Shown here: positions 1-64,000 of the stretch, piece after piece | Position numbering within the stretch: the stretch's first letter is position 1 | How the letters are laid out: each line of letters begins with the position of its first letter | DNA from: Actinacidiphila glaucinigra | GTDB lineage: Bacteria; Actinomycetota; Actinomycetes; Streptomycetales; Streptomycetaceae | Assembly (NCBI RefSeq): GCF_900188405.1 | Contig: NZ_FZOF01000008.1 | Coordinates: 248,001-312,000 of the forward strand | Reading direction: 5' to 3' | Length of the DNA stretch: 64,000 nt | Position numbers and translations under genes: made by a program | The notes under the pieces: generated by a model | Databases searched by the model: none | What the model saw: only the letters and a program-made list of their open reading frames with translations | What the model was told of the DNA's origin: nothing

Positions 1-2728
<2,728 letters not shown>

Positions 2729-2751
2729 GCGGGCCCGCCGGGTGACGGCGA

Positions 2752-2789
2752 CCCGGCGGCCCGGCACGGTTTCGTGCCGGGCCGCCGGG
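2752..2789 (+). terminator. 17-bp perfect hairpin between treS and pep2
   Basis: Arms 2752-2768 and 2773-2789 are perfectly complementary (17 bp, GC-rich) around a GTTT tetraloop. There is no long U tract, which is usual for Streptomyces terminators. It lies in the 253-base gap between treS and pep2. That gap also contains an inverted repeat GTCCGAC/GTCGGAC at 2893-2899 and 2911-2917, about 65-90 bases upstream of pep2. Inference: it attenuates or ends glgE-treS transcription and pep2-glgB has its own promoter. Confidence 0.7.
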
Positions 2790-2981
2790 GCAGGCTCCCC
2801 CTGCCGGATCCAGCGTCATATCGGATGCTGTACGGGCCCTTGTCCCTCGTACGCCAAGTACGCCAATTGCTCCACCGGCTCGGATGATATTCGTCCGACA
2901 CGTCCCACTCGTCGGACCATCGCCGCAGCGCGCCCCTTCACTTAGGGAACCAGCAGGCCCGGCACCCGAGGAAAGGACGTC

Positions 2982-4439
2982 ATGTCGGACACCTCGTGGC
3001 TTCGCACCTCCGCAGTCCGGTCGGGGACCACCGTGCCCCCGGCACCGGGGCTGCTCCCCGCGCTCGTCCCGATGCTGCGGGAGTGGCTGCCCCGGCAGCG
3101 GTGGTTCGCCGGGAAGGGGCGGCCGATCAGCGGCCTCGGACTGGTCTCGGCCACCGAATTGCTGCCCGCCGACGGGCGGCTGGGCACCCCGGGGCTGCTC
3201 CATCTGCTGCTCGACGTCCACCAGGACGTGCAGGAGCGGATGCCCGGAAGCGGACGCGGGCAGCCGCCCGACACCTACCAGTTGCTGCTCGGCACCCGGG
3301 CGCTGCTGCCGCCCGCGCTCGCACCCGCCCTCGTCGGGCACGCCGTCGGCGGACCCCTGGACGGCCTGACCATCTACGAGGCGCTGCACGACCCCCGTCT
3401 GACGTCCCTGCTGCTGGAGCGGCTGCGCGCCCCCGGCCGCACCGGGCACCTGCGCTTCGGTTCCGAGCCGGATGCGGCGATCCCGGTGGGGTTGGCGCCC
3501 CGGCTGTCCACCGCCGAGCAGTCCAACAGCTCGGTCATCTACGGCGACACGTTCATCCTCAAGCTGTTCCGGCGGATCGCCCCGGGCCCCAACCCGGACC
3601 TGGAGCTCTCGCTCGCCCTGGCGCGGGCGGGCTCGCGGCGGGTCCCGGCGCCCGCCGCCTGGTTCGAGGCGCTCGGCCTCTACGACGAGCCCGCCACGCT
3701 CGGCGTGCTGCAGCGTTTCCTACCCGGTTCCGCCGGGGCGTGGGAACTCGCCCTGCAGGCGGTGGAGGACGGCACGGACTTCTCCGGCGAGGCGCGCGCG
3801 CTGGGGCGCGCCACCGCGGAGGTCCATCTGGCGCTGGCGCGCGCCCTGCCGACGAGCACCCTGCGCCGTCCGCAGATCGAACTGCTCGCCGCCGCGATGG
3901 CCGGGCGGCTGGACGCCGCCGCGGCGGCGGTGCCCGCCCTGCGGCCGTACCGCGCCGCCCTGAGGACCGCCTTCGACGACCTCGCCGCGCTCGGCACGCG
4001 CGGCACGACGCTGGCCGCGCAGCGCATCCACGGCGACCTCCACCTCGGCCAGGCGCTGCGCACGGGCCCCGGCGGGTGGGTGCTGATCGACTTCGAGGGC
4101 GAGCCGGCCCGGCCGCTGCCCGAACGCCGCCGTCCCGCGCCCCCGGTGCAGGACGTCGCCGGGATGCTGCGCTCCTTCGACTACGCCGCCCGGCACCACG
4201 ACCCGTCCGCCCCCGGGGCGCCCGAATGGGCGAAGACGCAGCGCGCCGCCTTCTGCGCGGGCTACGCGGAGGCCGCCGGTACCGATCCGAGGGACGAGCC
4301 CGTCGCCATACGAGCCTTCGAGACGGACAAGGCCGTCTACGAGGTGCTCTACGAGGCCAGGCACCGGCCCGCCTGGCTCCCCATCCCCATGGCCGCGGTG
4401 CGCCGTCTCGCACAGCCGCCGCACGGCCGCACCCCCTGA
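2982..4439 (+). CDS. pep2: Maltokinase Pep2 (Mak)
   Basis: ATP-dependent kinase producing maltose-1-phosphate from the maltose made by TreS, the donor for GlgE. It is 485 aa, the usual length. It has the aminoglycoside-phosphotransferase-like fold: an N-terminal cap with QRWFAGKGR near residue 38, the catalytic loop HGDLHLGQ (His350-Asp352) and the metal-binding DFEG (Asp370). ATG at 2982 is preceded by GAGGAAAGG. The gap to glgB is 37 bases and no terminator is visible there, so pep2 and glgB are probably cotranscribed. Confidence 0.93.
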
Positions 4440-4476
4440 CCGGGCACCCCCACGCCCATCCGAGGAGGACCTGATC

Positions 4477-7107
4477 GTGACCGATCGCCAGCCGTTCCCC
4501 GACGCCACCGCCGGCACCCCCGGCCCGGGCGGGAACGGGAGGGCCCGCGCCGCACGTCCCTCTCGCGGCACCGGATCCGAGGGCTCGGCTCCCCCGCCGC
4601 CCCCCGCTGCCCCGCCGAACCCGCCGGCCTCGGCCACCCGGCCGCAGAAGGCGGCCGGTGCGAAACCCGCCCGCGGTGGGAAGACCGGAGGTGCGCAACC
4701 CGCGGCCGAGGGCGCCGGTCCGGCCGCCGCGGGCCGCCCCCGACCGGACGCGTCCGGATCCTCGGAGGCCGTCGCGCGCGGCTACGACCCCGCCGGGTCC
4801 GAACGCCCGCCCGCCTCGGGCACCGCCCCGCGCACCGCGCCTCCCGCGGGCGTCGGCCACCAGGCTCCGCCGCCCGCGCCCGAGGTGGCGCCGACCGCGG
4901 GCCCGGTGACCGGCGACGTTCCGCCGGCCCCGGAACTCGACCCGGGCGAGCGCCGGCGGCTGCTGGACGGCGCCCACCACGACCCCCACGGGCTGCTCGG
5001 CGTCCGCCGTGTGGCGGACGGCCTGGCCTTCCGGACCCTGCGGCCGTACGCGCGCAGCGTGGCCGTCGTCACCGGCGACGGGACGCGGACGGTGCTGAAC
5101 CACGAGGGCGACGGGCTGTTCAGCGGGGTGCTCCCGCTGACGGAGGTCCCCGAGTACCGGCTGGCCGTCGCCTACGACGGGGACGAGCGCGAGGTCCACG
5201 ACCCGTACCGCTTCCTGCCCGCGCTCGGCGAGTTCGACCTGCACCTCGTCCACGAGGGGCGGCACGAGCAGCTGTGGCGGGCGCTGGGCGCCGAGCCGAT
5301 GACCCACGAGGGCGTCACCGGCACCCGGTTCACCGTGTGGGCGCCCAACGCACGCGGGGTGCGGGTGGTCGGCGACTTCACCTACTGGGACGGCACCGCC
5401 TTCCCGATGCGCTCGCTGGGCTCCTCCGGCGTGTGGGAGCTGTTCCTGCCCGAGGTCGGCGAGGGGCAGCGCTACAAGTTCGAGATCTGCGGCGCGGACG
5501 GCGGACGGCGGCTCAAGGCCGACCCGATGGCCCGCCGCACCGAGGAGCCGCCGGCCACCGCCTCCGTCGTCACCGCGGCCCACCACGAGTGGCAGGACGC
5601 CGACTGGATGGCCTCGCGCGGCAGCCTGCCGGTGCACGAGGCGCCCTTCTCGGTGTACGAGGTGCACCTCGCCTCCTGGCGGCCGGGGCTGTCCTACCGC
5701 GAACTGGCCGAGCAGCTCCCGGCCTACGTGCGCGATCTGGGCTTCACGCACGTGGAGCTGATGCCGGTCGCCGAGCACCCCTTCGGCGGCTCGTGGGGCT
5801 ACCAGGTCACCTCGTACTACGCCCCGACCGCCCGGATGGGCACCCCGGACGACTTCAGGTACCTGGTGGACGCGCTGCACCGGGCGGGCATCGGCGTGAT
5901 CATGGACTGGGTGCCGGCCCACTTCCCCAAGGACGACTGGGCGCTGGCGGACTTCGACGGCACCAACCTCTACGAGCACCCCTGGCGCGGGGAGCATCCC
6001 GACTGGGGGACGCTGGAGTTCGACTTCGGCCGCACCGAGGTCCGCAACTTCCTGGTGGCCAACGCGGTCTACTGGTGCGAGGAGTTCCACATCGACGGGC
6101 TGCGGGTGGACGCGGTCGCCTCGATGCTCTACCTCGACTACTCGCGCGAGGACGGCCAGTGGGCGCCGAACGCGTACGGCGGCCGCGAGGACCTGGACGC
6201 CGTCGCCTTCCTGCAGGAGATGAACGCGACCGTCTACCGGCGCTGCCCCGGTGTCGTCACCATCGCGGAGGAGTCCACCGCCTGGGACGGCGTCACGCGC
6301 CCCACCCACCACGTCGGCCCGGCCGGTTTCGGCGGGCTCGGCTTCGGCCTGAAGTGGAACATGGGCTGGATGCACGACTCGCTGGAGTACGTCCAGCACG
6401 AGCCGGTGCACCGCAAGTACCACCACAACGAGATGACCTTCTCGATGGTGTACGCCTACAGCGAGAACTACGTCCTGCCGATCTCGCACGACGAGGTCGT
6501 CCACGGCAAGGGCGCGCTGGTGGCCAAGATGCCCGGCGACTGGTGGCAGCAGCGCGCCACGCACCGCGCCTACCTCGGCTTCATGTGGGCCCACCCGGGC
6601 AAGCAACTGCTTTTCATGGGGCAGGAGTTCGCCCAGGGCGCCGAGTGGTCCCACGACCACGGACCGGACTGGTGGCTGCTCGACGAGACCTACTCCGCGG
6701 CAGGCGACCACCGCGGCGTCCGGGACCTCGTCCGGGACCTCAACACCCTGTACCGGGCCACGCCGCCGCTGTGGCAGCGCGACACCACCCCGGACGGCTT
6801 CGCCTGGCTCGACGGCGGCGCCGCCGAGGACAACGTCTTCTCCTTCGTGCGCCTGGACGCCGGGGGGAACCCGCTGATCGCGGTCAGCAACTTCTCGCCG
6901 GTCGTCCGGCAGGGCTACCGGATCGGCGTGCCGGACGGGGTGGAGGCGCTGCGGGAGGTGCTGAACACCGACGCCGCCGTGTACGGCGGGAGCGACGTCA
7001 CCAACGCCGAGCCGCTGAAGTCCGAGCCGGTCGCCTGGAACGGCCGGCGCCAGAGCGTGCAGTTCACGCTGCCCCCGCTGGCCACGGTCTGGCTGCGCCC
7101 CGCCTGA
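4477..7107 (+). CDS. glgB: 1,4-alpha-glucan branching enzyme GlgB with long disordered N-terminus
   Basis: GH13_9 enzyme that introduces alpha-1,6 branches into the glucan extended by GlgE. The GTG at 4477 is supported by AGGAGG 10 bases upstream. Residues 1 to about 150 are a Pro/Ala/Gly/Arg-rich segment without recognisable domain. The recognisable branching-enzyme N-terminal domain begins near residue 158 ([14 protein letters not shown]), followed by the CBM48 module near 270-370. The barrel then carries Asp545 (RVDAVAS), Glu598 (TIAEES) and Asp672 (ISHDEV). Total 876 aa, longer than a typical 730-aa GlgB because of the extension. Last gene of the GlgE block; a GC hairpin follows. Confidence 0.94.
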
Positions 7108-7141
7108 CCGGACGACGCGAAGCCGCCTTCGAGGGACGGGT

Positions 7142-7171
7142 CCCGCCCGCGCCACGCCAGGTGCGGGCGGG
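7142..7171 (+). terminator. Possible glgB terminator
   Basis: CCCGCCCGC (7142-7150) pairs with GCGGGCGGG (7163-7171) around a 12-base loop, 35 bases after the glgB stop. The stem is only 9 bp and several alternative GC pairings exist nearby, so confidence is moderate. Confidence 0.4.
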
Positions 7172-7299
7172 CGCCGCCCGCGCGGGCAAGGGGCCCGCAG
7201 GGAGCGGGAGTTCGGCCGGACGCCTACTGGGCGGCCACCCCCTGCGCACCCATACTGGGGTGACTGCGGGATTCGGCGAGTACCGGGGGGCCGCTGCCG

Positions 7300-8196
7300 A
7301 TGGTGAGCGAACGGGAGTTGCTGCCGGACCTGTTCTGGGGCGCCGACCGGGCGTCGCTGCGGGGCCAGTTGCAGACCGTACGGCTGTCGCGCCGGCAGCT
7401 CGGCCTGCTCACGGTGGCCTCCGTCTTCAGCTCGTTCGACGTGGCCGCCGGCCGTCTGCACTGGGCCTCGTGGCTCGCGGCCGCCCTGTTCGCGTTCGCC
7501 GCGTGGACGACCTGGGTGATCCACCGCCACAACCCGCAGGCCCTCTGGTACGAGGGCCGGGCGCTGGCCGAGTCCATGAAGACGCTCGCCTGGAAGTACT
7601 CGGTGCGGGCCGACCCCTTCACGCCACCCGGCGACGAACGCGACCCGGACGCCCTCTACCGCCTGCAGCTCGGCGACGTCCTGCACACCTTCCGCCGCAG
7701 CAGGGCACTGCCCCGGCATGTCGACTCGGGCATCACCCCGGCGATGCGGCGGCTGCGGGACGCGCCGCTGCGTGTGCGGCACGACGTGTACCTGCGGGAG
7801 CGCATCCGGGTGCAGCACGAGTGGTACACGGTCAAGGCGGCCCGCTGCGAGGTGAACGGCCGCCGGGCGGGGCGCCTGGCGATGACGTTCCCGCTGCTCG
7901 GCATCCTGTTCCTGGTCCTGCGGGCGGGCGGCTGGTCCCCCTTCGACACCCTGGGCTTCGTGTCGGCCATCACGGCCTCGGTGGCCGCCTGGGCGCAGCT
8001 GCGCCAGTACAGCCCGCTGGCCGCGGCGTACCGGGTGGCGGCGGACGAGCTGGAGCTGATCCGGGTGCAGCTGGCGTCGCTGGACCTTGACGACCCGCAT
8101 GCCGAGCACCTGTGGTCCCAGCTGACCCGCGACGCCGAGGACGCGGTGTCCCGGGAGCACACCACCTGGCAGGCGAGGCGCGAGATGCGGGTGTGA
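7300..8196 (+). CDS. DUF4231/SLATT-like membrane protein
   Basis: 298-aa membrane protein. Two hydrophobic hairpins flank a soluble helical region: TM segments near residues 33-50 and 55-75, then near 191-207 and 212-230. After TM2 comes a W-x2-EGRA-x2-ES-x4-AWKY pattern, typical of the DUF4231/SLATT group of two-TM proteins, and a second copy-like segment (YRVAADELELI) follows TM4. Known context for the wider SLATT group: predicted membrane effectors associated with nucleotide or NAD-derived signals. That role here is inference only. The gene sits 39 bases upstream of a hydrolase on the same strand, and the pair converges on fxsT. GTG at 7303 is an alternative start. Family assignment is by pattern recall. 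Confidence 0.65.
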   Translation: MVSERELLPDLFWGADRASLRGQLQTVRLSRRQLGLLTVASVFSSFDVAAGRLHWASWLAAALFAFAAWTTWVIHRHNPQALWYEGRALAESMKTLAWKYSVRADPFTPPGDERDPDALYRLQLGDVLHTFRRSRALPRHVDSGITPAMRRLRDAPLRVRHDVYLRERIRVQHEWYTVKAARCEVNGRRAGRLAMTFPLLGILFLVLRAGGWSPFDTLGFVSAITASVAAWAQLRQYSPLAAAYRVAADELELIRVQLASLDLDDPHAEHLWSQLTRDAEDAVSREHTTWQARREMRV

Positions 8197-8235
8197 GGGA
8201 CGGGCCGGAGGACACACGAGAGGGGGCCGCTCGGA

Positions 8236-9126
8236 GTGCGTGTGGTGCGGGCGAGGGACGGGCGGGAACTGGCGGTGGAGACCCGGGGCGATCCGCGGGG
8301 CAGACCCGTGTTCCTGCTGCACGGCACACCCGGCAGCCGGCTGGGCCCGGTGCCGCGCAGTGCGGTGCTCTACCGGCTGGGGGTGCGGCTGATCTCCTTC
8401 GACCGGCCCGGCTACGGCGGTTCCGAGCGGCTGCCCGGCCGGCGGGTCGCGGACGCCGCCGCCGACGTGGCGGCGATCGCGGACGCCATGGGTCTGGACG
8501 CGTTCGCGGTCGTCGGCCGCTCGGGCGGCGGTCCGCATTCGCTGGCGTGCGCCGCGCTGCTGCCGGACCGGGTGCGGCGGGTGGCGGTGCTGGTGGGGCT
8601 CGCGCCGCGGGACGCGCGGGGGCTCGCCTGGCACGCGGGGATGACCCGGTCCAACGTCCGCGACCACACCACCGCCGACGCGGCGCACCGGCGGCTCGCC
8701 GCCCGGCTGGAACTGCGCTCCCGCACCATCCGCGACGATCCGGCCAGTCTGCTCGCCCTGCTCCGCGAGGAGATGCCGCTGCCGGACCAGCTGGTGATCG
8801 CGGACGCGGGCCTGCGCACGATGCTGCTGCGCACCTACGCGGAGGCGCTGCGCACCTCGGCCGACGGCTGGATCGACGACACGATGGCGTTCAACCGGAG
8901 CTGGGGGTTCGGCCTGGACCGCATCGCGGCGCCGGTGCTGCTGTGGCACGGGGAGGACGACGTGTTCTCACCCGTGGCTCACTCCCGCTGGCTGGCCGAG
9001 CACATCCCCGGCGCGACCATGGTGGTGCAGCCGGGGGCCGCGCACTTCGCGGCCCTGTCGGTGCTCCCCCGGGTGCTGGCCTGGGCGGCCGCCGGGGACG
9101 GCCGGGAACGGTCCGTGCCCGCCTGA
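8236..9126 (+). CDS. Alpha/beta hydrolase
   Basis: 296-aa cytoplasmic alpha/beta-hydrolase-fold protein. The oxyanion-hole motif HGTPGS lies near residue 31, the nucleophile elbow GRSGGG places Ser96, an acidic residue follows in WHGEDD, and the catalytic His270 is in AAHFAA. No lid or membrane segment is visible and the substrate cannot be told. GTG at 8236 follows a purine-rich stretch (GAGAGGGGG). It lies downstream of the DUF4231 gene on the same strand. Its stop is 8 bases from the end of the convergent fxsT with no hairpin between, so the two 3' ends are tightly packed. Confidence 0.8.
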   Translation: MRVVRARDGRELAVETRGDPRGRPVFLLHGTPGSRLGPVPRSAVLYRLGVRLISFDRPGYGGSERLPGRRVADAAADVAAIADAMGLDAFAVVGRSGGGPHSLACAALLPDRVRRVAVLVGLAPRDARGLAWHAGMTRSNVRDHTTADAAHRRLAARLELRSRTIRDDPASLLALLREEMPLPDQLVIADAGLRTMLLRTYAEALRTSADGWIDDTMAFNRSWGFGLDRIAAPVLLWHGEDDVFSPVAHSRWLAEHIPGATMVVQPGAAHFAALSVLPRVLAWAAAGDGRERSVPA

Positions 9127-9133
9127 CCGCCGC

Positions 9134-12100
9134 TCACACCGGCTGCGGCTCCAGGTCCCGGTTGACCCGGTACCACTCGCGGGCGGCCCGGCTGAGGGGG
9201 TGCTCCTCACCGAGCAGCCGTACGCACTCCGGGAGCACCTTGCCGCGGATCGCCTGCGCCCGTGTGTGCCGCCCGGACTGCCGCAGGGCGTAGGCCAGGT
9301 TGATCTCGCAGGCCAGGGCGTCCGGGTGCTCGGGGCCGTAGCGCTCGGTGAGGCCGCGCAGGGCGGCCTCCAGGAGGGTCACGGCCCGCTCGTTGTCGCC
9401 GAGTTCGCCCGTCGCGTTGCCCAGGTTGATCATGCAGTTCAGGGTGTACGGGTGGCGGGGGCCGACCGCCCGCTCCAGTTTGGCCAGGGTGTCGGTGCCG
9501 ACCTCCACGGCCTCCCGCGCGTTGCCACTGCCGCGCAGGTAGATGGCGAGGTTGTTGCGGCAGGCCAGGGTGAACGGGTGCTCGTCGCCCAGCAGTTGCC
9601 GGTAGGAGGCGAGGGCGTCCAGGGCCAGGTCGCGCGCCTTCTCCTTGTCCCCGGCCGCCGAGTAGTCGGCTGCGAGGTTGAGGGCGCAGGCGAGGGCGTC
9701 GGGCACCTCGGGACCGTACCGCTCCAGGTAGCGGTCGTAGGTCACCTGGGTGAGCCGCATCGCCTCGGCGGCGCGGCCCGCCTTGCGCAGCGAGACCGCG
9801 AGGCTCTTGGCGTTGCGGAGCGTCTCGGGCACGTCGGGGTTGAGGACGTCCTGGAAGACGTCCATCACCTCTTCGAGCATCGCGACGGATCCGGTGTAGT
9901 CGCCGACCTCCCGCAGGTCGCGGGCGAGATTGGCCTTGGTGGACAGGGTGTACGGATGGCGGTCGCCGAGCATCGGGGTCCGCCGGTCCACGGTCTCCTG
10001 GTCCAGCCGGCGGGCGAGTTCGGAGTCCCCGGTGAGGCGGTAGTCGATGGCGAGGTTGTTGGCCGCGACGAGCGAGCGCGGGTGCTGCTCGCCGAAGATG
10101 TCCTTGAATCCGGCGTAGATCTCCTCGTCGCGTTCCCTGGCCTCCTGGTAGAGGCCGAGTGCCCGCAGGTCCGCGGCGAGGCTGCCGCCGGTGATCAGCG
10201 TGTGCGGGTGGCCGGCGGGCAGCAGGGCGGTCTGCCGGGTCAGGGTGTCCTCGTCGTACTGCCGGGCCTCCTGGTACTTGCCCTGCGAGCGCAGCACGTT
10301 GGCGAGTTCGAACTGCAGGTTGAGGGTCTGCTGGTCGTCCTGGCCGAGGGACTGCTGCCAGTTGCGGAGCAGTTGCTCGGCCAGCAGCCGGGCCTGCTCC
10401 AGTTCACCGCTCTTCCACAGGTAGCGGACACGGTTGACCAGCAGCTGCCGCGGCTTCTCCTCGCGGCAGTCCTCGGCCTGGGAGGGGGCGAGGTGCGGCC
10501 AGATCAGCTCGAACCCGGGCCAGTTCGCCGGGTCGTTGATGGCGTCCTCCGGCGGCCGGGCCTCGGCGAGGATGCGGTGCACCTCGTGCATCGTCTCCTG
10601 CCGGTCGTCCTCCGACATCTCCGAGCGCACGGCCGCCTGCACCAGCCGGTGCACCTGGATGCTGCTGTCGGCCGGGTCGACCTTGGCCAGGGCGAAGCGG
10701 TTCAGCGCCTGGATGACCTTGCCGAGCATGTAGCGGTCCCGCAGTTCGCGGTCGTGGGGCAGCAGCGCCTGGATCATGGAGTCGCTCTCGATCAGGGTCA
10801 TCGAGATCGGCTCGGCCGCGAAGAACGCGCACAGCTCCAGCAGCCGGACGGCGGCCTTGGACTGGTTGCGCAGCCGGCTGATGGAGATGCTCCAGGTCGC
10901 GCCGACCTCCCGCGGATAGCCGGCGGCGGTGGTGACCGACAGGGCCTTGGTCGTCTGCTCCTTGAGCTGGTGCACATAGACGTCGACGGGGGTGGCGGTC
11001 TCGGCGAGCCACGCGGCGGCCACCTCGACGGCCAGCGGCAGGTCACCGACCGCCTCGGCGACCTGCGCGGCGTCCTCCCGGCTCATGCCGCCGACCCGGC
11101 GGCGCAGATGCTCCACGCTCTCCGAGCGGTTGAAGACCTCGATCTCCAGCGGCTCGGTCGGTCCCGTCGGCGGCTTGTTCCGGGCGGTGACCACGATGTG
11201 GCCGCGCCCACCGGGGAAGAAGCGGCGTACCCGCTCGGGGTCCTCGACGTTGTCGAAGACCAGCAGCCAGCGCGTGAAGCGGGTACCGGCGGCCAGTTCC
11301 TCCCGGGCCGCCTCGGCGGCCTCGGACACGCTGTCCCCGACGCGCAGCTCCAGCCGGCGGGCGAGCTCGGCGAGGGAGGGCGCGATCCGGTCCTCCTGCT
11401 CCGCCTCGATCCACCACACCAGGTCGTAGTCGGCCTTGAAGCGGTGCGCGTACTCCAGCGCCACCTGCGTCTTGCCGACGCCGCCGAGGCCGTGGAGGGT
11501 CTGCGGGAAGGGCTGGACGGAGGGGTTGCCGCCGCCCAGGCGGTCGCGCAGCCGGTCCAGGACGGTGGAGCGGCCGGTGAAGAAGGTGTTGCGGGGCCGC
11601 AGGTTAGACACCTTGGGGTCGCCGACGGGGTAGCGCGGACCGCCCGCCATGGCGGTCGGGTTGAGGTCCGCTTCGTCCCGGCCGAGGGCGCGCAGCAGTG
11701 TGGTGGCGGCAGCGGAGTGGTCGAGCCGCACCAGGCTGACCGGGCTGCGCTGGGCCAGCGGCGGGCCGGGGCGTACGTCGCCGACCCGGATCGGCATCAG
11801 CTGGTGCTGCTGGCCCGAGGGGTCGGTGCCCGCGCTCGACTCCCACACCCGCATGGCCCGCCGGGACCGCAGGTAGGCGGCGGACAGCACGACGAGGGTG
11901 CGGGAGGACGCCCCGGCCACTGCGGGCTGCTCCGCGGGGGCGGTGTGGGTCTCCACGTCCCAGGGGACGACCCGGAAGCCGGCCCGGGTCAGGATCCACT
12001 CGATCCAGTCCGCCCACATACGGTCCTCGGGCACGTACGCCAGCACCAGCCCGGACGGCGGTACGGGCCTGCGGCGGGTGAACTCCGCCGCCCAGCGCAG

Positions 12101-13051
12101 CCGTTCCGACTCCGGGATCGGGGGCAGCGAGGTCACCGAGCCGCCGGAGACCACGGAGGTGAGGCGTTCGCAGGCCGACAGCATCGAACTGGACAGGCCC
12201 GGGGCGTCCCCGAAGGTCGCCAGGATCTCCTCGTAGGCGTAGAAGGGGCGGTACGGGATCTCCACCGACCCCCAGTAAGAGACGAGTTCGTCGTCGTCCA
12301 TCCCGGCCGGCAGCCCCTCGAACCGGGAACGGGCCAGGGCCCGTCCGGCGTCCGCCTTCTCCTTCTCGCCGTCGTCGATGCGCATCGGCACGGGGAAGAT
12401 GCGGATGCCGCGGCCGTTGTAGCGCTCCTCGATGTCGCGGGCGACGGCGGAGGCGCCGTAGATGCTCTGGTCGCTGAGGGTGAAGCAGACCACGAGCTCG
12501 TCGGGCATGTGGACGGTGCAGATGTCGGCGATGTCGCTGAGGCCGGTGCGGCTGTCGATGAGGACGTAGTCGTAGTGGCGCCGCATGTCCGCGCGCATGG
12601 CGTCCAGGAACTGGCCGCCGCCGAAGCGGTCGTAGAAGACGTCCCAGTCGATGCCGGTGAGCGCGGTCGAGTAGTTGCGGTCCTGCCGGCCGGCGGACAG
12701 GTAGTCCAGGCTGCCGCCGTCGGGGAAGGCCCAGTTGAGGGATATGGCGTGCGGGCGGACCCGGGCGAACTGGCGGTGCCAGTCGGGCGGCCGCGGCACG
12801 TCCCGCAGCGCCTCCTCCCGGTACTCGGTGATCAGGTCGATCATGCCGGTGGTGGCCGCGAGCGCGGAGGAGTCGAGGAAGGGGTGGAAGAAGCGGAAGA
12901 GGCCCGGGGCCTCCAGGTCCCAGTCCACCGTCAGCACCCGGTGGCCGTTCGCGGCGAGGATCCAGGCGGTGTTCGCCAGGGCCATGGTCCGTCCGGTGCC
13001 GCCCTTGTACGAGTAGAACGTGATCACACGTCCGTTACGGCTCTCGGTCAT
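9134..13051 (-). CDS. fxsT: FxsT: ParA-like ATPase / TIR / NB-ARC / TPR protein of the FxSxx-COOH system
   Basis: 1305-aa multidomain protein. Residues 1-300 are a MinD/ParA-like P-loop ATPase with deviant Walker A KGGTGRT (Lys16) and a VLIDSRTG switch. Residues about 333-450 form a TIR-like domain (LVLAYVPEDRMWADW). From about 488 there is an NB-ARC/STAND NTPase (FTGRSTVLDRL) with Walker A GLGGVGKT (521-528) and Walker B-like LLVFDNVED. Residues about 880-1290 are tetratricopeptide repeats of the 42-residue type (HPxTLxxxxNLAxxLR). This architecture matches proteins named FxsT in FxSxx-COOH RiPP loci. The ATG at 13051 lies inside the end of fxsC (17-base overlap), so the two are coupled. The biochemical role of FxsT is not established. 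A STAND sensor coupled to TIR is reminiscent of immunity proteins (inference). Confidence 0.85.
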   Translation of the reverse strand: MTESRNGRVITFYSYKGGTGRTMALANTAWILAANGHRVLTVDWDLEAPGLFRFFHPFLDSSALAATTGMIDLITEYREEALRDVPRPPDWHRQFARVRPHAISLNWAFPDGGSLDYLSAGRQDRNYSTALTGIDWDVFYDRFGGGQFLDAMRADMRRHYDYVLIDSRTGLSDIADICTVHMPDELVVCFTLSDQSIYGASAVARDIEERYNGRGIRIFPVPMRIDDGEKEKADAGRALARSRFEGLPAGMDDDELVSYWGSVEIPYRPFYAYEEILATFGDAPGLSSSMLSACERLTSVVSGGSVTSLPPIPESERLRWAAEFTRRRPVPPSGLVLAYVPEDRMWADWIEWILTRAGFRVVPWDVETHTAPAEQPAVAGASSRTLVVLSAAYLRSRRAMRVWESSAGTDPSGQQHQLMPIRVGDVRPGPPLAQRSPVSLVRLDHSAAATTLLRALGRDEADLNPTAMAGGPRYPVGDPKVSNLRPRNTFFTGRSTVLDRLRDRLGGGNPSVQPFPQTLHGLGGVGKTQVALEYAHRFKADYDLVWWIEAEQEDRIAPSLAELARRLELRVGDSVSEAAEAAREELAAGTRFTRWLLVFDNVEDPERVRRFFPGGRGHIVVTARNKPPTGPTEPLEIEVFNRSESVEHLRRRVGGMSREDAAQVAEAVGDLPLAVEVAAAWLAETATPVDVYVHQLKEQTTKALSVTTAAGYPREVGATWSISISRLRNQSKAAVRLLELCAFFAAEPISMTLIESDSMIQALLPHDRELRDRYMLGKVIQALNRFALAKVDPADSSIQVHRLVQAAVRSEMSEDDRQETMHEVHRILAEARPPEDAINDPANWPGFELIWPHLAPSQAEDCREEKPRQLLVNRVRYLWKSGELEQARLLAEQLLRNWQQSLGQDDQQTLNLQFELANVLRSQGKYQEARQYDEDTLTRQTALLPAGHPHTLITGGSLAADLRALGLYQEARERDEEIYAGFKDIFGEQHPRSLVAANNLAIDYRLTGDSELARRLDQETVDRRTPMLGDRHPYTLSTKANLARDLREVGDYTGSVAMLEEVMDVFQDVLNPDVPETLRNAKSLAVSLRKAGRAAEAMRLTQVTYDRYLERYGPEVPDALACALNLAADYSAAGDKEKARDLALDALASYRQLLGDEHPFTLACRNNLAIYLRGSGNAREAVEVGTDTLAKLERAVGPRHPYTLNCMINLGNATGELGDNERAVTLLEAALRGLTERYGPEHPDALACEINLAYALRQSGRHTRAQAIRGKVLPECVRLLGEEHPLSRAAREWYRVNRDLEPQPV

Positions 13052-14378
13052 CCTGGCCCTCCGGCTTGTCGGGTTCAGTGGTGCCGCGGTCGTCGTGCAG
13101 GCCGTGCGGGGAGGAGCGGTCGGATCCGTACGTCCCGGCGGACGGACCCCGGAGCCTGGGGCGCGAGCTGTGCGGGCCCCGGGGCGGGAAGGCCGGGGCG
13201 TGGGCGGCGTAGTGCTTGGCCGCGCGTCCCACGGCCCTGGGCACGTCGTCGCTGAAGACCTCGAGGCTCGGGATGTTGTTGCGGACGAAGCGCCCGCCCG
13301 TGCCGTCCGTGCGGCTGGGGTCGAGGGCGTCGTCGGCGAGACGGCGCAGGTTCTCCTCGTGGCCGCCCGACTCCGGGTCGGCACGGTTCCACGGCACCAG
13401 GACGCTGACCCAGGGCCGGTGCTCACTGCCGAAGCGGCTGAGCATCTCCCGCCGTTCGGCCGACGCCAGTGCCCAGCGGTCGAGCAGCAGCAGCCCGGGG
13501 GCGGTGGGGGTGGGGTCCAGCAGGCGGTCCAGCTCCTCCTCGAACACCCCCACGCTGACTCGGTAGTCGAGGTTGCGCGCCAGGTCGGCGGCGTGGTCGG
13601 CCAGCGGCCGGCTGCTCTGCGGGCGGTACGGGTTCCAGTCGCGGGGCGAGGGCCCGTAACAGCTGGGGCTGCGGCCCGCGGGCAGTTCCTCGGTGTCGCA
13701 GCAGGCGAGTACCGTCACGCGCAGCGGCCGGCTGGCGCCGGGGGGCCCGAAGGCGCTGGGGACGTGGTGGTAGTCGAGGTGGCGCCCTTTGGCGATCTTC
13801 GTGTCCTCGACGACCTGCACGATGCGCTGCGCGAGGCGGTAGACGGCCCGCTCGTACTCGTGCTTGAGGTAGCTGAGCTTGATCAGCCCGTAGAAGCCCT
13901 CGGCGGCGTAGTCCTCGCCGAAGTCCGCGTGGTTGAACTGCAGTCCCTCGGCCGGGCCCGGCATGTCGTTCGCCGCGACCGGCACCCACAGCGCGGGCAC
14001 GATGCCGGATATCTGGCGGTCGTGCAGCGACCGGTGGTAGACGGCGCGCTGCGAGAAGGCGTACCACTCCTTGCCGCACTGCTGGCTGCGGAAGTAGCGG
14101 GGCGAATAGAGCGGGACGAACACCCGGCAGTGCGCGAGCGCTTCGGCGAGCGATTCGGGCCAGCCCTCGCCGACGTTCATCCCCCGGTCCATGAAGCCCG
14201 CCCTCACCCCGGCGGGCAGCGTCGTCATCTGCAGGATGTGCGCGCACAGGTCGTTGTAGAGCTTGGCGACCCACAGGTCGGGGTCGGGGTCCGAGGGGTC
14301 GTTCCTGGGGGTGTGCGCATAACTGAGGAAGAAATAGGGCTTGTCCGAGGCGTCTCCCTGCCCCACGGGTAATGCCAT
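13035..14378 (-). CDS. fxsC: FxsC: TIR-domain protein of the FxSxx-COOH system
   Basis: 447-aa protein with an N-terminal TIR domain of about 150 residues. The first strand is FFLSYAH (16-22), a GFMDRGMNVGEGW BB-loop region follows, then VFVPLYSPRYFRSQQC-GKEWYAF. In this last segment Glu104 (C-x-x-E-W) aligns with the catalytic Glu of NAD-cleaving TIRs. The remainder (about 220-400) is a second alpha/beta region (VTVLACCDTEE...), and the tail is Pro/Arg-rich. ATG 14378 is preceded by GGGGGAGA at good spacing. It is the first gene of the fxsC-fxsT pair; a possible -10 TACACT lies about 65 bases upstream. Matches the 'TIR-like protein FxsC' family by recall. NADase activity is inferred, not shown. 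Confidence 0.85.
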   Translation of the reverse strand: MALPVGQGDASDKPYFFLSYAHTPRNDPSDPDPDLWVAKLYNDLCAHILQMTTLPAGVRAGFMDRGMNVGEGWPESLAEALAHCRVFVPLYSPRYFRSQQCGKEWYAFSQRAVYHRSLHDRQISGIVPALWVPVAANDMPGPAEGLQFNHADFGEDYAAEGFYGLIKLSYLKHEYERAVYRLAQRIVQVVEDTKIAKGRHLDYHHVPSAFGPPGASRPLRVTVLACCDTEELPAGRSPSCYGPSPRDWNPYRPQSSRPLADHAADLARNLDYRVSVGVFEEELDRLLDPTPTAPGLLLLDRWALASAERREMLSRFGSEHRPWVSVLVPWNRADPESGGHEENLRRLADDALDPSRTDGTGGRFVRNNIPSLEVFSDDVPRAVGRAAKHYAAHAPAFPPRGPHSSRPRLRGPSAGTYGSDRSSPHGLHDDRGTTEPDKPEGQDDREP

Positions 14379-14446
14379 GCGCCATCTCCCCCGCCCGACC
14401 TACACGACCCCGCTCCACCCCTCGTGAGGGAATCTCAGTGTAGGAA

Positions 14447-14464
14447 CCGCCGATTCTCCGGCGG
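14447..14464 (-). terminator. Weak hairpin between aac(3)-like gene and fxsC
   Basis: CCGCCG (14447-14452) pairs with CGGCGG (14459-14464) around a 6-base loop, 36 bases past the stop of the acetyltransferase gene. It is a short stem. It suggests that fxsA-fxsB-aac and fxsC-fxsT may be separate transcripts with partial readthrough. Confidence 0.35.
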
Positions 14465-14499
14465 AATAGCGCATGACCATCATTTTTGCGCGGATCGGG

Positions 14500-15285
14500 T
14501 CAACGGCCGTTGTTCACCAGCCACTTGGCGATGGCATCCACGGCGTCGGCGATCGGCACCAGATGGCAGGACGCGTCACCGACCGGACCGTCCAGCACCG
14601 CGCACTCGCTCGCCACCACCGGGACCAGCCCGGGGAAGTGCCGGTCGTCGATGTCGGGCGCCTCGAAGCGCACCCACTTCTTGCCGCCGTCCTCCGTGCG
14701 CACCACGGCCTGGTACAGGCGGTCCGGCGGCGGGACGGCGCGGTAGTCGGCCAGGTGGTAGGCGGTGCAGACCCACAGGTCCACGCCGATCAGCAGGGCA
14801 CGGGCCCGCAGGTCGTAGAGCCGGGCGGTGGGCGAGTCCTCGCCGAGGTGGCTCTCCAGCGCGTGGGCCTCGGTGACGAAGCCGGCGGCCGGGCCGAAGG
14901 CGGTGAAGGAGGTGTGCGGATGCGCACTGCGCAGGGCGCCCGGGAGCAGCCGTACCTCCTCGGCGAGCCGCCCCACGCTGGGCGAGACGGGGGTGGTCAG
15001 CGGGTCGAAGGCGGGCATCGCCTCGCGGTAGGCGGCCAGTTCCGTCTCGTCCATGCCCTCCGTGCGCTGCCGGTGCACGCGGGAGGTGAGCGAGTTCTCC
15101 GGGGTCGCCGCGTACGCGACCAGGGTGCCGTGGTCGCCCAGTGCCGCCCGCAGGGCCGCGACCACGGTGCGCCCGCCGCCCTCGACCGGGCCGAGCGCCT
15201 TCAGCGAGCCCTGGACGAGCAGCACCTCCCCCGGCTCGATGCCCAGCGCGCGCAGGGCCCTGGTCAGGCTTTCCAGCGTGTGCAC
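14500..15285 (-). CDS. AAC(3)-family N-acetyltransferase within the Fxs locus
   Basis: 261-aa protein of the aminoglycoside 3-N-acetyltransferase (Antibiotic_NAT) fold. Visible motifs are GSLKALGPVEGG near residue 26, RSAHPHTSFTAFGP near 119, and GEDSPTARLYDL followed by LLIGV near 145-165. The GTG start at 15285 lies one base after the fxsB stop (TGA-g-GTG), so it is translated with fxsB. AAC(3)-like genes recur in FxSxx-COOH loci by recall. In this setting a role in acylating the peptide or a self-protection role is more plausible than aminoglycoside resistance, but neither is shown. Acetyl-CoA as donor follows from the family. Confidence 0.8.
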   Translation of the reverse strand: MHTLESLTRALRALGIEPGEVLLVQGSLKALGPVEGGGRTVVAALRAALGDHGTLVAYAATPENSLTSRVHRQRTEGMDETELAAYREAMPAFDPLTTPVSPSVGRLAEEVRLLPGALRSAHPHTSFTAFGPAAGFVTEAHALESHLGEDSPTARLYDLRARALLIGVDLWVCTAYHLADYRAVPPPDRLYQAVVRTEDGGKKWVRFEAPDIDDRHFPGLVPVVASECAVLDGPVGDASCHLVPIADAVDAIAKWLVNNGR

Positions 15286-15286
15286 C

Positions 15287-17644
15287 TCAGACCCCCTTCA
15301 GTTCGGAGAGCCAGGGGGCGACGGTGCGGGCCATCCCGTCCGCGAACCGTCTGCCGAGCGGGGTGAGCGATCCGCTGCCTGCCAGCCGGTCGACCGCCTC
15401 CGCCGTCTCGCGGGTCCAGCGGGCGAAGGGCGCCGCGGCCCCAGGGACGTCCCGGCGGGCCTGCGCGCGCCAGTACTCGGCGACGGCGACATGGGCGTAC
15501 GTCCCCTGCAGCAGCCCTTCCAGCGGGCGCGGATCGGGGCGCCACGGGGCGTGGAAGAGGCGGGTGTCCTGCGGGTCGTACAGGTCCGCCAGGTCCAGCA
15601 CGGCACCGAGCTTCACGTGCTGGAACTCGTGGGCGACCAGCAGGGCCAGGGTGTCCGGCGAGGCGGGCCGCGCGATGCCGACCGCGCCGAACGCCTGCCG
15701 GGCGGCCCCGCTGACGTCGCTGCCGTCGCCGGGCGGGACCAGCGGGGTGACGGTACCGAGCCCGGCGGCCAGGCCCGGCGCGTAGCGGGGCAGTTCACGG
15801 CCGAGGAAGTCCCAGGCGGCGACGAGGTCCTCGTGCCAGGCCTTCACCTCGGCCTCGTCCTGCCGGGGCACCGAAGGCCACTGGTGGGCGTCGCGGTAGC
15901 GGTCGGTGTCCTCCAGCGCCACGCTCCAGCCGGCCGGGCCGACCCGCCGTACGGGGTGCCATCGCGCGTCCCCCGGGCCGTGCACGTCGATCCGCACGGT
16001 GCCGCCCGCGGCGCTCACCGAGAAGCCGTCGGCGGTGGCGGCGACCTCGGCGTCCTCCCCGTCGGGGGCGCCGACCAGGACGCGGCCGAGCCCCGGCAGC
16101 CGGACCGCGCCGTCGTGCACGGGCACGCGGACGGTCGCCTCGTACCGGCCCGCGGCCCGCACCACGGCGGCGGCCGCGAACTCGGCGAGCCCCGCGACGT
16201 CCGCCCCGCCGTCGCCGCCCGTCTCCAGGCAGTGCCGGGCCCACGTCCGTGCGTAGGGGTGGGCGAGCACCTCGTCCAGGGCCTGCGGCGCGGCCTCGTC
16301 GACCTCGGCGAGCACCCGCCAGACCGCGGCGGTCCTGCCGTCCCGGGGAGCACGCTCCCAGACGGCCGTGAGCAGCCCGCGGGTGATCACCAACTGCTCG
16401 GCGGCGAGCGCGGCGACCGTCGCGGCGTCGCCGTAGCCGGCGGCCAGCTGGTCGATCTGGTCCTCCGTCAGCGGGTGCTGGGGCTGCTGCCCCGACGCGG
16501 TGCTCACCGGGTTCTCCCGTTCCGTCTCCTCGGCCTCGCGGATGCCGAGGATCAACTCCATCAGGTCGCCGCAGTACGCGGACGGATTCGCGAATCCGCT
16601 CCCGGTGCGGTAGCGGTGCGCGTACAGTCCCCCGCCGCAGACGTCGACGACCGGGCAGCGGCGGCACTCGTCGCACAGCCCCTCCTTGCCCTGCCGCCGT
16701 GCCTCGATGCCGGGGTGGGCGGCGACCTCGTCCAGGGAGTGGGCGAACACGTCCATCCCGGTGGCCGGCGCGCCGTCGAAGGCGGTCTTGAGCGAGTCGG
16801 CCTGCTCGAAGCTGCCGTCGGTCTCGATGACGACGAGGTCGACCGGATCGGTGCCGATCGACTCGACGAGGCTGCTCCCGCCGCGCAGCATCCGGCGCAC
16901 GGAGTCGAAGACCCGCACGGGCACCGGGCGTCCCTCGGCGGTCCAGCGTTCGTGGACGGCCAGCAGCCACTGCGCGTAGGGCGCCCGGGCGCCGCCGGGA
17001 CGCGGGGGCGGGACGTCGTGGGTGGCGTGCGGCAGCAGGAAGTCGATGCGGGGCGGTTCGAGCGCCATCAGGGCCTCGTACACCGCCAGCGGGTCGTTCT
17101 CGACGTCGATCGTGCAGAGCAGCCCGCCGAAGAGATGGCGGTAGCGCGGCTCGCGGAGCAGCCCGATCGACGCCACCACGCGGTCGTAGCTGCCGCGCCC
17201 GTCGGCGAACCGCCGGTGCCGGTCGTTCTCGGCCCGGCCGCCGTCGAGAGAGACGCCGACCGAGATGCCGAACTCGTCGAAGACGTCGCAGAACCGCTCG
17301 TCCAGGAGAAGGGCGTTGGTCTGGATGCCGAGCTCGAGGGCGCACACGCCGTCGAGCGCCCCGCGTAACGCGGCTGCGGCCCGGCGCATGCGCGCCGGGC
17401 CCGCCAGCAGGGGTTCTCCCCCGTGGAACACCACCTGGACGCCCGGGAGCCGGTGCGCCGCGGCGTGCTCGGCGATCCGTGCCGCCACGCGTTCGACCAC
17501 CTCGTCCGGCGTGGCGCGGACCCGCGCCTTCCAGCTGGTGTCGGCGTGCTCGTAGACGTAGCAGTGATCGCACGCCAGATCGCACCGGCTGTGCAACTTC
17601 AGTACGAACTGCGACAACGCCCTGGTCGGCGCTGGTGTCTCCAT
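15287..17644 (-). CDS. fxsB: FxsB: radical SAM/SPASM peptide cyclophane synthase fused to HExxH domain
   Basis: 785-aa fusion. Residues 1 to about 400 are a radical SAM enzyme with the [4Fe-4S]-binding C21xxxC25xxC28 motif (CDLACDHC). A GGEP S-adenosylmethionine-binding motif follows, then a SPASM-type auxiliary cluster region (CDECRRCPVVDVCGGG...YCGD). A helical linker (TEDQIDQLAAGYGDAA) leads into a C-terminal domain carrying HEFQH (672-676), the HExxH putative peptide-modification module. FxsB-type enzymes install three-residue cyclophane crosslinks on aromatic-x-x motifs of FxsA-like precursors. ATG 17644 is chosen because METPAP begins just before the FVLKLHSRC core; the Shine-Dalgarno is weak. 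It follows fxsA by 32 bases containing a hairpin. Confidence 0.9.
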   Translation of the reverse strand: METPAPTRALSQFVLKLHSRCDLACDHCYVYEHADTSWKARVRATPDEVVERVAARIAEHAAAHRLPGVQVVFHGGEPLLAGPARMRRAAAALRGALDGVCALELGIQTNALLLDERFCDVFDEFGISVGVSLDGGRAENDRHRRFADGRGSYDRVVASIGLLREPRYRHLFGGLLCTIDVENDPLAVYEALMALEPPRIDFLLPHATHDVPPPRPGGARAPYAQWLLAVHERWTAEGRPVPVRVFDSVRRMLRGGSSLVESIGTDPVDLVVIETDGSFEQADSLKTAFDGAPATGMDVFAHSLDEVAAHPGIEARRQGKEGLCDECRRCPVVDVCGGGLYAHRYRTGSGFANPSAYCGDLMELILGIREAEETERENPVSTASGQQPQHPLTEDQIDQLAAGYGDAATVAALAAEQLVITRGLLTAVWERAPRDGRTAAVWRVLAEVDEAAPQALDEVLAHPYARTWARHCLETGGDGGADVAGLAEFAAAAVVRAAGRYEATVRVPVHDGAVRLPGLGRVLVGAPDGEDAEVAATADGFSVSAAGGTVRIDVHGPGDARWHPVRRVGPAGWSVALEDTDRYRDAHQWPSVPRQDEAEVKAWHEDLVAAWDFLGRELPRYAPGLAAGLGTVTPLVPPGDGSDVSGAARQAFGAVGIARPASPDTLALLVAHEFQHVKLGAVLDLADLYDPQDTRLFHAPWRPDPRPLEGLLQGTYAHVAVAEYWRAQARRDVPGAAAPFARWTRETAEAVDRLAGSGSLTPLGRRFADGMARTVAPWLSELKGV

Positions 17645-17650
17645 GGCTGC

Positions 17651-17677
17651 GGCCCGGACCCCCGAGTCGGTCGGGCC
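17651..17677 (-). promoter_or_regulatory. Intercistronic hairpin between fxsA and fxsB
   Basis: GGCCCGGACC (17651-17660) pairs with GGTCGGGCC (17669-17677) with one bulged G and an 8-base loop, directly abutting the fxsA stop codon. The only purine-rich ribosome-site candidate for fxsB (GGGGGT) lies in the loop and stem. Inference: it stabilises the fxsA message and restricts fxsB expression, giving excess precursor over enzyme. Confidence 0.5.
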
Positions 17678-17874
17678 TACTTGCTGCTGAACGACTGGAA
17701 GGCCGCGACCGGGACGTTCCCGGCGGAGGCTGCGGCGGGCATCACGCGGCTGAGGGTCGGCGAGGCGAGTGAGCTGCCGCGGGAGGCGAGCTCCGCCAGC
17801 GGGATCCTCCGCCGCGTCTGCGAGCGCCCGGCCAGGACATCGTTTTCGGCCATCACGGTGGGGGTGGCAGTCAT
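17677..17874 (-). CDS. fxsA: FxsA: FxSxx-COOH-type RiPP precursor peptide
   Basis: 65-aa precursor. ATG 17874 is chosen because GAGG lies 8 bases upstream; an in-frame GTG 18 bases further up is possible. The N-terminal part (1 to about 45) is a leader with RRRIPLAELASRG, and the C-terminus is VAAFQSFSSK. The terminal region has two aromatic-x-Ser units in tandem, F59-Q-S61 and F62-S-S64, followed by Lys65. FxsB-type enzymes crosslink such three-residue motifs. The family name implies Phe at position -5, whereas here the two Phe are at -7 and -4, so the tail is a variant. Location just upstream of fxsB on the same strand supports the call. Confidence 0.85.
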   Translation of the reverse strand: MTATPTVMAENDVLAGRSQTRRRIPLAELASRGSSLASPTLSRVMPAAASAGNVPVAAFQSFSSK

Positions 17875-18306
17875 AGCGGGGACCTCGTTCACTCGGGGTG
17901 CGTTGGCGCGCGCACACCATTTGTCCGGAATGCGGCAAATATCTCATCCCGAACACAGAAAGGCGACGCACACGCATAACGAGCGAGCCGTGACAAGTGC
18001 ACGTTTTCGTCAAGTCCAGCAGGCACGCGTACTCCCCACCCCCCATGGCCGGGCCGTGTGATTATCTCCCTTATCCAGGAGGGGAGTTGAGGAGTTTTCC
18101 GATTCGAGACCAAGTTTCTGAAGCGGAACGAGCGCCGCTCGGTACCGACCCCCTCGTCACGCCATCCGGCGTGTCGCGGAGCCGACCGCACGCCCGGCGC
18201 ACGAGCCCTTCGCGCCCGCTCCTTCACCGGCTCCCGCGCGCCCGGCCCGCCCTGCGGAAATTCGCCCCGCGCCATGGGCCGACCGGGTGAACGCCGCACA
18301 AAGACG
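17875..18306. other. Intergenic region upstream of fxsA
   Basis: About 430 bases between the fxsA start and the terminator of the symporter gene, presumably carrying the fxsA promoter on the minus strand. Base composition is less GC-rich around 17910-17990 and 18060-18130. I see no convincing consensus promoter, no ORF with coding-type third-position bias, and no strong hairpin. Confidence 0.5.
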
Positions 18307-18345
18307 GGTCCCGCCGGGCGGAGGGGGGATCCGCCCGGCGGGACC
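18307..18345 (-). terminator. Terminator of the dicarboxylate symporter gene
   Basis: Perfect 16-bp stem 18307-18322 with 18330-18345 around a 7-base loop, 20 bases past the stop of the symporter gene. In transcript sense the stem is followed by CGUCUUU. Confidence 0.75.
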
Positions 18346-18365
18346 GTTCTGGGGGTGACGGCCGG

Positions 18366-19754
18366 TCAGGCCGTCTTCACCGGCTCCTTGCCGGTGTCCG
18401 CCGGCTCAGCAGGCTCACCCGGCTCGGAAGCCGTACCGTGCCCGTCGTCGACGAGCGTGGTCTCGTCGAAGGGCAGCTCGCCGGCGAACACGCGCCGGGC
18501 CTGCTCACGGTCGAACTCCTTGGTCCACGTGCCGATCAGCACCGTGGCGACCGCGTTGCCCGCGAAGTTGGTGACGGCGCGCGCCTCGCTCATGAAGCGG
18601 TCGATGCCGACGATGAGGCCGACGCCGTCCACCAGGGCCGGCTTGTGCGACTGCAGCGCTCCGGCGAGGGTCGCCAGACCCGCGCCGGTGACGCCGGCGG
18701 CACCCTTGGAGGCGACCATCATGAACAGCAGCAGGGTGATCTGCTGGCCGAGGGAGAGCGGCTGACCCATCGAGTCGGCGATGAACAGCGAGGCCATGGT
18801 CAGGTAGATCATGGTGCCGTCGAGGTTGAAGGAGTAGCCGGTCGGCACGGTGATGCCGACGACCGGGCGGCTGACGCCCAGGTGCTCCATCTTGGCGATG
18901 AGGCGGGGCAGCGCCGACTCCGAGGAGGAGGTGGAGACGATGAGCAGGAACTCCCGGCCGAGGTACTTCAGCAGCTGGAAGAGGTTGACCCCGGCGAAGA
19001 AGCGGAGCATCAGGCCGAGCACGACCACGACGAAGATCAGGCAGGTGACGTAGAAGCCGAACATGATCGTGGCGAGCGCCTTGAGGGCGTCCACGCCCGC
19101 CGAGCCGACGACCGCCGCGATCGCGCCGAAGGCGCCGATCGGGGCCGCCCACATGATCATGGACAGCACGCGGAAGACCAGCTTCTGGATGTGGCCGACG
19201 CCGCGCAGGATCGGCTCGCCCGCCGACCCCATGGCCTGCAGGCCGAAACCGACCAGCAGCGCGACCAGGAGGGTCTGCAGCACCTGGCCCTCGGTGAAGG
19301 CGGAGACCAGGGTGACCGGGATGATGCCCAGCAGGAAGTCCGGCAGGGTCTCGGCCGGGGCGTCCTTGGCCTGCGCCTGGCCCACGTCCTTGAGCGCGTC
19401 GGTCAGCTGCAGTCCGTCGCCGGGCTGGAGGATGTTGCCGACCACCAGGCCGATGGCGAGGGCGACGAACGACATCACCACGAAGTAGCCGAGGGCGAGG
19501 CCGCCGACCCGGCCGACCTTGGCGGCCTGGCGGACCGAGCCCACGCCGAGCACGATCGTGCAGAAGATGATCGGCGAGATCATCATCTTGATCAGGTTCA
19601 CGAACCCGGTGCCTATGGGCTTCAGCTCGATCGCCGCGTCGGGCGCGACCATGCCGAGCACGGCGCCGGCGACCGCGGCGACGAGCACCGCGATGTACAG
19701 GAAATGGGTGCGGTCCCTGCGACCTTGGGTACGGCTCTGTACCGGCACTGACAC
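18366..19754 (-). CDS. dctA: Dicarboxylate/cation symporter (DctA/GltP family, DAACS)
   Basis: 462-aa integral membrane symporter importing C4-dicarboxylates or acidic amino acids with cations. Family hallmarks: the serine-rich hairpin STSSSESALP, the NLDGTMIY motif in the TM7 region, GVTGAGLATLA, and about eight hydrophobic segments beginning near residue 16 (FLYIAVLVAAVAGAVLG). GTG 19754 is preferred over longer readings because GAGGAG lies 6 bases upstream. The hydrophilic C-terminal tail is Glu/Pro-rich. It is divergent from a CitA/DcuS-type sensor kinase, which usually controls such transporters, supporting C4-dicarboxylates as substrates. Symbol dctA is by family, not proven. Confidence 0.85.
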   Translation of the reverse strand: MSVPVQSRTQGRRDRTHFLYIAVLVAAVAGAVLGMVAPDAAIELKPIGTGFVNLIKMMISPIIFCTIVLGVGSVRQAAKVGRVGGLALGYFVVMSFVALAIGLVVGNILQPGDGLQLTDALKDVGQAQAKDAPAETLPDFLLGIIPVTLVSAFTEGQVLQTLLVALLVGFGLQAMGSAGEPILRGVGHIQKLVFRVLSMIMWAAPIGAFGAIAAVVGSAGVDALKALATIMFGFYVTCLIFVVVVLGLMLRFFAGVNLFQLLKYLGREFLLIVSTSSSESALPRLIAKMEHLGVSRPVVGITVPTGYSFNLDGTMIYLTMASLFIADSMGQPLSLGQQITLLLFMMVASKGAAGVTGAGLATLAGALQSHKPALVDGVGLIVGIDRFMSEARAVTNFAGNAVATVLIGTWTKEFDREQARRVFAGELPFDETTLVDDGHGTASEPGEPAEPADTGKEPVKTA

Positions 19755-19833
19755 CTTCGTCTCCTCGGTCCACCCAGACGTCGTCCCGGGACGTCCGCGA
19801 TTGGATAGGTCCCGGTGACTATGCGCCCGTGCA

Positions 19834-19847
19834 GTGAGCCAGGTCAC
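19834..19847. promoter_or_regulatory. Candidate Crp-like operator in the dctA/dpiBA divergent region
   Basis: GTGA-GCCAGG-TCAC, perfect 4-bp arms around 6 bases. It matches the general Crp layout TGTGA-N6-TCACA in 8 of 10 positions. It lies about 80 bases from the dctA start and 45 from the kinase start. A 12-bp palindrome CGTCCCGGGACG (19782-19793) is also in this gap. Both are candidates only. Confidence 0.35.
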
Positions 19848-19891
19848 GTTTGCGTTCATTGTGTTCGCGGGACCTGTGCACACTGGTGGGC

Positions 19892-21526
19892 ATGCCGCTC
19901 CCGAACCGCTTCCGCCGCCCCCGGCCGCGCCGCCGTGCGCGCAGCCTGGCGGGCCAGTTGTTCGCGATGCAGGTGGTCATCGTGGCCATGGTGGTCTCGG
20001 GCATCGCGGTGCTCGTCTACGTCAACGCCGCCGAGCGCGCGGAGGACGCCGCGAAGGACCGGGTCACGGCCGCCGCGCGGGCGGTGGCCGACGCCCCCTC
20101 GGTCGCGGCGGCGATCCGCGGCGAGGACCCCACGGCCGCGCTCCAGCCGTATGCGGAGCAGGTCCGGCGGGACACCGGCGTCTCCTTCATAACGATCATG
20201 AGCCCGGACGGCATCCGCTGGACGCACCCCGACACCCAGCAGATAGGCCTCCCCTTCCTCGGGCACATCGAGGGCGCGCAGCGCGGCGGCACCTTCACGG
20301 AGACGTACACCGGCACGCTGGGCGCGTCCGTGCGCGTGGTCACCCCCGTCCGCGACGACGGCCGGATCGTCGGCCTGGTCAGCGTCGGCATCACGCTCGA
20401 GGCCATCACCGACCAGGTGCGGGACCAACTGGCGGTGCTCATCGGGATCGCCGCGGCGGCCCTGGCGGTCGGGGGCCTGGGCACCTACCTCGCCAACGCC
20501 CGGCTGCGCCGCCACACGCACGGCATGGCCGCGGACGAGCTGAGCCGCATGTACGACTACCACCAGGCGACCCTGCACGCGGTGCGCGAGGGCCTGATCC
20601 TGCTGGACGCCGACCGCAGGGTCGCGCTGTGCAACGACGCCGCCCGCGAACTGCTGGGCCTGCCCGGGGACGTGGTGGGCTCGTACGTCGCCGACCTCGG
20701 GCTGCCCGCCTCGCTGACCGGCGCGCTGCTGGCGGCCGAGCCGCGGGTGGACGAGGTGCACCTGACCGCGGAGCGGGTGGTGGTGGTCAACACCTCGCCG
20801 GTGCGCGGCGGGGAGCGCCGCGGCACCGTGGTCACCCTGCGCGACCACACCGACCTGCAGTCCCTCACCGGCGAGCTGGACTCCGTGCGCGGTTTCGCCG
20901 AGGCGCTGCGCTCGCAGGCGCACGAGGCCTCCAACCGGCTGCACGCGGTCGTCTCGCTCATCGAACTGGGCCGCACCCAGGAAGCGGTGGAGTTCGCCAC
21001 CGCCGAACTGCGGCTGGCCCAGGCGCTGACCGACCGCGTGGTGGCGGCGGTCGCGGAACCGGTGCTGGCCGCGCTGCTGCTGGGCAAGGCGGCCGAGGCG
21101 AACGAGCGCGGCGTGGAACTGACGGTCACCGAGGACAGCCGCATCGACGACGGGGTGCTGCCCGCCTCGCTCACCTCCCGGGACCTCGTCACCCTCCTGG
21201 GCAACCTGGTCGACAACGCCCTGGACGCCGCCATCGAGGGCGCCGCGCAGACGACGGCGCGCCCGCACGTCGAGGTCACCGCCCGCACCGACGACGGCGA
21301 GTTGCTGCTGAGGGTCACCGACAGCGGGCGCGGGGTGGACCCGGCGGTGGTGCGGGAGGTCTTCCTGCGCGGCTGGACGACCAAGAGCCACGGGCACGGC
21401 CTCGGGCTGGCGCTCGTCGAGCAGACCGCCCGGCGCGCGGGCGGCACCGTCGATCTGGACCGGGCGGTGGGCGGCGGCGCATCCTTCACCGTACGGTTGC
21501 CGCTGCGCGGGGAGGTGCGGACATGA
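19892..21526 (+). CDS. dpiB: Sensor histidine kinase, CitA/DcuS/DpiB family
   Basis: 544-aa membrane sensor kinase. TM1 lies near residues 22-45, followed by an extracytoplasmic PAS-like (sCache) domain with PDGIRWTHPD and GRIVGLVSVGITL. TM2 is near 172-195. A cytoplasmic PAS region (HAVREGLILLDADRRV) follows. The DcuS-type H-box QAHEASNRLH places His344, with VVSLIELG after it. The HATPase has NLVDNALDAA and GHGLGLALV. ATG 19892 is preferred over an in-frame ATG 42 bases upstream because GGTGGG precedes it. The stop overlaps the regulator's ATG (ATGA). Divergent from a dicarboxylate symporter, so it probably senses C4-dicarboxylate or citrate-like ligands (inference). Symbol is by family. 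Confidence 0.85.
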   Translation: MPLPNRFRRPRPRRRARSLAGQLFAMQVVIVAMVVSGIAVLVYVNAAERAEDAAKDRVTAAARAVADAPSVAAAIRGEDPTAALQPYAEQVRRDTGVSFITIMSPDGIRWTHPDTQQIGLPFLGHIEGAQRGGTFTETYTGTLGASVRVVTPVRDDGRIVGLVSVGITLEAITDQVRDQLAVLIGIAAAALAVGGLGTYLANARLRRHTHGMAADELSRMYDYHQATLHAVREGLILLDADRRVALCNDAARELLGLPGDVVGSYVADLGLPASLTGALLAAEPRVDEVHLTAERVVVVNTSPVRGGERRGTVVTLRDHTDLQSLTGELDSVRGFAEALRSQAHEASNRLHAVVSLIELGRTQEAVEFATAELRLAQALTDRVVAAVAEPVLAALLLGKAAEANERGVELTVTEDSRIDDGVLPASLTSRDLVTLLGNLVDNALDAAIEGAAQTTARPHVEVTARTDDGELLLRVTDSGRGVDPAVVREVFLRGWTTKSHGHGLGLALVEQTARRAGGTVDLDRAVGGGASFTVRLPLRGEVRT

Positions 21527-22206
21527 TCAAGGTGCTGGTCGTCGAGGACGACCCGGTGGCGGCGGACGCCCACCGGCTGTACGTGGACCGGCTGCCGGGG
21601 TTCACGGTGGCCGCGGTGGCCCACTCCGGGGGCGCGGCGCTGCGCGCCCTCGAACGCCACCAGGTGGACCTGATCCTGCTCGACCTCAACCTGCCCGACG
21701 GTCACGGGCTGCAGGTGGTGCGCACCCTGCGGGCGGCCGGGCACACCGCCGACGTGGTGGCGGTGACCTCGGCCCGCGATCTCGGCGTGGTGCGGCAGGC
21801 CGTCTCGGTCGGGGTGGTGCAGTACCTGCTGAAGCCCTTCACCTTCCCCACCCTGCGCGACCGGCTGGAGCGCTGGGCGCGCTACCGCGACGAGCTCGCC
21901 GGCGGCGAGGCCTCGGGGCAGGACGAGGTGGACCGCGCGCTGGCGGCGCTGCGCAGCCCGGAGGGCTCCGTACTCCCCAAGGGTCTCAGCGGCCCCACCC
22001 TGGAGGCGGTGACCGCGGCACTGCGCGAGGCGGCGGAGGGCCTGTCGGCGAACGCGGCGGCCCAGGCCGTCGGCGTCTCCCGGATCACCGCCCGCCGCTA
22101 CCTGGAGCACCTGGTGGAGACCGGCCGCGCGGTCCGCGCCCCGCAGTACGGCCAGGTCGGCAGGCCCGAACTCACCTACCGCTGGGCCCCGCAGCGCCGT
22201 CCGTGA
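21523..22206 (+). CDS. dpiA: Response regulator, CitB/DcuR/DpiA family
   Basis: 227-aa two-component response regulator. The receiver domain (1-120) has the acidic pair Asp9/Asp10, phosphoacceptor Asp54 (LLDLNLPDG), Thr/Ser in VTSARD and Lys in LLKPF. After a linker there is a C-terminal winged HTH with SANAAAQAVGVSRITARRYLEHL, typical of CitB-type regulators. It overlaps the kinase by 4 bases with GGAGG just upstream. The likely target is the divergent symporter gene (inference). Confidence 0.88.
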   Translation: MIKVLVVEDDPVAADAHRLYVDRLPGFTVAAVAHSGGAALRALERHQVDLILLDLNLPDGHGLQVVRTLRAAGHTADVVAVTSARDLGVVRQAVSVGVVQYLLKPFTFPTLRDRLERWARYRDELAGGEASGQDEVDRALAALRSPEGSVLPKGLSGPTLEAVTAALREAAEGLSANAAAQAVGVSRITARRYLEHLVETGRAVRAPQYGQVGRPELTYRWAPQRRP

Positions 22207-22248
22207 GCCGCCGCGCGGGACGCCCGTGACGACCCGTCGGAAGAGCCG

Positions 22249-23274
22249 TCAGAAGACCGACTCCGCCTCCTGCATGCGGTCCTCGGGCACCCGCTTGAGC
22301 ACCATCACCGCGTCGGCGAGCGGCACCAGGTCCACCGCGGTGCCGCGCAGCGCCGTCATGCAGCCGAAGGCTCCCTTGTGCGCGGCCTCCACGGCGTGCC
22401 AGCCGAAGCGGGTGGCCAGCACCCGGTCGTACGCGGTGGGAACGCCGCCGCGCTGGACGTGGCCGAGGATGACGGGGCGCGCCTCCTTGCCCATGCGCTG
22501 CTCGAGTTCCGCGGCGAGCCGGGCGCCGATGCCGGCGAAGCGCTCGTGGCCGTAGGCGTCGATCTCGCCGTGGGCGTACGGCATGGTGCCCTCGGCGGGG
22601 TGGGCGCCCTCGGCGACGCAGATGACGGCGAACTTCTTGCCGCGGGCGAAGCGCTCCTCGACCATCGCGACGAGGTCGGCGGGGTCGAAGGGCCGTTCCG
22701 GCAGGCAGATGCCGTGGGCGCCGCCGGCCATGCCGGACTCCAGGGCGATCCATCCGGCGTGCCGGCCCATGACCTCGACGACCATGACGCGCTGGTGGGA
22801 CTCGGCGGTGGTCTTGAGGCGGTCGATGGCCTCGGTGGCGACGGTGACGGCGGTGTCGAAGCCGAAGGTGCGGTCGGTGGCGGAGATGTCGTTGTCGATG
22901 GTCTTGGGGACGCCGACCACCGGCATGCCGGCCTCGGCGAGCAGCCGGGCCGCGGTGAGCGTGCCCTCGCCGCCGATGGGGATGAGGACGTCCAGGCCGT
23001 AGCCGGAGCAGATGGTGCGCCAGTTGTCGGCCGCCTCGTGCAGGCGCGCGCGTTCCAGCCGGGAGGAGCCCAGGATGGTGCCGCCCCGGGCGAGGATGCC
23101 GCTGACGGAGTTGAGGTCGAGCGGACGGTAGCGGCCCTCCAGCAGGCCCTTGAAGCCGTCCTCGAAGCCGATGACCTCGTCGCCGTGGTAGGTCAGCGCG
23201 CGGTGGGTCACCGAGCGGATGACGGCGTTGAGCCCTGGGCAGTCGCCGCCGGCGGTGAGGACTCCGATGCGCAT
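22249..23274 (-). CDS. pfkA: ATP-dependent 6-phosphofructokinase
   Basis: 341-aa glycolytic enzyme phosphorylating fructose-6-phosphate. Motifs: GGDCPGLN at the N-terminus, IGGEGT (Gly rather than Asp at the position distinguishing ATP from pyrophosphate use), the catalytic PKTIDND loop and MGRHAGWIA. ATG 23274 gives the canonical MRIGVLTAGGD start with GGAG upstream. Divergent from pta across about 160 bases. Streptomyces carry several pfk genes. Converges with dpiA across 42 bases without a clear terminator. Confidence 0.95.
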   Translation of the reverse strand: MRIGVLTAGGDCPGLNAVIRSVTHRALTYHGDEVIGFEDGFKGLLEGRYRPLDLNSVSGILARGGTILGSSRLERARLHEAADNWRTICSGYGLDVLIPIGGEGTLTAARLLAEAGMPVVGVPKTIDNDISATDRTFGFDTAVTVATEAIDRLKTTAESHQRVMVVEVMGRHAGWIALESGMAGGAHGICLPERPFDPADLVAMVEERFARGKKFAVICVAEGAHPAEGTMPYAHGEIDAYGHERFAGIGARLAAELEQRMGKEARPVILGHVQRGGVPTAYDRVLATRFGWHAVEAAHKGAFGCMTALRGTAVDLVPLADAVMVLKRVPEDRMQEAESVF

Positions 23275-23433
23275 GGCGCTCCACGCTCCCTCCGGTCGCG
23301 TGTACGGTCGCCTTTTCGCATCGTAGGTCCGCACCGCACCCGCCGCGCGCCATACGCACACCGAACGGTAATGTCAACAGATGTCCGCCACCCGACTGGG
23401 TGGATCACGCCCGGGCAGGAACGGAGAGAGCGC

Positions 23434-25512
23434 GTGACGCGCAGCGTGTACGTAACCGGTATCGGCAGGGGGGACGGCCGCCAGGTCGTCGAGCTGGGCG
23501 TGATGGAGCTGCTGACCCGGCAGGTGGACCGCGTCGGGGTGTTCCGGCCGCTCGTCCACGACACTCCCGACCGCATGTTCGAGCTGCTGCGCAGCCGCTA
23601 CCGGCTCACCCAGGACCCGGCGACCGCCTACGGCCTGAGCTACGAGGAGGCGGCCGCGCTCCAGGCCGAGCAGGGCCGGGACGCGCTCATCGCCCGCCTC
23701 GTGGACCGCTACCACCTGGTGGCCTCGGAGTTCCCCACCGTGCTCGTCCTCGGCTCGGACTTCCACGAGACGAACCTCCCCGGCGAGCTGGGCGTCAACG
23801 CCCGGCTGGCGAACGAGTTCGGCGCCTCGGTGATCCCCGTGGTCGGCGGCCGCGATCAGAGCGCCGACTCGGTGGTGGACGAGGTCCGCAACGCGCACCA
23901 GGCGTACAGCGGGCTGGGCTGCGACATCATCGCCATGATCGCCAACCGGGTGCCCCCGCAGGTGCTGGAGGAGGCCGCGACGCGGCTGCGCCGCCGGCTC
24001 CCGGTGCCCTCGTACGTACTGCCCGACGAGCCCGCGCTGTCGGCCCCCACGGTCGCCCAGGTCGTCGAGACGCTCCACGCCGAGGTGCTCCTCGGGGACC
24101 ACGGCGGACTGTCCCGGGACGTGATGGGCTTCGTCTTCGGCGGCGCGATGCTGCCGACCTTCATCCGCGCGCTGACCCCCGGCTGCATGGTGATCACCCC
24201 GGGCGACCGGGCGGACCTGATCATCGGCTCGCTGGCCGCGCACTCCGCGGGCTCCCCGCCCATCGCCGGCATCCTGCTCACCCTGGACGAGGTGCCCGGC
24301 CCGGAGATCATGGCCCTGGCGGCCCGGCTGGCCCCCGGCACCCCGGTGATGTCGGTGCCGTCCGGCAGCTTCCCGACCGCCGCCGAGCTCTTCGCCCTGG
24401 AGGCGCGCCTGGGCGCGGCCACCCCGCGCAAGGCGGAGACGGCGCTGGGGCTCTTCGAGAAGCACGTGGACGGTCCCGAGCTGACCGAGCGGCTGTCGGT
24501 GGTCCGCGGCGAGCGCGTCACCCCGATGATGTTCGAGCACGAGCTGATCGAGCGGGCCCGTTCCGGCCGCCGCCGGGTGGTCCTCCCCGAGGGGACCGAG
24601 GAGCGCATCCTGCACGCGGCCGAGGTCCTGCTGCGCCGGGACGTGTGCGACATCGTCCTGCTCGGCGACGAGGACGCGATCCGCAAGCGGGCCGGCGAGC
24701 TCGGCGTCAACGTCGACGTGCCCGGCTGCACCCTGACCGACCCCCAGACCTCGCCGCTGCGCGAGAACTTCGCCGAGCTCTACGCCAGGCTCCGCGCCCA
24801 CCGGGGCGTCAGCTACGAGCTGGCGTACGACGTCGTGGCCGATGTCTCCTACTTCGGGACGCTGATGGTGGAGCAGGGCCTCGCCGACGGCATGGTCTCC
24901 GGCGCCGTCCACTCCACGGCGGCGACGATCCGCCCGGCCTTCGAGATCATCAAGACCGCCCCGGGCGCGTCCATCGTCAGCTCCGTCTTCTTCATGTGCC
25001 TGGCCGACCGGGTGCTGGTGTACGGCGACTGCGCGGTCAACCCGGACCCGGACGCCGAGCAGTTGGCCGACATCGCGATCCAGTCCGCCGAGACCGCCGC
25101 CCAGTTCGGGGTCGAGCCGCGGGTGGCGATGCTGTCGTACTCCACCGGCACCTCCGGCTCGGGCGCCGACGTGGACAAGGTCCGCCGGGCCACCGAACTG
25201 GTCCGGCAGCGGCGCCCGGAGCTGCTGGTGGAGGGCCCGATCCAGTACGACGCGGCGGTCGACGCGAAGGTCGCGGCCACCAAGCTGCCGGACTCGAAGG
25301 TCGCCGGGAACGCCACCGTGCTGATCTTCCCGGACCTCAACACGGGCAACAACACCTACAAGGCGGTGCAGCGTTCGGCGGGCGCGGTGGCGGTCGGCCC
25401 GGTGCTGCAGGGCCTGCGCAAGCCCGTCAACGACCTGTCGCGCGGCGCGCTCGTCCAGGACATCGTCAACACCGTCGCCATCACGGCCATCCAGGCCCAG
25501 GGCGACCGGTGA
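23434..25512 (+). CDS. pta: Phosphate acetyltransferase
   Basis: 692-aa long-form enzyme interconverting acetyl-CoA and acetyl phosphate. It has an N-terminal dethiobiotin-synthase-like P-loop region (SVYVTGIGRGDGRQ), a central DRTGG domain (about 210-330), and the C-terminal PTA_PTB catalytic domain (VVLPEGTEERIL to the end) with SYSTGTSGSG. GTG 23434 follows GGAGAGAG. An in-frame ATG at 23371 is possible but lacks a ribosome site. The stop is 23 bases before the preferred ackA start, so the two form an operon. Confidence 0.95.
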   Translation: MTRSVYVTGIGRGDGRQVVELGVMELLTRQVDRVGVFRPLVHDTPDRMFELLRSRYRLTQDPATAYGLSYEEAAALQAEQGRDALIARLVDRYHLVASEFPTVLVLGSDFHETNLPGELGVNARLANEFGASVIPVVGGRDQSADSVVDEVRNAHQAYSGLGCDIIAMIANRVPPQVLEEAATRLRRRLPVPSYVLPDEPALSAPTVAQVVETLHAEVLLGDHGGLSRDVMGFVFGGAMLPTFIRALTPGCMVITPGDRADLIIGSLAAHSAGSPPIAGILLTLDEVPGPEIMALAARLAPGTPVMSVPSGSFPTAAELFALEARLGAATPRKAETALGLFEKHVDGPELTERLSVVRGERVTPMMFEHELIERARSGRRRVVLPEGTEERILHAAEVLLRRDVCDIVLLGDEDAIRKRAGELGVNVDVPGCTLTDPQTSPLRENFAELYARLRAHRGVSYELAYDVVADVSYFGTLMVEQGLADGMVSGAVHSTAATIRPAFEIIKTAPGASIVSSVFFMCLADRVLVYGDCAVNPDPDAEQLADIAIQSAETAAQFGVEPRVAMLSYSTGTSGSGADVDKVRRATELVRQRRPELLVEGPIQYDAAVDAKVAATKLPDSKVAGNATVLIFPDLNTGNNTYKAVQRSAGAVAVGPVLQGLRKPVNDLSRGALVQDIVNTVAITAIQAQGDR

Positions 25513-25535
25513 CCGGCCACAACAGGGAAGGCACC

Positions 25536-26687
25536 GTGACCGCCACCCGCGTACTCGTGCTCAACTCCGGCTCCTCGTCGGTGAAGTACCAGCTGCTGGA
25601 CATGGCCGACGGCAGCCGGCCGGCGGCCGGGATCGTCGAGCGGATCGGCGAGCCGGGCGGGGCCGCGGACCACGCCGAGGCGCTGAAGACCGTCGCGGCC
25701 GAGCTCGCCGCCCGCGGTCTCGGCCTGGACTCCCCCGAACTGGCCGCGGTGGGCCACCGGGTCGTGCACGGCGGCACGCGCTTCACCGCGCCGACGCTGA
25801 TCGACGACGAGGTGCTCGCCGCCGTCGAGGAACTCGCGCCGCTGGCCCCGCTCCACAACCCGGCGAACGTCACCGGCATCCGGGTCGCCCGCGACCTGCG
25901 CCCGGACCTGCCGCAGGTCGCCGTCTTCGACACCGCCTTCCACTCCACCGTCCCCGAGCACGCCTACCGCTACGCGATCGACCGGGAGACCGCCGACGCC
26001 CACCAGGTGCGCCGCTACGGCTTCCACGGGACCTCGCACGCGTACGTCTCCCGCGCCACCGCGCGGCTGCTCGGCAGGGACCCGGCCGAGGTCAACGTCA
26101 TCGTCCTGCACCTGGGCAACGGCGCCTCCGCCTCCGCCGTGCGCGGCGGGGAGTGCGTGGAGACCTCGATGGGGCTCACCCCCCTGGAGGGCCTGGTGAT
26201 GGGGACCCGTTCGGGGGACCTGGACCCGGCCGTGGTCTTCCACCTCGCCCGCGTCGGCGGAATGCGGGTGGCGGAGATCGACACCCTGCTCAACAAGCGC
26301 TCCGGCCTGCTCGGCCTGTGCGGCGACAACGACATGCGGGAGATCGCCCGCCGGATGGCCGAGGGCGACGCGGCCGCACAGCTCGCCTTCGACGTCTACG
26401 TCCACCGGCTGCGCAAGTACGTCGGCGCCTACACCGCCGTGCTGGGACGGGTCGACGCGATCGCCTTCACGGCGGGCGTCGGCGAGAACTCCGCGGCGGT
26501 CCGGGCCGCGGCCATGGGCGGCCTGGAGGCGCTGGGCGTCGAGCTGGACCCGGTGCGCAACGCGGTGCGCGGCAGCGCCGCCCGCGTGGTGTCGGCAGGG
26601 GGCAGCCGGGTGGCGGTCGCGGTCGTCCCCACCGACGAGGAACTGGAGATCGCACAGCAGACGTACTCGCTGGTGACCGGCCGGTGA
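25536..26687 (+). CDS. ackA: Acetate kinase
   Basis: 383-aa enzyme that makes ATP and acetate from acetyl phosphate, the second step of acetate overflow after Pta. Motifs: VLVLNSGSSSVKY, GHRVVHGG, FDTAFH, GFHGTSH, HLGNGAS and FTAGVGENS. GTG 25536 is chosen because AGGGAAGG precedes it; an in-frame GTG at 25509 overlapping the pta stop would add 9 residues. Slightly short for the family because of a compact N-terminal insertion region. Confidence 0.95.
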   Translation: MTATRVLVLNSGSSSVKYQLLDMADGSRPAAGIVERIGEPGGAADHAEALKTVAAELAARGLGLDSPELAAVGHRVVHGGTRFTAPTLIDDEVLAAVEELAPLAPLHNPANVTGIRVARDLRPDLPQVAVFDTAFHSTVPEHAYRYAIDRETADAHQVRRYGFHGTSHAYVSRATARLLGRDPAEVNVIVLHLGNGASASAVRGGECVETSMGLTPLEGLVMGTRSGDLDPAVVFHLARVGGMRVAEIDTLLNKRSGLLGLCGDNDMREIARRMAEGDAAAQLAFDVYVHRLRKYVGAYTAVLGRVDAIAFTAGVGENSAAVRAAAMGGLEALGVELDPVRNAVRGSAARVVSAGGSRVAVAVVPTDEELEIAQQTYSLVTGR

Positions 26688-26796
26688 CTCGTTGAGGCCA
26701 CCCGGAGGCTCTACTCTATGGCCGCCGTCCGCACCGTCCATGCCTCCCCCGCACGGGAAAATTCCGGAGCGGAACAAACCCGATAGGATCGTCGTC

Positions 26797-28221
26797 ATGC
26801 GCCGAGCGAAAATCGTCTGCACCCTGGGTCCCGCCGTCGACTCCTACGACCAGCTGAAGACGCTGGCCGAGGCCGGAATGAACGTGGCCCGCTTCAACTT
26901 CAGCCACGGCAGCCACGCCGAGCACGAGGAGCGCTACCAGCGGGTGCGCAAGGTCTCCGTCGAGACCGGACGTGCCATCGGCGTGCTGGCCGACCTCCAG
27001 GGGCCCAAGATCCGCCTGGAGACCTTCGCGGACGGTCCCGTGGAGCTGGTCGCCGGTGACGAGTTCGTCATCACCACCGAGGACGTCCCCGGTGACAAGA
27101 CCATCTGCGGCACCACCTACAAGGGCCTGCCCGCCGACGTCCGCGCCGGCGACCCCGTCCTGATCAACGACGGCAACGTCGCGCTGCGCGTGATCGAGGT
27201 CGAGGGCCAGCGGGTCCGCTGCCTGGTCGTCGAGGGCGGCGTCATCTCCGACCACAAGGGCATCAACCTGCCCGGCGCCGCGGTCAACGTCCCCGCCCTG
27301 TCCGAGAAGGACATCGAGGACCTGCGCTTCGCGCTGCGCATGGGCGTCGACATGGTGGCGCTCTCCTTCGTGCGCGACGCCAAGGACGTCCGTGACGTCC
27401 ACCGCGTCATGGACGAGGTCGGCCGCCGCGTGCCGGTCATCGCCAAGGTCGAGAAGCCGCAGGCGGTCGACAACATGGAGGACGTCGTCGCGGCCTTCGA
27501 CGGCGTCATGGTGGCCCGCGGCGACCTGGCGGTGGAGTACCCGCTGGAGAAGGTCCCGATGGTGCAGAAGCGGCTGATCGAGCTCTGCCGCCGCAACGCC
27601 AAGCCGGTGATCGTCGCGACCCAGATGATGGAGTCGATGATCACCAACTCCCGTCCGACCCGCGCCGAGGCCTCCGACGTCGCCAACGCGATCCTGGACG
27701 GCACGGACGCGGTCATGCTGTCCGCCGAGTCCAGCGTCGGCAAGTACCCGATCGAGACCGTGAAGACGATGTCGCGGATCATCGAGGCGGCCGAGGTCGA
27801 ACTGCTCAAGCAGGGCCTGTGGCCGCTCAAGGGCCGCAAGCCGCGCACCCAGGGCGGCGCCGTCGCCCGTGCCGCCGCCGAACTCGCGGACTACCTGGAC
27901 GCCAAGACCCTGGTCGCCTTCACCAAGTCCGGCGACACCGCCCGCCGGCTGGCCCGCTACCGCGTGCCGCAGTCCGTGGTGGCGTACACGACCGACGAGT
28001 CGACGCGCAACATGCTGGCACTCACCTGGGGCGTGCAGACCACCGTCGTCCCGCACGTGAACACCACCGACGAGATGGTGGAGATCGTCAACCAGGAGAT
28101 GCTGAAGCTCAGCGACTACACCGAGGGCGACGCCGTGATCATCACGGCCGGCTCCCCGCCCGGTGTCCCCGGCACCACCAACCTGGTGCGGGTCCACCAC
28201 CTCGGCCACCGCGCGGTCTGA
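26797..28221 (+). CDS. pyk: Pyruvate kinase
   Basis: 474-aa glycolytic enzyme transferring phosphate from phosphoenolpyruvate to ADP. Motifs: RRAKIVCTLGP start, NVARFNFSHG, the catalytic-lysine signature VIAKVEKPQA, and MVARGDLAVE with TQMMESM. The allosteric C-domain ends in GVPGTTNLVRVHHLG. ATG 26797 has AGGATC upstream; a longer in-frame reading from 26692 lacks family support. It lies 109 bases after ackA and may have its own promoter. With pfkA it brackets the acetate genes. Confidence 0.96.
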   Translation: MRRAKIVCTLGPAVDSYDQLKTLAEAGMNVARFNFSHGSHAEHEERYQRVRKVSVETGRAIGVLADLQGPKIRLETFADGPVELVAGDEFVITTEDVPGDKTICGTTYKGLPADVRAGDPVLINDGNVALRVIEVEGQRVRCLVVEGGVISDHKGINLPGAAVNVPALSEKDIEDLRFALRMGVDMVALSFVRDAKDVRDVHRVMDEVGRRVPVIAKVEKPQAVDNMEDVVAAFDGVMVARGDLAVEYPLEKVPMVQKRLIELCRRNAKPVIVATQMMESMITNSRPTRAEASDVANAILDGTDAVMLSAESSVGKYPIETVKTMSRIIEAAEVELLKQGLWPLKGRKPRTQGGAVARAAAELADYLDAKTLVAFTKSGDTARRLARYRVPQSVVAYTTDESTRNMLALTWGVQTTVVPHVNTTDEMVEIVNQEMLKLSDYTEGDAVIITAGSPPGVPGTTNLVRVHHLGHRAV

Positions 28222-28241
28222 CCGGCCGCCCGGGACACGGG

Positions 28242-28288
28242 AACGGCGGAGGGCACCTCCCCTTGCGGGGACGGCGCCCTCCGCCGTT
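28242..28288 (+). terminator. Bidirectional terminator after pyk
   Basis: AACGGCGGAGGGC (28242-28254) pairs with GCCCTCCGCCGTT (28276-28288), 13 bp, with an inner CCCC-ttgc-GGGG hairpin in the loop and TTTC after the stem. It lies between convergent pyk and the secreted-protein gene. Confidence 0.7.
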
Positions 28289-28329
28289 TCCTCGTGCGCG
28301 GCTCCCGGAGGGGTCCTGTGCGGCCCGGC

Positions 28330-29613
28330 TCAGTCCGCGGTGTTGTACACGTGCATGCCGGGGACCGTCAGCGTGCCGCCGAACTGACCGGCCTGCTCGA
28401 CCGTCACGTTGGTGAAGAAGGCGGCCGGCACGTTGATCGGGGGCGGGGTGTCCGGGGTGAACTCGATCGGGATGAGCCCGAAGAGGTTGCCCTTCAGCGA
28501 CTCGGTGTACATCGTCACCGTGCCGTTGCGGATCGTCGAGGTGCTGCCCTTGCGGGCGTCCACGTGCCCGACGGTGCCGTTCGGCCCCACGACCTCCTGC
28601 CGCAGGTCCTTGATGTCCACGCCGGTGGCGGTGAACTTCAGGACCTTCTTGACCTTTCCGCTCCAGGTCTTGACCTCGACGATGCCCTTGTAGTCGAGCC
28701 CGGTCAGGGTCAGCAGACTGCTGCGCAGGACCCACGGGTCGTCCGGCAGCAGCGACTGCGTCTCCTGGTAGGCGGCGTCCGCCAGTGCCTGCGCGTCGTG
28801 GGTCGGGCACGGGAACGGGGTCTTGCCGTCCGCCGACTCGGCCGGTGAGCTCTGCGAGGGGCTCGGGGGCTGCGTGGCCTTCCCCGTCGTCTCCGAGAGC
28901 TTCTCGACCGCCTCCGACACCCTCTTCTTCAGCGCGTCGGTGGTGTCCTCGGTCTTCTTCTCCACCGTGCCCGTGGAGGCGCTCGGCCTGGGAGCGGCCG
29001 ACGTCGCGCCCGGGGCGGGCGTCGTGCTCGGCGACGGGGTCGCCGCGGCGGGCTCCTCGCTCTTCTTGCCGAGGCCCAGCAAGTCGCCCAGGGCGTCGCC
29101 GACGCCCAGCGGGTCCAGCGGGTCGCTCTGCCTGGTCGCCGACGGCGAGGCGGACGGGTCGGGCGCCGTCGTCCCCGCACCACCGGACGAACCGGACGAA
29201 CCGCCGCCGCTCTCGTCGCCCTTGCCGCCCCCGTCGCCGGAACCCGGGGTTCCCGACGTGGGGTCGTCCGACGAGGGGCTCACGGACGGGGTCGCGGTCG
29301 GGGACTTGGTGGCCCCGCCCGACGGGGTGACGCTCGGCGTCGCGGACGCCGACGGTTCGTCGGGCTGCTCGACGCACTTCGTGCCCGAGAACGGGTTCTT
29401 CGGCAGTTCGTCGGCAGAGGCCAGCCTCGGGGTCAGTCCCATGCCCATCAGGACCGCCGTCGGCATCGCGGCCAGGGCTATCGCCTTGCCCGCGGGCATC
29501 TGCAGCTTGGTCAGCAGCGACTTCCTCGGTGCCGCGTGCCGCGGCCCCGTTCTCTCACGGGTGCCGCTGCCGGCGGCGACCCCGGAAGCGGGCTGAACCT
29601 CATCACCCCGCAC
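28330..29613 (-). CDS. Secreted Ser/Thr/Pro-rich protein of the DUF6230 operon
   Basis: 427-aa exported protein of unknown function. A basic N-region (about 1-37) precedes the hydrophobic signal ALAAMPTAVLMGMGL (about 45-60) with a likely cleavage near LASADE. A long low-complexity Ser/Thr/Pro/Gly linker (about 85-270) follows. The C-terminal globular domain (about 270-427) is beta-rich, with TLTGLDYKG, KFTATGVDIKDL and GTLTVPGMHVYNTAD. GTG 29613 has a strong GGGAGG 5 bases upstream and overlaps the preceding DUF6114 gene by 11 bases, so they are coupled. Wall or surface location is inferred. Confidence 0.8.
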   Translation of the reverse strand: MRGDEVQPASGVAAGSGTRERTGPRHAAPRKSLLTKLQMPAGKAIALAAMPTAVLMGMGLTPRLASADELPKNPFSGTKCVEQPDEPSASATPSVTPSGGATKSPTATPSVSPSSDDPTSGTPGSGDGGGKGDESGGGSSGSSGGAGTTAPDPSASPSATRQSDPLDPLGVGDALGDLLGLGKKSEEPAAATPSPSTTPAPGATSAAPRPSASTGTVEKKTEDTTDALKKRVSEAVEKLSETTGKATQPPSPSQSSPAESADGKTPFPCPTHDAQALADAAYQETQSLLPDDPWVLRSSLLTLTGLDYKGIVEVKTWSGKVKKVLKFTATGVDIKDLRQEVVGPNGTVGHVDARKGSTSTIRNGTVTMYTESLKGNLFGLIPIEFTPDTPPPINVPAAFFTNVTVEQAGQFGGTLTVPGMHVYNTAD

Positions 29614-30214
29614 TGTGCCTCCCGTTCGCGTCTACGGTCTCGGCGCCGTCCACCGGGTGCTGCGGGGCGGTCGCCGCCTGGTCGGCGGCCGGGTCGGCCG
29701 GGTACTCGCCGTAGGCCGCCGCGTAGGGCGAACCGGGGGGCGGCACATAGCCGGCGTCACCGTCGTCACCCTTGCCGCTGCCGGGCAGTTCCGCCGGGTC
29801 CGCGCCGCCGTCGGCGGGCGGTGCGCCCGGGGCCCAGGAGACGGCGAGGGCGCCGCCGATCAGGCCCAGCAGGAAGCCCACCACGAAGCCGCCGAAGTTG
29901 GAGACCACCAGCGACACCAGCGCCAGCAGAATCGACGCGACGCCCGAGAAGACCCGCACCGCCGACTGGAACCACATGGTGAGGCCGAGTACGACCAGCA
30001 GCACGCCGATGATCAGCGAACCGGACCCGGCCGTGGTGGCCATGGTCAGGCTCAGCGCGCCGAGTGAGAGATGGGCGTACGGGAAGTACGCGATGGGCAG
30101 ACCGGCCAGCAGCGTCAGCAGGCCCGCCCAGAACGGCCGCTGCCCGCGCCATACGCGGAAGCGGAACCGCCAATAGCCGAACCGGCCCCTCAGTCCGTGT
30201 GTCTCGGCGCTCAT
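29603..30214 (-). CDS. DUF6114 membrane protein
   Basis: 203-aa integral membrane protein. Four hydrophobic segments lie between residues about 28 and 130 (FWAGLLTLLAGLPIAYFPYA, LTMATTAGSGSLIIGVLLVV, VFSGVASILLALVSLVV, FVVGFLLGLIGGALAV), followed by a Pro/Gly/Asp-rich soluble tail. Found by recall beside DUF6230 proteins in Streptomyces. AGGGAG precedes the ATG. Middle gene of a three-gene envelope operon. Confidence 0.75.
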   Translation of the reverse strand: MSAETHGLRGRFGYWRFRFRVWRGQRPFWAGLLTLLAGLPIAYFPYAHLSLGALSLTMATTAGSGSLIIGVLLVVLGLTMWFQSAVRVFSGVASILLALVSLVVSNFGGFVVGFLLGLIGGALAVSWAPGAPPADGGADPAELPGSGKGDDGDAGYVPPPGSPYAAAYGEYPADPAADQAATAPQHPVDGAETVDANGRHSAG

Positions 30215-30304
30215 GGAAAACAGCTCCCTGGGACTGGCTTTCTGGAAAGAGTCGGGGTGAGGAGGGTGAGGGGCATCCCGTGCCCCCCACCCCCTCTGGT
30301 CAGG

Positions 30305-30928
30305 CTAGAAGCACTCGAGCTTCTGGCCGGAGCCCATCTTCACCGACATGCTCAGCCCGCTGAGCTTGAAGGTGCCCGCGCTGGTTGCCCACGCGGTCTG
30401 CTGCACACCGGTGAGGTGAGCCTTCCGGGCCTCCTGGGCGAAGGAACCGGGGTCGGTCTTGTCACCGGCCTTGATGCCGGGACCCTGCTCGGTGTCACCG
30501 GCGGCGACACCGATGTTGATGTCGGTGAACTCCGCATCGGCGTCGAGCTGGTCGAGGTCGATGTAGAGGTTCTTCGCCTCGACCTTCTTGCCGCCGTTGC
30601 CGGCGCCCAGCTTCAGCGTGACGTCACCGATCGGCGTCGGCACGACCACGGACTGGCACAGTCCGGTGATCGTGGCCGAGTCGAACGCGGACACCGCGAC
30701 CGGGACCGGCTTGCCGCCGTGCTGGATGTCGAGGGCTCCGTACTGGACGAAGCCCTCACCCTGCAGGTCCTGGGCGGCGACCTTGAACTGCTGGCCCGAC
30801 ACGCTGAACGAAGCGGCGAGCGCGCCCTGCCCCAGGGCCACGCCTATCGCCGCGGTGGCGGCGACACTCGGGACCATGACAACGGCGAACCGCTTCCATC
30901 TGGTACCGCCGCGGATGAGCGACTCCAT
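30305..30928 (-). CDS. DUF6230 family secreted protein
   Basis: 207-aa exported protein. N-terminal basic RWKRFAVVM then a hydrophobic signal (VPSVAATAAIGVALGQGALA) with cleavage expected near ALAASF. The mature part is beta-rich with two cysteines (GLCQSVV and terminal ECF). Members of this family have been labelled cholesterol esterase in some annotations, but no hydrolase motif is visible. AAGGAGGAAAG precedes ATG 30928. First gene of the operon. Confidence 0.75.
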   Translation of the reverse strand: MESLIRGGTRWKRFAVVMVPSVAATAAIGVALGQGALAASFSVSGQQFKVAAQDLQGEGFVQYGALDIQHGGKPVPVAVSAFDSATITGLCQSVVVPTPIGDVTLKLGAGNGGKKVEAKNLYIDLDQLDADAEFTDINIGVAAGDTEQGPGIKAGDKTDPGSFAQEARKAHLTGVQQTAWATSAGTFKLSGLSMSVKMGSGQKLECF

Positions 30929-31547
30929 GACTTTCCTCCTTCTCGGACGTACATCTCCGGCCGGAATCGTGGGGATTGCGGCGGGATGGGAGAAGTGCTA
31001 CGTCCTCGGGAAGGAGAGCGCCGTATCGACGGCCGTCACGCGGGTAAGAGCGGACGACACTGTCCGAAAATCGGCGATCACCCCCGAGCGACAACCACAC
31101 GGCCACGCTCTCGCGCAACCTGCTGGACAGGCCCCGCCGGACGGCGGAGACCCCCCTGTCCGTGGTCCGCGTCCGCTGCTGGCACAGCTTCGACGTCCCC
31201 GCCCGGTGGGGACCCGCGCTCGAATCGGACGGCTGGATGCCGACTTCTCGGCGACGGACCGGGCTTGGCCGATCGTGGTCCATTCGGCGCCGCTGCACAA
31301 GGGGCGTCGTTACTAGCGGGTAACGGTGCGATAACCCAGAAGATATGGTCTAGACCACAACGGTTACCCTGCGTAGTTGCGGTGAGGGTGTGAAAATCGC
31401 CCATCGGGTGATAGATGCGGACACATTCCTGTCACTCTCTTACCGGAAGTAACAGCGGCCGCGCTTCATCAAGATTTGGTAAAGCGCGGCCGGTCCCACA
31501 CCGGGCTCGAAATGGCTTTCGAGGCACGGCCACCTTACGTGATCAGG
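30929..31547. other. Long intergenic region upstream of the DUF6230 operon
   Basis: 619 bases between the DUF6230 start and the end of the thioredoxin-TPR gene. It holds a DasR-type palindrome (31346-31357) flanked by GGGTAAC (31318-31324) and GTTACCC (31363-31369). On the plus strand about 31090-31230 shows coding-like third-position GC in one frame, continuing to a TAG at 31314-31316 in another frame. No valid start is present, so it may be a decayed gene. No RNA gene is recognised. Confidence 0.5.
31346..31357. promoter_or_regulatory. DasR-type operator (dre-like palindrome)
   Basis: TGGTCTAGACCA, a perfect 12-bp palindrome. Over 16 bases (31344-31359) it matches the known DasR element ACTGGTCTAGACCACT at 13 positions. 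DasR is the GntR-type regulator of N-acetylglucosamine metabolism and development. The nearest downstream gene on the minus strand is the DUF6230 operon, about 420 bases away, which is far for direct control. Confidence 0.55.
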
Positions 31548-32507
31548 TCAGAACAGCACTCGTGCGAGCGCCGCGCGGGCGGCCGTCACCCGGGGATCGT
31601 CGGAACCGATCACCTCGAACAGCTCCAGCAGCCGCAGCCGCACGGTGTCGCGGTCCTCGCCCACGGTGCGCCGCACGGTGTCCACCAGCCGGCCGAAGGC
31701 GTCCTCGACATGGCCGCCGACCAGGTCCAGATCGGCCACGGCGATCTGCGCCGCGACGTCCGCCGGTGCGTCGGCCGCGGCCTTGCGGGCGGCCTGCGCG
31801 TCGGCGCCCTCCACCCGCTGCAGCAACTCGGCCTGCGCCAGGCCCAGCTTCGCCTCGGCGTTGGCCGGGTCGTCCGAGAGCACGTTGCGGTACGCCTGGA
31901 TCGCACCACCGAGGTCGCCCTGGTCCAGCGCGTCGTGCGCCGCCGACAGCGCGATCTCCTGCGCGGTGGGCGGCCGCTCCTCGGCGACCGGCACCTCGGC
32001 ACCCTCCTCGGCCGGCACCCCCGTGATGCCGAACCGCTGCTCGGCCACGGCGACCAGCTGGTCCAGCACCTCGCGGATCTGGTCCTCGGGAGCTGCGCCC
32101 TGGAAGAGCGGCATGGCCTGGCCGGCCAGCACCGCGAACACCGCGGGAATGCCCTGCACGCCGAACTGCTGCACCAGCAGCTGGTTCGCGTAGACGTCGA
32201 TCCTGGCGACGACGATCCGGCCCGCGTAGGTGGCGGCGAGCCGCTCCAGCGTCTCCTGCAACTGCACACTCGCGTCCGCGCGGTCGGTCCAGAAGTGGAC
32301 GACGACCGGGACCTCGGTGGAGCGCTGCAGGACATCGCTCTCGAAGGTGGCCTCGGTGACCTCGGTCACCAGGGCGGGGGCGGCGGGCGCTCCCCCGTTG
32401 CGGGCGGCTTCCGCGCGGGCCTGTTCGGCCTTCGCCTTGGCCTCTCCGGCCGCCTTCACCGCGGCGAGGTCGACCACGCCGCTCATGGACATGTTCCGTG
32501 GCTGCAT
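31548..32507 (-). CDS. Thioredoxin-like/TPR protein (CnoX/YbbN-like co-chaperone)
   Basis: 319-aa cytoplasmic protein. An Ala/Lys-rich N-terminus precedes a thioredoxin-fold domain (about 50-160: VVVHFWTDRADASVQL, RIDVYANQLLVQQFGVQGIPAVFAV with the cis-Pro). Helical tetratricopeptide repeats follow (about 185-310). The catalytic CxxC is absent: the active-site position reads TDRADA, with no cysteine. This fits the CnoX/YbbN group, which binds unfolded proteins and lacks a full redox motif. ATG 32507 is the first ATG of the MQPRNMSM start; an in-frame ATG lies 15 bases in. Function in protein quality control is inferred. Confidence 0.8.
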   Translation of the reverse strand: MQPRNMSMSGVVDLAAVKAAGEAKAKAEQARAEAARNGGAPAAPALVTEVTEATFESDVLQRSTEVPVVVHFWTDRADASVQLQETLERLAATYAGRIVVARIDVYANQLLVQQFGVQGIPAVFAVLAGQAMPLFQGAAPEDQIREVLDQLVAVAEQRFGITGVPAEEGAEVPVAEERPPTAQEIALSAAHDALDQGDLGGAIQAYRNVLSDDPANAEAKLGLAQAELLQRVEGADAQAARKAAADAPADVAAQIAVADLDLVGGHVEDAFGRLVDTVRRTVGEDRDTVRLRLLELFEVIGSDDPRVTAARAALARVLF

Positions 32508-32699
32508 GAGACCAATCCTCCCCCCTCGTCGCGGTTCCCGGGGAATCGCCCCCCGAAAGCGCCACCTGCGGCGCGCGGCGATGACGCACCACCCGATGCG
32601 AAGTCCCCGACTCGCACGCGGTGGCCGCCACTCTTTCGATACGACCCGTAGCGTAACTGCAGGGTCGCACGCCGCGCAACGGGGATAGGGTTCCCAGCC

Positions 32700-33317
32700 A
32701 TGTGCGCGCGTGAAACAGGCAGAAGGACCGGACGTCCCCGCAGTGCGGAGGCCGACCGGGCGATCCTGGACGCCGCGCGGCAGGCCCTGGTCGAGCTCGG
32801 CTGGGGCAGGCTCAGCATGGGCGACGTCGCGGCCCGCGCCGGGGTCGCCAAGACCACCCTCTACCGGCGCTGGGCGAACAAGAACGAACTCGTCGTCGAC
32901 GCGGTCGCCGCGCTCTTCGACGAGCTCGAACTGCCCGACCGGGGCAGCCTGCGGGCCGACGTGGAGGGCGTGGTGCTGCAGTTCGCGGCCCTGCTGGAGC
33001 AGCCAGCCACCAGGACCGCGCTCATGGCGGTGGTCGCCGAGGCCACCCACGACGAAGCGCTGCGGCGGCGGATCCGGGCGGCGATCGTCGACCGGCAGAA
33101 GCGCCTGGTCATCGAGGGCCGCCGGCGGGCCCAGGAACGCGGGGAGATCCCGCCGGACGACGGCGACCCCACAGCGCAGGTCGACCTCATCTTCGACGTC
33201 ATCGCGGGGGCCGTGGTGCACCGCGCGCTCGTCAGCTGCGAACCGGTGGACGCCGACTGGGCGGCCCGCTTCACCACCGTCCTGCTGGGCGGGCTCGCGG
33301 CGGCCTCGGCGATCTAG
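32700..33317 (+). CDS. TetR-family transcriptional regulator
   Basis: 205-aa regulator. N-terminal HTH (about 20-65: ILDAARQALVELGWGRLSMGDVAARAGVAKTTLYRRWANKNELVV is the region) with the classic AKTTLYRRW recognition helix, and a ligand-binding C-terminal domain (LLEQPATRTALMAVVAEA...). A TAGGGT -10-like element lies about 11 bases before the ATG, so the message may be leaderless. Divergent from the thioredoxin-TPR gene; the target is unknown. Confidence 0.88.
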   Translation: MCARETGRRTGRPRSAEADRAILDAARQALVELGWGRLSMGDVAARAGVAKTTLYRRWANKNELVVDAVAALFDELELPDRGSLRADVEGVVLQFAALLEQPATRTALMAVVAEATHDEALRRRIRAAIVDRQKRLVIEGRRRAQERGEIPPDDGDPTAQVDLIFDVIAGAVVHRALVSCEPVDADWAARFTTVLLGGLAAASAI

Positions 33318-33519
33318 CCGTCGCCGGGAGTTCGGCCGATCTTCCTTCGAGGAAACCTCAACACCCCTTGCCCGTATGGCATGTCATCGTCATGCTTACC
33401 GGCGGGTCATCTACTCGCATAGACAACCCGGCGGCCAGGCATGGCCGTTGCTCGGCGTTCCCTCGTTCCACCCTGTCAGCGCGCCCATTGATCGCTCGCC
33501 CCCAGGAGGATCGATCCAC

Positions 33520-34656
33520 GTGAGACACCCTCACCCCGGTCGGCGCGGCGTCGTCGCCACCGTCGCCGCCTCGCTGATCGCCCTGACGGCCGCACAGAGC
33601 GCCACCGCGCTCCCCGCGACCGCCGCCCCGCGTGCCCACGCCCCGTCGTCCGCCGTCACCGTGGCGGAGGACCAGGCGGCGCGCGCCATCGCCGGTTCCC
33701 TCTCCGACGCCTCGTGGCGCGCCCGCGTCCGCCACGCGGCGCTGTCCTCGGACGAGGTGGCCGTCACCGAACTCGCCGACCCGCAGTTGCGGCCCGCGCT
33801 CGCCGACGCCGACCGGCGGATCGCCGCCGCCAAGGGCCTCGGCGCGGACGTCGGTTCCCTGCTGCGGCTGCGGCTCGGGGACGACTCGATGCGCGGGGCG
33901 CTGGCCTCCGGTGTCACCCCCTGGGTGGCCGCGGCCAGCTCCGACGAGGACGCCCGCACCGTCACCGCCTACGACAGCCGGGGCCGGGCCCACCGCCTCG
34001 ACGCCCGTACCGCCCCCACCCACCCGGTGTACGTCGTCGACATCGACGGCTCCAAGGCGCTGGCCGCGGGCCTGGACGTCCTGCGGGGCGAGCTGGACCG
34101 CCAGGGCCTGACGTCCTCCGAGCGGCGCTCCGCGGCGCCGTCCTCGTCGGCCGGGGCGGCCGCGGCCGGCTTCTGGACCACGCGCATCACCCAGGTCCGG
34201 CTCTCCGACGACGAGGAGCCGTGGGTCAAGGGCGACGCCGAGATCTACACCCTCGTCACGGGCTTCGGCCAGGACGGAGTCGTGCGGGTCGACCCCGTCG
34301 ACATGCCGTACCTGGACAACGACGGGACGACGTACAGCCCGAACCAGATCCTGGTCAACTGGTCGCTGTACAAGTACAACCTCGCCGACGCCGTGATGAT
34401 GGAGGACGACGGCAGCACCAACTACCGCGACCTGGCCAAGGCCATCGCGGGGGTCCTGCTGACCATCGCCGACCAGGGCGCCTACATCCCGCTGGTGAAC
34501 GCGGTCCTGGACGCGATCCCGGACGACTGGTGGACCGACGACCCGGACTACGTCGACTCCTGGTACACGCTGGCCCGGAGCGACAACGGCACCCGCAACG
34601 GCGCCCGCGGCAACGGCTGGATGACCCTGCAGCCGTACTTCGTCGAGCAGTTCTGA
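33520..34656 (+). CDS. Secreted protein, probable DUF3103 family
   Basis: 378-aa exported protein. GTG 33520 has AGGAGGA at ideal spacing, and the signal peptide GVVATVAASLIALTAAQSATA covers about residues 10-31. The mature protein has a helical N-part (LADPQLRPALADADRRI) and a C-terminal domain with FWTTRITQVRLSDDEEPWVKGDAEIY, a Tyr/Asp-rich middle (DMPYLDNDGTTYSPNQ) and DWWTDDPDYVDSWY. The pattern resembles DUF3103 by recall. No catalytic motif is evident. A strong terminator follows. Confidence 0.7.
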   Translation: MRHPHPGRRGVVATVAASLIALTAAQSATALPATAAPRAHAPSSAVTVAEDQAARAIAGSLSDASWRARVRHAALSSDEVAVTELADPQLRPALADADRRIAAAKGLGADVGSLLRLRLGDDSMRGALASGVTPWVAAASSDEDARTVTAYDSRGRAHRLDARTAPTHPVYVVDIDGSKALAAGLDVLRGELDRQGLTSSERRSAAPSSSAGAAAAGFWTTRITQVRLSDDEEPWVKGDAEIYTLVTGFGQDGVVRVDPVDMPYLDNDGTTYSPNQILVNWSLYKYNLADAVMMEDDGSTNYRDLAKAIAGVLLTIADQGAYIPLVNAVLDAIPDDWWTDDPDYVDSWYTLARSDNGTRNGARGNGWMTLQPYFVEQF

Positions 34657-34661
34657 GCCGT

Positions 34662-34698
34662 GTGCCCGCCGCCCCCGGACTCCGGGGGCGGCGGGCAC
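34662..34698 (+). terminator. Terminator of the DUF3103-like gene
   Basis: Perfect 17-bp stem 34662-34678 with 34682-34698 around an ACT loop, 6 bases after the stop. Confidence 0.8.
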
Positions 34699-34706
34699 GA
34701 CGGCCG

Positions 34707-34749
34707 GCGGGGCCCGTCGGGAACACGCGCTGTTCCCGACGGGCCCCGC
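34707..34749 (-). terminator. Terminator of icmA
   Basis: Perfect 19-bp stem 34707-34725 with 34731-34749 around a CGCGC loop, immediately beyond the icmA stop and back-to-back with the terminator of the convergent gene. Confidence 0.8.
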
Positions 34750-34757
34750 GTCGTCCG

Positions 34758-36458
34758 TCAGAAGCGGGCGGGCTCGGTGTAGCTGCCCCACTCGTCGCGC
34801 AGGGCGCCGCAGATCTCGCCGAGCGTGGCCTCGGCCCGCACCGCGTCGAGCATCGGCCCGATCATGTTGCTGCCGTCCCGGGCGGCGGCCAGCATCGCGT
34901 CCAGCGCCTTGCGGACCGCCGCGTCGTCGCGCTCGCCCTTGCGGTCGGCGAGCACGCGGACCTGCTCGCGCTCGACCTCGTGGCTGACCCGCAGGATCTC
35001 CAGGTCGCCCGTCACCGAGCCGGTGTGGCAGTTGACGCCGACGACCCTCTTGTCGCCCTTCTCCAGGGCGCGCTGGTACTCGAAGGCGGCCTCGGCGATC
35101 TGGCCGGTGAAGTAGCCGTCCTCGATGCCGCGCAGGATTCCCGAGGTGATCGGGCCGACCGGGTGCCTTCCGTCCGGCACCGCGCGGGCGCCGAGCTCCT
35201 TGATCTTGTCGAAGATCTTCTCCGCGTCCGCCTCGATGCGGTCGGTCAGCGCCTCGACGTACCAGGAGCCGCCCAGCGGGTCGGCCACGTTGGCGACGCC
35301 GGTCTCCTCCATCAGCACCTGCTGCGTGCGCAGCGCGATCTCCGCCGCCTGGGCGCTGGGCAGCGCCAGCGTCTCGTCCAGGGCGTTGGTGTGCAGCGAG
35401 TTGGTGCCGCCGAGGACCGCGGCGAGGGCCTCCACGGCGGTGCGGACGACGTTGTTGTACGGCTGCTGGGCGGTGAGCGAGACGCCCGCGGTCTGGGTGT
35501 GGAAGCGCAGCCACTGCGCCTTGTCGGTCTTGGCGCCGTACACGTCGCGCATCCAGCGGGCCCAGATCCGGCGCGCTGCGCGGAACTTGGCGATCTCCTC
35601 GAAGAAGTCCAGGTGCGCGTCGAAGAAGAAGGACAGGCCCGGCGCGAAGGTGTCGACGTCCAGCCCGCGGGACAGGCCCAGTTCCACGTAGCCGAAGCCG
35701 TCGGCCAGGGTGTAGGCGAGCTCCTGCGCGGCCGTGGAGCCGGCCTCGCGGATGTGGTAGCCGGAGACCGACAGCGGCTTGTACGCGGGGATGCCCGCCG
35801 CGCAGTGCTCCATCAGGTCGCCGATCAGGCGCAGGTGCGGCTCGGGGGCGAACAGCCACTCCTTCTGCGCGATGTACTCCTTGAAGATGTCGGTCTGCAG
35901 GGTGCCGTTGAGCACACCGGGGTCGACACCCTGGCGCTCGGCGGCCACCAGGTACATGCAGAAGACCGGCACCGCGGGGCCGGAGATCGTCATGGAGGTC
36001 GTGACGTCGCCGAGCGGGATGTCCTTGAACAGGACCTCCATGTCGGCGGCGGAGTCGATGGCGACACCGCAGTGACCGACCTCACCCAGCGAGCGGGGGT
36101 CGTCGGAGTCGCGGCCCATGAGGGTGGGCATGTCGAAGGCGACGGACAGACCGCCGCCGCCCGCCTCAAGGATCATCTTGTAGCGCTCGTTGGTCTGCTC
36201 GGCGTTGCCGAAGCCCGCGAACTGGCGGATCGTCCACGTACGGCCCCGGTAACCGGTCGGGTGCAGTCCGCGCGTGAAGGGGTACTCGCCGGGCCAGCCG
36301 ATCCGCTCGAAGCCGGGCACCTCGGCGCCTGCGGGCGGCCCGTACGCCGGCTCCACCGGGTCCCCGGAGAGGGTGGTGAAGTCGGCCTCGCGCTTGCGCG
36401 CGGCGTCGTAGCGCGCCTGCCAGCGGCTGCGCCCCTCTTCGATGGCTGCAGCGTCCAT
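34758..36458 (-). CDS. icmA: Isobutyryl-CoA mutase large subunit IcmA
   Basis: 566-aa adenosylcobalamin-dependent mutase subunit interconverting isobutyryl-CoA and n-butyryl-CoA. It is the catalytic TIM-barrel part only; the cobalamin-binding small subunit IcmB would be encoded elsewhere. The diagnostic residues are visible: Phe80 (TIRQFAGFG) where methylmalonyl-CoA mutases have Tyr, and Gln198 (EYIAQKEW) where they have Arg. These exclude methylmalonyl-CoA as substrate. Length is exactly that of known IcmA. An 18-bp palindrome lies 72 bases upstream of the ATG. It links valine and fatty-acid catabolism to methylmalonyl-CoA and polyketide precursors. Confidence 0.93.
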
Positions 36459-36529
36459 GCCGTGTCTCCGCCTCTCTCGCCTGCCGGGCCGGTCCCCGTA
36501 CCACGAGGATGACCCCTACAAGGCGAAAA

Positions 36530-36547
36530 TACTAGGACGTCCTAGTA
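36530..36547. promoter_or_regulatory. 18-bp perfect palindrome upstream of icmA
   Basis: TACTAGGACGTCCTAGTA, a perfect 18-bp palindrome in an otherwise AT-richer promoter-like stretch, 72-89 bases upstream of the icmA ATG. Size and symmetry suit a TetR- or GntR-type dimer operator. The cognate regulator is unknown. Confidence 0.6.
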
Positions 36548-36610
36548 CCTGTCGACGGCGGATCCCCCCGTCCGCTGAACGAGGGGAGGAAGTCGCTGGT
36601 CAGGCCGGTC

Positions 36611-36946
36611 TCAGACCTTGACGGGTTCACCCGCGGGGACCACCAGGGGCGCGACCTCGCGGCGTACCTTGCGCTCGACGAAGAACGCGGCGGTGGGGAT
36701 CGTGCCGGCCAGCAGCACCCAGGCCAGCTTGCCGAGCGGCCACTTCGCCTTGGAGCCCAGGTCGAAGGCGAAGACCAGGTAGAGGACGTACAGCCAGCCG
36801 TGGGCGATGCTGACGACCTTGGTGAAGCCCGCGGCGCCGTCGATCTCCAGCACGTACTTGCCGATCACGCCGATGGTCAGCAGCACCAGCAGCACGCCCG
36901 TCACGTAGGCGAGCGTGCGGTACCGGGTCAGAACACTCTGCTTCAT
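36611..36946 (-). CDS. DUF3817 membrane protein (first copy)
   Basis: 111-aa small integral membrane protein with three hydrophobic segments (TLAYVTGVLLVLLTIGVIG, WLYVLYLVFAFDLG, LAWVLLAGTIPTAAFFVE). It has the KAKWPLGKLAW motif and basic ending EFF/VERKVRRE typical of DUF3817. ATG 36946 gives the common MKQSVLTRYR start. An in-frame ATG at 37006 overlaps the MarR stop as TGATG with GAGG upstream and would add 20 residues. Cotranscribed with the MarR gene. Function unknown. Confidence 0.75.
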   Translation of the reverse strand: MKQSVLTRYRTLAYVTGVLLVLLTIGVIGKYVLEIDGAAGFTKVVSIAHGWLYVLYLVFAFDLGSKAKWPLGKLAWVLLAGTIPTAAFFVERKVRREVAPLVVPAGEPVKV

Positions 36947-37005
36947 GCGGACGAGCGTAACCGCTGCGATTCCGGCGCCCACCACGGCCCCGGCCGTGGT
37001 GCGCA

Positions 37006-37512
37006 TCACGCCTCGAAGTCCCCAGCGGCTATGCGCAGCGGTCGCAGCAGGTCGAAGATCTCCGCGCACTCCTCGTCGTCGTACGCGCCGAGCCCGAACT
37101 TCATCCCCATGAGGTCCTCGGTGGCGGCCTCGCACACCTCGCGGCCCTTGGCGGTGATGGAGGCGAGCGTGCCGCGGCCGTCGTTCGGGTTGGGCCGCTT
37201 GGCGACGAAGCCCGCGGCGACCAGGCGGTCGACGGTGTTGGTGACCGAGGTGGGGTGCACCATGAGGCGTTCGCCGATCTTGGACATCGTCAGCTCGCCC
37301 TCCTTGCTGAAGGCCAGCAGCACCAGTGCCTCGTAGCGGGCGAAGGTCAGCCCGTACGGCTTGACGACGGAGTCGACCTGGGAGAGCAGGATCTGCTGGG
37401 CGCGCATGATCGACGTGATCGCGACCATCGAGGGCACACGCCCCCAGCGCCGGGTCCAGATCTCGTCGGCACGGGCGATGGGGTCGAAGGGCAGGCTCAG
37501 CGGCTTGGGCAC
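37006..37512 (-). CDS. MarR-family transcriptional regulator
   Basis: 168-aa winged-HTH regulator. An N-terminal dimerisation helix (IARADEIWTRRWG) precedes the HTH MSKIGERLMVHPTSVTNTVDRLVAAG and the wing PNPNDGRGTLASIT. GTG start. A 14-bp palindrome GGACGGCGCCGTCC (37566-37579) lies about 54 bases upstream and could be an autoregulatory site. It is followed, possibly with overlap, by a DUF3817 gene. Confidence 0.88.
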   Translation of the reverse strand: MPKPLSLPFDPIARADEIWTRRWGRVPSMVAITSIMRAQQILLSQVDSVVKPYGLTFARYEALVLLAFSKEGELTMSKIGERLMVHPTSVTNTVDRLVAAGFVAKRPNPNDGRGTLASITAKGREVCEAATEDLMGMKFGLGAYDDEECAEIFDLLRPLRIAAGDFEA

Positions 37513-37929
37513 AGGCCCGAGCCTACCCGTCGGTCACATGCTGGGCAGCCGCGTCTCGCGGGGCGGGACGGCGCCGTCCGCCGTCGCCTTGGTGCGCGTG
37601 ATCGTACGGCGGGTTCCCGTCACACGTATTACCGCGATGTTTCAGCCACCCGGGACGCGGATCGTGACCGGAAAGCCGCCCTCCCCGGGGAGGGTTTCCC
37701 CTACGCGTGGGACGGAGTTGTCACCCTTTGGGACGGGAGATGGCCGCATGGGCCGGGGTCGCCGTCGCACGAACCGGCCAAAGGATGAAATGCACCTGTC
37801 ATTAACCCGTCGTTCGGTGCGAGGCTCCTTGCCGCGCGGAACACCGCGCACCCCCCACACGGCCCCGGTCACCCACATGCCCGGGGTCCTCGCCCGTCGC
37901 CCCCACGCGACGGGAGCCAAGGAGTCACA
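37513..37929. other. Divergent promoter region between marR and M4 protease genes
   Basis: 417 bases between divergent genes. Contains the palindrome GGACGGCGCCGTCC (37566-37579) and an AAGGAG ribosome site just before the protease TTG. No convincing -35/-10 pair or further ORF was recognised. Confidence 0.45.
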
Positions 37930-39555
37930 TTGCGCAAGAAGCTGGCATTCGGCACGCTCGCCGCCGCCTCGGCGCTCCTGGCCGGCGGTCTCCAGTCCCT
38001 CGCCGCGAACGCCCAGAGCGCCCCCACCGCCCAGGGCATCGCCGCATCCCACGCGCAGGCCCTGTCCGACGCCCGCGGCGAGGCCGCCGGCCTCGCCGGG
38101 AGCCTCGGCCTGGGCGACCGCGAGCAACTGACCGTCAGGGACGCCGTCGTCGACCCCGACGGCACCCGTCACCTGCGCTACGACCGCACCTACGCCGGCC
38201 TGGAGGTGCTCGGCGGCGACCTGGTGGTGCACCAGGACAGGAGCGGCGCCACCCGGTCCGTCTCGCGCGCGGTCACCGCGAGAATCGCGCCCGCCACGCT
38301 CACGCCCTCCGTCACGGCCGCCGCCGCCCGGGAGAAGGCCGCGGCGACGGTCAAGGGCCTGCTGAAGACCCCGCTCGTCAAGGGCGAGGAGCCGCTGAAG
38401 GCGGTCGGGTCGGCCGCGGCCCCCGAGAAGGTCGTCTGGGCCGTCAGCGGCACACCCCGCCTGGCGTACCGGACCGTGGTCCACGGCACCCAGGCCGACG
38501 GCACGCCCAGCGCGCTCAACGTCATCACCGACGCCGCCACCGGCGCCGTGATCCAGCGCTACGAGGGCATCCAGACCGGCAGCGGGACCGGCGTCCACGT
38601 GGGCTCGGTCCAGCTCACCACCACGAAGTCCGGCAGCAGCTACACGCTCAAGGACGCGAGCCGCGGCGGCATCTACACCACGGACCTGAACAACCGCACC
38701 AGCGGCAACGGGACCACCTTCACCGACACCGACGACGTCTGGGGCAACGGCTCCGCCTCCAACCGGCAGTCGGCCGCCGTGGACGCGCAGTTCGGCGCGG
38801 CGGCGACGTGGGACTTCTACAAGAACACCTTCGCCCGCTCCGGCATCCGAGGCGACGGCAAGGGCTCCCTGTCGCGCGCCCACTACGGCAGCAACTACGT
38901 CAACGCCTTCTGGGACGACAGCTGCTTCTGCATGACCTACGGCGACGGCTCGGGCAACACCCACCCGCTGACCGCTCTCGACGTCGCGGGCCACGAGATA
39001 TCCCACGGCGTCACCAGCGCCACGGCCGGCCTGACCTACTCCGGCGAGTCCGGCGGCCTCAACGAGGCCACCTCCGACATCTTCGGCACCATGGTGGAGT
39101 TCTACGAGAACCTGCCCTCGGACACGCCCGACTACCTCATCGGCGAGAAGATCGACATCAACGGTGACGGCAGCCCGCTGCGGTACATGGACAAGCCGTC
39201 CAAGGACGGCGCCTCCGCCGACTACTGGTCGTCCTCGGTGAAGAACCTCGACGTCCACTACTCGTCGGGCGTGGCCAACCACTTCTTCTACCTGCTCTCC
39301 GAGGGCAGCGGCGCCAAGACCATCAACGGCGTGAGCTACAACAGCCCGACGAAGAACGGCTCCACCGTCACCGGCATCGGCCGCGCCAAGGCCGCCGCCG
39401 TCTGGTACCGCGCGCTGACGGTGTACTTCACCTCGTCCACCAACTACGCCAAGGCCCGCACCTCCACCCTGAGCGCGGCCAAGGACCTGTACGGAACCGG
39501 CTCCGCCGAGTACAACGCGGTCGCCGCCGCATGGACCGGGGTCAACGTCAGCTGA
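37930..39555 (+). CDS. Secreted M4-family (thermolysin-like) metalloprotease
   Basis: 541-aa zinc endopeptidase made as a preproenzyme. The signal peptide is residues 1 to about 28 (KKLAFGTLAAASALLAGGLQSLA). Next come an FTP propeptide and PepSY-type inhibitory region to about 210, then the M4 catalytic domain with H355EISH359 and third zinc ligand Glu379 in GGLNEATSD. The M4 C-terminal helical domain has DVHYSSGVANHFFYLLSEG with the transition-state His. TTG 37930 is supported by AAGGAG 5 bases upstream. It ends at the C-terminal helical domain without extra binding modules. A strong bidirectional terminator follows. Confidence 0.95.
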   Translation: MRKKLAFGTLAAASALLAGGLQSLAANAQSAPTAQGIAASHAQALSDARGEAAGLAGSLGLGDREQLTVRDAVVDPDGTRHLRYDRTYAGLEVLGGDLVVHQDRSGATRSVSRAVTARIAPATLTPSVTAAAAREKAAATVKGLLKTPLVKGEEPLKAVGSAAAPEKVVWAVSGTPRLAYRTVVHGTQADGTPSALNVITDAATGAVIQRYEGIQTGSGTGVHVGSVQLTTTKSGSSYTLKDASRGGIYTTDLNNRTSGNGTTFTDTDDVWGNGSASNRQSAAVDAQFGAAATWDFYKNTFARSGIRGDGKGSLSRAHYGSNYVNAFWDDSCFCMTYGDGSGNTHPLTALDVAGHEISHGVTSATAGLTYSGESGGLNEATSDIFGTMVEFYENLPSDTPDYLIGEKIDINGDGSPLRYMDKPSKDGASADYWSSSVKNLDVHYSSGVANHFFYLLSEGSGAKTINGVSYNSPTKNGSTVTGIGRAKAAAVWYRALTVYFTSSTNYAKARTSTLSAAKDLYGTGSAEYNAVAAAWTGVNVS

Positions 39556-39589
39556 CCCAGGACCGGTTGACCCGACCGGCACCCCATCA

Positions 39590-39634
39590 CTCGTGGTGCC
39601 GCGGACCGCCCCATACGGTCCGCGGCACCACGAG
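39590..39634. terminator. Bidirectional terminator between M4 protease and MFS genes
   Basis: Perfect 19-bp stem 39590-39608 with 39616-39634 around a 7-base loop, lying between convergent genes. Confidence 0.8.
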
Positions 39635-39654
39635 CACGTTTCCGCCCGGCCCGC

Positions 39655-40878
39655 TCAGACGCCGTCTGCGGCGGTCCCCCGCACCCGCGCCAGCACCACC
39701 AGCACGCACACCGTCCCCGCACCGGCCGCACCCGCCGCCACCACATGCGGCGCGACGAACTCCGCCGCCGCACCCGCCACCGCCATCCCCAGCCCCTGGA
39801 TCGTCATCAGCCCCGCCGACTGCAACGTCATCGCCCGCCCCCGCAACGCCTCCGGCACCGCCGCCACGAACCACTGGTCGAGACCGAGGGTGTACGCGGC
39901 CGTCAGGCCCGTGGTGAACATCGCGGCGACGGCCAGCGGCAGCGAGGGGCGCAGGGCGAAGAGGGCGTACGGCAGGAGCGAGCACGCGACGAGCGGAACG
40001 GTCAGGCGGGCGCGGGCGGCAGGCGGCAGGAAGGCGCCCGCGAGGAGTTCGCCGAGGACGGTGCCGACGGGCATCGCCGCCATGAAGAGACCGAGGCCCG
40101 GGGTGCCGGCGCCGATCGAATCGGTGTAGGGGGCCGCCAGCGCCTCCGGGAACACCACGAAGAACGGCTGGATCCAGCAGAGCAGCAGCAGGGCCCGCAC
40201 CCGGGGGTCCCGCATCAGGCGGCCGGTGCCGCCGGCGGAGCGTGCCGCGCCGCCGCCGCGCGCCGGGCGGCGTGCGGTGCCGAGGCGCAGCAGCAGCGCG
40301 GAGCCCAGGAAGGCCGCCACGGTGATCGCCAGCGCGGCCCGGGGCGGGACGACGACCAGCAGGAACCCGCCGACGCCGAAGCCCACGATCTGCGCGCCCT
40401 GCGCGACCATGCGGATCAGGGACCGGCCCAGCACAAAGGTGTCGCCCGGCAGGATGTCGGCCAGGCTCGCGGCACGGGTTCCGGTGAACACCGGCGCGAT
40501 CATCGCCATCACGCAGCGCAGCCCCAGCAGGACCGCGATCGGCGTCCCGGGCAGCACCATCCCGGCCGCGCACAGGGCGCACAGCAGGTCGCAGACGACG
40601 AGCACCCGGCGCGGCGGGAAGCGGTCGGCGATCCCGGCGAGCAGGGTGCCGCTCAGCGCGTACGGCACGAAGCCGAGCGCGAAGGTGAGCGCGGTCAGCA
40701 GCGGCGACCCGGTGAGCCGGAACACCAGCACGGACAGCGCGATCTCGGCGACCACGGTGCCCTGGAGCGACAGCACGTGCGCCGCGAAGACGGCCCGGAA
40801 CTCCCGTACGGCGAAGACCGCGCGGTAGCCGCGCCCGGCGGCCGGGCCGGCCGCGGTGGTGTCGGTGTTCAGCGTCAT
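39655..40878 (-). CDS. MFS transporter
   Basis: 407-aa major facilitator with about 12 hydrophobic segments. The cytoplasmic loop 2-3 motif reads AGIADRFPPRRVLVV (G-x3-D-R-x-G-R-R-like). It resembles drug/macrolide-type exporters; the substrate is unknown. ATG 40878 gives a short hydrophilic N-terminus (TLNTDTTAAG) before TM1. Divergent from an ArsR-like regulator with about 90 bases between, which probably controls it. Confidence 0.85.
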   Translation of the reverse strand: MTLNTDTTAAGPAAGRGYRAVFAVREFRAVFAAHVLSLQGTVVAEIALSVLVFRLTGSPLLTALTFALGFVPYALSGTLLAGIADRFPPRRVLVVCDLLCALCAAGMVLPGTPIAVLLGLRCVMAMIAPVFTGTRAASLADILPGDTFVLGRSLIRMVAQGAQIVGFGVGGFLLVVVPPRAALAITVAAFLGSALLLRLGTARRPARGGGAARSAGGTGRLMRDPRVRALLLLCWIQPFFVVFPEALAAPYTDSIGAGTPGLGLFMAAMPVGTVLGELLAGAFLPPAARARLTVPLVACSLLPYALFALRPSLPLAVAAMFTTGLTAAYTLGLDQWFVAAVPEALRGRAMTLQSAGLMTIQGLGMAVAGAAAEFVAPHVVAAGAAGAGTVCVLVVLARVRGTAADGV

Positions 40879-40970
40879 GGGCGCAGCCTGGCGGCCCGGA
40901 GGGGGCGCGGCGTAGTGTTTCGGCTCCAGCCGAAAGCATCGGGTCACCACCGGGGAGCGAGGGGCGTGCC

Positions 40971-41945
40971 GTGCCGTTCCGCATGCGTTTCGGACCGGAC
41001 GACCTGCTGCGCTGCCGGTTCGCGGTCTCCCCGCTGTGGGAGACCGAGGGCGCGGTCCGCACGCTGAAGGAACCCGGGCTGCAGGCCTACCACATGCCCT
41101 GGCTGCGGCAGACCCGTGAGGCGGCCCGCGCGCTGGACCTCACCCCGCTGTGGCTGCTGATGCCCCGCCCCGGTCACAGCCCGGACTTCCTCTGCCCGCC
41201 ACCGCAGGGCCCGTCGGCGGCCATCGAGGACGAACTCGCCCGGGTGCGGGCGACGGACCCGGAGGTCGCCCGGCAGGACCTGGCCCGTTCGCTGGCGGAC
41301 ACCCCCGGCGCCGCCGCCACCCCGCAGGGGCGGGCGATGCTGGCCGACCCGGCGCGCGCGGTAGGGGAACTGGCGGACCTGTACGAGCGCGCATGGCAGG
41401 CGCTGGTCGCCCCGTACTGGCCCCGGCTGCGCGCCGTGCTGGAGGCGGACATCGCCTTCCGCGCGCGCCGGCTCGCGGACGGCGGGCTGAGCGGCCTCTT
41501 CGCCGACCTCCACCCGTCGCTGAGCTGGGCCGACGACACCCTCACGCTGCACAAGCCGACGGAGCACGACCGGGACCTGGGCGGCGACGGCCTGGTCCTG
41601 GCGCCCAGCGTCTTCGTGTGGCCGGACCTCGCGGCGGGCTTCGACCCGCCCTGGCAGGGCACCGTCGTCTATCCGGCCCGCGGCATCGGAGGGCTGTGGC
41701 AGGCGCCGCAGGCCGCCTCCGAAGCCCTCGTGCGGCTGCTCGGCGCCAACCGCGCCGCCATCCTCGGCGGGCTGGGCGAGCCCGCGACCACGACCGCGCT
41801 CGCCCACCGGCACGGCCTCGCGCTGTCGTCGGTGTCGGCGCACCTGGCGGTCCTGCGGGACGCGGGCCTGCTCACCTCGCGCCGCTACGGCCACCAGGTG
41901 CTGTACGAACGCACCCCGCTGGGCGGCGCGCTGGCCGGCGACTGA
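40971..41945 (+). CDS. ArsR-like winged-HTH regulator (DUF5937 type)
   Basis: 324-aa protein. An N-terminal DUF5937-type ligand domain (FGPDDLLRCRFAVSPLWE) covers about 1-240. The C-terminal ArsR-like wHTH is about 245-320 (TTALAHRHGLALSSVSAHLAVLRDAGLLTSRRYGHQVLYERT). GTG 40971 has a GA-rich ribosome site. Divergent from the MFS gene, consistent with local repression of the exporter (inference). Confidence 0.82.
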   Translation: MPFRMRFGPDDLLRCRFAVSPLWETEGAVRTLKEPGLQAYHMPWLRQTREAARALDLTPLWLLMPRPGHSPDFLCPPPQGPSAAIEDELARVRATDPEVARQDLARSLADTPGAAATPQGRAMLADPARAVGELADLYERAWQALVAPYWPRLRAVLEADIAFRARRLADGGLSGLFADLHPSLSWADDTLTLHKPTEHDRDLGGDGLVLAPSVFVWPDLAAGFDPPWQGTVVYPARGIGGLWQAPQAASEALVRLLGANRAAILGGLGEPATTTALAHRHGLALSSVSAHLAVLRDAGLLTSRRYGHQVLYERTPLGGALAGD

Positions 41946-41981
41946 CCGCCGGTGCGCGCTACCCCGCGGGGTGCGGTGCGG

Positions 41982-42275
41982 CTACTGCGCGAGGTGGCGC
42001 TCGACGGTCTCCACCTTGGAGGTGAGCCCGTCGGTGACGCCGGGCCGGATGTCGGCCTTGAGGACCACCGAGACGCGCGGCGCCCGGGCCTCGACGGCGG
42101 CCACGGCGCGCTTGACGACGTCCATGACCTCGTCCCACTCGCCCTCGATGGAGGTGAACATCGCGTCGGTGCGGTGGGGCAGGCCCGACTCGCGGACCAC
42201 GCGGACCGCGTCGGCCACGTACGCGCCGACCTCCTCGCCGACGCCGAGCGGGGTGACGGAGAAGGCGACGATCAT
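41982..42275 (-). CDS. MTH1187/YqgV-family thiamine-binding-like protein
   Basis: 97-aa ferredoxin-like-fold protein of the MTH1187 (DUF77) family: starts [13 protein letters not shown], contains [20 protein letters not shown] and ends [12 protein letters not shown]. Some family members bind thiamine. The ATG overlaps the TGA of the upstream DUF3817 gene (ATGA), so the two are coupled. Confidence 0.85.
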
Positions 42276-42625
42276 GCCTCGACCACGCCTTCCTTGAGCT
42301 CCTTGCGCGCGCGGGCGGCGATGACGCTGTCCTCGGCCTCGCGGCGCAGCCTGCGCTCGGCGAAGAAGCCGCCGGTGGGGAGGACGGAGAGCACGAAGTA
42401 GAGCGCGGCGCGGCCGAGCGGCCACTTGGTGCGGTTCCAGGCGTCCAGCCAGAACACGACGTAGAGGACGAAGAGGGAGCCGTGGACGTACCCCATCACC
42501 GGGACCGCGTTGAAGTCCGTGGTGCGCTTGAGCACCGAGCAGATCAGCAGGAGCAGGAAGGAGACCCCTTCCGGGGCGGAGACCAGGCGGAGCCGGTTCA
42601 GGGCGGAGGCGGTCTTGGTGTCCAC
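42272..42625 (-). CDS. DUF3817 membrane protein (second copy)
   Basis: 117-aa membrane protein with three hydrophobic segments, the family motif [32 protein letters not shown] and an acidic/basic tail. Paralogue of the DUF3817 gene near 36.6 kb. A perfect Crp-type palindrome lies 58-79 bases upstream of the start. Function unknown. Confidence 0.8.
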
Positions 42626-42682
42626 GGGACCTCACTATCGGGACAGGGGACTGCGGCGGGCGCCGGCGCTGAGGATCGGATT

Positions 42683-42704
42683 GTTTGTGAATGCGATCAC
42701 AAAC
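42683..42704. promoter_or_regulatory. Perfect Crp-type operator upstream of DUF3817
   Basis: GTTTGTGA-ATGCGA-TCACAAAC, perfect 8-bp arms around 6 bases. The core TGTGA-N6-TCACA (42686-42701) equals the classic Crp half-site layout. It lies 58 bases from the DUF3817 start and 177 bases from the AIM24 operon start. Streptomyces encode a Crp homologue. A GntR-type regulator could use a similar site. Confidence 0.55.
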
Positions 42705-42880
42705 GCTCCGTCCATTATGACCCGGCCACCGGGCCGCCCCTCCCCCGGGGTCGCGGGGCGCCGGTGAACCGCCGGCGCGCGGACGGCGTCCCCCTCCACG
42801 ACACGCGATACGAAACCTGTGAACTTCACATGACGAGGACCCTGGTGACGGGTTCCTCCCGGACGGATACGGTCTGACCC

Positions 42881-43519
42881 GTGGCTCAGTTTCGATTGCA
42901 GGGCAGCAAGGTGCTCGCCGTGGACATGGCCGGCGACGCCGTGAAGGCGAAGAACGGCTCGATGGTCGCGTACGACGGCCAGATGAGCTTCAAGAAGATG
43001 TCCGGGGGCGGCGAGGGTCTGCGCGGCATGGTGACCCGACGGCTGACCGGCGAGTCCATGGAGGTCATGGAGGTACGAGGGCAGGGCACCTGCTACTTCG
43101 CCGATCGCGCGAGCGAGATCAACCTCGTGCGGCTGAACGGCGAGAAGCTCTACGTCGAGGCCAGCAATCTGCTCGCCACCGAGGCGACGCTGCGCACCGG
43201 CACCACCTTCACCGGGCTGCGCGGTGCCTCGCAGGGCAACGGCCTGTTCACCACCACGGTGGAGGGCGCCGGCCAGGCGGCGATCACCTCCGACGGCCCG
43301 GCGGTGGTGCTCCGCGTCAGCCCCGGGATGCCGCTGCAGGTGGACCCGGGCGCGTACGTGGCGCACACCGGCAACCTCCAGCAGCACTTCCAGACCGGCA
43401 TCGGCTGGCGGACGGTGATCGGCGAGTCGGGCGGCGAGTCCTTCCAGATCCGCTTCGAGGGCGACGGCCTGGTCTACGTGCAGCCGAGCGAGCGCAACAC
43501 CATCGGGGGGCAGGTCTGA
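42881..43519 (+). CDS. AIM24 family protein 1
   Basis: 212-aa TRAP-like beta-sandwich protein of the AIM24 family ([46 protein letters not shown]). Cytosolic, function unknown in bacteria. GTG 42881 has no clear ribosome site but a GATACG -10-like element ends about 9 bases upstream, so the message may be leaderless. Its TGA overlaps the next ATG (TGATG). First of three tandem paralogues. Confidence 0.85.
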
Positions 43520-44169
43520 TGCCGTTCACCCGCATCAACTCCAAGATGGTCGAGGCCCAGGTGCTGCCGGGCCAGCGGCTGTTCAGCCAGCGCGGCGCGA
43601 TGCTCGCCTACCGGGGGAACGTGAGCTTCACCCCGAACATGCAGGGCGGCCAGGGCGGCATCGGCTCCATGATCGGCCGCCGGCTCGCCAACGAGGCGAC
43701 CCCGCTGATGACCGTCGAGGGCCACGGCTCGGTGATGTTCGGCCACGGCGGCCACCACGTGCACTGCGTGGACCTCGGCGGCGACACCCTGTACGTCGAG
43801 GCGGACCGGCTGCTGGCCTTCGACGGCTCGCTGCGGCAGGGCACGATGTTCATGGGGTCCCAGGGCGGCGTCATGGGCGTCATCCGCGGCCAGGTCACCG
43901 GCCAGGGGCTGTTCACCACCACCCTGCAGGGGCACGGCGCGGTCGCGGTGATGGCGCACGGCGGCGTGATCGAGCTGCCGATCACCCCGCAGCGCCCGGT
44001 GCACGTCGACCCCCAGGCGTACGTCGCCCACCGCGGCGACGTGCGCAACAAGCTGTCCACCGCGCTCGGCTGGCGCGACATGGTGGGCCGCGGCTCCGGC
44101 GAGGCGTTCCAGCTGGAGCTGTCGGGTCAGGGCACGGTCTACGTCCAGGCGAGTGAGGAGAAGCTGTGA
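43519..44169 (+). CDS. AIM24 family protein 2
   Basis: 216-aa paralogue of its neighbours: VEAQVLPGQRLFSQRGAMLAYRGNVSF, LFTTTLQGHGAVAVM, PVHVDPQAYVAHRGDV. Overlaps gene 1 by one base and gene 3 by four (GTGA), a fully coupled trio. Richer in Gly/His than gene 1. Role unknown. Confidence 0.85.
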   Translation: MPFTRINSKMVEAQVLPGQRLFSQRGAMLAYRGNVSFTPNMQGGQGGIGSMIGRRLANEATPLMTVEGHGSVMFGHGGHHVHCVDLGGDTLYVEADRLLAFDGSLRQGTMFMGSQGGVMGVIRGQVTGQGLFTTTLQGHGAVAVMAHGGVIELPITPQRPVHVDPQAYVAHRGDVRNKLSTALGWRDMVGRGSGEAFQLELSGQGTVYVQASEEKL

Positions 44170-44942
44170 GCACCGGACCGGTCGTCCACGACCCGTACAC
44201 CCTGCCGGTCGACGACAACGTCAACCCGTACGCCTTCAGCGTCGACCTGAAGGGCCAGTGGTTCCTGCAGAAGGGGAAGATGATCGCCTACTACGGGCAG
44301 ATCAGCTTCCACGGCATCGGCCACGGCGCCCTCGACGGGCTGATCCGCAGCAACTTCCACTCCCCGCTGCACGCCGCGGACTGGGTGGTCGCCGAGGGCC
44401 AGGGCAAGATGATCCTCGCCGACCGGGCGTTCGACGTGAACTCCTTCGACCTGGAGGACGGCAACCTGACCATCCGGTCGGGCAACCTGCTGGCCTTCCA
44501 GCCGGGCCTGTCGCTCAAGCAGTCGATCATCCCCGGCTTCCTCACCCTGATCGGCACGGGGAAGTTCGTGGCGGCCTCCAACGGCGCCGTGCACTTCGTC
44601 GAGCCGCCGGTCCGCGTCGACCCGCAGGCCCTGGTGGGATGGGCGGACTGCCCCTCCCCCTGCCACCATTACGACCACGGGTACATGCGCGGCGTCCTGG
44701 GCGGGCTGCGTGCGCTGACCGGCGTCGGCGGCACCTCGGGCGAGGAGCACCAGTTCGAGTTCGTCGGCGCGGGGCAGGTGCTGCTCCAGTCGAGCGAGGT
44801 GCTCATGCCCGAGCAGGCCACGGGCGCGGTCCCGCACGAGGCCGGTGTCCCGGGCGGCGGGACGGGCACCCCGGGCGCGCCGCAGGGCGTGCCGAGGCTC
44901 CCCGGACAGCTGGGGGACTTGCAGCGCCGCTTCGGTCTGTGA
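44166..44942 (+). CDS. AIM24 family protein 3
   Basis: 258-aa member, the most divergent: YAFSVDLKGQWFLQKGKMIAYYGQISF, VRVDPQALVGWADCPSPCHHY, then a Gly/Pro-rich tail (about 220-250) absent from the other two. It carries two cysteines and two histidines in CPSPCHHYDHGY that could bind metal. The GTG start overlaps the previous stop. Confidence 0.85.
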   Translation: MSTGPVVHDPYTLPVDDNVNPYAFSVDLKGQWFLQKGKMIAYYGQISFHGIGHGALDGLIRSNFHSPLHAADWVVAEGQGKMILADRAFDVNSFDLEDGNLTIRSGNLLAFQPGLSLKQSIIPGFLTLIGTGKFVAASNGAVHFVEPPVRVDPQALVGWADCPSPCHHYDHGYMRGVLGGLRALTGVGGTSGEEHQFEFVGAGQVLLQSSEVLMPEQATGAVPHEAGVPGGGTGTPGAPQGVPRLPGQLGDLQRRFGL

Positions 44943-44994
44943 ACCTACCGACACGTACCGGGACCCCGAATAATCCGGATTTCAACTTTCTGGG

Positions 44995-45000
44995 TATAAT
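44995..45000 (+). promoter_or_regulatory. -10 element of absC, probable leaderless promoter
   Basis: A perfect TATAAT ends 6 bases before the ATG at 45007, and no Shine-Dalgarno is present. Transcription would begin at or next to the ATG. No good -35 is seen at 17 bp. The surrounding 30 bases are unusually AT-rich for this genome. Confidence 0.55.
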
Positions 45001-45006
45001 TCCATC

Positions 45007-45483
45007 ATGGAGACAGAGACCGGCACCCTTTGGCTGACCGCCGACGAGCAGCGCACCTGGCGCATCCACCTGGAGGTCAGCAAGCTGCTGACGCACCAGC
45101 TCGAACGGGATCTGCAGCCGTTCGGTCTGACCTACAACGACTACGAGATCCTGGTGAACCTCTCGGAGTCACCCGAGCACCGCATGCGGATGAGTGACCT
45201 GGCCCGCGCCACCCTGCAGTCCAAGAGCCGGCTGTCGCACCAGATCAGCCGCATGGAGGCCGCGGGCCTGGTCCGCCGCGAGAACTGCGAGTCCGACCGG
45301 CGCGGGCTGTTCGCCGTCCTGACCGAGGACGGCTGGGAGACCATGCGCAAGGTCGCCCCGCACCACGTCGCCGCCGTACGGGAGCACTTCATCGACCTGC
45401 TCCCCGCCGAGGACCTGGCGGCCCTGCGCAAGGCCCTCAACCCGGTCGCGGACCACCTGCGCGCGGTGCGCGGCAAGGCCTGA
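45007..45483 (+). CDS. absC: MarR-family regulator AbsC
   Basis: 158-aa MarR-type regulator. HTH region MSDLARATLQSKSRLSHQISRMEAAGLV and wing ENCESDRRGLFAVLT. Length and sequence agree with AbsC of S. coelicolor as I recall it, a zinc-responsive regulator affecting antibiotic production under zinc limitation; gene order (next to meaB, thiolase and mce) also agrees. Expressed from a leaderless-type promoter. Symbol by homology recall. Confidence 0.8.
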   Translation: METETGTLWLTADEQRTWRIHLEVSKLLTHQLERDLQPFGLTYNDYEILVNLSESPEHRMRMSDLARATLQSKSRLSHQISRMEAAGLVRRENCESDRRGLFAVLTEDGWETMRKVAPHHVAAVREHFIDLLPAEDLAALRKALNPVADHLRAVRGKA

Positions 45484-45498
45484 CCCACCGCCGCGAGA

Positions 45499-45521
45499 GC
45501 CCGCGCCCGAGGGGCGCGGGC
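45499..45521. terminator. Terminator between convergent absC and meaB
   Basis: GCCCGCGCCC (45499-45508) pairs with GGGCGCGGGC (45512-45521) around a GAG loop, 10 bp, in the 39-base gap between convergent genes. Confidence 0.7.
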
Positions 45522-45522
45522 C

Positions 45523-46479
45523 TCAGGCCCGCTCGGTGAGGCCCGCGACGAGCTCGTCGGCGGCGGCGTACGGGTCCAGCGCGCCGGCGACGATCCGTTC
45601 GGCGAGCGCGCCGAGGCGGCGGTCGCCGTGGAGGTCGCCGATGCGCTCGCGCAGCGTGGTGACGGCGATGTGCTCGACCTCCAGGGCCGCGCGGCGCAGC
45701 CGGCGCTCCGCGAGCACCCCGTGCTCCTCCATCCACGCGCGGTGCTTCTCCAGGGCCTCGACCACCTCGTCGATGCCCTCGCCGCGGGCGGCGACCGTCT
45801 TGACGATCGGGGGGCGCCAGTCGCCCGGCCGGCGGGTCTCGCCCAGGCCCAGCATGTGGTTGAGCTCGCGGGCGGTCGCGTCGGCGCCGTCCCGGTCGGC
45901 CTTGTTGACGACGTACACGTCGCCGATCTCGAGGATGCCCGCCTTCGCCGCCTGGATGCCGTCGCCCATGCCCGGCGCGAGCAGCACCACGGAGGTGTCG
46001 GCCTGGGCGGCGATCTCCACCTCGGACTGGCCGACGCCGACGGTCTCCACCAGGACCACCTCGCAGCCGGCCGCGTCGAGCACGCGGATCGCCTGCGGCG
46101 CGGCCCAGGCCAGACCGCCCAGGTGGCCTCGGGTGGCCATGGAGCGGATGTAGACGCCGGGGTCGGACGCGTGGTCGCTCATCCGGACCCGGTCGCCCAG
46201 CAGGGCGCCCCCGCTGAACGGCGAGGAGGGGTCGACGGCCAGCACCCCGACCCGCTTGCCGGCCCGCCGGTACGCCGAGACCAGCGCCGACGTCGACGTG
46301 GACTTGCCGACGCCCGGCGAGCCGGTCAGCCCGACCACGTACGCGCCGCCGGTCAGCGGCGCGAGCGCGGCCATCACCTCGCGCAGCTGCGGGGACGCCC
46401 CCTCCACCAGCGAGATCAGCCGGGCGACCGCCCGCGGGCGGCCCTGCCGCGCCTGCTCCACCAGGGTGGGGACGTCCAT
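45523..46479 (-). CDS. meaB: Methylmalonyl-CoA mutase-associated GTPase MeaB
   Basis: 318-aa G3E GTPase that chaperones cobalamin loading and protects adenosylcobalamin mutases such as methylmalonyl-CoA and isobutyryl-CoA mutase. Walker A GSPGVGKS (53-60), DPSSPFSGGALLGDRVRM, switch VETVGVGQSE and base-recognition NKAD. ATG 46479 fits AGGAG 8 bases upstream; a TTG two codons earlier is possible. Its neighbours thiolase and mce, and icmA 10 kb away, fit the same acyl-CoA pathway. Confidence 0.93.
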   Translation of the reverse strand: MDVPTLVEQARQGRPRAVARLISLVEGASPQLREVMAALAPLTGGAYVVGLTGSPGVGKSTSTSALVSAYRRAGKRVGVLAVDPSSPFSGGALLGDRVRMSDHASDPGVYIRSMATRGHLGGLAWAAPQAIRVLDAAGCEVVLVETVGVGQSEVEIAAQADTSVVLLAPGMGDGIQAAKAGILEIGDVYVVNKADRDGADATARELNHMLGLGETRRPGDWRPPIVKTVAARGEGIDEVVEALEKHRAWMEEHGVLAERRLRRAALEVEHIAVTTLRERIGDLHGDRRLGALAERIVAGALDPYAAADELVAGLTERA

Positions 46480-46530
46480 CGCCAACGCTCCTCTTCGCCT
46501 TTCAGGGGCTCGGTTCGCCTCCGGTTCGCT

Positions 46531-46552
46531 CGGCCGCTGTCGACAGCGGCCG
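46531..46552. repeat. 22-bp perfect palindrome between thiolase and meaB
   Basis: CGGCCGCTGTCGA-CAGCGGCCG is perfectly self-complementary over 22 bases with no spacer. It lies in the 105-base gap between two same-strand genes. It could be a dimer operator or, in RNA, a hairpin acting as a weak terminator of the thiolase transcript. Confidence 0.6.
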
Positions 46553-46584
46553 CTCCCCTTCGGCTCATTCGCCCGCAGTTCGTG

Positions 46585-47784
46585 TCAGTTGCCCGGTACG
46601 CGGATGATCAGGGCGTCGCCCTGGCCGCCGCCACCGCACAGGGCCGCCGCGCCCACACCGCCGCCGCGGCGCTTGAGCTCCAGGGCCAGGTGCAGGACGA
46701 TACGGGCGCCGGACATGCCGATCGGGTGACCGAGGGCGATGGCACCGCCGTTGACGTTCACCTTTTCAGGTGTCACACCCAGGTCCTTCATTGACTGCAC
46801 CGACACCGCGGCGAAGGCCTCGTTGATCTCGATCAGGTCCAGGTCGCCGACCGACAGGCCGTCCTTCTTCAGGGCGTGCGCGATGGCGTTGGACGGCTGC
46901 GACTGCAGCGAGTTGTCCGGACCGGCCACATTGCCGTGGGCGCCGATCTCGGCGATCCACTCCAGGCCCAGCTCCTCGGCCCTGGCCTTGCTCATCACGA
47001 CCACCGCGGCGGCGCCGTCGGAGATCTGCGAGGAGGTGCCCGCGGTGATCGTGCCCTCCTTGCTGAAGGCGGGGCGCAGCTTGGCGAGCGACTCGGCCGT
47101 GGTCTCGGCGCGGATGCCCTCGTCCTTGGCGAAGACCACCGGCTCGCCCTTGCGCTGCGGGATCTCCACCGGGGTGATCTCGGCCTCGAACAGGCCGTTC
47201 TTCTGCGCGGCCGCCGCCCGCTGGTGGGACAGCGCGGCGATCTCGTCCTGTTCGGCGCGGCCGATGCCCAGGCGGGTGTTGTGCTTCTCGGTCGACTCGC
47301 CCATGGCGATGTTCTCGAAGGCGTCGGTGAGACCGTCGTGCGCCATGGCGTCCAGCATCTGGACGGCGCCGTACTTGAAGCCCTCGCGGGACTTGGGCAG
47401 CAGGTGCGGGGCGTTGGTCATCGACTCCTGGCCGCCGGCCACGACGACGTCGAACTCACCCGCCCGGATCAACTGGTCGGCGAGGGCGATGGCGTCCAGT
47501 CCGGAGAGGCAGACCTTGTTGATCGTCAGCGCCGGCACGTTCATCGGGATGCCGGCCTTGACCGCTGCCTGACGGGCCGGGATCTGCCCGGCACCCGCCT
47601 GGAGCACCTGGCCCATGATCACGTACTGCACCTGGTCACCGCCGATGCCCGCCCGGTCCAGCGCGGCCTTGATGGCGACGGCGCCGAGCTCGGCCCCGGA
47701 GAAGGTGCGCAGCGAGCCGAGAAGCCGGCCCATGGGGGTGCGCGCACCCGCGACGATCACGGACGTTCGTGCCTGGCTGGTCAT
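46585..47784 (-). CDS. Acetyl-CoA C-acetyltransferase (thiolase)
   Basis: 399-aa thiolase condensing two acetyl-CoA to acetoacetyl-CoA or the reverse. Acyl-enzyme Cys92 (NKVCLSG), substrate loop [32 protein letters not shown] with the active-site His, and CGGGGQG with the second Cys. ATG 47784 gives normal length; a 19-residue upstream extension lacks family support. Same strand as meaB, divergent from the epimerase gene. With hbd further on it could make 3-hydroxybutyryl-CoA for the C4 pathway. Confidence 0.92.
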
Positions 47785-47932
47785 GACGCGGCCCCTTTGC
47801 ACGGAGGGAATGTTAACGATGGTTTTCGAGGGTGGTGTCAATGTACTGAGGGGTGGAGCCGGCGGTCACCCGGCAGACGGTGTGATCGCGCGCACGTTGC
47901 GTGACCATGCGGACCGGCGGTCCACTGGAGTC

Positions 47933-48361
47933 ATGCTGACGCGAATCGACCACATCGGCATCGCCTGCTTCGATCTCGACAAGACCGTCGAGTTCTACCG
48001 TGCCACCTACGGCTTCGAGGTGTTCCACACCGAGGTCAACGAGGAGCAGGGTGTGCGCGAGGCCATGCTCAAGATCAACGAGACCTCCGACGGCGGGGCC
48101 TCCTACCTCCAGCTGCTGGAGCCCACCCGCGAGGACTCCACCGTCGCCAAGTGGCTGGCCAAGAACGGCGAGGGGGTGCACCACATCGCCTTCGGCACCG
48201 AGGACGTCGACGCGGACGCGGCTTCCGTGCGCGACAAGGGTGTGCGGGTGCTCTACGACAGTCCGCGCAAGGGTTCCATGGGGTCGCGGATCACCTTCCT
48301 GCACCCCAAGGACTGCCATGGAGTGCTCACCGAGCTCGTCACCTCGGCCAAGGACCACTGA
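47933..48361 (+). CDS. mce: Methylmalonyl-CoA epimerase
   Basis: 142-aa metalloenzyme interconverting (2R)- and (2S)-methylmalonyl-CoA. Metal ligands appear at His7 (IDHIG), Gln60 (YLQLL), His84 (GVHHIAF) and Glu134 (VLTEL). The 7-60 and 84-134 spacings equal those of the characterised propionibacterial enzyme. VOC fold in two halves. ATG 47933 has CTGGAG upstream. Works with mutases that need MeaB; supplies extender units for polyketides or propionate catabolism. Confidence 0.92.
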   Translation: MLTRIDHIGIACFDLDKTVEFYRATYGFEVFHTEVNEEQGVREAMLKINETSDGGASYLQLLEPTREDSTVAKWLAKNGEGVHHIAFGTEDVDADAASVRDKGVRVLYDSPRKGSMGSRITFLHPKDCHGVLTELVTSAKDH

Positions 48362-48539
48362 CCGGAGACGACTCGCCCCGGTAGAGTGGCCTGGCGACCC
48401 CGGGGTGGGCTGGGGTACCTGCCCGCGCCTCGGCGTGGGATCGGACACAATTCTCCGCAAGGCTCCGCGGTAAACGGGGCCCCGGGGAATCTCACTCGGT
48501 TGGCGGGTGGGTACACCAGGAGACGGATGGGACCGCGGA

Positions 48540-51500
48540 GTGCGGGGCTACGACCGCTACGAGGTTGAGGACGACCACCTCTCGCAGTTCGAGGCCGAGA
48601 TGGAGCGGCTTCGTAAGGAGCGGGACAAGGTCGTCCAGCATGCCGACGACCTCGGCTACCAGGTCGAGGTGCTGCGCGCCAAGCTGCACGAGGCGCGCCG
48701 CAACCTCGCGAGCCGTCCTGCCTACGACAACCTCGGCCACCAGGCCGACCAGTTGCTGCGCAATGCCCAGATCCAGGCCGACCAACTGCGCGCCGACGCC
48801 GAGCGGGAGCTGCGCGAGGCCCGGGCGGCCACCCAGCGCCTCCTCCAGGAGCAGGCCGAGCACCAGGCCCGCGTGGAGGCCGAGTGGCACGCCGAGGCCG
48901 TCGGCCGGCGCCGCCGGCTGGACGAGGAGCTGGCCGAGCGCCGCACCAACGTCGAGAGCCACGTCAACGAGAACGTGGCCTGGGCCGAGCAGTTGCGGGC
49001 CCGCGCCGAGTCGCAGGCCCGCCGGCTCATGGAGGAGACCCGCACCGAGTCGGAGGCCGCGCTGGCCGCCGCACGCGCCGAGGCGCAGCGGATCGCCGAG
49101 GGCGCCCGCGACCGGCTGGAGTCGGAGTCCTCGACCGCGCGCGCCGAGGCCGATCAACTGCTGCGCCGGGCCCGCGCGGACGCCGAGCGGCTGCTGAACG
49201 CCGCGGCCAGCCAGGCCCAGGAGGCCACCACGCAGGCCGAGCAGCTGCGTGCCTCCACCCAGAGCGACACCGACAACGCCCGCACCCAGGCCGGCGAACT
49301 CTCCCGCTCCGCCGAGGAGAAGCTGCGCGAGGCACAGGAGAAGCTGCGCGAGGCGCAGAGCGAGGCCGACCGGCTCCGCGAGGAGGCCTCGGCCAACGCC
49401 GCCAAGCGGCTGGCCACCGTCGACGCCGACAACGAGCAGCGCACCCGTACGGCCAAGGCCGAGGTGGCCCGGCTGGTCGCCGAGGCGACCAAGGAGGCGG
49501 AGGCCGCCAAGGCCGAGGCCGAGCAGATCCTCGCCGACGCCAACAACGAGGCCGAGCGGCTGCGCAGCCAGGCCCAGGAGACCGCCAAGTCCGAGGCGGC
49601 CGAGGACGCCGCGGCGGCGCTGGCCAAGGCGGCCCGCACCGCCGAGGAGGTGCTCAACAAGGCCACCGAGGACGCCCGTGCCACCACCGGCGCGGCGAGC
49701 GAGGAGGCCGAGCGCATCCGCCGCGAGGCGGAGGCGGAGGCGGACCGGCTCCGCGGCCAGGCCGAGGAGTCGGCCGAGGAGCTGCTCGGCACCGCCAAGG
49801 ACGACACCAGGGAGTACCGCGCCAAGACGGTCGAGCTCCAGGAGGAGGCCCGCAGGCTGCGTGGCGAGGCCGAGCAGCTGCGCGCCGAGGCGGTCGCCGA
49901 GGGCGAGCGCATCCGCGGCGAGGCGCGGCGCGAGGCGGTGCAGCAGATCGAGGAGGCGGCCCGGTCCGCCGAGGAGCTGCTGACCAAGGCGAAGGCCGAC
50001 GCCGCGGAGCACCGGCAGAAGGCGACCGCCGACTCCGAGAAGGTCCGCACCGAGGCGATCGACCGTGCCGGGGGCCTGCGCCGGCAGGCCGACGAGCTGC
50101 TGGAGCGCGCCCGGGGCGAGGCCGAGCAGGTCCGCGCCGAGGCCGAGCAGCAGGCGGAGCAGGTCAAGGAGGACGCCGAGGGCGCCGGCCGGCTGCTGCG
50201 CGAGGAGGCCGAGCGGGCCGCCCAGCGGCTGCGCGACGAGGCCGAGGCCGATCTGGTCCGGCTGCGCGAGGAGGCCGAGCACCGCATCGCCGCGGCCGAG
50301 GAGGCGCTGCGCGAGGCCCGCACCGAGGCGGAGCGGCTGCGCCGCGAGACCGCCGAGGAGGCGGCCACGCTGCGCACGGAGGTCGCTGAGCGGGTCCGCG
50401 GGCTGCAGGAGCAGGCCGAGCAGGAGACGGTACGGCTGCGCGACGAGGCCGCCGCCGACGCCTCGCAGACCCGGGCCGAGGCCGAGCAGCTGGCCGTACG
50501 TCTGCGGGGCGACGCCGCAGCCGAGGCCGAGACCCTGCGCACCGAGGCCCAGGAGACCGCCGACCGGGTCCGCGCCGAGGCGCAGGAGACCGCAGGACGG
50601 CTGCGGGCCGAGGCGGCCGAGGCGCTGTCCGCCGCCCAGGAGGAGGCCGTGCGCCGCCGCCGGGAGGCCGAGGAGCTGCTGGGCGCGGCCCGCGGCGAGG
50701 CGGAGCAGGAGCGCGCACAGGCCGGCCGCGAGGGCGAGGAGTTGCTGGCCGCCGCCCGCAAGCGGGTGGAGGAGGCCGGCGCCGAGGCGGAGCGGCTGGT
50801 CGCCGAGGCCGAGCGGCACGCTGCCGAGCTGGTCGGCGCGGCCGAGCAGACCGCCCAGCAGGTGCGGGACTCGGTCAACGGGCTGCACGAGCAGGCCGAG
50901 GAGGAGATCACCGGGCTGCGCTCGGCGGCCGAGCACGCCGCGGAGCGCCTGCGGTCCGAGGCCCAGGAGGCCGCGGACCGGCTGCACGCGGACGCCAACG
51001 CCGAGCGCGAGCGCGCCACCGAGGACGCCCAGCGGATGCGCCGCGAGGCGCAGGAGGAGGCCGAGGAGGCCCGGCAGCTGGCCGACCGCACGGTCGGCGA
51101 GGCGATCGAGGAGGCCGACCGGCTGCGGACGGAGACCCGCGACGAGGCCAACCGGCAGCGGGTGGAGGCCGCCGAGCAGGCCGACCGGCTGCTCACCGAG
51201 GCGATCGAGGAGGCCGACCGGCTCCGCGCCGACGCCGCCGCCCGGGCCGAGGAGACCGTGGGCAAGGCGCAGCGCGACGCCGAGCGGCTGGGCATCCTCG
51301 CCAAGGACGCCCTCGACTCCGCGGAGCGGGACGCCGAGGAGCGCCGCCGCGCGGCCGAGGAGTCGCTGGGCACCGCCGAGGCGGAGGCCCGCCGCATCAT
51401 GGACGAGGCGCGCGACGAGGCCAACAAGCGGCGCACGGACGCGGCCCAGCAGGCGGACCAGCTGATCACCAAGGCCCGTGCGGAGGCGGAGCGGCTGGGC

Positions 51501-52436
51501 ATCCTGGCCAAGGACGCCCTGGAGTCCGCCGAGCGCGACGCCGAGGCCGCCCGCACGGAGTCCGATCGGATCCGGGACGAGGCCCGCGAGGACGCCAACA
51601 AGCGCCGCGCCGAGGCCGCGGGCCAGGCGGACGAGCTCATCTCGCAGGCACAGGGCGAGGCCCTCAAGATCGGCACCACCGCGGAGGAGCAGGCCGACAC
51701 CATGGTCGGCGCCGCCCGCAAGGAGGCCGACCGGATCGTCGCCGGGGCCACCTCGGAGAGCAACGGCATGGTGGAGCGGGCCCGTACGGACGCCGACACG
51801 CTGCTCGAAGAGGCCCGCAGGGACGCCACCGCCATCCGCGAGCGCGCGACGGAGCTGCGGCAGCGCGTCGAGGCCGAGGTCGAGGAGCTGCACGAGCGGG
51901 CCCGCTCGGAGTCGGCCGCCACCATGAAGTCGGCGGGCGAGCGCGTCGACAAGCTCGTCGAGGCCGCCACGGAGCAGCTGGAGAAGGCCGAGGCCAAGGC
52001 CCGCGAACTGGTCACGGACGCCGAGGCCAGGGCCGAGGAGACGCGGTCCAACGCGAGCGCGGAGGCGAGCAAGGTCCGCATCGCCGCGGTGAAGAAGGCG
52101 GAGGAGCTGCTCAAGGGGGCCGAGCAGAAGAAGAACGACACGGAGCGCGACGCGGAGCGGGTGCGCAGCGAGGCCCGTGTCGAGGCCGAGCGCATCGTGA
52201 CCGAGGGCAAGAAGGAGCTCGAGGTGCTCAGCCGGCGCCGGCAGGACATCAACGCGGAGATCACCCGCGTGCAGGATGTCCTCGAGGCACTGGAGTCATT
52301 CCAGCAGCCGGCCGACGGGGGGAAGGGCAACAGTCAGAACACCACACAGAACGGTAAGAACGCGGTCACCGCTGGTGCAGCGGTCGGTACGCCCCGGACA
52401 GGGAGCAAGCGGTCCGACGATGCGCCACTCGATTGA
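48540..52436 (+). CDS. scy: Scy, polarity-organising coiled-coil protein
   Basis: About 1298 aa, almost entirely coiled coil of Ala/Glu/Arg-rich hendecad-type repeats. In Streptomyces Scy scaffolds the hyphal-tip polarisome with DivIVA and FilP. A short DivIVA-like N-terminal region (VRGYDRYEVEDDHLSQFEAEMERLRKERD is the area) leads into the rod. The conserved C-terminus is RRRQDINAEITRVQDVLEALESF, then a Gly/Asn-rich tail. GTG 48540 is chosen to match the start VRGY known for S. coelicolor; GTG 48507 would add 11 residues. Internal duplication is visible near 51282-51660. filP follows after 103 bases. Confidence 0.93.
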   Translation: MRGYDRYEVEDDHLSQFEAEMERLRKERDKVVQHADDLGYQVEVLRAKLHEARRNLASRPAYDNLGHQADQLLRNAQIQADQLRADAERELREARAATQRLLQEQAEHQARVEAEWHAEAVGRRRRLDEELAERRTNVESHVNENVAWAEQLRARAESQARRLMEETRTESEAALAAARAEAQRIAEGARDRLESESSTARAEADQLLRRARADAERLLNAAASQAQEATTQAEQLRASTQSDTDNARTQAGELSRSAEEKLREAQEKLREAQSEADRLREEASANAAKRLATVDADNEQRTRTAKAEVARLVAEATKEAEAAKAEAEQILADANNEAERLRSQAQETAKSEAAEDAAAALAKAARTAEEVLNKATEDARATTGAASEEAERIRREAEAEADRLRGQAEESAEELLGTAKDDTREYRAKTVELQEEARRLRGEAEQLRAEAVAEGERIRGEARREAVQQIEEAARSAEELLTKAKADAAEHRQKATADSEKVRTEAIDRAGGLRRQADELLERARGEAEQVRAEAEQQAEQVKEDAEGAGRLLREEAERAAQRLRDEAEADLVRLREEAEHRIAAAEEALREARTEAERLRRETAEEAATLRTEVAERVRGLQEQAEQETVRLRDEAAADASQTRAEAEQLAVRLRGDAAAEAETLRTEAQETADRVRAEAQETAGRLRAEAAEALSAAQEEAVRRRREAEELLGAARGEAEQERAQAGREGEELLAAARKRVEEAGAEAERLVAEAERHAAELVGAAEQTAQQVRDSVNGLHEQAEEEITGLRSAAEHAAERLRSEAQEAADRLHADANAERERATEDAQRMRREAQEEAEEARQLADRTVGEAIEEADRLRTETRDEANRQRVEAAEQADRLLTEAIEEADRLRADAAARAEETVGKAQRDAERLGILAKDALDSAERDAEERRRAAEESLGTAEAEARRIMDEARDEANKRRTDAAQQADQLITKARAEAERLGILAKDALESAERDAEAARTESDRIRDEAREDANKRRAEAAGQADELISQAQGEALKIGTTAEEQADTMVGAARKEADRIVAGATSESNGMVERARTDADTLLEEARRDATAIRERATELRQRVEAEVEELHERARSESAATMKSAGERVDKLVEAATEQLEKAEAKARELVTDAEARAEETRSNASAEASKVRIAAVKKAEELLKGAEQKKNDTERDAERVRSEARVEAERIVTEGKKELEVLSRRRQDINAEITRVQDVLEALESFQQPADGGKGNSQNTTQNGKNAVTAGAAVGTPRTGSKRSDDAPLD

Positions 52437-52449
52437 GCGGACATTGTGC

Positions 52450-52471
52450 ACAGTTACTGGACAGTGACTGT
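52450..52471. repeat. 22-bp near-palindrome between scy and filP
   Basis: ACAGTTACTG-GA-CAGTGACTGT: arms match at 9 of 10 positions around a 2-base centre. It begins 14 bases after the scy stop and ends 69 bases before filP. Candidate operator or weak hairpin; a possible filP -10 (TAGGAT) lies near 52493. Confidence 0.5.
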
Positions 52472-52539
52472 AAGACACGCCGCTTCGGCCCCTAGGATTC
52501 CCCCTATCACCCCACCCGGTCTGAATTGACAGGAACCCC

Positions 52540-53472
52540 ATGAGCGACACTTCCTCCCCCTTCGGCTTCGAGCTCGTGCGGCGTGGATACGACCGCGGTC
52601 AGGTGGACGACCGCATCACCAAACTCGTCGCCGACCGTGACAGCGCGCTGGCCCGGATCAACGCGCTGGAGAAGCGCATCGAGGAACTCCACCTCGAGAC
52701 CCAGAACGCGCAGGCCCAGGTCAACGACGCCGAACCGTCCTACGCCGGTCTCGGCGCGCGCGTCGAGAAGATCCTCCGCCTCGCGGAGGAGGAGGCGAAG
52801 GACCTGCGCGAGGAGGCCCGCCGCGCCGCCGAGCAGCACCGCGAGCTGGCCGAGTCCGCCGCCACCCAGGTGCGCAACGACGCCGAGTCCTACGCCGCCG
52901 AGCGCAAGTCGAAGGCCGAGGACGAGGGCGAGCGCATCGTCGAGAAGGCCAAGGGTGAGGCCGGCCAGCTGCGCGCCGACGCGCAGAAGGACGCGCAGGC
53001 CAAGCGCGAGGAGGCGGACGCCCTCTTCGAGGAGACCCGCGCCAAGGCGGCCCAGGCCGCGGCCGACTTCGAGACCAACCTGGCCAAGCGCCGCGAGCAG
53101 TCCGAGCGCGACCTCGCGTCGCGTCAGGCCAAGGCCGAAAAGCGCCTCGCCGAGATCGAGCACCGCGCCGAGCAGCTCCGCCTGGAGGCCGAGAAGCTGC
53201 GCACCGACGCCGAGCGCCGCGCCCGCCAGACGGTGGAGACCGCTCAGCGCCAGGCCGAGGACATCGTGGCCGACGCGAACGCCAAGGCGGACCGCATCCG
53301 CAGCGAATCCGAGCGCGAGCTGGCGGCCCTCACCAACCGCCGCGACAGCATCAACGCCCAGCTGACCAACGTCCGCGAGATGCTGGCCACGCTGACCGGT
53401 GCGGCGGTCGCCGCGGCCGGCGCCCCCGCCGACGACGAGCCCGTCTCGCGCGGCGTCCCGGCCCAGCGCTGA
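52540..53472 (+). CDS. filP: FilP, intermediate-filament-like cytoskeletal protein
   Basis: 310-aa coiled-coil protein that self-assembles into filaments behind hyphal tips and interacts with DivIVA and Scy. N-terminal DivIVA-like head (FELVRRGYDRGQVDDRITKLVADRD), a rod with a short discontinuity near residues 65-80, and the tail ELAALTNRRDSINAQLTNVREMLATL, which resembles the Scy C-terminal signature. Length equals that of S. coelicolor FilP. ATG preceded by AGGAA. A terminator follows. Confidence 0.94.
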   Translation: MSDTSSPFGFELVRRGYDRGQVDDRITKLVADRDSALARINALEKRIEELHLETQNAQAQVNDAEPSYAGLGARVEKILRLAEEEAKDLREEARRAAEQHRELAESAATQVRNDAESYAAERKSKAEDEGERIVEKAKGEAGQLRADAQKDAQAKREEADALFEETRAKAAQAAADFETNLAKRREQSERDLASRQAKAEKRLAEIEHRAEQLRLEAEKLRTDAERRARQTVETAQRQAEDIVADANAKADRIRSESERELAALTNRRDSINAQLTNVREMLATLTGAAVAAAGAPADDEPVSRGVPAQR

Positions 53473-53498
53473 CGCTCCGCGCAGCCCCTGGCGCACAT

Positions 53499-53529
53499 CG
53501 AGCCCCCCGCCTTCCCGGCAGGGGGCTCG
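53499..53529 (+). terminator. filP terminator
   Basis: CGAGCCCCC (53499-53507) pairs with GGGGGCTCG (53521-53529), with additional GCC/GGC pairing inside, 27 bases after the filP stop; followed by GTCGTG. Confidence 0.7.
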
Positions 53530-53604
53530 GTCGTGTCCGGGGAGCGCAAACGGGGGCATGAATTCCGCGTGCATCGCACGCCGCGGCCAAATAGTGTATG
53601 CGGC

Positions 53605-54591
53605 ATGATCGAGCTGCAGGGGCTGACCAAGCGGTACGGGGACAAGACCGCGGTGGATGACCTCACCTTCACGGTGCGTCCGGGGGTGGTCACCGGCTTC
53701 CTCGGCCCCAACGGGGCGGGCAAGTCGACGACGATGCGCATGATGCTGGACCTGGACAATCCGACCAGCGGCAGCATCCGCATCGACGGCAAGCACTATC
53801 GCGAGTTGCACGAACCGCTGAAGCACATCGGTGCGTTGCTCGAGGCCAAGGCCATCCACGGTGGCCGCACGGCGTACAACCACCTGCTGTGCCTGGCCCA
53901 GTCCAACCGCATCCCGGCCCGCCGGGTCGACGAGGTGCTGGAGATCGTCGGTCTGGCCCCCGTCGCCAAGAAGCGCTCCAAGGGCTTCTCCCTCGGCATG
54001 GGACAGCGTCTCGGCATCGCCGCGGCGCTGCTCGGCGACCCCGAGATCCTGATGTTCGACGAACCGGTCAACGGACTGGACCCGGAGGGCATCCACTGGA
54101 TCCGCAATCTGATGAAGGGGCTGGCCGCCCAGGGCCGCACGATCTTCGTCTCCAGCCACCTCATGAGCGAGATGGCGCTGACCGCCGAGCACCTGATCGT
54201 GATCGGTCGCGGGAAGCTGATGGCGGACACGACGATGGCGGACTTCATCGCCGAGAACTCCCGCTCCTACGTGCGCGTCCGCACCCCGGAGCCGGAGAAG
54301 TTCAAGGACGCGCTGGCGGCCGCGTCGATCATCGCGGTGATCGACGACGAGGGCGCCTTCGAGATCGAGGGCGCGGAATCCGCCAAGATCGGTGAACTCG
54401 CCGCCCGGAACCAGCTGGTGCTGCACGAGCTCAGCCCCCAGCAGGCCTCCCTGGAGCAGGCGTTCATGCAACTCACCGCCGAGTCGGTGGAGTACCACGC
54501 CGGTGGGCCCGCGGCAGAGGCCGGCGAGGCCGCGGCGCCCGCGCCCCAGTGGGGCGCCGCCTGGAACACGCACACCGGAAAGGAAGCCTGA
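53605..54591 (+). CDS. ABC transporter ATP-binding protein (module 1)
   Basis: 328-aa ATPase. Walker A GPNGAGKS (residues 33-40), Q-loop-like region, signature SLGMGQRL, Walker B ILMFDEPVNGLDPEG and H-loop SSHLMSEM. A C-terminal regulatory part (220-300) and an Ala/Pro tail follow. No clear Shine-Dalgarno, and TAGTGT lies 7 bases before the ATG, so a leaderless start is possible. Pairs with the permease 1 base after its stop. Similar to bacitracin/lantibiotic-type exporters, substrate unknown. Confidence 0.88.
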   Translation: MIELQGLTKRYGDKTAVDDLTFTVRPGVVTGFLGPNGAGKSTTMRMMLDLDNPTSGSIRIDGKHYRELHEPLKHIGALLEAKAIHGGRTAYNHLLCLAQSNRIPARRVDEVLEIVGLAPVAKKRSKGFSLGMGQRLGIAAALLGDPEILMFDEPVNGLDPEGIHWIRNLMKGLAAQGRTIFVSSHLMSEMALTAEHLIVIGRGKLMADTTMADFIAENSRSYVRVRTPEPEKFKDALAAASIIAVIDDEGAFEIEGAESAKIGELAARNQLVLHELSPQQASLEQAFMQLTAESVEYHAGGPAAEAGEAAAPAPQWGAAWNTHTGKEA

Positions 54592-54592
54592 C

Positions 54593-55369
54593 ATGGCAGC
54601 GACCACCGCTGTTCTGCAGTCGGAGTGGACCAAGGTCAGGACCGTCCGGTCGACCGTGTGGACGCTGGCGTCGGCCGCCGTCCTGACGATCGTCATCAGT
54701 GGTCTGTTCTGCCTGCTCTTCCGTACCCAGTGGGACACCATCGAAGAGGGCGCCCGCGCGCAGTTCGACGCCACCAGCCAAAGCCTGTCCGGTCTCTTCC
54801 TCGGTCAGCTCGCGCTGATCACCTTCGGCGTGCTGATCATCTCCAGCGAGTACAGCACGGGCATGATCCGGGCCTCGCTCTCGGCGGTGCCGCAGCGCGC
54901 GACCTTCTACCTCTCCAAGGTCGCCGTCGCCGCCGGCATCACCTTCGTCCTCGGGGTGATCGTCAGCTTCATCTCCTTCTTCATCGGCCAGGCCATCCTC
55001 GGCGGCGACCTCGACACCTCGATCAGCGATCCGGGGGTCCTGCGAGCGGTCTTCGGAGCCGGCCTCTACATGACGCTGATGGTGCTCTTCGCGGTCGGCG
55101 TCGCGACGATGCTGCGCAGCCCGATGGTCTCACTGGGCATCCTCATCCCCTTCTTCTTCCTGATCTCCGGGATCCTCTCGGCCGTACCGGGTGCCAAGGA
55201 CGTGGCCCGGTACTTCCCGGACCAGGCAGGCAGCAAGATCATGCGGGCCACGATCGCCCCGGACGACCCCGCCCCCTACAGCGCGTGGGGCGGACTCGGC
55301 ATCATGGCGCTGTGGGTGATCGTGGCGCTGATCGGCGGCTACGTGCTGCTGAAGAAGCGGGACGCCTGA
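54593..55369 (+). CDS. ABC transporter permease (module 1)
   Basis: 258-aa ABC-2-type permease with about six hydrophobic segments. It has the N-terminal SEWTKVRTVRSTVWTL amphipathic stretch and EYSTGMIRASL, shared with permease 2. AAAGGAAG precedes the ATG. Forms an exporter with the preceding ATPase. Confidence 0.86.
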   Translation: MAATTAVLQSEWTKVRTVRSTVWTLASAAVLTIVISGLFCLLFRTQWDTIEEGARAQFDATSQSLSGLFLGQLALITFGVLIISSEYSTGMIRASLSAVPQRATFYLSKVAVAAGITFVLGVIVSFISFFIGQAILGGDLDTSISDPGVLRAVFGAGLYMTLMVLFAVGVATMLRSPMVSLGILIPFFFLISGILSAVPGAKDVARYFPDQAGSKIMRATIAPDDPAPYSAWGGLGIMALWVIVALIGGYVLLKKRDA

Positions 55370-55482
55370 CCGCTCCCCCGGAATTCGGGCCTCACGGCCC
55401 CGGAACCGATCCGGCCCCGCTAGCCTCCTAATCCTCACGGGGGCGAGCACCGTCCCGCGGACTGTTCGTCGAGGGGCGGAGC

Positions 55483-56661
55483 ATGATCGAGGCAGTCGGC
55501 CTCACCAAGACCTACGGCAGCAAGACGGCCGTCTACAACCTGTCGTTCCAGGTGCGGCCCGGCATGGTGACCGGCTTCCTGGGGCCCAACGGCTCCGGGA
55601 AGTCGACCACGATGCGGATGATCCTGGGCCTGGACACCCCCACCGCGGGACGAGTGACCGTCGGCGGACAGCCGTTCCGGCAGCTGCCCAACGCCCCGCG
55701 CCGGGTGGGCGCGCTGCTGGACGCCAAGGCCGTGCACGGCGGGCGCAGCGCGCGCCACCACCTGTTGTGCCTGGCGCAGTTGTCCGGGATCCCCGCCCGC
55801 CGGGTGGACGAGGTGCTGGGCGTGGTGGGCCTGCAGGAGGTCGCGGGCAGGCGCTCCAAGGGCTTCTCGCTCGGCATGGGGCAGCGCCTCGGCATCGCGG
55901 CGGCGCTGCTGGGCGACCCCGAGGTGCTGCTCTTCGACGAACCGGTCAACGGCCTGGACCCGGAGGGCATCCACTGGGTGCGCCATCTGATGCGCAAGCT
56001 CGCCTCGGAGGGCCGTACCGTCTTCGTCTCCTCGCACCTGATGAGCGAGATGGCGCTGACCGCGGACCATCTGATCGTGATCGGCCGCGGCCAGTTGCTC
56101 GCCGACATGAGCGTCAAGGACTTCATCGCCGGAAACTCCACGGGCTTCGCGATGGTCCGCACCCCGGACGTGGCCGCGGACCGCGAGAAGCTGACGAAGG
56201 CGCTGACCGACGCGGGCGCGCAGGTGCAGCAGGAGCAGGACGGCGCGCTGCGCGTGACCGGTCTGGAGCTGCCGCGAATCAGCGACCTCGCGCACGAGGC
56301 GGCGGTGCGGCTGTGGGAACTCTCGCCGCACCAGGCCTCCCTGGAGGAGGCCTACATGCGCCTCACCAACGGCGCCGTCGACTACCGCTCCACGGCCGAC
56401 CCGCGTCAGGGTCTGCAGCAGCCCGCCGGTGCGCCGGCGCCCGGCGGCTGGGGCATGCCGCAGCAGGCACCGTGGCCGCAGCCCGTCCCGCAGCAGCAGC
56501 CGTACGGGTACGGCTACGGGCAGCCGCAGCAGCACCCGCAGCAGCCTCCGGTGCAGGCGTACGCCCCGCCGGTGAACCCGTACACGCAGCCGGCCGCTCC
56601 CGCGGCGCCCGCCGCCCCGTCCGCCCCGCAGCCGACCGAGCCCGTCGAGGACGCCCGATGA
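55483..56661 (+). CDS. ABC transporter ATP-binding protein (module 2) with Gln/Pro-rich tail
   Basis: 392-aa ATPase clearly paralogous to module 1: Walker A GPNGSGKS, SLGMGQRL, LLFDEPVNGLDPEG and SSHLMSEM. The difference is a C-terminal extension of about 85 residues rich in Gln, Pro, Tyr and Ala (QPYGYGYGQPQQHPQQPP), likely disordered. The ATG of the permease overlaps its stop (ATGA). Confidence 0.88.
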   Translation: MIEAVGLTKTYGSKTAVYNLSFQVRPGMVTGFLGPNGSGKSTTMRMILGLDTPTAGRVTVGGQPFRQLPNAPRRVGALLDAKAVHGGRSARHHLLCLAQLSGIPARRVDEVLGVVGLQEVAGRRSKGFSLGMGQRLGIAAALLGDPEVLLFDEPVNGLDPEGIHWVRHLMRKLASEGRTVFVSSHLMSEMALTADHLIVIGRGQLLADMSVKDFIAGNSTGFAMVRTPDVAADREKLTKALTDAGAQVQQEQDGALRVTGLELPRISDLAHEAAVRLWELSPHQASLEEAYMRLTNGAVDYRSTADPRQGLQQPAGAPAPGGWGMPQQAPWPQPVPQQQPYGYGYGQPQQHPQQPPVQAYAPPVNPYTQPAAPAAPAAPSAPQPTEPVEDAR

Positions 56662-57527
56662 CCGCCCCCGTCCACATGCCGGCCCCGCAGTTCTCCTCCA
56701 CCGTCCCCGTGGAGCGGACCCACCTCGGCCACGCCCTGAGGTCCGAGTGGACCAAGATCCGCACGGTGCGCTCCACGATCTGGACGCTCGGCGTCATGCT
56801 GGTGCTGATCCTCGGGATCAACCTCCTGATCGTCGGCCTGTCCTCGTCGGACATCGTCTCCGACCCGGTGCTCGGCTTCGGGCTGTTCGGCGTGCTCCTC
56901 GGCCAGCTCTGCGTGATGACCCTCGGCGTGCTGGTGATCAGCTCCGAGTACGGCACCGGCATGATCCGCACGACCCTGACCGCCTGCCCGCAGCGCGGCC
57001 GGGTGCTCGCCGCGAAGGCGATCGTCTTCTTCGCGCTCACCTTCACCGTCACCACTGTGGCCTGCGCGCTCACCGCGCTGATGAACTACGCCACCTTCGG
57101 CGGCAAGCCGGTGGGAGAGGGTTCCTTCCTGGGCCCCCGGCTGGTCGTCGAGAACGGCCTCACCACCGCCAGCGGCACCCAGTGGCTCGGCGCCACCGTC
57201 GGCGTCGGCCTCTACGTGGCCCTGCTCGGGCTGCTCTCGCTGGCCGTGGGCGCGCTCCTGCGGCACTCCGCGGGCGCGATCACCACGATGATGGGCGTGG
57301 TCCTGCTGCCGCTGATCATCGCGATCTTCATGCAGTCGGACAGCCTGCACAAGGTGCAGGAGAAGCTGATCGAGTACTCCTCCCCCAACGCCATCGCGTC
57401 GCTCTACCAGATGCCGATGCTGGAGAACGGAGACGCCGACGGGGTGCGCCAGTTGGTCGTGCTCGCGATCATCACGGCCGTCGCCCTGGGCGCGGCCTGC
57501 GCGACGCTCTCCAAGCGCGACGTCTGA
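56658..57527 (+). CDS. ABC transporter permease (module 2)
   Basis: 289-aa ABC-2-type permease with an N-terminal extension (APVHMPAPQFSSTVPVE) and then SEWTKIRTVRSTIWTL, homologous to permease 1. About six hydrophobic segments and EYGTGMIRTTL. Overlaps the ATPase gene by 4 bases. The substrate is unknown. Confidence 0.87.
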   Translation: MTAPVHMPAPQFSSTVPVERTHLGHALRSEWTKIRTVRSTIWTLGVMLVLILGINLLIVGLSSSDIVSDPVLGFGLFGVLLGQLCVMTLGVLVISSEYGTGMIRTTLTACPQRGRVLAAKAIVFFALTFTVTTVACALTALMNYATFGGKPVGEGSFLGPRLVVENGLTTASGTQWLGATVGVGLYVALLGLLSLAVGALLRHSAGAITTMMGVVLLPLIIAIFMQSDSLHKVQEKLIEYSSPNAIASLYQMPMLENGDADGVRQLVVLAIITAVALGAACATLSKRDV

Positions 57528-57555
57528 CCCGGGGCACCGGACTTCCGTCCCCCGG

Positions 57556-57894
57556 TCAGTACCGGGGGGCGTTGCGGGACCGCTGGAGCCGTGCGCCCCG
57601 GCGGTCCCTCGCGTTCCAGCAGGCGGTGTGCCAGTGGCGCCGGTCCTCCACGCCGCCGTGCTCCGGCCAGGCCACCAAGTGCCCCACCCCCGGCGGGATC
57701 TCCTGGTCGCAGCCGGGGCAGCGGTAGTGCTTGCCGCCCGTGCTCCCGGCCAGCTGGCGGACGGTCCACTGCTCGCCCCGCCAGCTCTCCACGCGCTCCG
57801 GACCCCGGGCCGGGCCGGCCTCGGGACGCTCCTCGGCTCTGCCGGCGGCGCCTCGTGGGCGGTTTCGGCGCGGGGACACGGGCACACACCTCAT
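57556..57894 (-). CDS. Small conserved zinc-ribbon-like protein
   Basis: 112-aa basic protein. An Arg/Pro/Gly-rich N-terminal third precedes a compact conserved part with CPGC-x9-GVGHLVAW-x10-HWHTACW, where the two CxxC cysteines, histidines and a further Cys could bind zinc (HNH-like or zinc-ribbon-like pattern). ATG 57894 is weak. GTG at 57885, with GAGG just upstream, or GTG 57879 are alternatives. Function unknown. Confidence 0.7.
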   Translation of the reverse strand: MRCVPVSPRRNRPRGAAGRAEERPEAGPARGPERVESWRGEQWTVRQLAGSTGGKHYRCPGCDQEIPPGVGHLVAWPEHGGVEDRRHWHTACWNARDRRGARLQRSRNAPRY

Positions 57895-58093
57895 GCGGTT
57901 CGGGGGACTCGGGACCGCTTCCCAGCGTACGCGTAGCCCGCACGGTGCCGGGTACCCGTCCGGGTATCCCCCATTCCGGCCATCACCTAGAAAATCATGA
58001 AATCGCGGTGGCCGGACCGTGCCTTTGGCACGTGTCAGGCGTTAGTGCCGAGTAGGGGAGCCGTGTCGGCCACCGAGGAAGGTGTGAAGCACG

Positions 58094-59119
58094 ATGCGTG
58101 TCGGTACTTTCGTCCTCGCCGCCCAATTCCCGGGGCAGGGACCGGGGGAGGCGCTGCACCGCGCGGTGCGGTCCGCAGAGGCGGCGGAGAAGGCCGGGTT
58201 GGACTCCGTATGGCTGGCGGAGCACCACTTCGTGCCGTACGGCGTGTGCCCGTCGGCCGTGACGCTCGCCGCGCTGCTGCTGGGCAGGACGCGCCGGATC
58301 GGGATCGGGACGGCCGTGAGCGTGCTGCCGACCGCGCACCCCGTGGCGCTCGGCGAGCAGGCGGCGCTGCTGCACATCACCTCGGGCGGCCGCTTCACGC
58401 TGGGCGTGGGCCGCGGCGGCCCATGGGTGGACCTGGAGGTCTTCGGCGCCGGACTCGCCGCCTTCGAGAGCGGTTTCCCCGAGTCGCTGGACCTGCTGCT
58501 GCGCTGGCTGCGCGAGCCCCGCGTGGGGGCCTCGGGTGAACGATTCGCCTTCCGCGAGGTCGATGTCGTACCGCGGGCGGACGAGTTCGAGGCGCCGGGC
58601 GGGCCGCCGGTCGTCGTCGCCTGCACCTCGCCGGGCAGCGTCCGGCTCGCGGCGCGCAGGGGCCTGCCGATGCTGCTCGGCATGCACTGCGGCGACGAGG
58701 ACAAAGCTGCCATGGTCGCAATGTGGCAGGCCGAGGCGCGCGATGCGGGGCTTTCACCCGAATTGGTGGCCAAAGCGGAACATGTCTCCGCGGGCGTCGT
58801 ACAGATCGCGGACCGCCGCGCCGACGCCGTGGAGTCCCTCACCAAGGCGATGCCCGGCTGGCTCCAGCGGGGCCTCGCCGCGCACCGCACCGTCGACGGC
58901 CGGCCCCGGACGATGCGCGATCCGCTCGCCTACACCGAACTCCTCTGCGGCCTCCACCCCGTGGGCCCGCCGGCGCTGTGCGCCGACCGGCTGGCCGCCA
59001 CCGCCGAGCGGACCGGCATCCGCCGCTTCGCCCTGCTCGTCGAGGGCTCGGGCGATCTCGCGGCCACCGAGGAGAACGTGGCGCGGCTCGGCAGCGAAGT
59101 GCTCCCGCAATTGGCCTGA
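58094..59119 (+). CDS. LLM-class flavin-dependent oxidoreductase
   Basis: 341-aa luciferase-like monooxygenase fold: MRVGTFVLAAQFPGQG start, DSVWLAEHHFVPYG, IGIGTAVSVLPTAHPVALGEQAALL and FTLGVGRGG are family hallmarks. It would use reduced flavin (FMNH2 or F420). The substrate is unknown. ATG 58094 follows GAGGAAGG. Converges on the SCO5389-family gene. Confidence 0.88.
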   Translation: MRVGTFVLAAQFPGQGPGEALHRAVRSAEAAEKAGLDSVWLAEHHFVPYGVCPSAVTLAALLLGRTRRIGIGTAVSVLPTAHPVALGEQAALLHITSGGRFTLGVGRGGPWVDLEVFGAGLAAFESGFPESLDLLLRWLREPRVGASGERFAFREVDVVPRADEFEAPGGPPVVVACTSPGSVRLAARRGLPMLLGMHCGDEDKAAMVAMWQAEARDAGLSPELVAKAEHVSAGVVQIADRRADAVESLTKAMPGWLQRGLAAHRTVDGRPRTMRDPLAYTELLCGLHPVGPPALCADRLAATAERTGIRRFALLVEGSGDLAATEENVARLGSEVLPQLA

Positions 59120-59172
59120 TTGAAACCTGAAAGAGCAGTGGTGCGACCAATGGCGGGAGCACCCTGCCCGGT

Positions 59173-59565
59173 TCAGCAGTCCCGCAGTTCCGGGGACTGG
59201 TTCAGCAGCTGTGCGCGTACGGAGGTGAAGGTGGCGTAACGCCCGTCGACCGCCGGGTCCAGCGGGAACACCGCGACCCGGTGGCAGTTCTGGAACGCCA
59301 GCCGGACCCCGAAGTGCCGCTGCAGGGCCCCCCGTATCGCGTCACTCGCCAGGGCGCGGAGCAGCTGCCCGCGCGCGTGCTCATCCGGCGGGGGTACCTG
59401 GTTGTCGGCGAACTCGCCGCCGTCCACCTTGAGTTGTGCCGCCAGAGAGCTGATCATGTCCCATGCGTAAGGCAGGGAGGTCCGGACGCAGTCGACGAAT
59501 TCCCGTTCGTCGACCTCGCCTCGCTCGGCCTGTTCGAGGAGGGCCGGTGAGACGTCGAGCGACAT
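59173..59565 (-). CDS. SCO5389-family protein
   Basis: 130-aa conserved actinobacterial protein: SLDVSPALLEQAERGEVDEREFVDCVRTSLPYAW, QVPPPDEHARGQLLRAL and VAVFPLDP. ATG 59565 has a strong GAGGAG 5 bases upstream. No known domain or catalytic motif; cytoplasmic. Divergent from nucS across 186 bases, as in other streptomycetes (recall). Confidence 0.8.
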   Translation of the reverse strand: MSLDVSPALLEQAERGEVDEREFVDCVRTSLPYAWDMISSLAAQLKVDGGEFADNQVPPPDEHARGQLLRALASDAIRGALQRHFGVRLAFQNCHRVAVFPLDPAVDGRYATFTSVRAQLLNQSPELRDC

Positions 59566-59751
59566 GAGTACTCCTCTCGTGACCCCCCTGTCCGAGGAGT
59601 CAGACGGACTACGGAGAGAAGCCGCCCAGAGTTCTCCCGCACGACGGCCTCCACCCACAACCGTAGGCGGAGAGGTCCCATGACACTAGGCGGGAGCGTT
59701 CACAACAGGCCATTTTCCGGACGCGCCCGGTAGCGAGTAACGTTGCCGACC

Positions 59752-60414
59752 ATGCGTCTCGTCATCGCCCGTTGCTCCGTGGACTACGCGGGCCGGCTCT
59801 CCGCCCATCTGCCGTCGGCGACCAGGCTGCTCCTGGTCAAGGCCGACGGCAGTGTCTCCGTCCACGCCGACGACCGTGCCTACAAGCCGCTGAACTGGAT
59901 GTCGCCGCCCTGCACGCTCAAGGAGGGCGAGGACGGGGTCTGGACGGTCACCAACAAGGCCGGCGAGCAGCTGATCATCACCATCGAGGACGTGCTGCAC
60001 GACTCCACGCACGAACTCGGCGTCGACCCCGGCCTGATCAAGGACGGCGTCGAGGCCCACCTCCAGGAGCTGCTGGCCGACCGCATGGAGGTGCTCGGCG
60101 AGGGCTGGAGCCTCGTCCGCCGCGAGTACCCGACGGCCATCGGCCCGGTGGACATCCTGTGCCGGGACGCGTCCGGCACGACGGTCGCGGTCGAGATCAA
60201 GCGCCGCGGCGAGATCGACGGCGTCGAGCAGCTCACCCGCTACCTCGAACTCCTCAACCGGGACCCCCTGCTGGCGCCCGTGAAGGGCATCTTCGCCGCG
60301 CAGGAGATCAAGCCGCAGGCGCGGGTCCTCGCGACGGACCGCGGCATCGACTGCGTCGTCCTGGACTACGACGCGCTGCGCGGCATCGAGGACGACAAGC
60401 TGCGCCTCTTCTGA
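59752..60414 (+). CDS. nucS: Mismatch endonuclease NucS/EndoMS
   Basis: 220-aa endonuclease cutting both strands at mismatches, central to non-canonical mismatch repair in actinobacteria. N-terminal DNA-binding beta domain ([16 protein letters not shown]) and C-terminal RecB-like nuclease core with GPVDILCRD and VAVEIKRRG, the catalytic Asp/Glu/Lys set. The extreme C-terminus KLRLF is a sliding-clamp-binding type motif. ATG 59752 preferred over TTG 59743. Followed by two strong hairpins. Confidence 0.95.
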
Positions 60415-60424
60415 CGGACACCGC

Positions 60425-60454
60425 CCGCTTCCCCGCCCGTCGGCGGGGAAGCGG
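60425..60454 (+). terminator. nucS terminator
   Basis: Perfect 13-bp stem 60425-60437 with 60442-60454 around CGTC, 10 bases after the nucS stop. Confidence 0.75.
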
Positions 60455-60457
60455 TAC

Positions 60458-60495
60458 GGCGCGGCCCGGCGGTCGGCAGACCGCCGGGCCGCGCC
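60458..60495 (-). terminator. Terminator of the STAND-like NTPase gene
   Basis: Perfect 17-bp stem 60458-60474 with 60479-60495 around GGCA, just beyond the stop of the minus-strand NTPase gene and back-to-back with the nucS terminator. Confidence 0.75.
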
Positions 60496-60509
60496 ATGAC
60501 GGGCGCGTG

Positions 60510-63092
60510 TCAGGCGATCGTGCCGGAGCTGTCGGGAGCGCCGGGCAGACCGGTGACGGTGGCGGAACTCTCGGGCGCGCTCGCGCTGGCGGAGGTGCCG
60601 CCGTCGCCGGACTCCGACCCGCTCGGGGTGGGATCGGTGGGAGTGGCCGAGTCCGAGGGGGACGGGCTTCCGGTCGAGCCGCCGTCCGTCGAGCCGCCGT
60701 CGGTCGGGTCGCCCGTGCCGCCGTCGCCCCCCGTGTCCCCTCCCCCGCTCGGGTCGCCCCCCGAGCCGCCGCTGTGCGAACCACCGCCCGAGCCGCCGCC
60801 GTGCGAACCGCCGCCCGTCGAGGAGCCGCCGTCGGCCCCGCCGTCGGTGCCGCCGGAGCCACCACCGGACACGGACCCGGCGCCGCCGGCGCCCGTGGTG
60901 CCGCCGGCCGGTGCGCCAGGCGTCGTCGCGGTGTCGCTGCCGCTCGCGGAGGGTCTGGGCCGCTGGGTGGAGCCGGGGGTCGGAAGGTCCTCGGCCGGGA
61001 GGCCGTCGTCCGCGCCGTCCTCCTGGGCGGACTCGACCGGCTTCACGTTCATGGGGGTGTTCTGGTCGCCGCCGGAGGCCGTCGTGCCGAGGGTGACGAC
61101 GGTGCCGAGCACGGCCGCCAGCAGGGCGCCCGCACCGGCGGCGACGAGGTTGCGGCGGGAACCGGTGAGGGCGATCCGGCGCGGGGCGGCGGCCGCCGCG
61201 GCCAGGCGCTTGCCGATGATCGTCGTGGGCGCCTCGGACATGTCGGTTCCGGTCGCCGGGGTCTCGACGCCCACGAGGCCCGTGCCGGGCACAGGACCGC
61301 CCTCGCGGTCCGCGACGAGCGCGAGGGTACGGCGCCCCACCGTCGTGCCCTGGCGGTCCGCGAGAGCGCCGCGCAGGGCTATCGATGCCTCCAGTTCACT
61401 GCGGGCCCGGTCCAGGCTGCCCAGGCACAGCGCCAGGACACCGAGTTCGTGGAGGAAGTACGCCTCCTCGGCCACCTCCCCGGCCAGCCGGGCGGCCTCC
61501 TGGCCGACGCGCAGCGCGCGTTCCCACGCACTCCAGTACATGGCCGCGGCGAGGACGGGCGCCACCGTACGGGCCAGGAGAACGGCGGCGCTCGTGTGCC
61601 CGCCGTCGCGCGCGGCCCCCAGGGCGGCCAGGATGGCCTCCGCCTCGGCGGCGACGCGCTGCGGGGTGACCGAGGGGTGCCCGGCCCACCAGGCGTAGTG
61701 CTGGGCGGCGGCCAGTGCCTGCGGGGAGCCCTCGGCGGCGGCCTCCGCCGCCAGTCCGTCCACGAGGGCCAGTTGCCGGCTCACGCCCGCCGCGAGGCGG
61801 TGGTGCGCGGCGACGGGAACGGCGAGCCCGACGGCCACGATCTCGCCGAGGGCGGCGTCGCCGTGGGTGTCGCCGATGAGGGCCGGCAGGTGCGACGGGT
61901 GCGGGCACTCGCCGCCCAGGGCCACGGCGAAGCGCAGCGCCTCCTGCGCCGAGGCGCCGAGGCGGGAGGCGAGCAGGACCGCGGGGGCGGCGCTCTCGGC
62001 GAGCGAGGGCAGCGGCACGTGCGAGGCCGACGCCCCCGGCCGGGCGTCGAAGGGCGCGTCGACGGGCAGCCCGTCGACGGCCTCGACGTCGCCCCACACC
62101 GACTCGTCGGCCGCGAGGATCTCCGCCCCGAGGGCGTCGCGCTGCCGCAGCAGCGCACCGGCCTGGACGAAGCGCAGCGGCAGGCCCTCCGACTCGAACC
62201 ACAGGTCGGCCGCCCAGGCGGTCTCCTCCTCCTCCAGAGGGCGGCCCGCGGAGAACTCCAGCAGCTCCAGGCAGGCGACCCGGGTCAGTCCCGGGAGGAA
62301 GACCTCCTCGACCAGGGAGTCGCTGGAGGGGGCCGGCACGTCGGGGGTGGCGGACATCACGAAGGCGCACTCGGGCGCCGCCGCGAGCAGTTCCTCCAGG
62401 GAGGCGCCGCCGAACTCCAGGTCGTCCAGGACGACGACCGCGCCGACCTCGCGGAGCAGTTCGAGCAGCCGGCTGCGGTCGGGGCGGTAGTCCTCGGCTT
62501 CGTAGATGGTGCCGAAGAGTTCCTGCAGCAGGTCGCTGGGGGTCCGGCGGTAGCCGGAGAGCCGGATCACGCCGTCGGGGGCGAGGTCCACGCAGGCCTC
62601 GGCGACCGCGTCGAGCAGCACGCTGCGGCCGGCGCCGGAGGGCCCGGTCACGCGCACCGAGCGGCCCCGGGAGAGCAGCCGCACCAGGCGCTCGCGCTCC
62701 TCCCCGCGCTCCAGCAGCGGGAGCTCGGGGGCGAGGGGCCCCGGCGGCGCCGTCGGCCGGGCGGCCGCGGTGAGCGCCGCGCGTTCCTGCGCCGCGCGCC
62801 GTACGGGCGCGGGCAGGCCGCCGGGGGCGAGGGAGCTGACCTCGCTGCCGTCGACGGGATTGAGGGTCAGCCTGTAGTCACCGACCACGAGTTCGACGAC
62901 GCGTGGCGCGTCGCCGTCCGCCGTGGCCGCCCCGAGCTCGAGGGCGAGCGGGTCGCGCGGCGGCCGGCCGACGCGCGGGGCCGGCGCGGTGCCGTCCTCC
63001 GCGCCCACGGCGGGCGTCGCGTCGGCAAAGCTCGTGGAGTCCTGTTGTGCGCCGTACTCGTCACCGGTCATGTCGGGTCCGTGTGGGTCCAT
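60510..63092 (-). CDS. STAND-like P-loop NTPase with transmembrane segment and Gly/Ser-rich outer tail
   Basis: 860-aa protein. An acidic N-terminus is followed from about 125 by an AAA/STAND NTPase with Walker A GPSGAGRS (150-157, Arg where Lys is usual) and Walker B AVVVLDDLE. A LuxR-like or TPR-type helical region extends to about 610 (SAWERALRVGQEAARLAGEVAEEAYFLHELG). One TM helix (about 645-670, LVAAGAGALLAAVLGTVVTLG) precedes about 180 residues of Gly/Ser/Thr/Asp repeats. ATG 63092 follows GCGGAGA. The orientation suggests a cytoplasmic NTPase with a tail across the wall (inference). Function unknown. Confidence 0.8.
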   Translation of the reverse strand: MDPHGPDMTGDEYGAQQDSTSFADATPAVGAEDGTAPAPRVGRPPRDPLALELGAATADGDAPRVVELVVGDYRLTLNPVDGSEVSSLAPGGLPAPVRRAAQERAALTAAARPTAPPGPLAPELPLLERGEERERLVRLLSRGRSVRVTGPSGAGRSVLLDAVAEACVDLAPDGVIRLSGYRRTPSDLLQELFGTIYEAEDYRPDRSRLLELLREVGAVVVLDDLEFGGASLEELLAAAPECAFVMSATPDVPAPSSDSLVEEVFLPGLTRVACLELLEFSAGRPLEEEETAWAADLWFESEGLPLRFVQAGALLRQRDALGAEILAADESVWGDVEAVDGLPVDAPFDARPGASASHVPLPSLAESAAPAVLLASRLGASAQEALRFAVALGGECPHPSHLPALIGDTHGDAALGEIVAVGLAVPVAAHHRLAAGVSRQLALVDGLAAEAAAEGSPQALAAAQHYAWWAGHPSVTPQRVAAEAEAILAALGAARDGGHTSAAVLLARTVAPVLAAAMYWSAWERALRVGQEAARLAGEVAEEAYFLHELGVLALCLGSLDRARSELEASIALRGALADRQGTTVGRRTLALVADREGGPVPGTGLVGVETPATGTDMSEAPTTIIGKRLAAAAAAPRRIALTGSRRNLVAAGAGALLAAVLGTVVTLGTTASGGDQNTPMNVKPVESAQEDGADDGLPAEDLPTPGSTQRPRPSASGSDTATTPGAPAGGTTGAGGAGSVSGGGSGGTDGGADGGSSTGGGSHGGGSGGGSHSGGSGGDPSGGGDTGGDGGTGDPTDGGSTDGGSTGSPSPSDSATPTDPTPSGSESGDGGTSASASAPESSATVTGLPGAPDSSGTIA

Positions 63093-63314
63093 TAGTCTCC
63101 GCCCCCCATGTGCGTCGCAGCGGGGCCCCACCGGGCCCGCGGTTCCGCCGTTGGACCGGTCCGGCTCCCCTCCTCGGCGTACGGGGTTGAGGCACGCCGG
63201 AACCGAACCCTAAACCTTCCCACAGTATGTGCGAAGCCCAGGGCGGCCATGCCGCCCTTGCGTCCGAATCTGTCCCGGGTTGCCGCTTCCGTGCCGACGC
63301 GCCCGGTGGGTGCC

Positions 63315-63638
63315 CTAGGTCCGCGGCAGTGCTTCTGCCGCGATTCCCCCCTCGATGACCAGGATGCGGTGCAGCCTCGTGGCGACCAGCAGCCGCTGCA
63401 TCTGCGCCGGCACGCCCCGCAGGACGAGACGCCGGTCCGCCCGGCCGCAGCGGCGGTGCGCCCCCATGATGACCCCCAGGCCCGTCGCGTCCCACGAGTC
63501 GAGTTCGGTCAGGTCGAGCACGAGGTCGCCGTGGCCCCCGTCCACCGCGCTGTGCAGGACCTTGCGGGCGTCCGCCGCGGTGCGGACGTCGAGGCGGCCC
63601 CCGACGACCAGCTCGGCGTGATCGCCCCTGATGTGCAT
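63315..63638 (-). CDS. STAS-domain anti-sigma factor antagonist-like protein
   Basis: 107-aa single STAS domain: LVVGGRLDVRTAADARKVL, LVLDLTELDSWDATGLGVIMGAHRRC, LVLRGVPAQMQRLL. The phosphoacceptor position (D-x-S/T-G-L) is Thr rather than Ser. Usual partners are serine/threonine anti-sigma kinases; none is adjacent. ATG has GGGGAGG upstream. Confidence 0.88.
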   Translation of the reverse strand: MHIRGDHAELVVGGRLDVRTAADARKVLHSAVDGGHGDLVLDLTELDSWDATGLGVIMGAHRRCGRADRRLVLRGVPAQMQRLLVATRLHRILVIEGGIAAEALPRT

Positions 63639-63773
63639 TACGCCTCCCCGTGAAGTGAATGGGTGGAAACTGCCGTGGTTCTACGTAACTGACGGTCCGT
63701 CGTACGAAGAGGTTGCCGTCTGTGAGCGAACCGATACCGAATTCACCCTTGCGAGTGACAGGAGAGGTCCGAG

Positions 63774-63811
63774 GGGCCCAGCCCGCCGGGCATCCGCACC
63801 GGGCCGGGCCC
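63774..63811 (-). terminator. Possible terminator of the 3-hydroxybutyryl-CoA dehydrogenase gene
   Basis: GGGCCC-a-GCCCG (63774-63785) pairs with CGGGC-c-GGGCCC (63800-63811) with one mismatch and a 14-base loop, 18 bases past the dehydrogenase stop. Confidence 0.5.
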
Positions 63812-63828
63812 TTCGGGTTGACGCTCCG

Positions 63829-64000
63829 TCAGTACCGGTAGAAGCCCTCGCCGCTCTTGCGGCCGAGCGCGCCCGCGTCCACCATGCGCCGCATGAGCTC
63901 CGGCGGGGCGAACTTCTCGTCCTGCGACTCGGTGTAGATGTTGTCGGCGGCGTGCAGCAGGATGTCGACGCCGGTGAGGTCGGCGGTCGCCAGCGGGCCC
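63829..64000 (-). CDS. hbd: 3-hydroxybutyryl-CoA dehydrogenase (3' end only)
   Basis: Only the last 56 codons lie in the window, reading from the right edge to TGA at 63829-63831. Visible are TGVDILLHAADNIY, FAPPELMRRMVDAGALGRKSGEGFYRY, the C-terminal signature of NAD(P)-dependent 3-hydroxyacyl-CoA dehydrogenases. It reduces acetoacetyl-CoA, the product of the thiolase at 46.6 kb. Family certain; the 5' part is outside. Confidence 0.88.
   Translation of the reverse strand, partial: GPLATADLTGVDILLHAADNIYTESQDEKFAPPELMRRMVDAGALGRKSGEGFYRY

Follow-up and report, generated by a model that had tools for sequence, protein, structure and literature searches.

Why should the genes for a small ribosomally made peptide and its radical SAM maturase be followed, on the same strand, by genes for a TIR protein and for a very large protein combining ParA, TIR, NB-ARC and TPR parts? 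The question is raised by a locus of Actinacidiphila glaucinigra, carried on a stretch of 64,000 nucleotides (contig NZ_FZOF01000008.1, positions 248,001 to 312,000), hereafter the window. An earlier note on this DNA had described a complete FxSxx-COOH locus between positions 9134 and 17874, and had taken the STAND and TIR neighbours of the peptide as signs of an immunity- or development-like circuit. The five genes named there, fxsA, fxsB, an AAC(3)-like gene, fxsC and fxsT, are all present, in this order and on the minus strand (Table 1). However, the locus so delimited probably ends too early. Indeed, two genes on the plus strand that had been left out, encoding a SLATT membrane protein and an alpha/beta hydrolase, appear to belong to it. 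We tentatively read the whole as a STAND/TIR circuit that is gated by the peptide and has a predicted membrane effector, a reading of the chain in outline to which we give somewhat less than an even chance and whose function is predicted.

Table 1. Genes of the fxs locus and its two proposed partners (window coordinates).
Feature	Position	Strand	Basis or remark
fxsA, 65-aa precursor, core ...NVPVAAFQSFSSK	17677..17874	-	TIGR04268 22.9 bits (cut-off 28); same place in G025
fxsB, radical SAM/SPASM and aKG-HExxH fusion, 785 aa	15287..17644	-	NCBIfam TIGR04269, TIGR04267
AAC(3)-like (Antibiotic_NAT, PF02522) acyltransferase	14500..15285	-	Pfam match
fxsC, N-terminal TIR with Glu104 and second alpha/beta (Rossmann-like) domain	13035..14378	-	
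fxsT, ParA variant (KGGTGRT), TIR, NB-ARC and TPRs	9134..13051	-	
alpha/beta hydrolase, convergent with fxsT	8236..9126	+	Ser96/Asp242/His270 conserved; proposed sixth gene
SLATT_3 and SLATT_1 membrane protein (double-2TM)	7300..8196	+	39 nt before hydrolase gene; proposed effector

The genes are closely packed. Spacings are 32 nt between fxsA and fxsB and 1 nt between fxsB and the AAC(3)-like gene, and fxsC and fxsT overlap by 17 nt; the tight couplings reported previously hold at these points, but not across the 121 nt between the AAC(3)-like gene and fxsC. With the NCBIfam models, FxsB passes TIGR04269 (562 bits, cut-off 370) and its HExxH part passes the aKG-HExxH model TIGR04267 (170 bits, cut-off 40). 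FxsC passes both NF040588 (236 bits, cut-off 130) and TIGR04276 (170, cut-off 55), and FxsT passes the FxSxx_TPR model NF040586 (1065 bits, cut-off 300) and the KGGVGR ParA variant model NF047398 (147, cut-off 90). By its maturase, its FxsC and its FxSxx_TPR protein, the locus is a real member of the catalogued FxSxx-COOH / FxsABCT system, with precursor, FxsB, FxsC and FxSxx_TPR protein in one operon. It differs from the catalogued form in that its precursor scores below TIGR04268 and ends two residues later; the SLATT protein and the hydrolase are not named among the NCBIfam models of the system matched here. FxsB-related proteins number 3617 among 7995 scored candidates, and FxsB is found at E≤1e-60 in 283 of the 394 sampled genomes of the family (Streptomycetaceae). 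Another FxsB, of the unfused type, is encoded ~150 kb away in the window's own genome.

This kind of locus is also known from the literature. Standalone peptide-processing systems of actinobacteria are described by Kaur et al., 2020 (PMC7159879). In these, a radical SAM/SPASM enzyme for FxSxx peptides is combined with a metallopeptidase-like protein and with an AP-ATPase whose MinD/ParA-like domain is inactive, and the authors suggest a toxin or a signal as the role of the peptide. The earlier note made the same guess and missed this description. The window shares with these systems the peptide, the metallopeptidase-like domain, the radical SAM/SPASM enzyme, the TIR and the AP-ATPase with TPRs and a ParA-like part. 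In contrast, its HExxH domain fits an aKG oxygenase model, and we add the SLATT protein and the hydrolase as partners. Neither the five operon genes nor the two partners showed an identifiable VMAP/vWA core. What is new here is the two partner genes, a relationship between the HExxH domain and the precursor, and a contrast between the TIR domains of FxsC and FxsT in their Glu.

In 119 non-redundant loci having a fused FxsB and at least 6 kb of downstream DNA, fxsC is nearby in 109 and a ParA-bearing fxsT in 109. Co-occurrence of fxsC and fxsT with fxsA and fxsB, on which the earlier note had staked its reading, is thereby borne out. The predicted structure of FxsC (mean pLDDT 83) shows an N-terminal TIR followed by a second alpha/beta domain. 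Foldseek searches with this model gave plant NLR chains and the RUN1 TIR as best matches, a weak fold match with only two of them at E≤0.001 and with whole-chain TM values of 0.17-0.19; a profile search of PDB sequences gave no relative at E≤0.01. Glu104 of FxsC, within the motif S-x-x-Y-x-x-S-x-x-C-G-x-E, is present wherever the residue is aligned in 123 FxsC copies. From the usual TIR motif spacing and the fold match to RUN1, we take this Glu to be at the TIR catalytic position. The FxsC TIR is by its sequence a candidate NADase, whereas the FxsT TIR is not, the corresponding column holding Glu in 48% and Asp in 25% of 139 aligned copies. In the same 139 copies of FxsT, the P-loop Lys of the NB-ARC is invariant and followed by Thr (91%) or Ser (8%), and the Walker Lys of the ParA part is replaced by Arg throughout. 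With Pfam matches to PF00931, TPR_10 and TPR_12, FxsT has the GxGGxGK[TS] motif and the repeats of a STAND NB-ARC/AP-ATPase. A Glu kept in the FxsC TIR and not in the FxsT TIR, together with an intact NB-ARC P-loop, suggests a division of labour in which FxsT would sense and assemble and FxsC would catalyse. No paper on the function of FxsC or FxsT was found in the open-access literature searched, subscription papers being mostly outside that search.

If FxsC makes or consumes a signal, which protein responds to it? One of the two partner genes offers a candidate. SLATT proteins are predicted to be nucleotide-responsive pore formers in other conflict systems (Kaur et al., PMC7159879). The protein of the window scores 146 bits with SLATT_3 and 110 bits with SLATT_1 (cut-off 26.3 each) and is the one protein of its genome that matches either model; it has the features of a SLATT effector. 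The hydrolase gene ends 7 nt from the fxsT stop. In an alignment of 86 sequences of its product, Asp242 and His270 are invariant and Ser96 is kept in at least 95%; the nearest paralogues in the same genome are 45% and 36% identical. At loci with a match, some genomes being represented twice, the hydrolase gene is convergent with fxsT in 119 of 121 and lies within 1.5 kb in 118 of 121. Of the 73 fxsT loci that leave at least 2.5 kb for it, 56 have it within 3 kb, and 8 of the 17 others are unfused-FxsB loci.

The three proteins were then compared across the 394 family genomes, with E cut-offs (FxsB 1e-130, hydrolase 1e-70, SLATT 1e-15) set after seeing the tables and with genome lists compiled by hand. 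FxsB and the hydrolase occur together in 168 genomes, FxsB alone in 8, the hydrolase alone in 11 and neither in 207. For FxsB and SLATT the figures are 159, 17, 13 and 205, respectively. All three, with FxsB of the fused type, are found in 154 genomes and none in 195 (phi 0.79-0.90, values that, like the Fisher ones, ignore shared ancestry). This joint presence and absence suggests that both genes belong to the fxs system. Of the 114 genomes listed with hydrolase coordinates, 109 carry the hydrolase gene on the same contig as FxsB and 93 within 12 kb of it; of the 80 listed with SLATT coordinates, 72 have SLATT and FxsB on one contig and 69 have them within 40 kb. Two counts speak against the partnership. 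The association does not extend to FxsB in the wide sense, as the hydrolase is present in 179 of 394 genomes vs. 283 for FxsB at E≤1e-60, and of 63 named loci covered to ~10 kb on either side, 51 have the hydrolase but only 30 SLATT.

It is rather unlikely, although to be taken seriously, that hydrolase and SLATT are chromosomal neighbours kept by inheritance, with no part in the peptide system. Both are on the strand opposite to the fxs genes and are not co-transcribed with them, related genomes share ancestry of which the association figures take no account, and SLATT is more than 40 kb from FxsB in 3 of 80 and on another contig in 8 of 80 of the matches listed. However, the three genes are gained and lost together within one genus. 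Indeed, in the 35 genomes of the window's genus, FxsB and hydrolase are both present in 9 and both absent in 26, without a single mixed case; FxsB and SLATT are both present in 7 and both absent in 25, with FxsB alone in 2 and SLATT alone in 1. The other flank varies: pdxH, citA and serC are near most Kitasatospora loci and are absent from the window, while the hydrolase persists. Moreover, SLATT changes sides. It is beside the hydrolase in the window and in Kitasatospora; in Sphaerisporangium, by contrast, it adjoins fxsA, as it does in some Streptomyces, including 25 of 51 HExxH-lost Streptomyces loci, most with short upstream DNA in the sample.

Within the peptide-gated circuit, the following order of events can be proposed. 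The radical SAM half of FxsB would cross-link FxsA at Phe-x-Ser, which is known family chemistry. The fused aKG-HExxH half would then oxidise the V-A-A stretch upstream of the ring, preferably by Ala beta-hydroxylation, or else by an Ala-dependent oxidative cleavage that frees the core. The AAC(3)-like enzyme may add an optional acyl group. Through its TPR part, FxsT would read the finished peptide, and its NB-ARC ATPase would assemble and gather FxsC. The FxsC TIR would make or consume a nucleotide signal, to which the SLATT protein, if the published SLATT prediction applies, would answer by opening a membrane pore. Finally, the convergent hydrolase may trim or inactivate the peptide, which is the weakest step. 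In its most specific form, a plant-NLR-like, RiPP-gated pathway of seven genes for cell death or signalling, the cyclophane capped by Ala oxidation would be the intracellular ligand of FxsT, the FxsC product would open the SLATT pore and the hydrolase would end the signal; in all these details together, this is unlikely. If true, a bacterial NLR-like sensor would have a modified peptide as its ligand, a connection absent from the literature searched, and two of the seven genes, those for SLATT and the hydrolase, would be newly assigned to the pathway. A predicted membrane effector and a hydrolase tied to FxsC and FxsT give a concrete order of events that can be tested. The immunity- or development-like circuit proposed earlier thus gains support from the conserved SLATT gene and the Glu-bearing FxsC TIR, its function staying a predicted one. 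With the PADLOC models, no named anti-phage system was matched by the locus proteins, and SLATT gave no match; the ParA part of FxsT matches the candidate PDC-M28B (3.5e-23) and FxsB weakly matches pVip (viperin, radical SAM family; 9.4e-7).

The peptide could also leave the cell. FxsA would then become an extracellular signal, developmental or of quorum type, of filamentous actinobacteria, with FxsT and FxsC as receiver and no cell death. The wide distribution of FxsB in Streptomycetaceae and the stable linkage with the hydrolase across genera are in favor of this idea, as is a core strongly conserved from -3 to +4 in HExxH-active rows, unlike that of a fast-changing arms-race peptide. Nevertheless, the five genes and two partners include no visible transporter or secretion gene, and the combination of a conserved-Glu TIR with SLATT is typical of conflict systems (Kaur et al., PMC7159879). 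We regard such a signal as improbable, if still a serious contender.

The AAC(3)-like gene raises the possibility that FxsA is an antimicrobial or toxic RiPP, its neighbours providing self-protection through acetylation, hydrolysis and sensing by FxsT. Acyltransferases and hydrolases are common self-resistance families, and the hydrolase has its conserved Ser/Asp/His set. The AAC(3)-like protein is below the cut-off of all five listed AAC(3) NCBIfam models (best NF033082, 160 bits vs. 270). By its match to Pfam Antibiotic_NAT (213 bits, cut-off 25), it is a member of that superfamily, no more. However, its gene is adjacent in only 54 of the 119 loci vs. 109 each for fxsC and fxsT and hence looks accessory, the sensor and TIR genes being more constant than the acyltransferase. 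Lys was considered as the target of this enzyme and rejected, since a Lys in the last ten residues is found in 4 of 80 precursors with the gene and 1 of 74 without it. Together with the lack of any visible exporter, this distribution of the gene and of Lys makes the antimicrobial reading decidedly unlikely.

The peptide itself deserves closer description. FxsA ends in VAAFQSFSSK and misses TIGR04268, and its FQSFSSK end is not an exact FxSxx-COOH. Nevertheless, fxsA is more than a chance open reading frame. A motif-selected precursor is in the same place for 158 of 166 non-redundant FxsB copies, and a genome of the same genus (G025) encodes an FxsA whose last ten residues are identical, which argues against a sequencing error in the window. 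An exact five-residue end, F-x-[SA]-x-x, is found in 167 of 178 precursor rows. The next two relatives end in FQSFSR (G029) and FQSFA (Streptomyces sp. GC420), and the feature common to the relatives is a Phe at +3, not a second F-x-S. The tandem Phe-x-Ser units seen in the earlier note are literally present (FQS, FSS), but the second triad is not conserved. Two rings formed from a tandem motif are doubtful, because the second F-x-S is gone in these two relatives.

Ring formation by FxsB-type enzymes is published chemistry, as had been stated for this locus. IPR026335 is presumably the FxsB family. The triceptide enzyme MscB (IPR026335) links Phe C4 to Ser C-beta in a three-residue cyclophane; it comes from another organism and has another precursor, and no HExxH partner is mentioned in the available passages (PMC11002830). 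In the window, FxsB consists of a radical SAM/SPASM part (residues ~10-369) and a TIGR04267 domain (residues 608-771) with an intact HEFQH (672-676). The "inactivated" model NF040587 gives 196 bits, under its cut-off of 225, and solved relatives are 9gm3 (ChlB rSAM, 3.5e-74) and 22nu (HExxH part). The TIGR04267 match with an intact HExxH predicts an aKG-HExxH peptide beta-hydroxylase. Indeed, ChlBH, which has the same radical SAM and aKG-HExxH fusion, is an aKG-dependent beta-hydroxylase acting on Asp and His of a cyclophane peptide (Morishita et al., 2024, as cited in PMC12636437). In contrast, FxsA of the window has no Asp or His in its last 20 residues.

A likely role of its own for the HExxH domain, absent from the earlier note, emerges from the precursors. 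The comparison covers 178 non-redundant pairs of FxsB and precursor. HExxH is intact in 127 of them, either fused or encoded by the next gene, and lost or absent in 51. The 195 FxsB matches gave 166 after removal of duplicates and 157 after eight core-less rows and the frameshifted L214 were dropped; 21 rows were added by hand from 60 further loci. Left out of these were near-identical copies of named loci, loci lacking an obvious core, L250 and L264, whose core is ~2.7 kb away, L269, with Cys at -1 and an HExxH of unclear state, and L234, which has lost HExxH and has SSF ahead of the ring. The precursor of L179 was assigned by hand, not by script. Precursors were picked by F-x-[SA] or F-x-S near the C-terminus, which in part builds in the conservation of the ring motif; residues -3 to -1 played no role in the choice. 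A [VIL]-Ala pair at -3/-2 before the ring Phe is found in 107 of 127 intact-HExxH rows vs. 0 of 51 others. At -1, the former have A (103), G (16), R (2), P (2), K (2), L (1) and S (1), and the latter T (40), G (3), S (3), I (2), V (1), A (1) and N (1). Ser or Thr at both -2 and -1 occurs in 0 of 127 active rows vs. 26 of 51.

Since this pattern tracks the HExxH state, the domain probably acts just upstream of the ring, which is where to seek the predicted modification. In a tree built only from the radical SAM part, the HExxH state changes 7 times, and in independent pairs (200 pairings) matching a residue other than A or G at -1 with HExxH loss, 4.1 agree, 0 oppose and 2.9 show no difference (p~0.125). 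The pattern is strong in number but rests mainly on one large Streptomyces clade. Exceptions are L232, with an intact HExxH but Ser at -1, and L039, which has lost HExxH and kept Ala at -1. L039 is close to the window's locus.

Two chemistries would fit, Ala beta-hydroxylation and Ala-dependent oxidative cleavage removing the leader, and we lean to the first. It would explain why Ser or Thr is encoded directly in lineages without the HExxH enzyme. Ala at -1 as the sole hydroxylation site is weakened by the Gly of 16 of the 127 active rows, in which beta-hydroxylation of that residue is ruled out, and by the R, K, P or L of 7 others; the [VIL]-Ala pair at -3/-2 fits better. As for cleavage, PosC requires Ala and partly accepts Gly. 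PosC and PflC share a related oxidative HEXXH chemistry, but they are stand-alone Pseudomonas enzymes acting on Gln and ARMD, unfused to a radical SAM enzyme (PMC12636437). That the domain is a leader-cutting protease with VAA as its cleavage site, as Kaur et al. (2020) assumed, is very improbable: HExxH-dependent conservation of [VIL]-Ala, hydrolysis by PflC of its peptide when the leader is missing (PMC12636437) and the absence of any other protease noticed in the operon are outweighed by membership in TIGR04267 and by a radical SAM-fused relative characterised as a beta-hydroxylase.

Upstream of fxsA, 149 stretches show modest enrichments of 6-7-mers, for example GTAAAGT, found 23 times vs. 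1.3 expected from a crude shuffle that ignores relatedness.

The genome of Actinacidiphila glaucinigra carries a second FxsB, 46% identical to the FxsB of the window, and another FxSxx_TPR gene adjoins it. No precursor was found for this second system with the motif used for picking (F-x-[SA] or F-x-S near the C-terminus). Two successive Fxs systems per locus occur in Kitasatospora-type loci of the comparison set (L077, L079, L087, L090, and L062): the first consists of fxsC, fxsT and fxsB, its HExxH domain being encoded by a gene of its own, and the fused type comes after it.

Within the window, the DNA of the 1309-residue open reading frame contains 33-nt repeats, corresponding to 11 residues, and has a strong purine bias; its product presumably resembles Scy, a Streptomyces polar protein. 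Finally, the tRNA-Ser is perhaps a false call, because its anticodon is unusual and the site lies shortly ahead of the SLATT gene, a proposed partner of the Fxs locus.

Features in the window and elsewhere in its genome (G000; C29 and C50, contigs)
Feature	Position	Strand	Remark
che1 sRNA	window 31072-31162	-	Rfam RF02935, 90 bits
tRNA-Ser (act)	window 7020-7092	-	ARAGORN
tRNA-Arg (tct)	window 34702-34797	-	ARAGORN
ORF, 1309 aa	window 48507-52436	+	weak DivIVA match
Second FxsB	G000:C50:416069-420274		HExxH not fused; outside window, same contig
Stand-apart HExxH domain protein	G000:C29:60453-60977		45.8 bits (cut-off 40)
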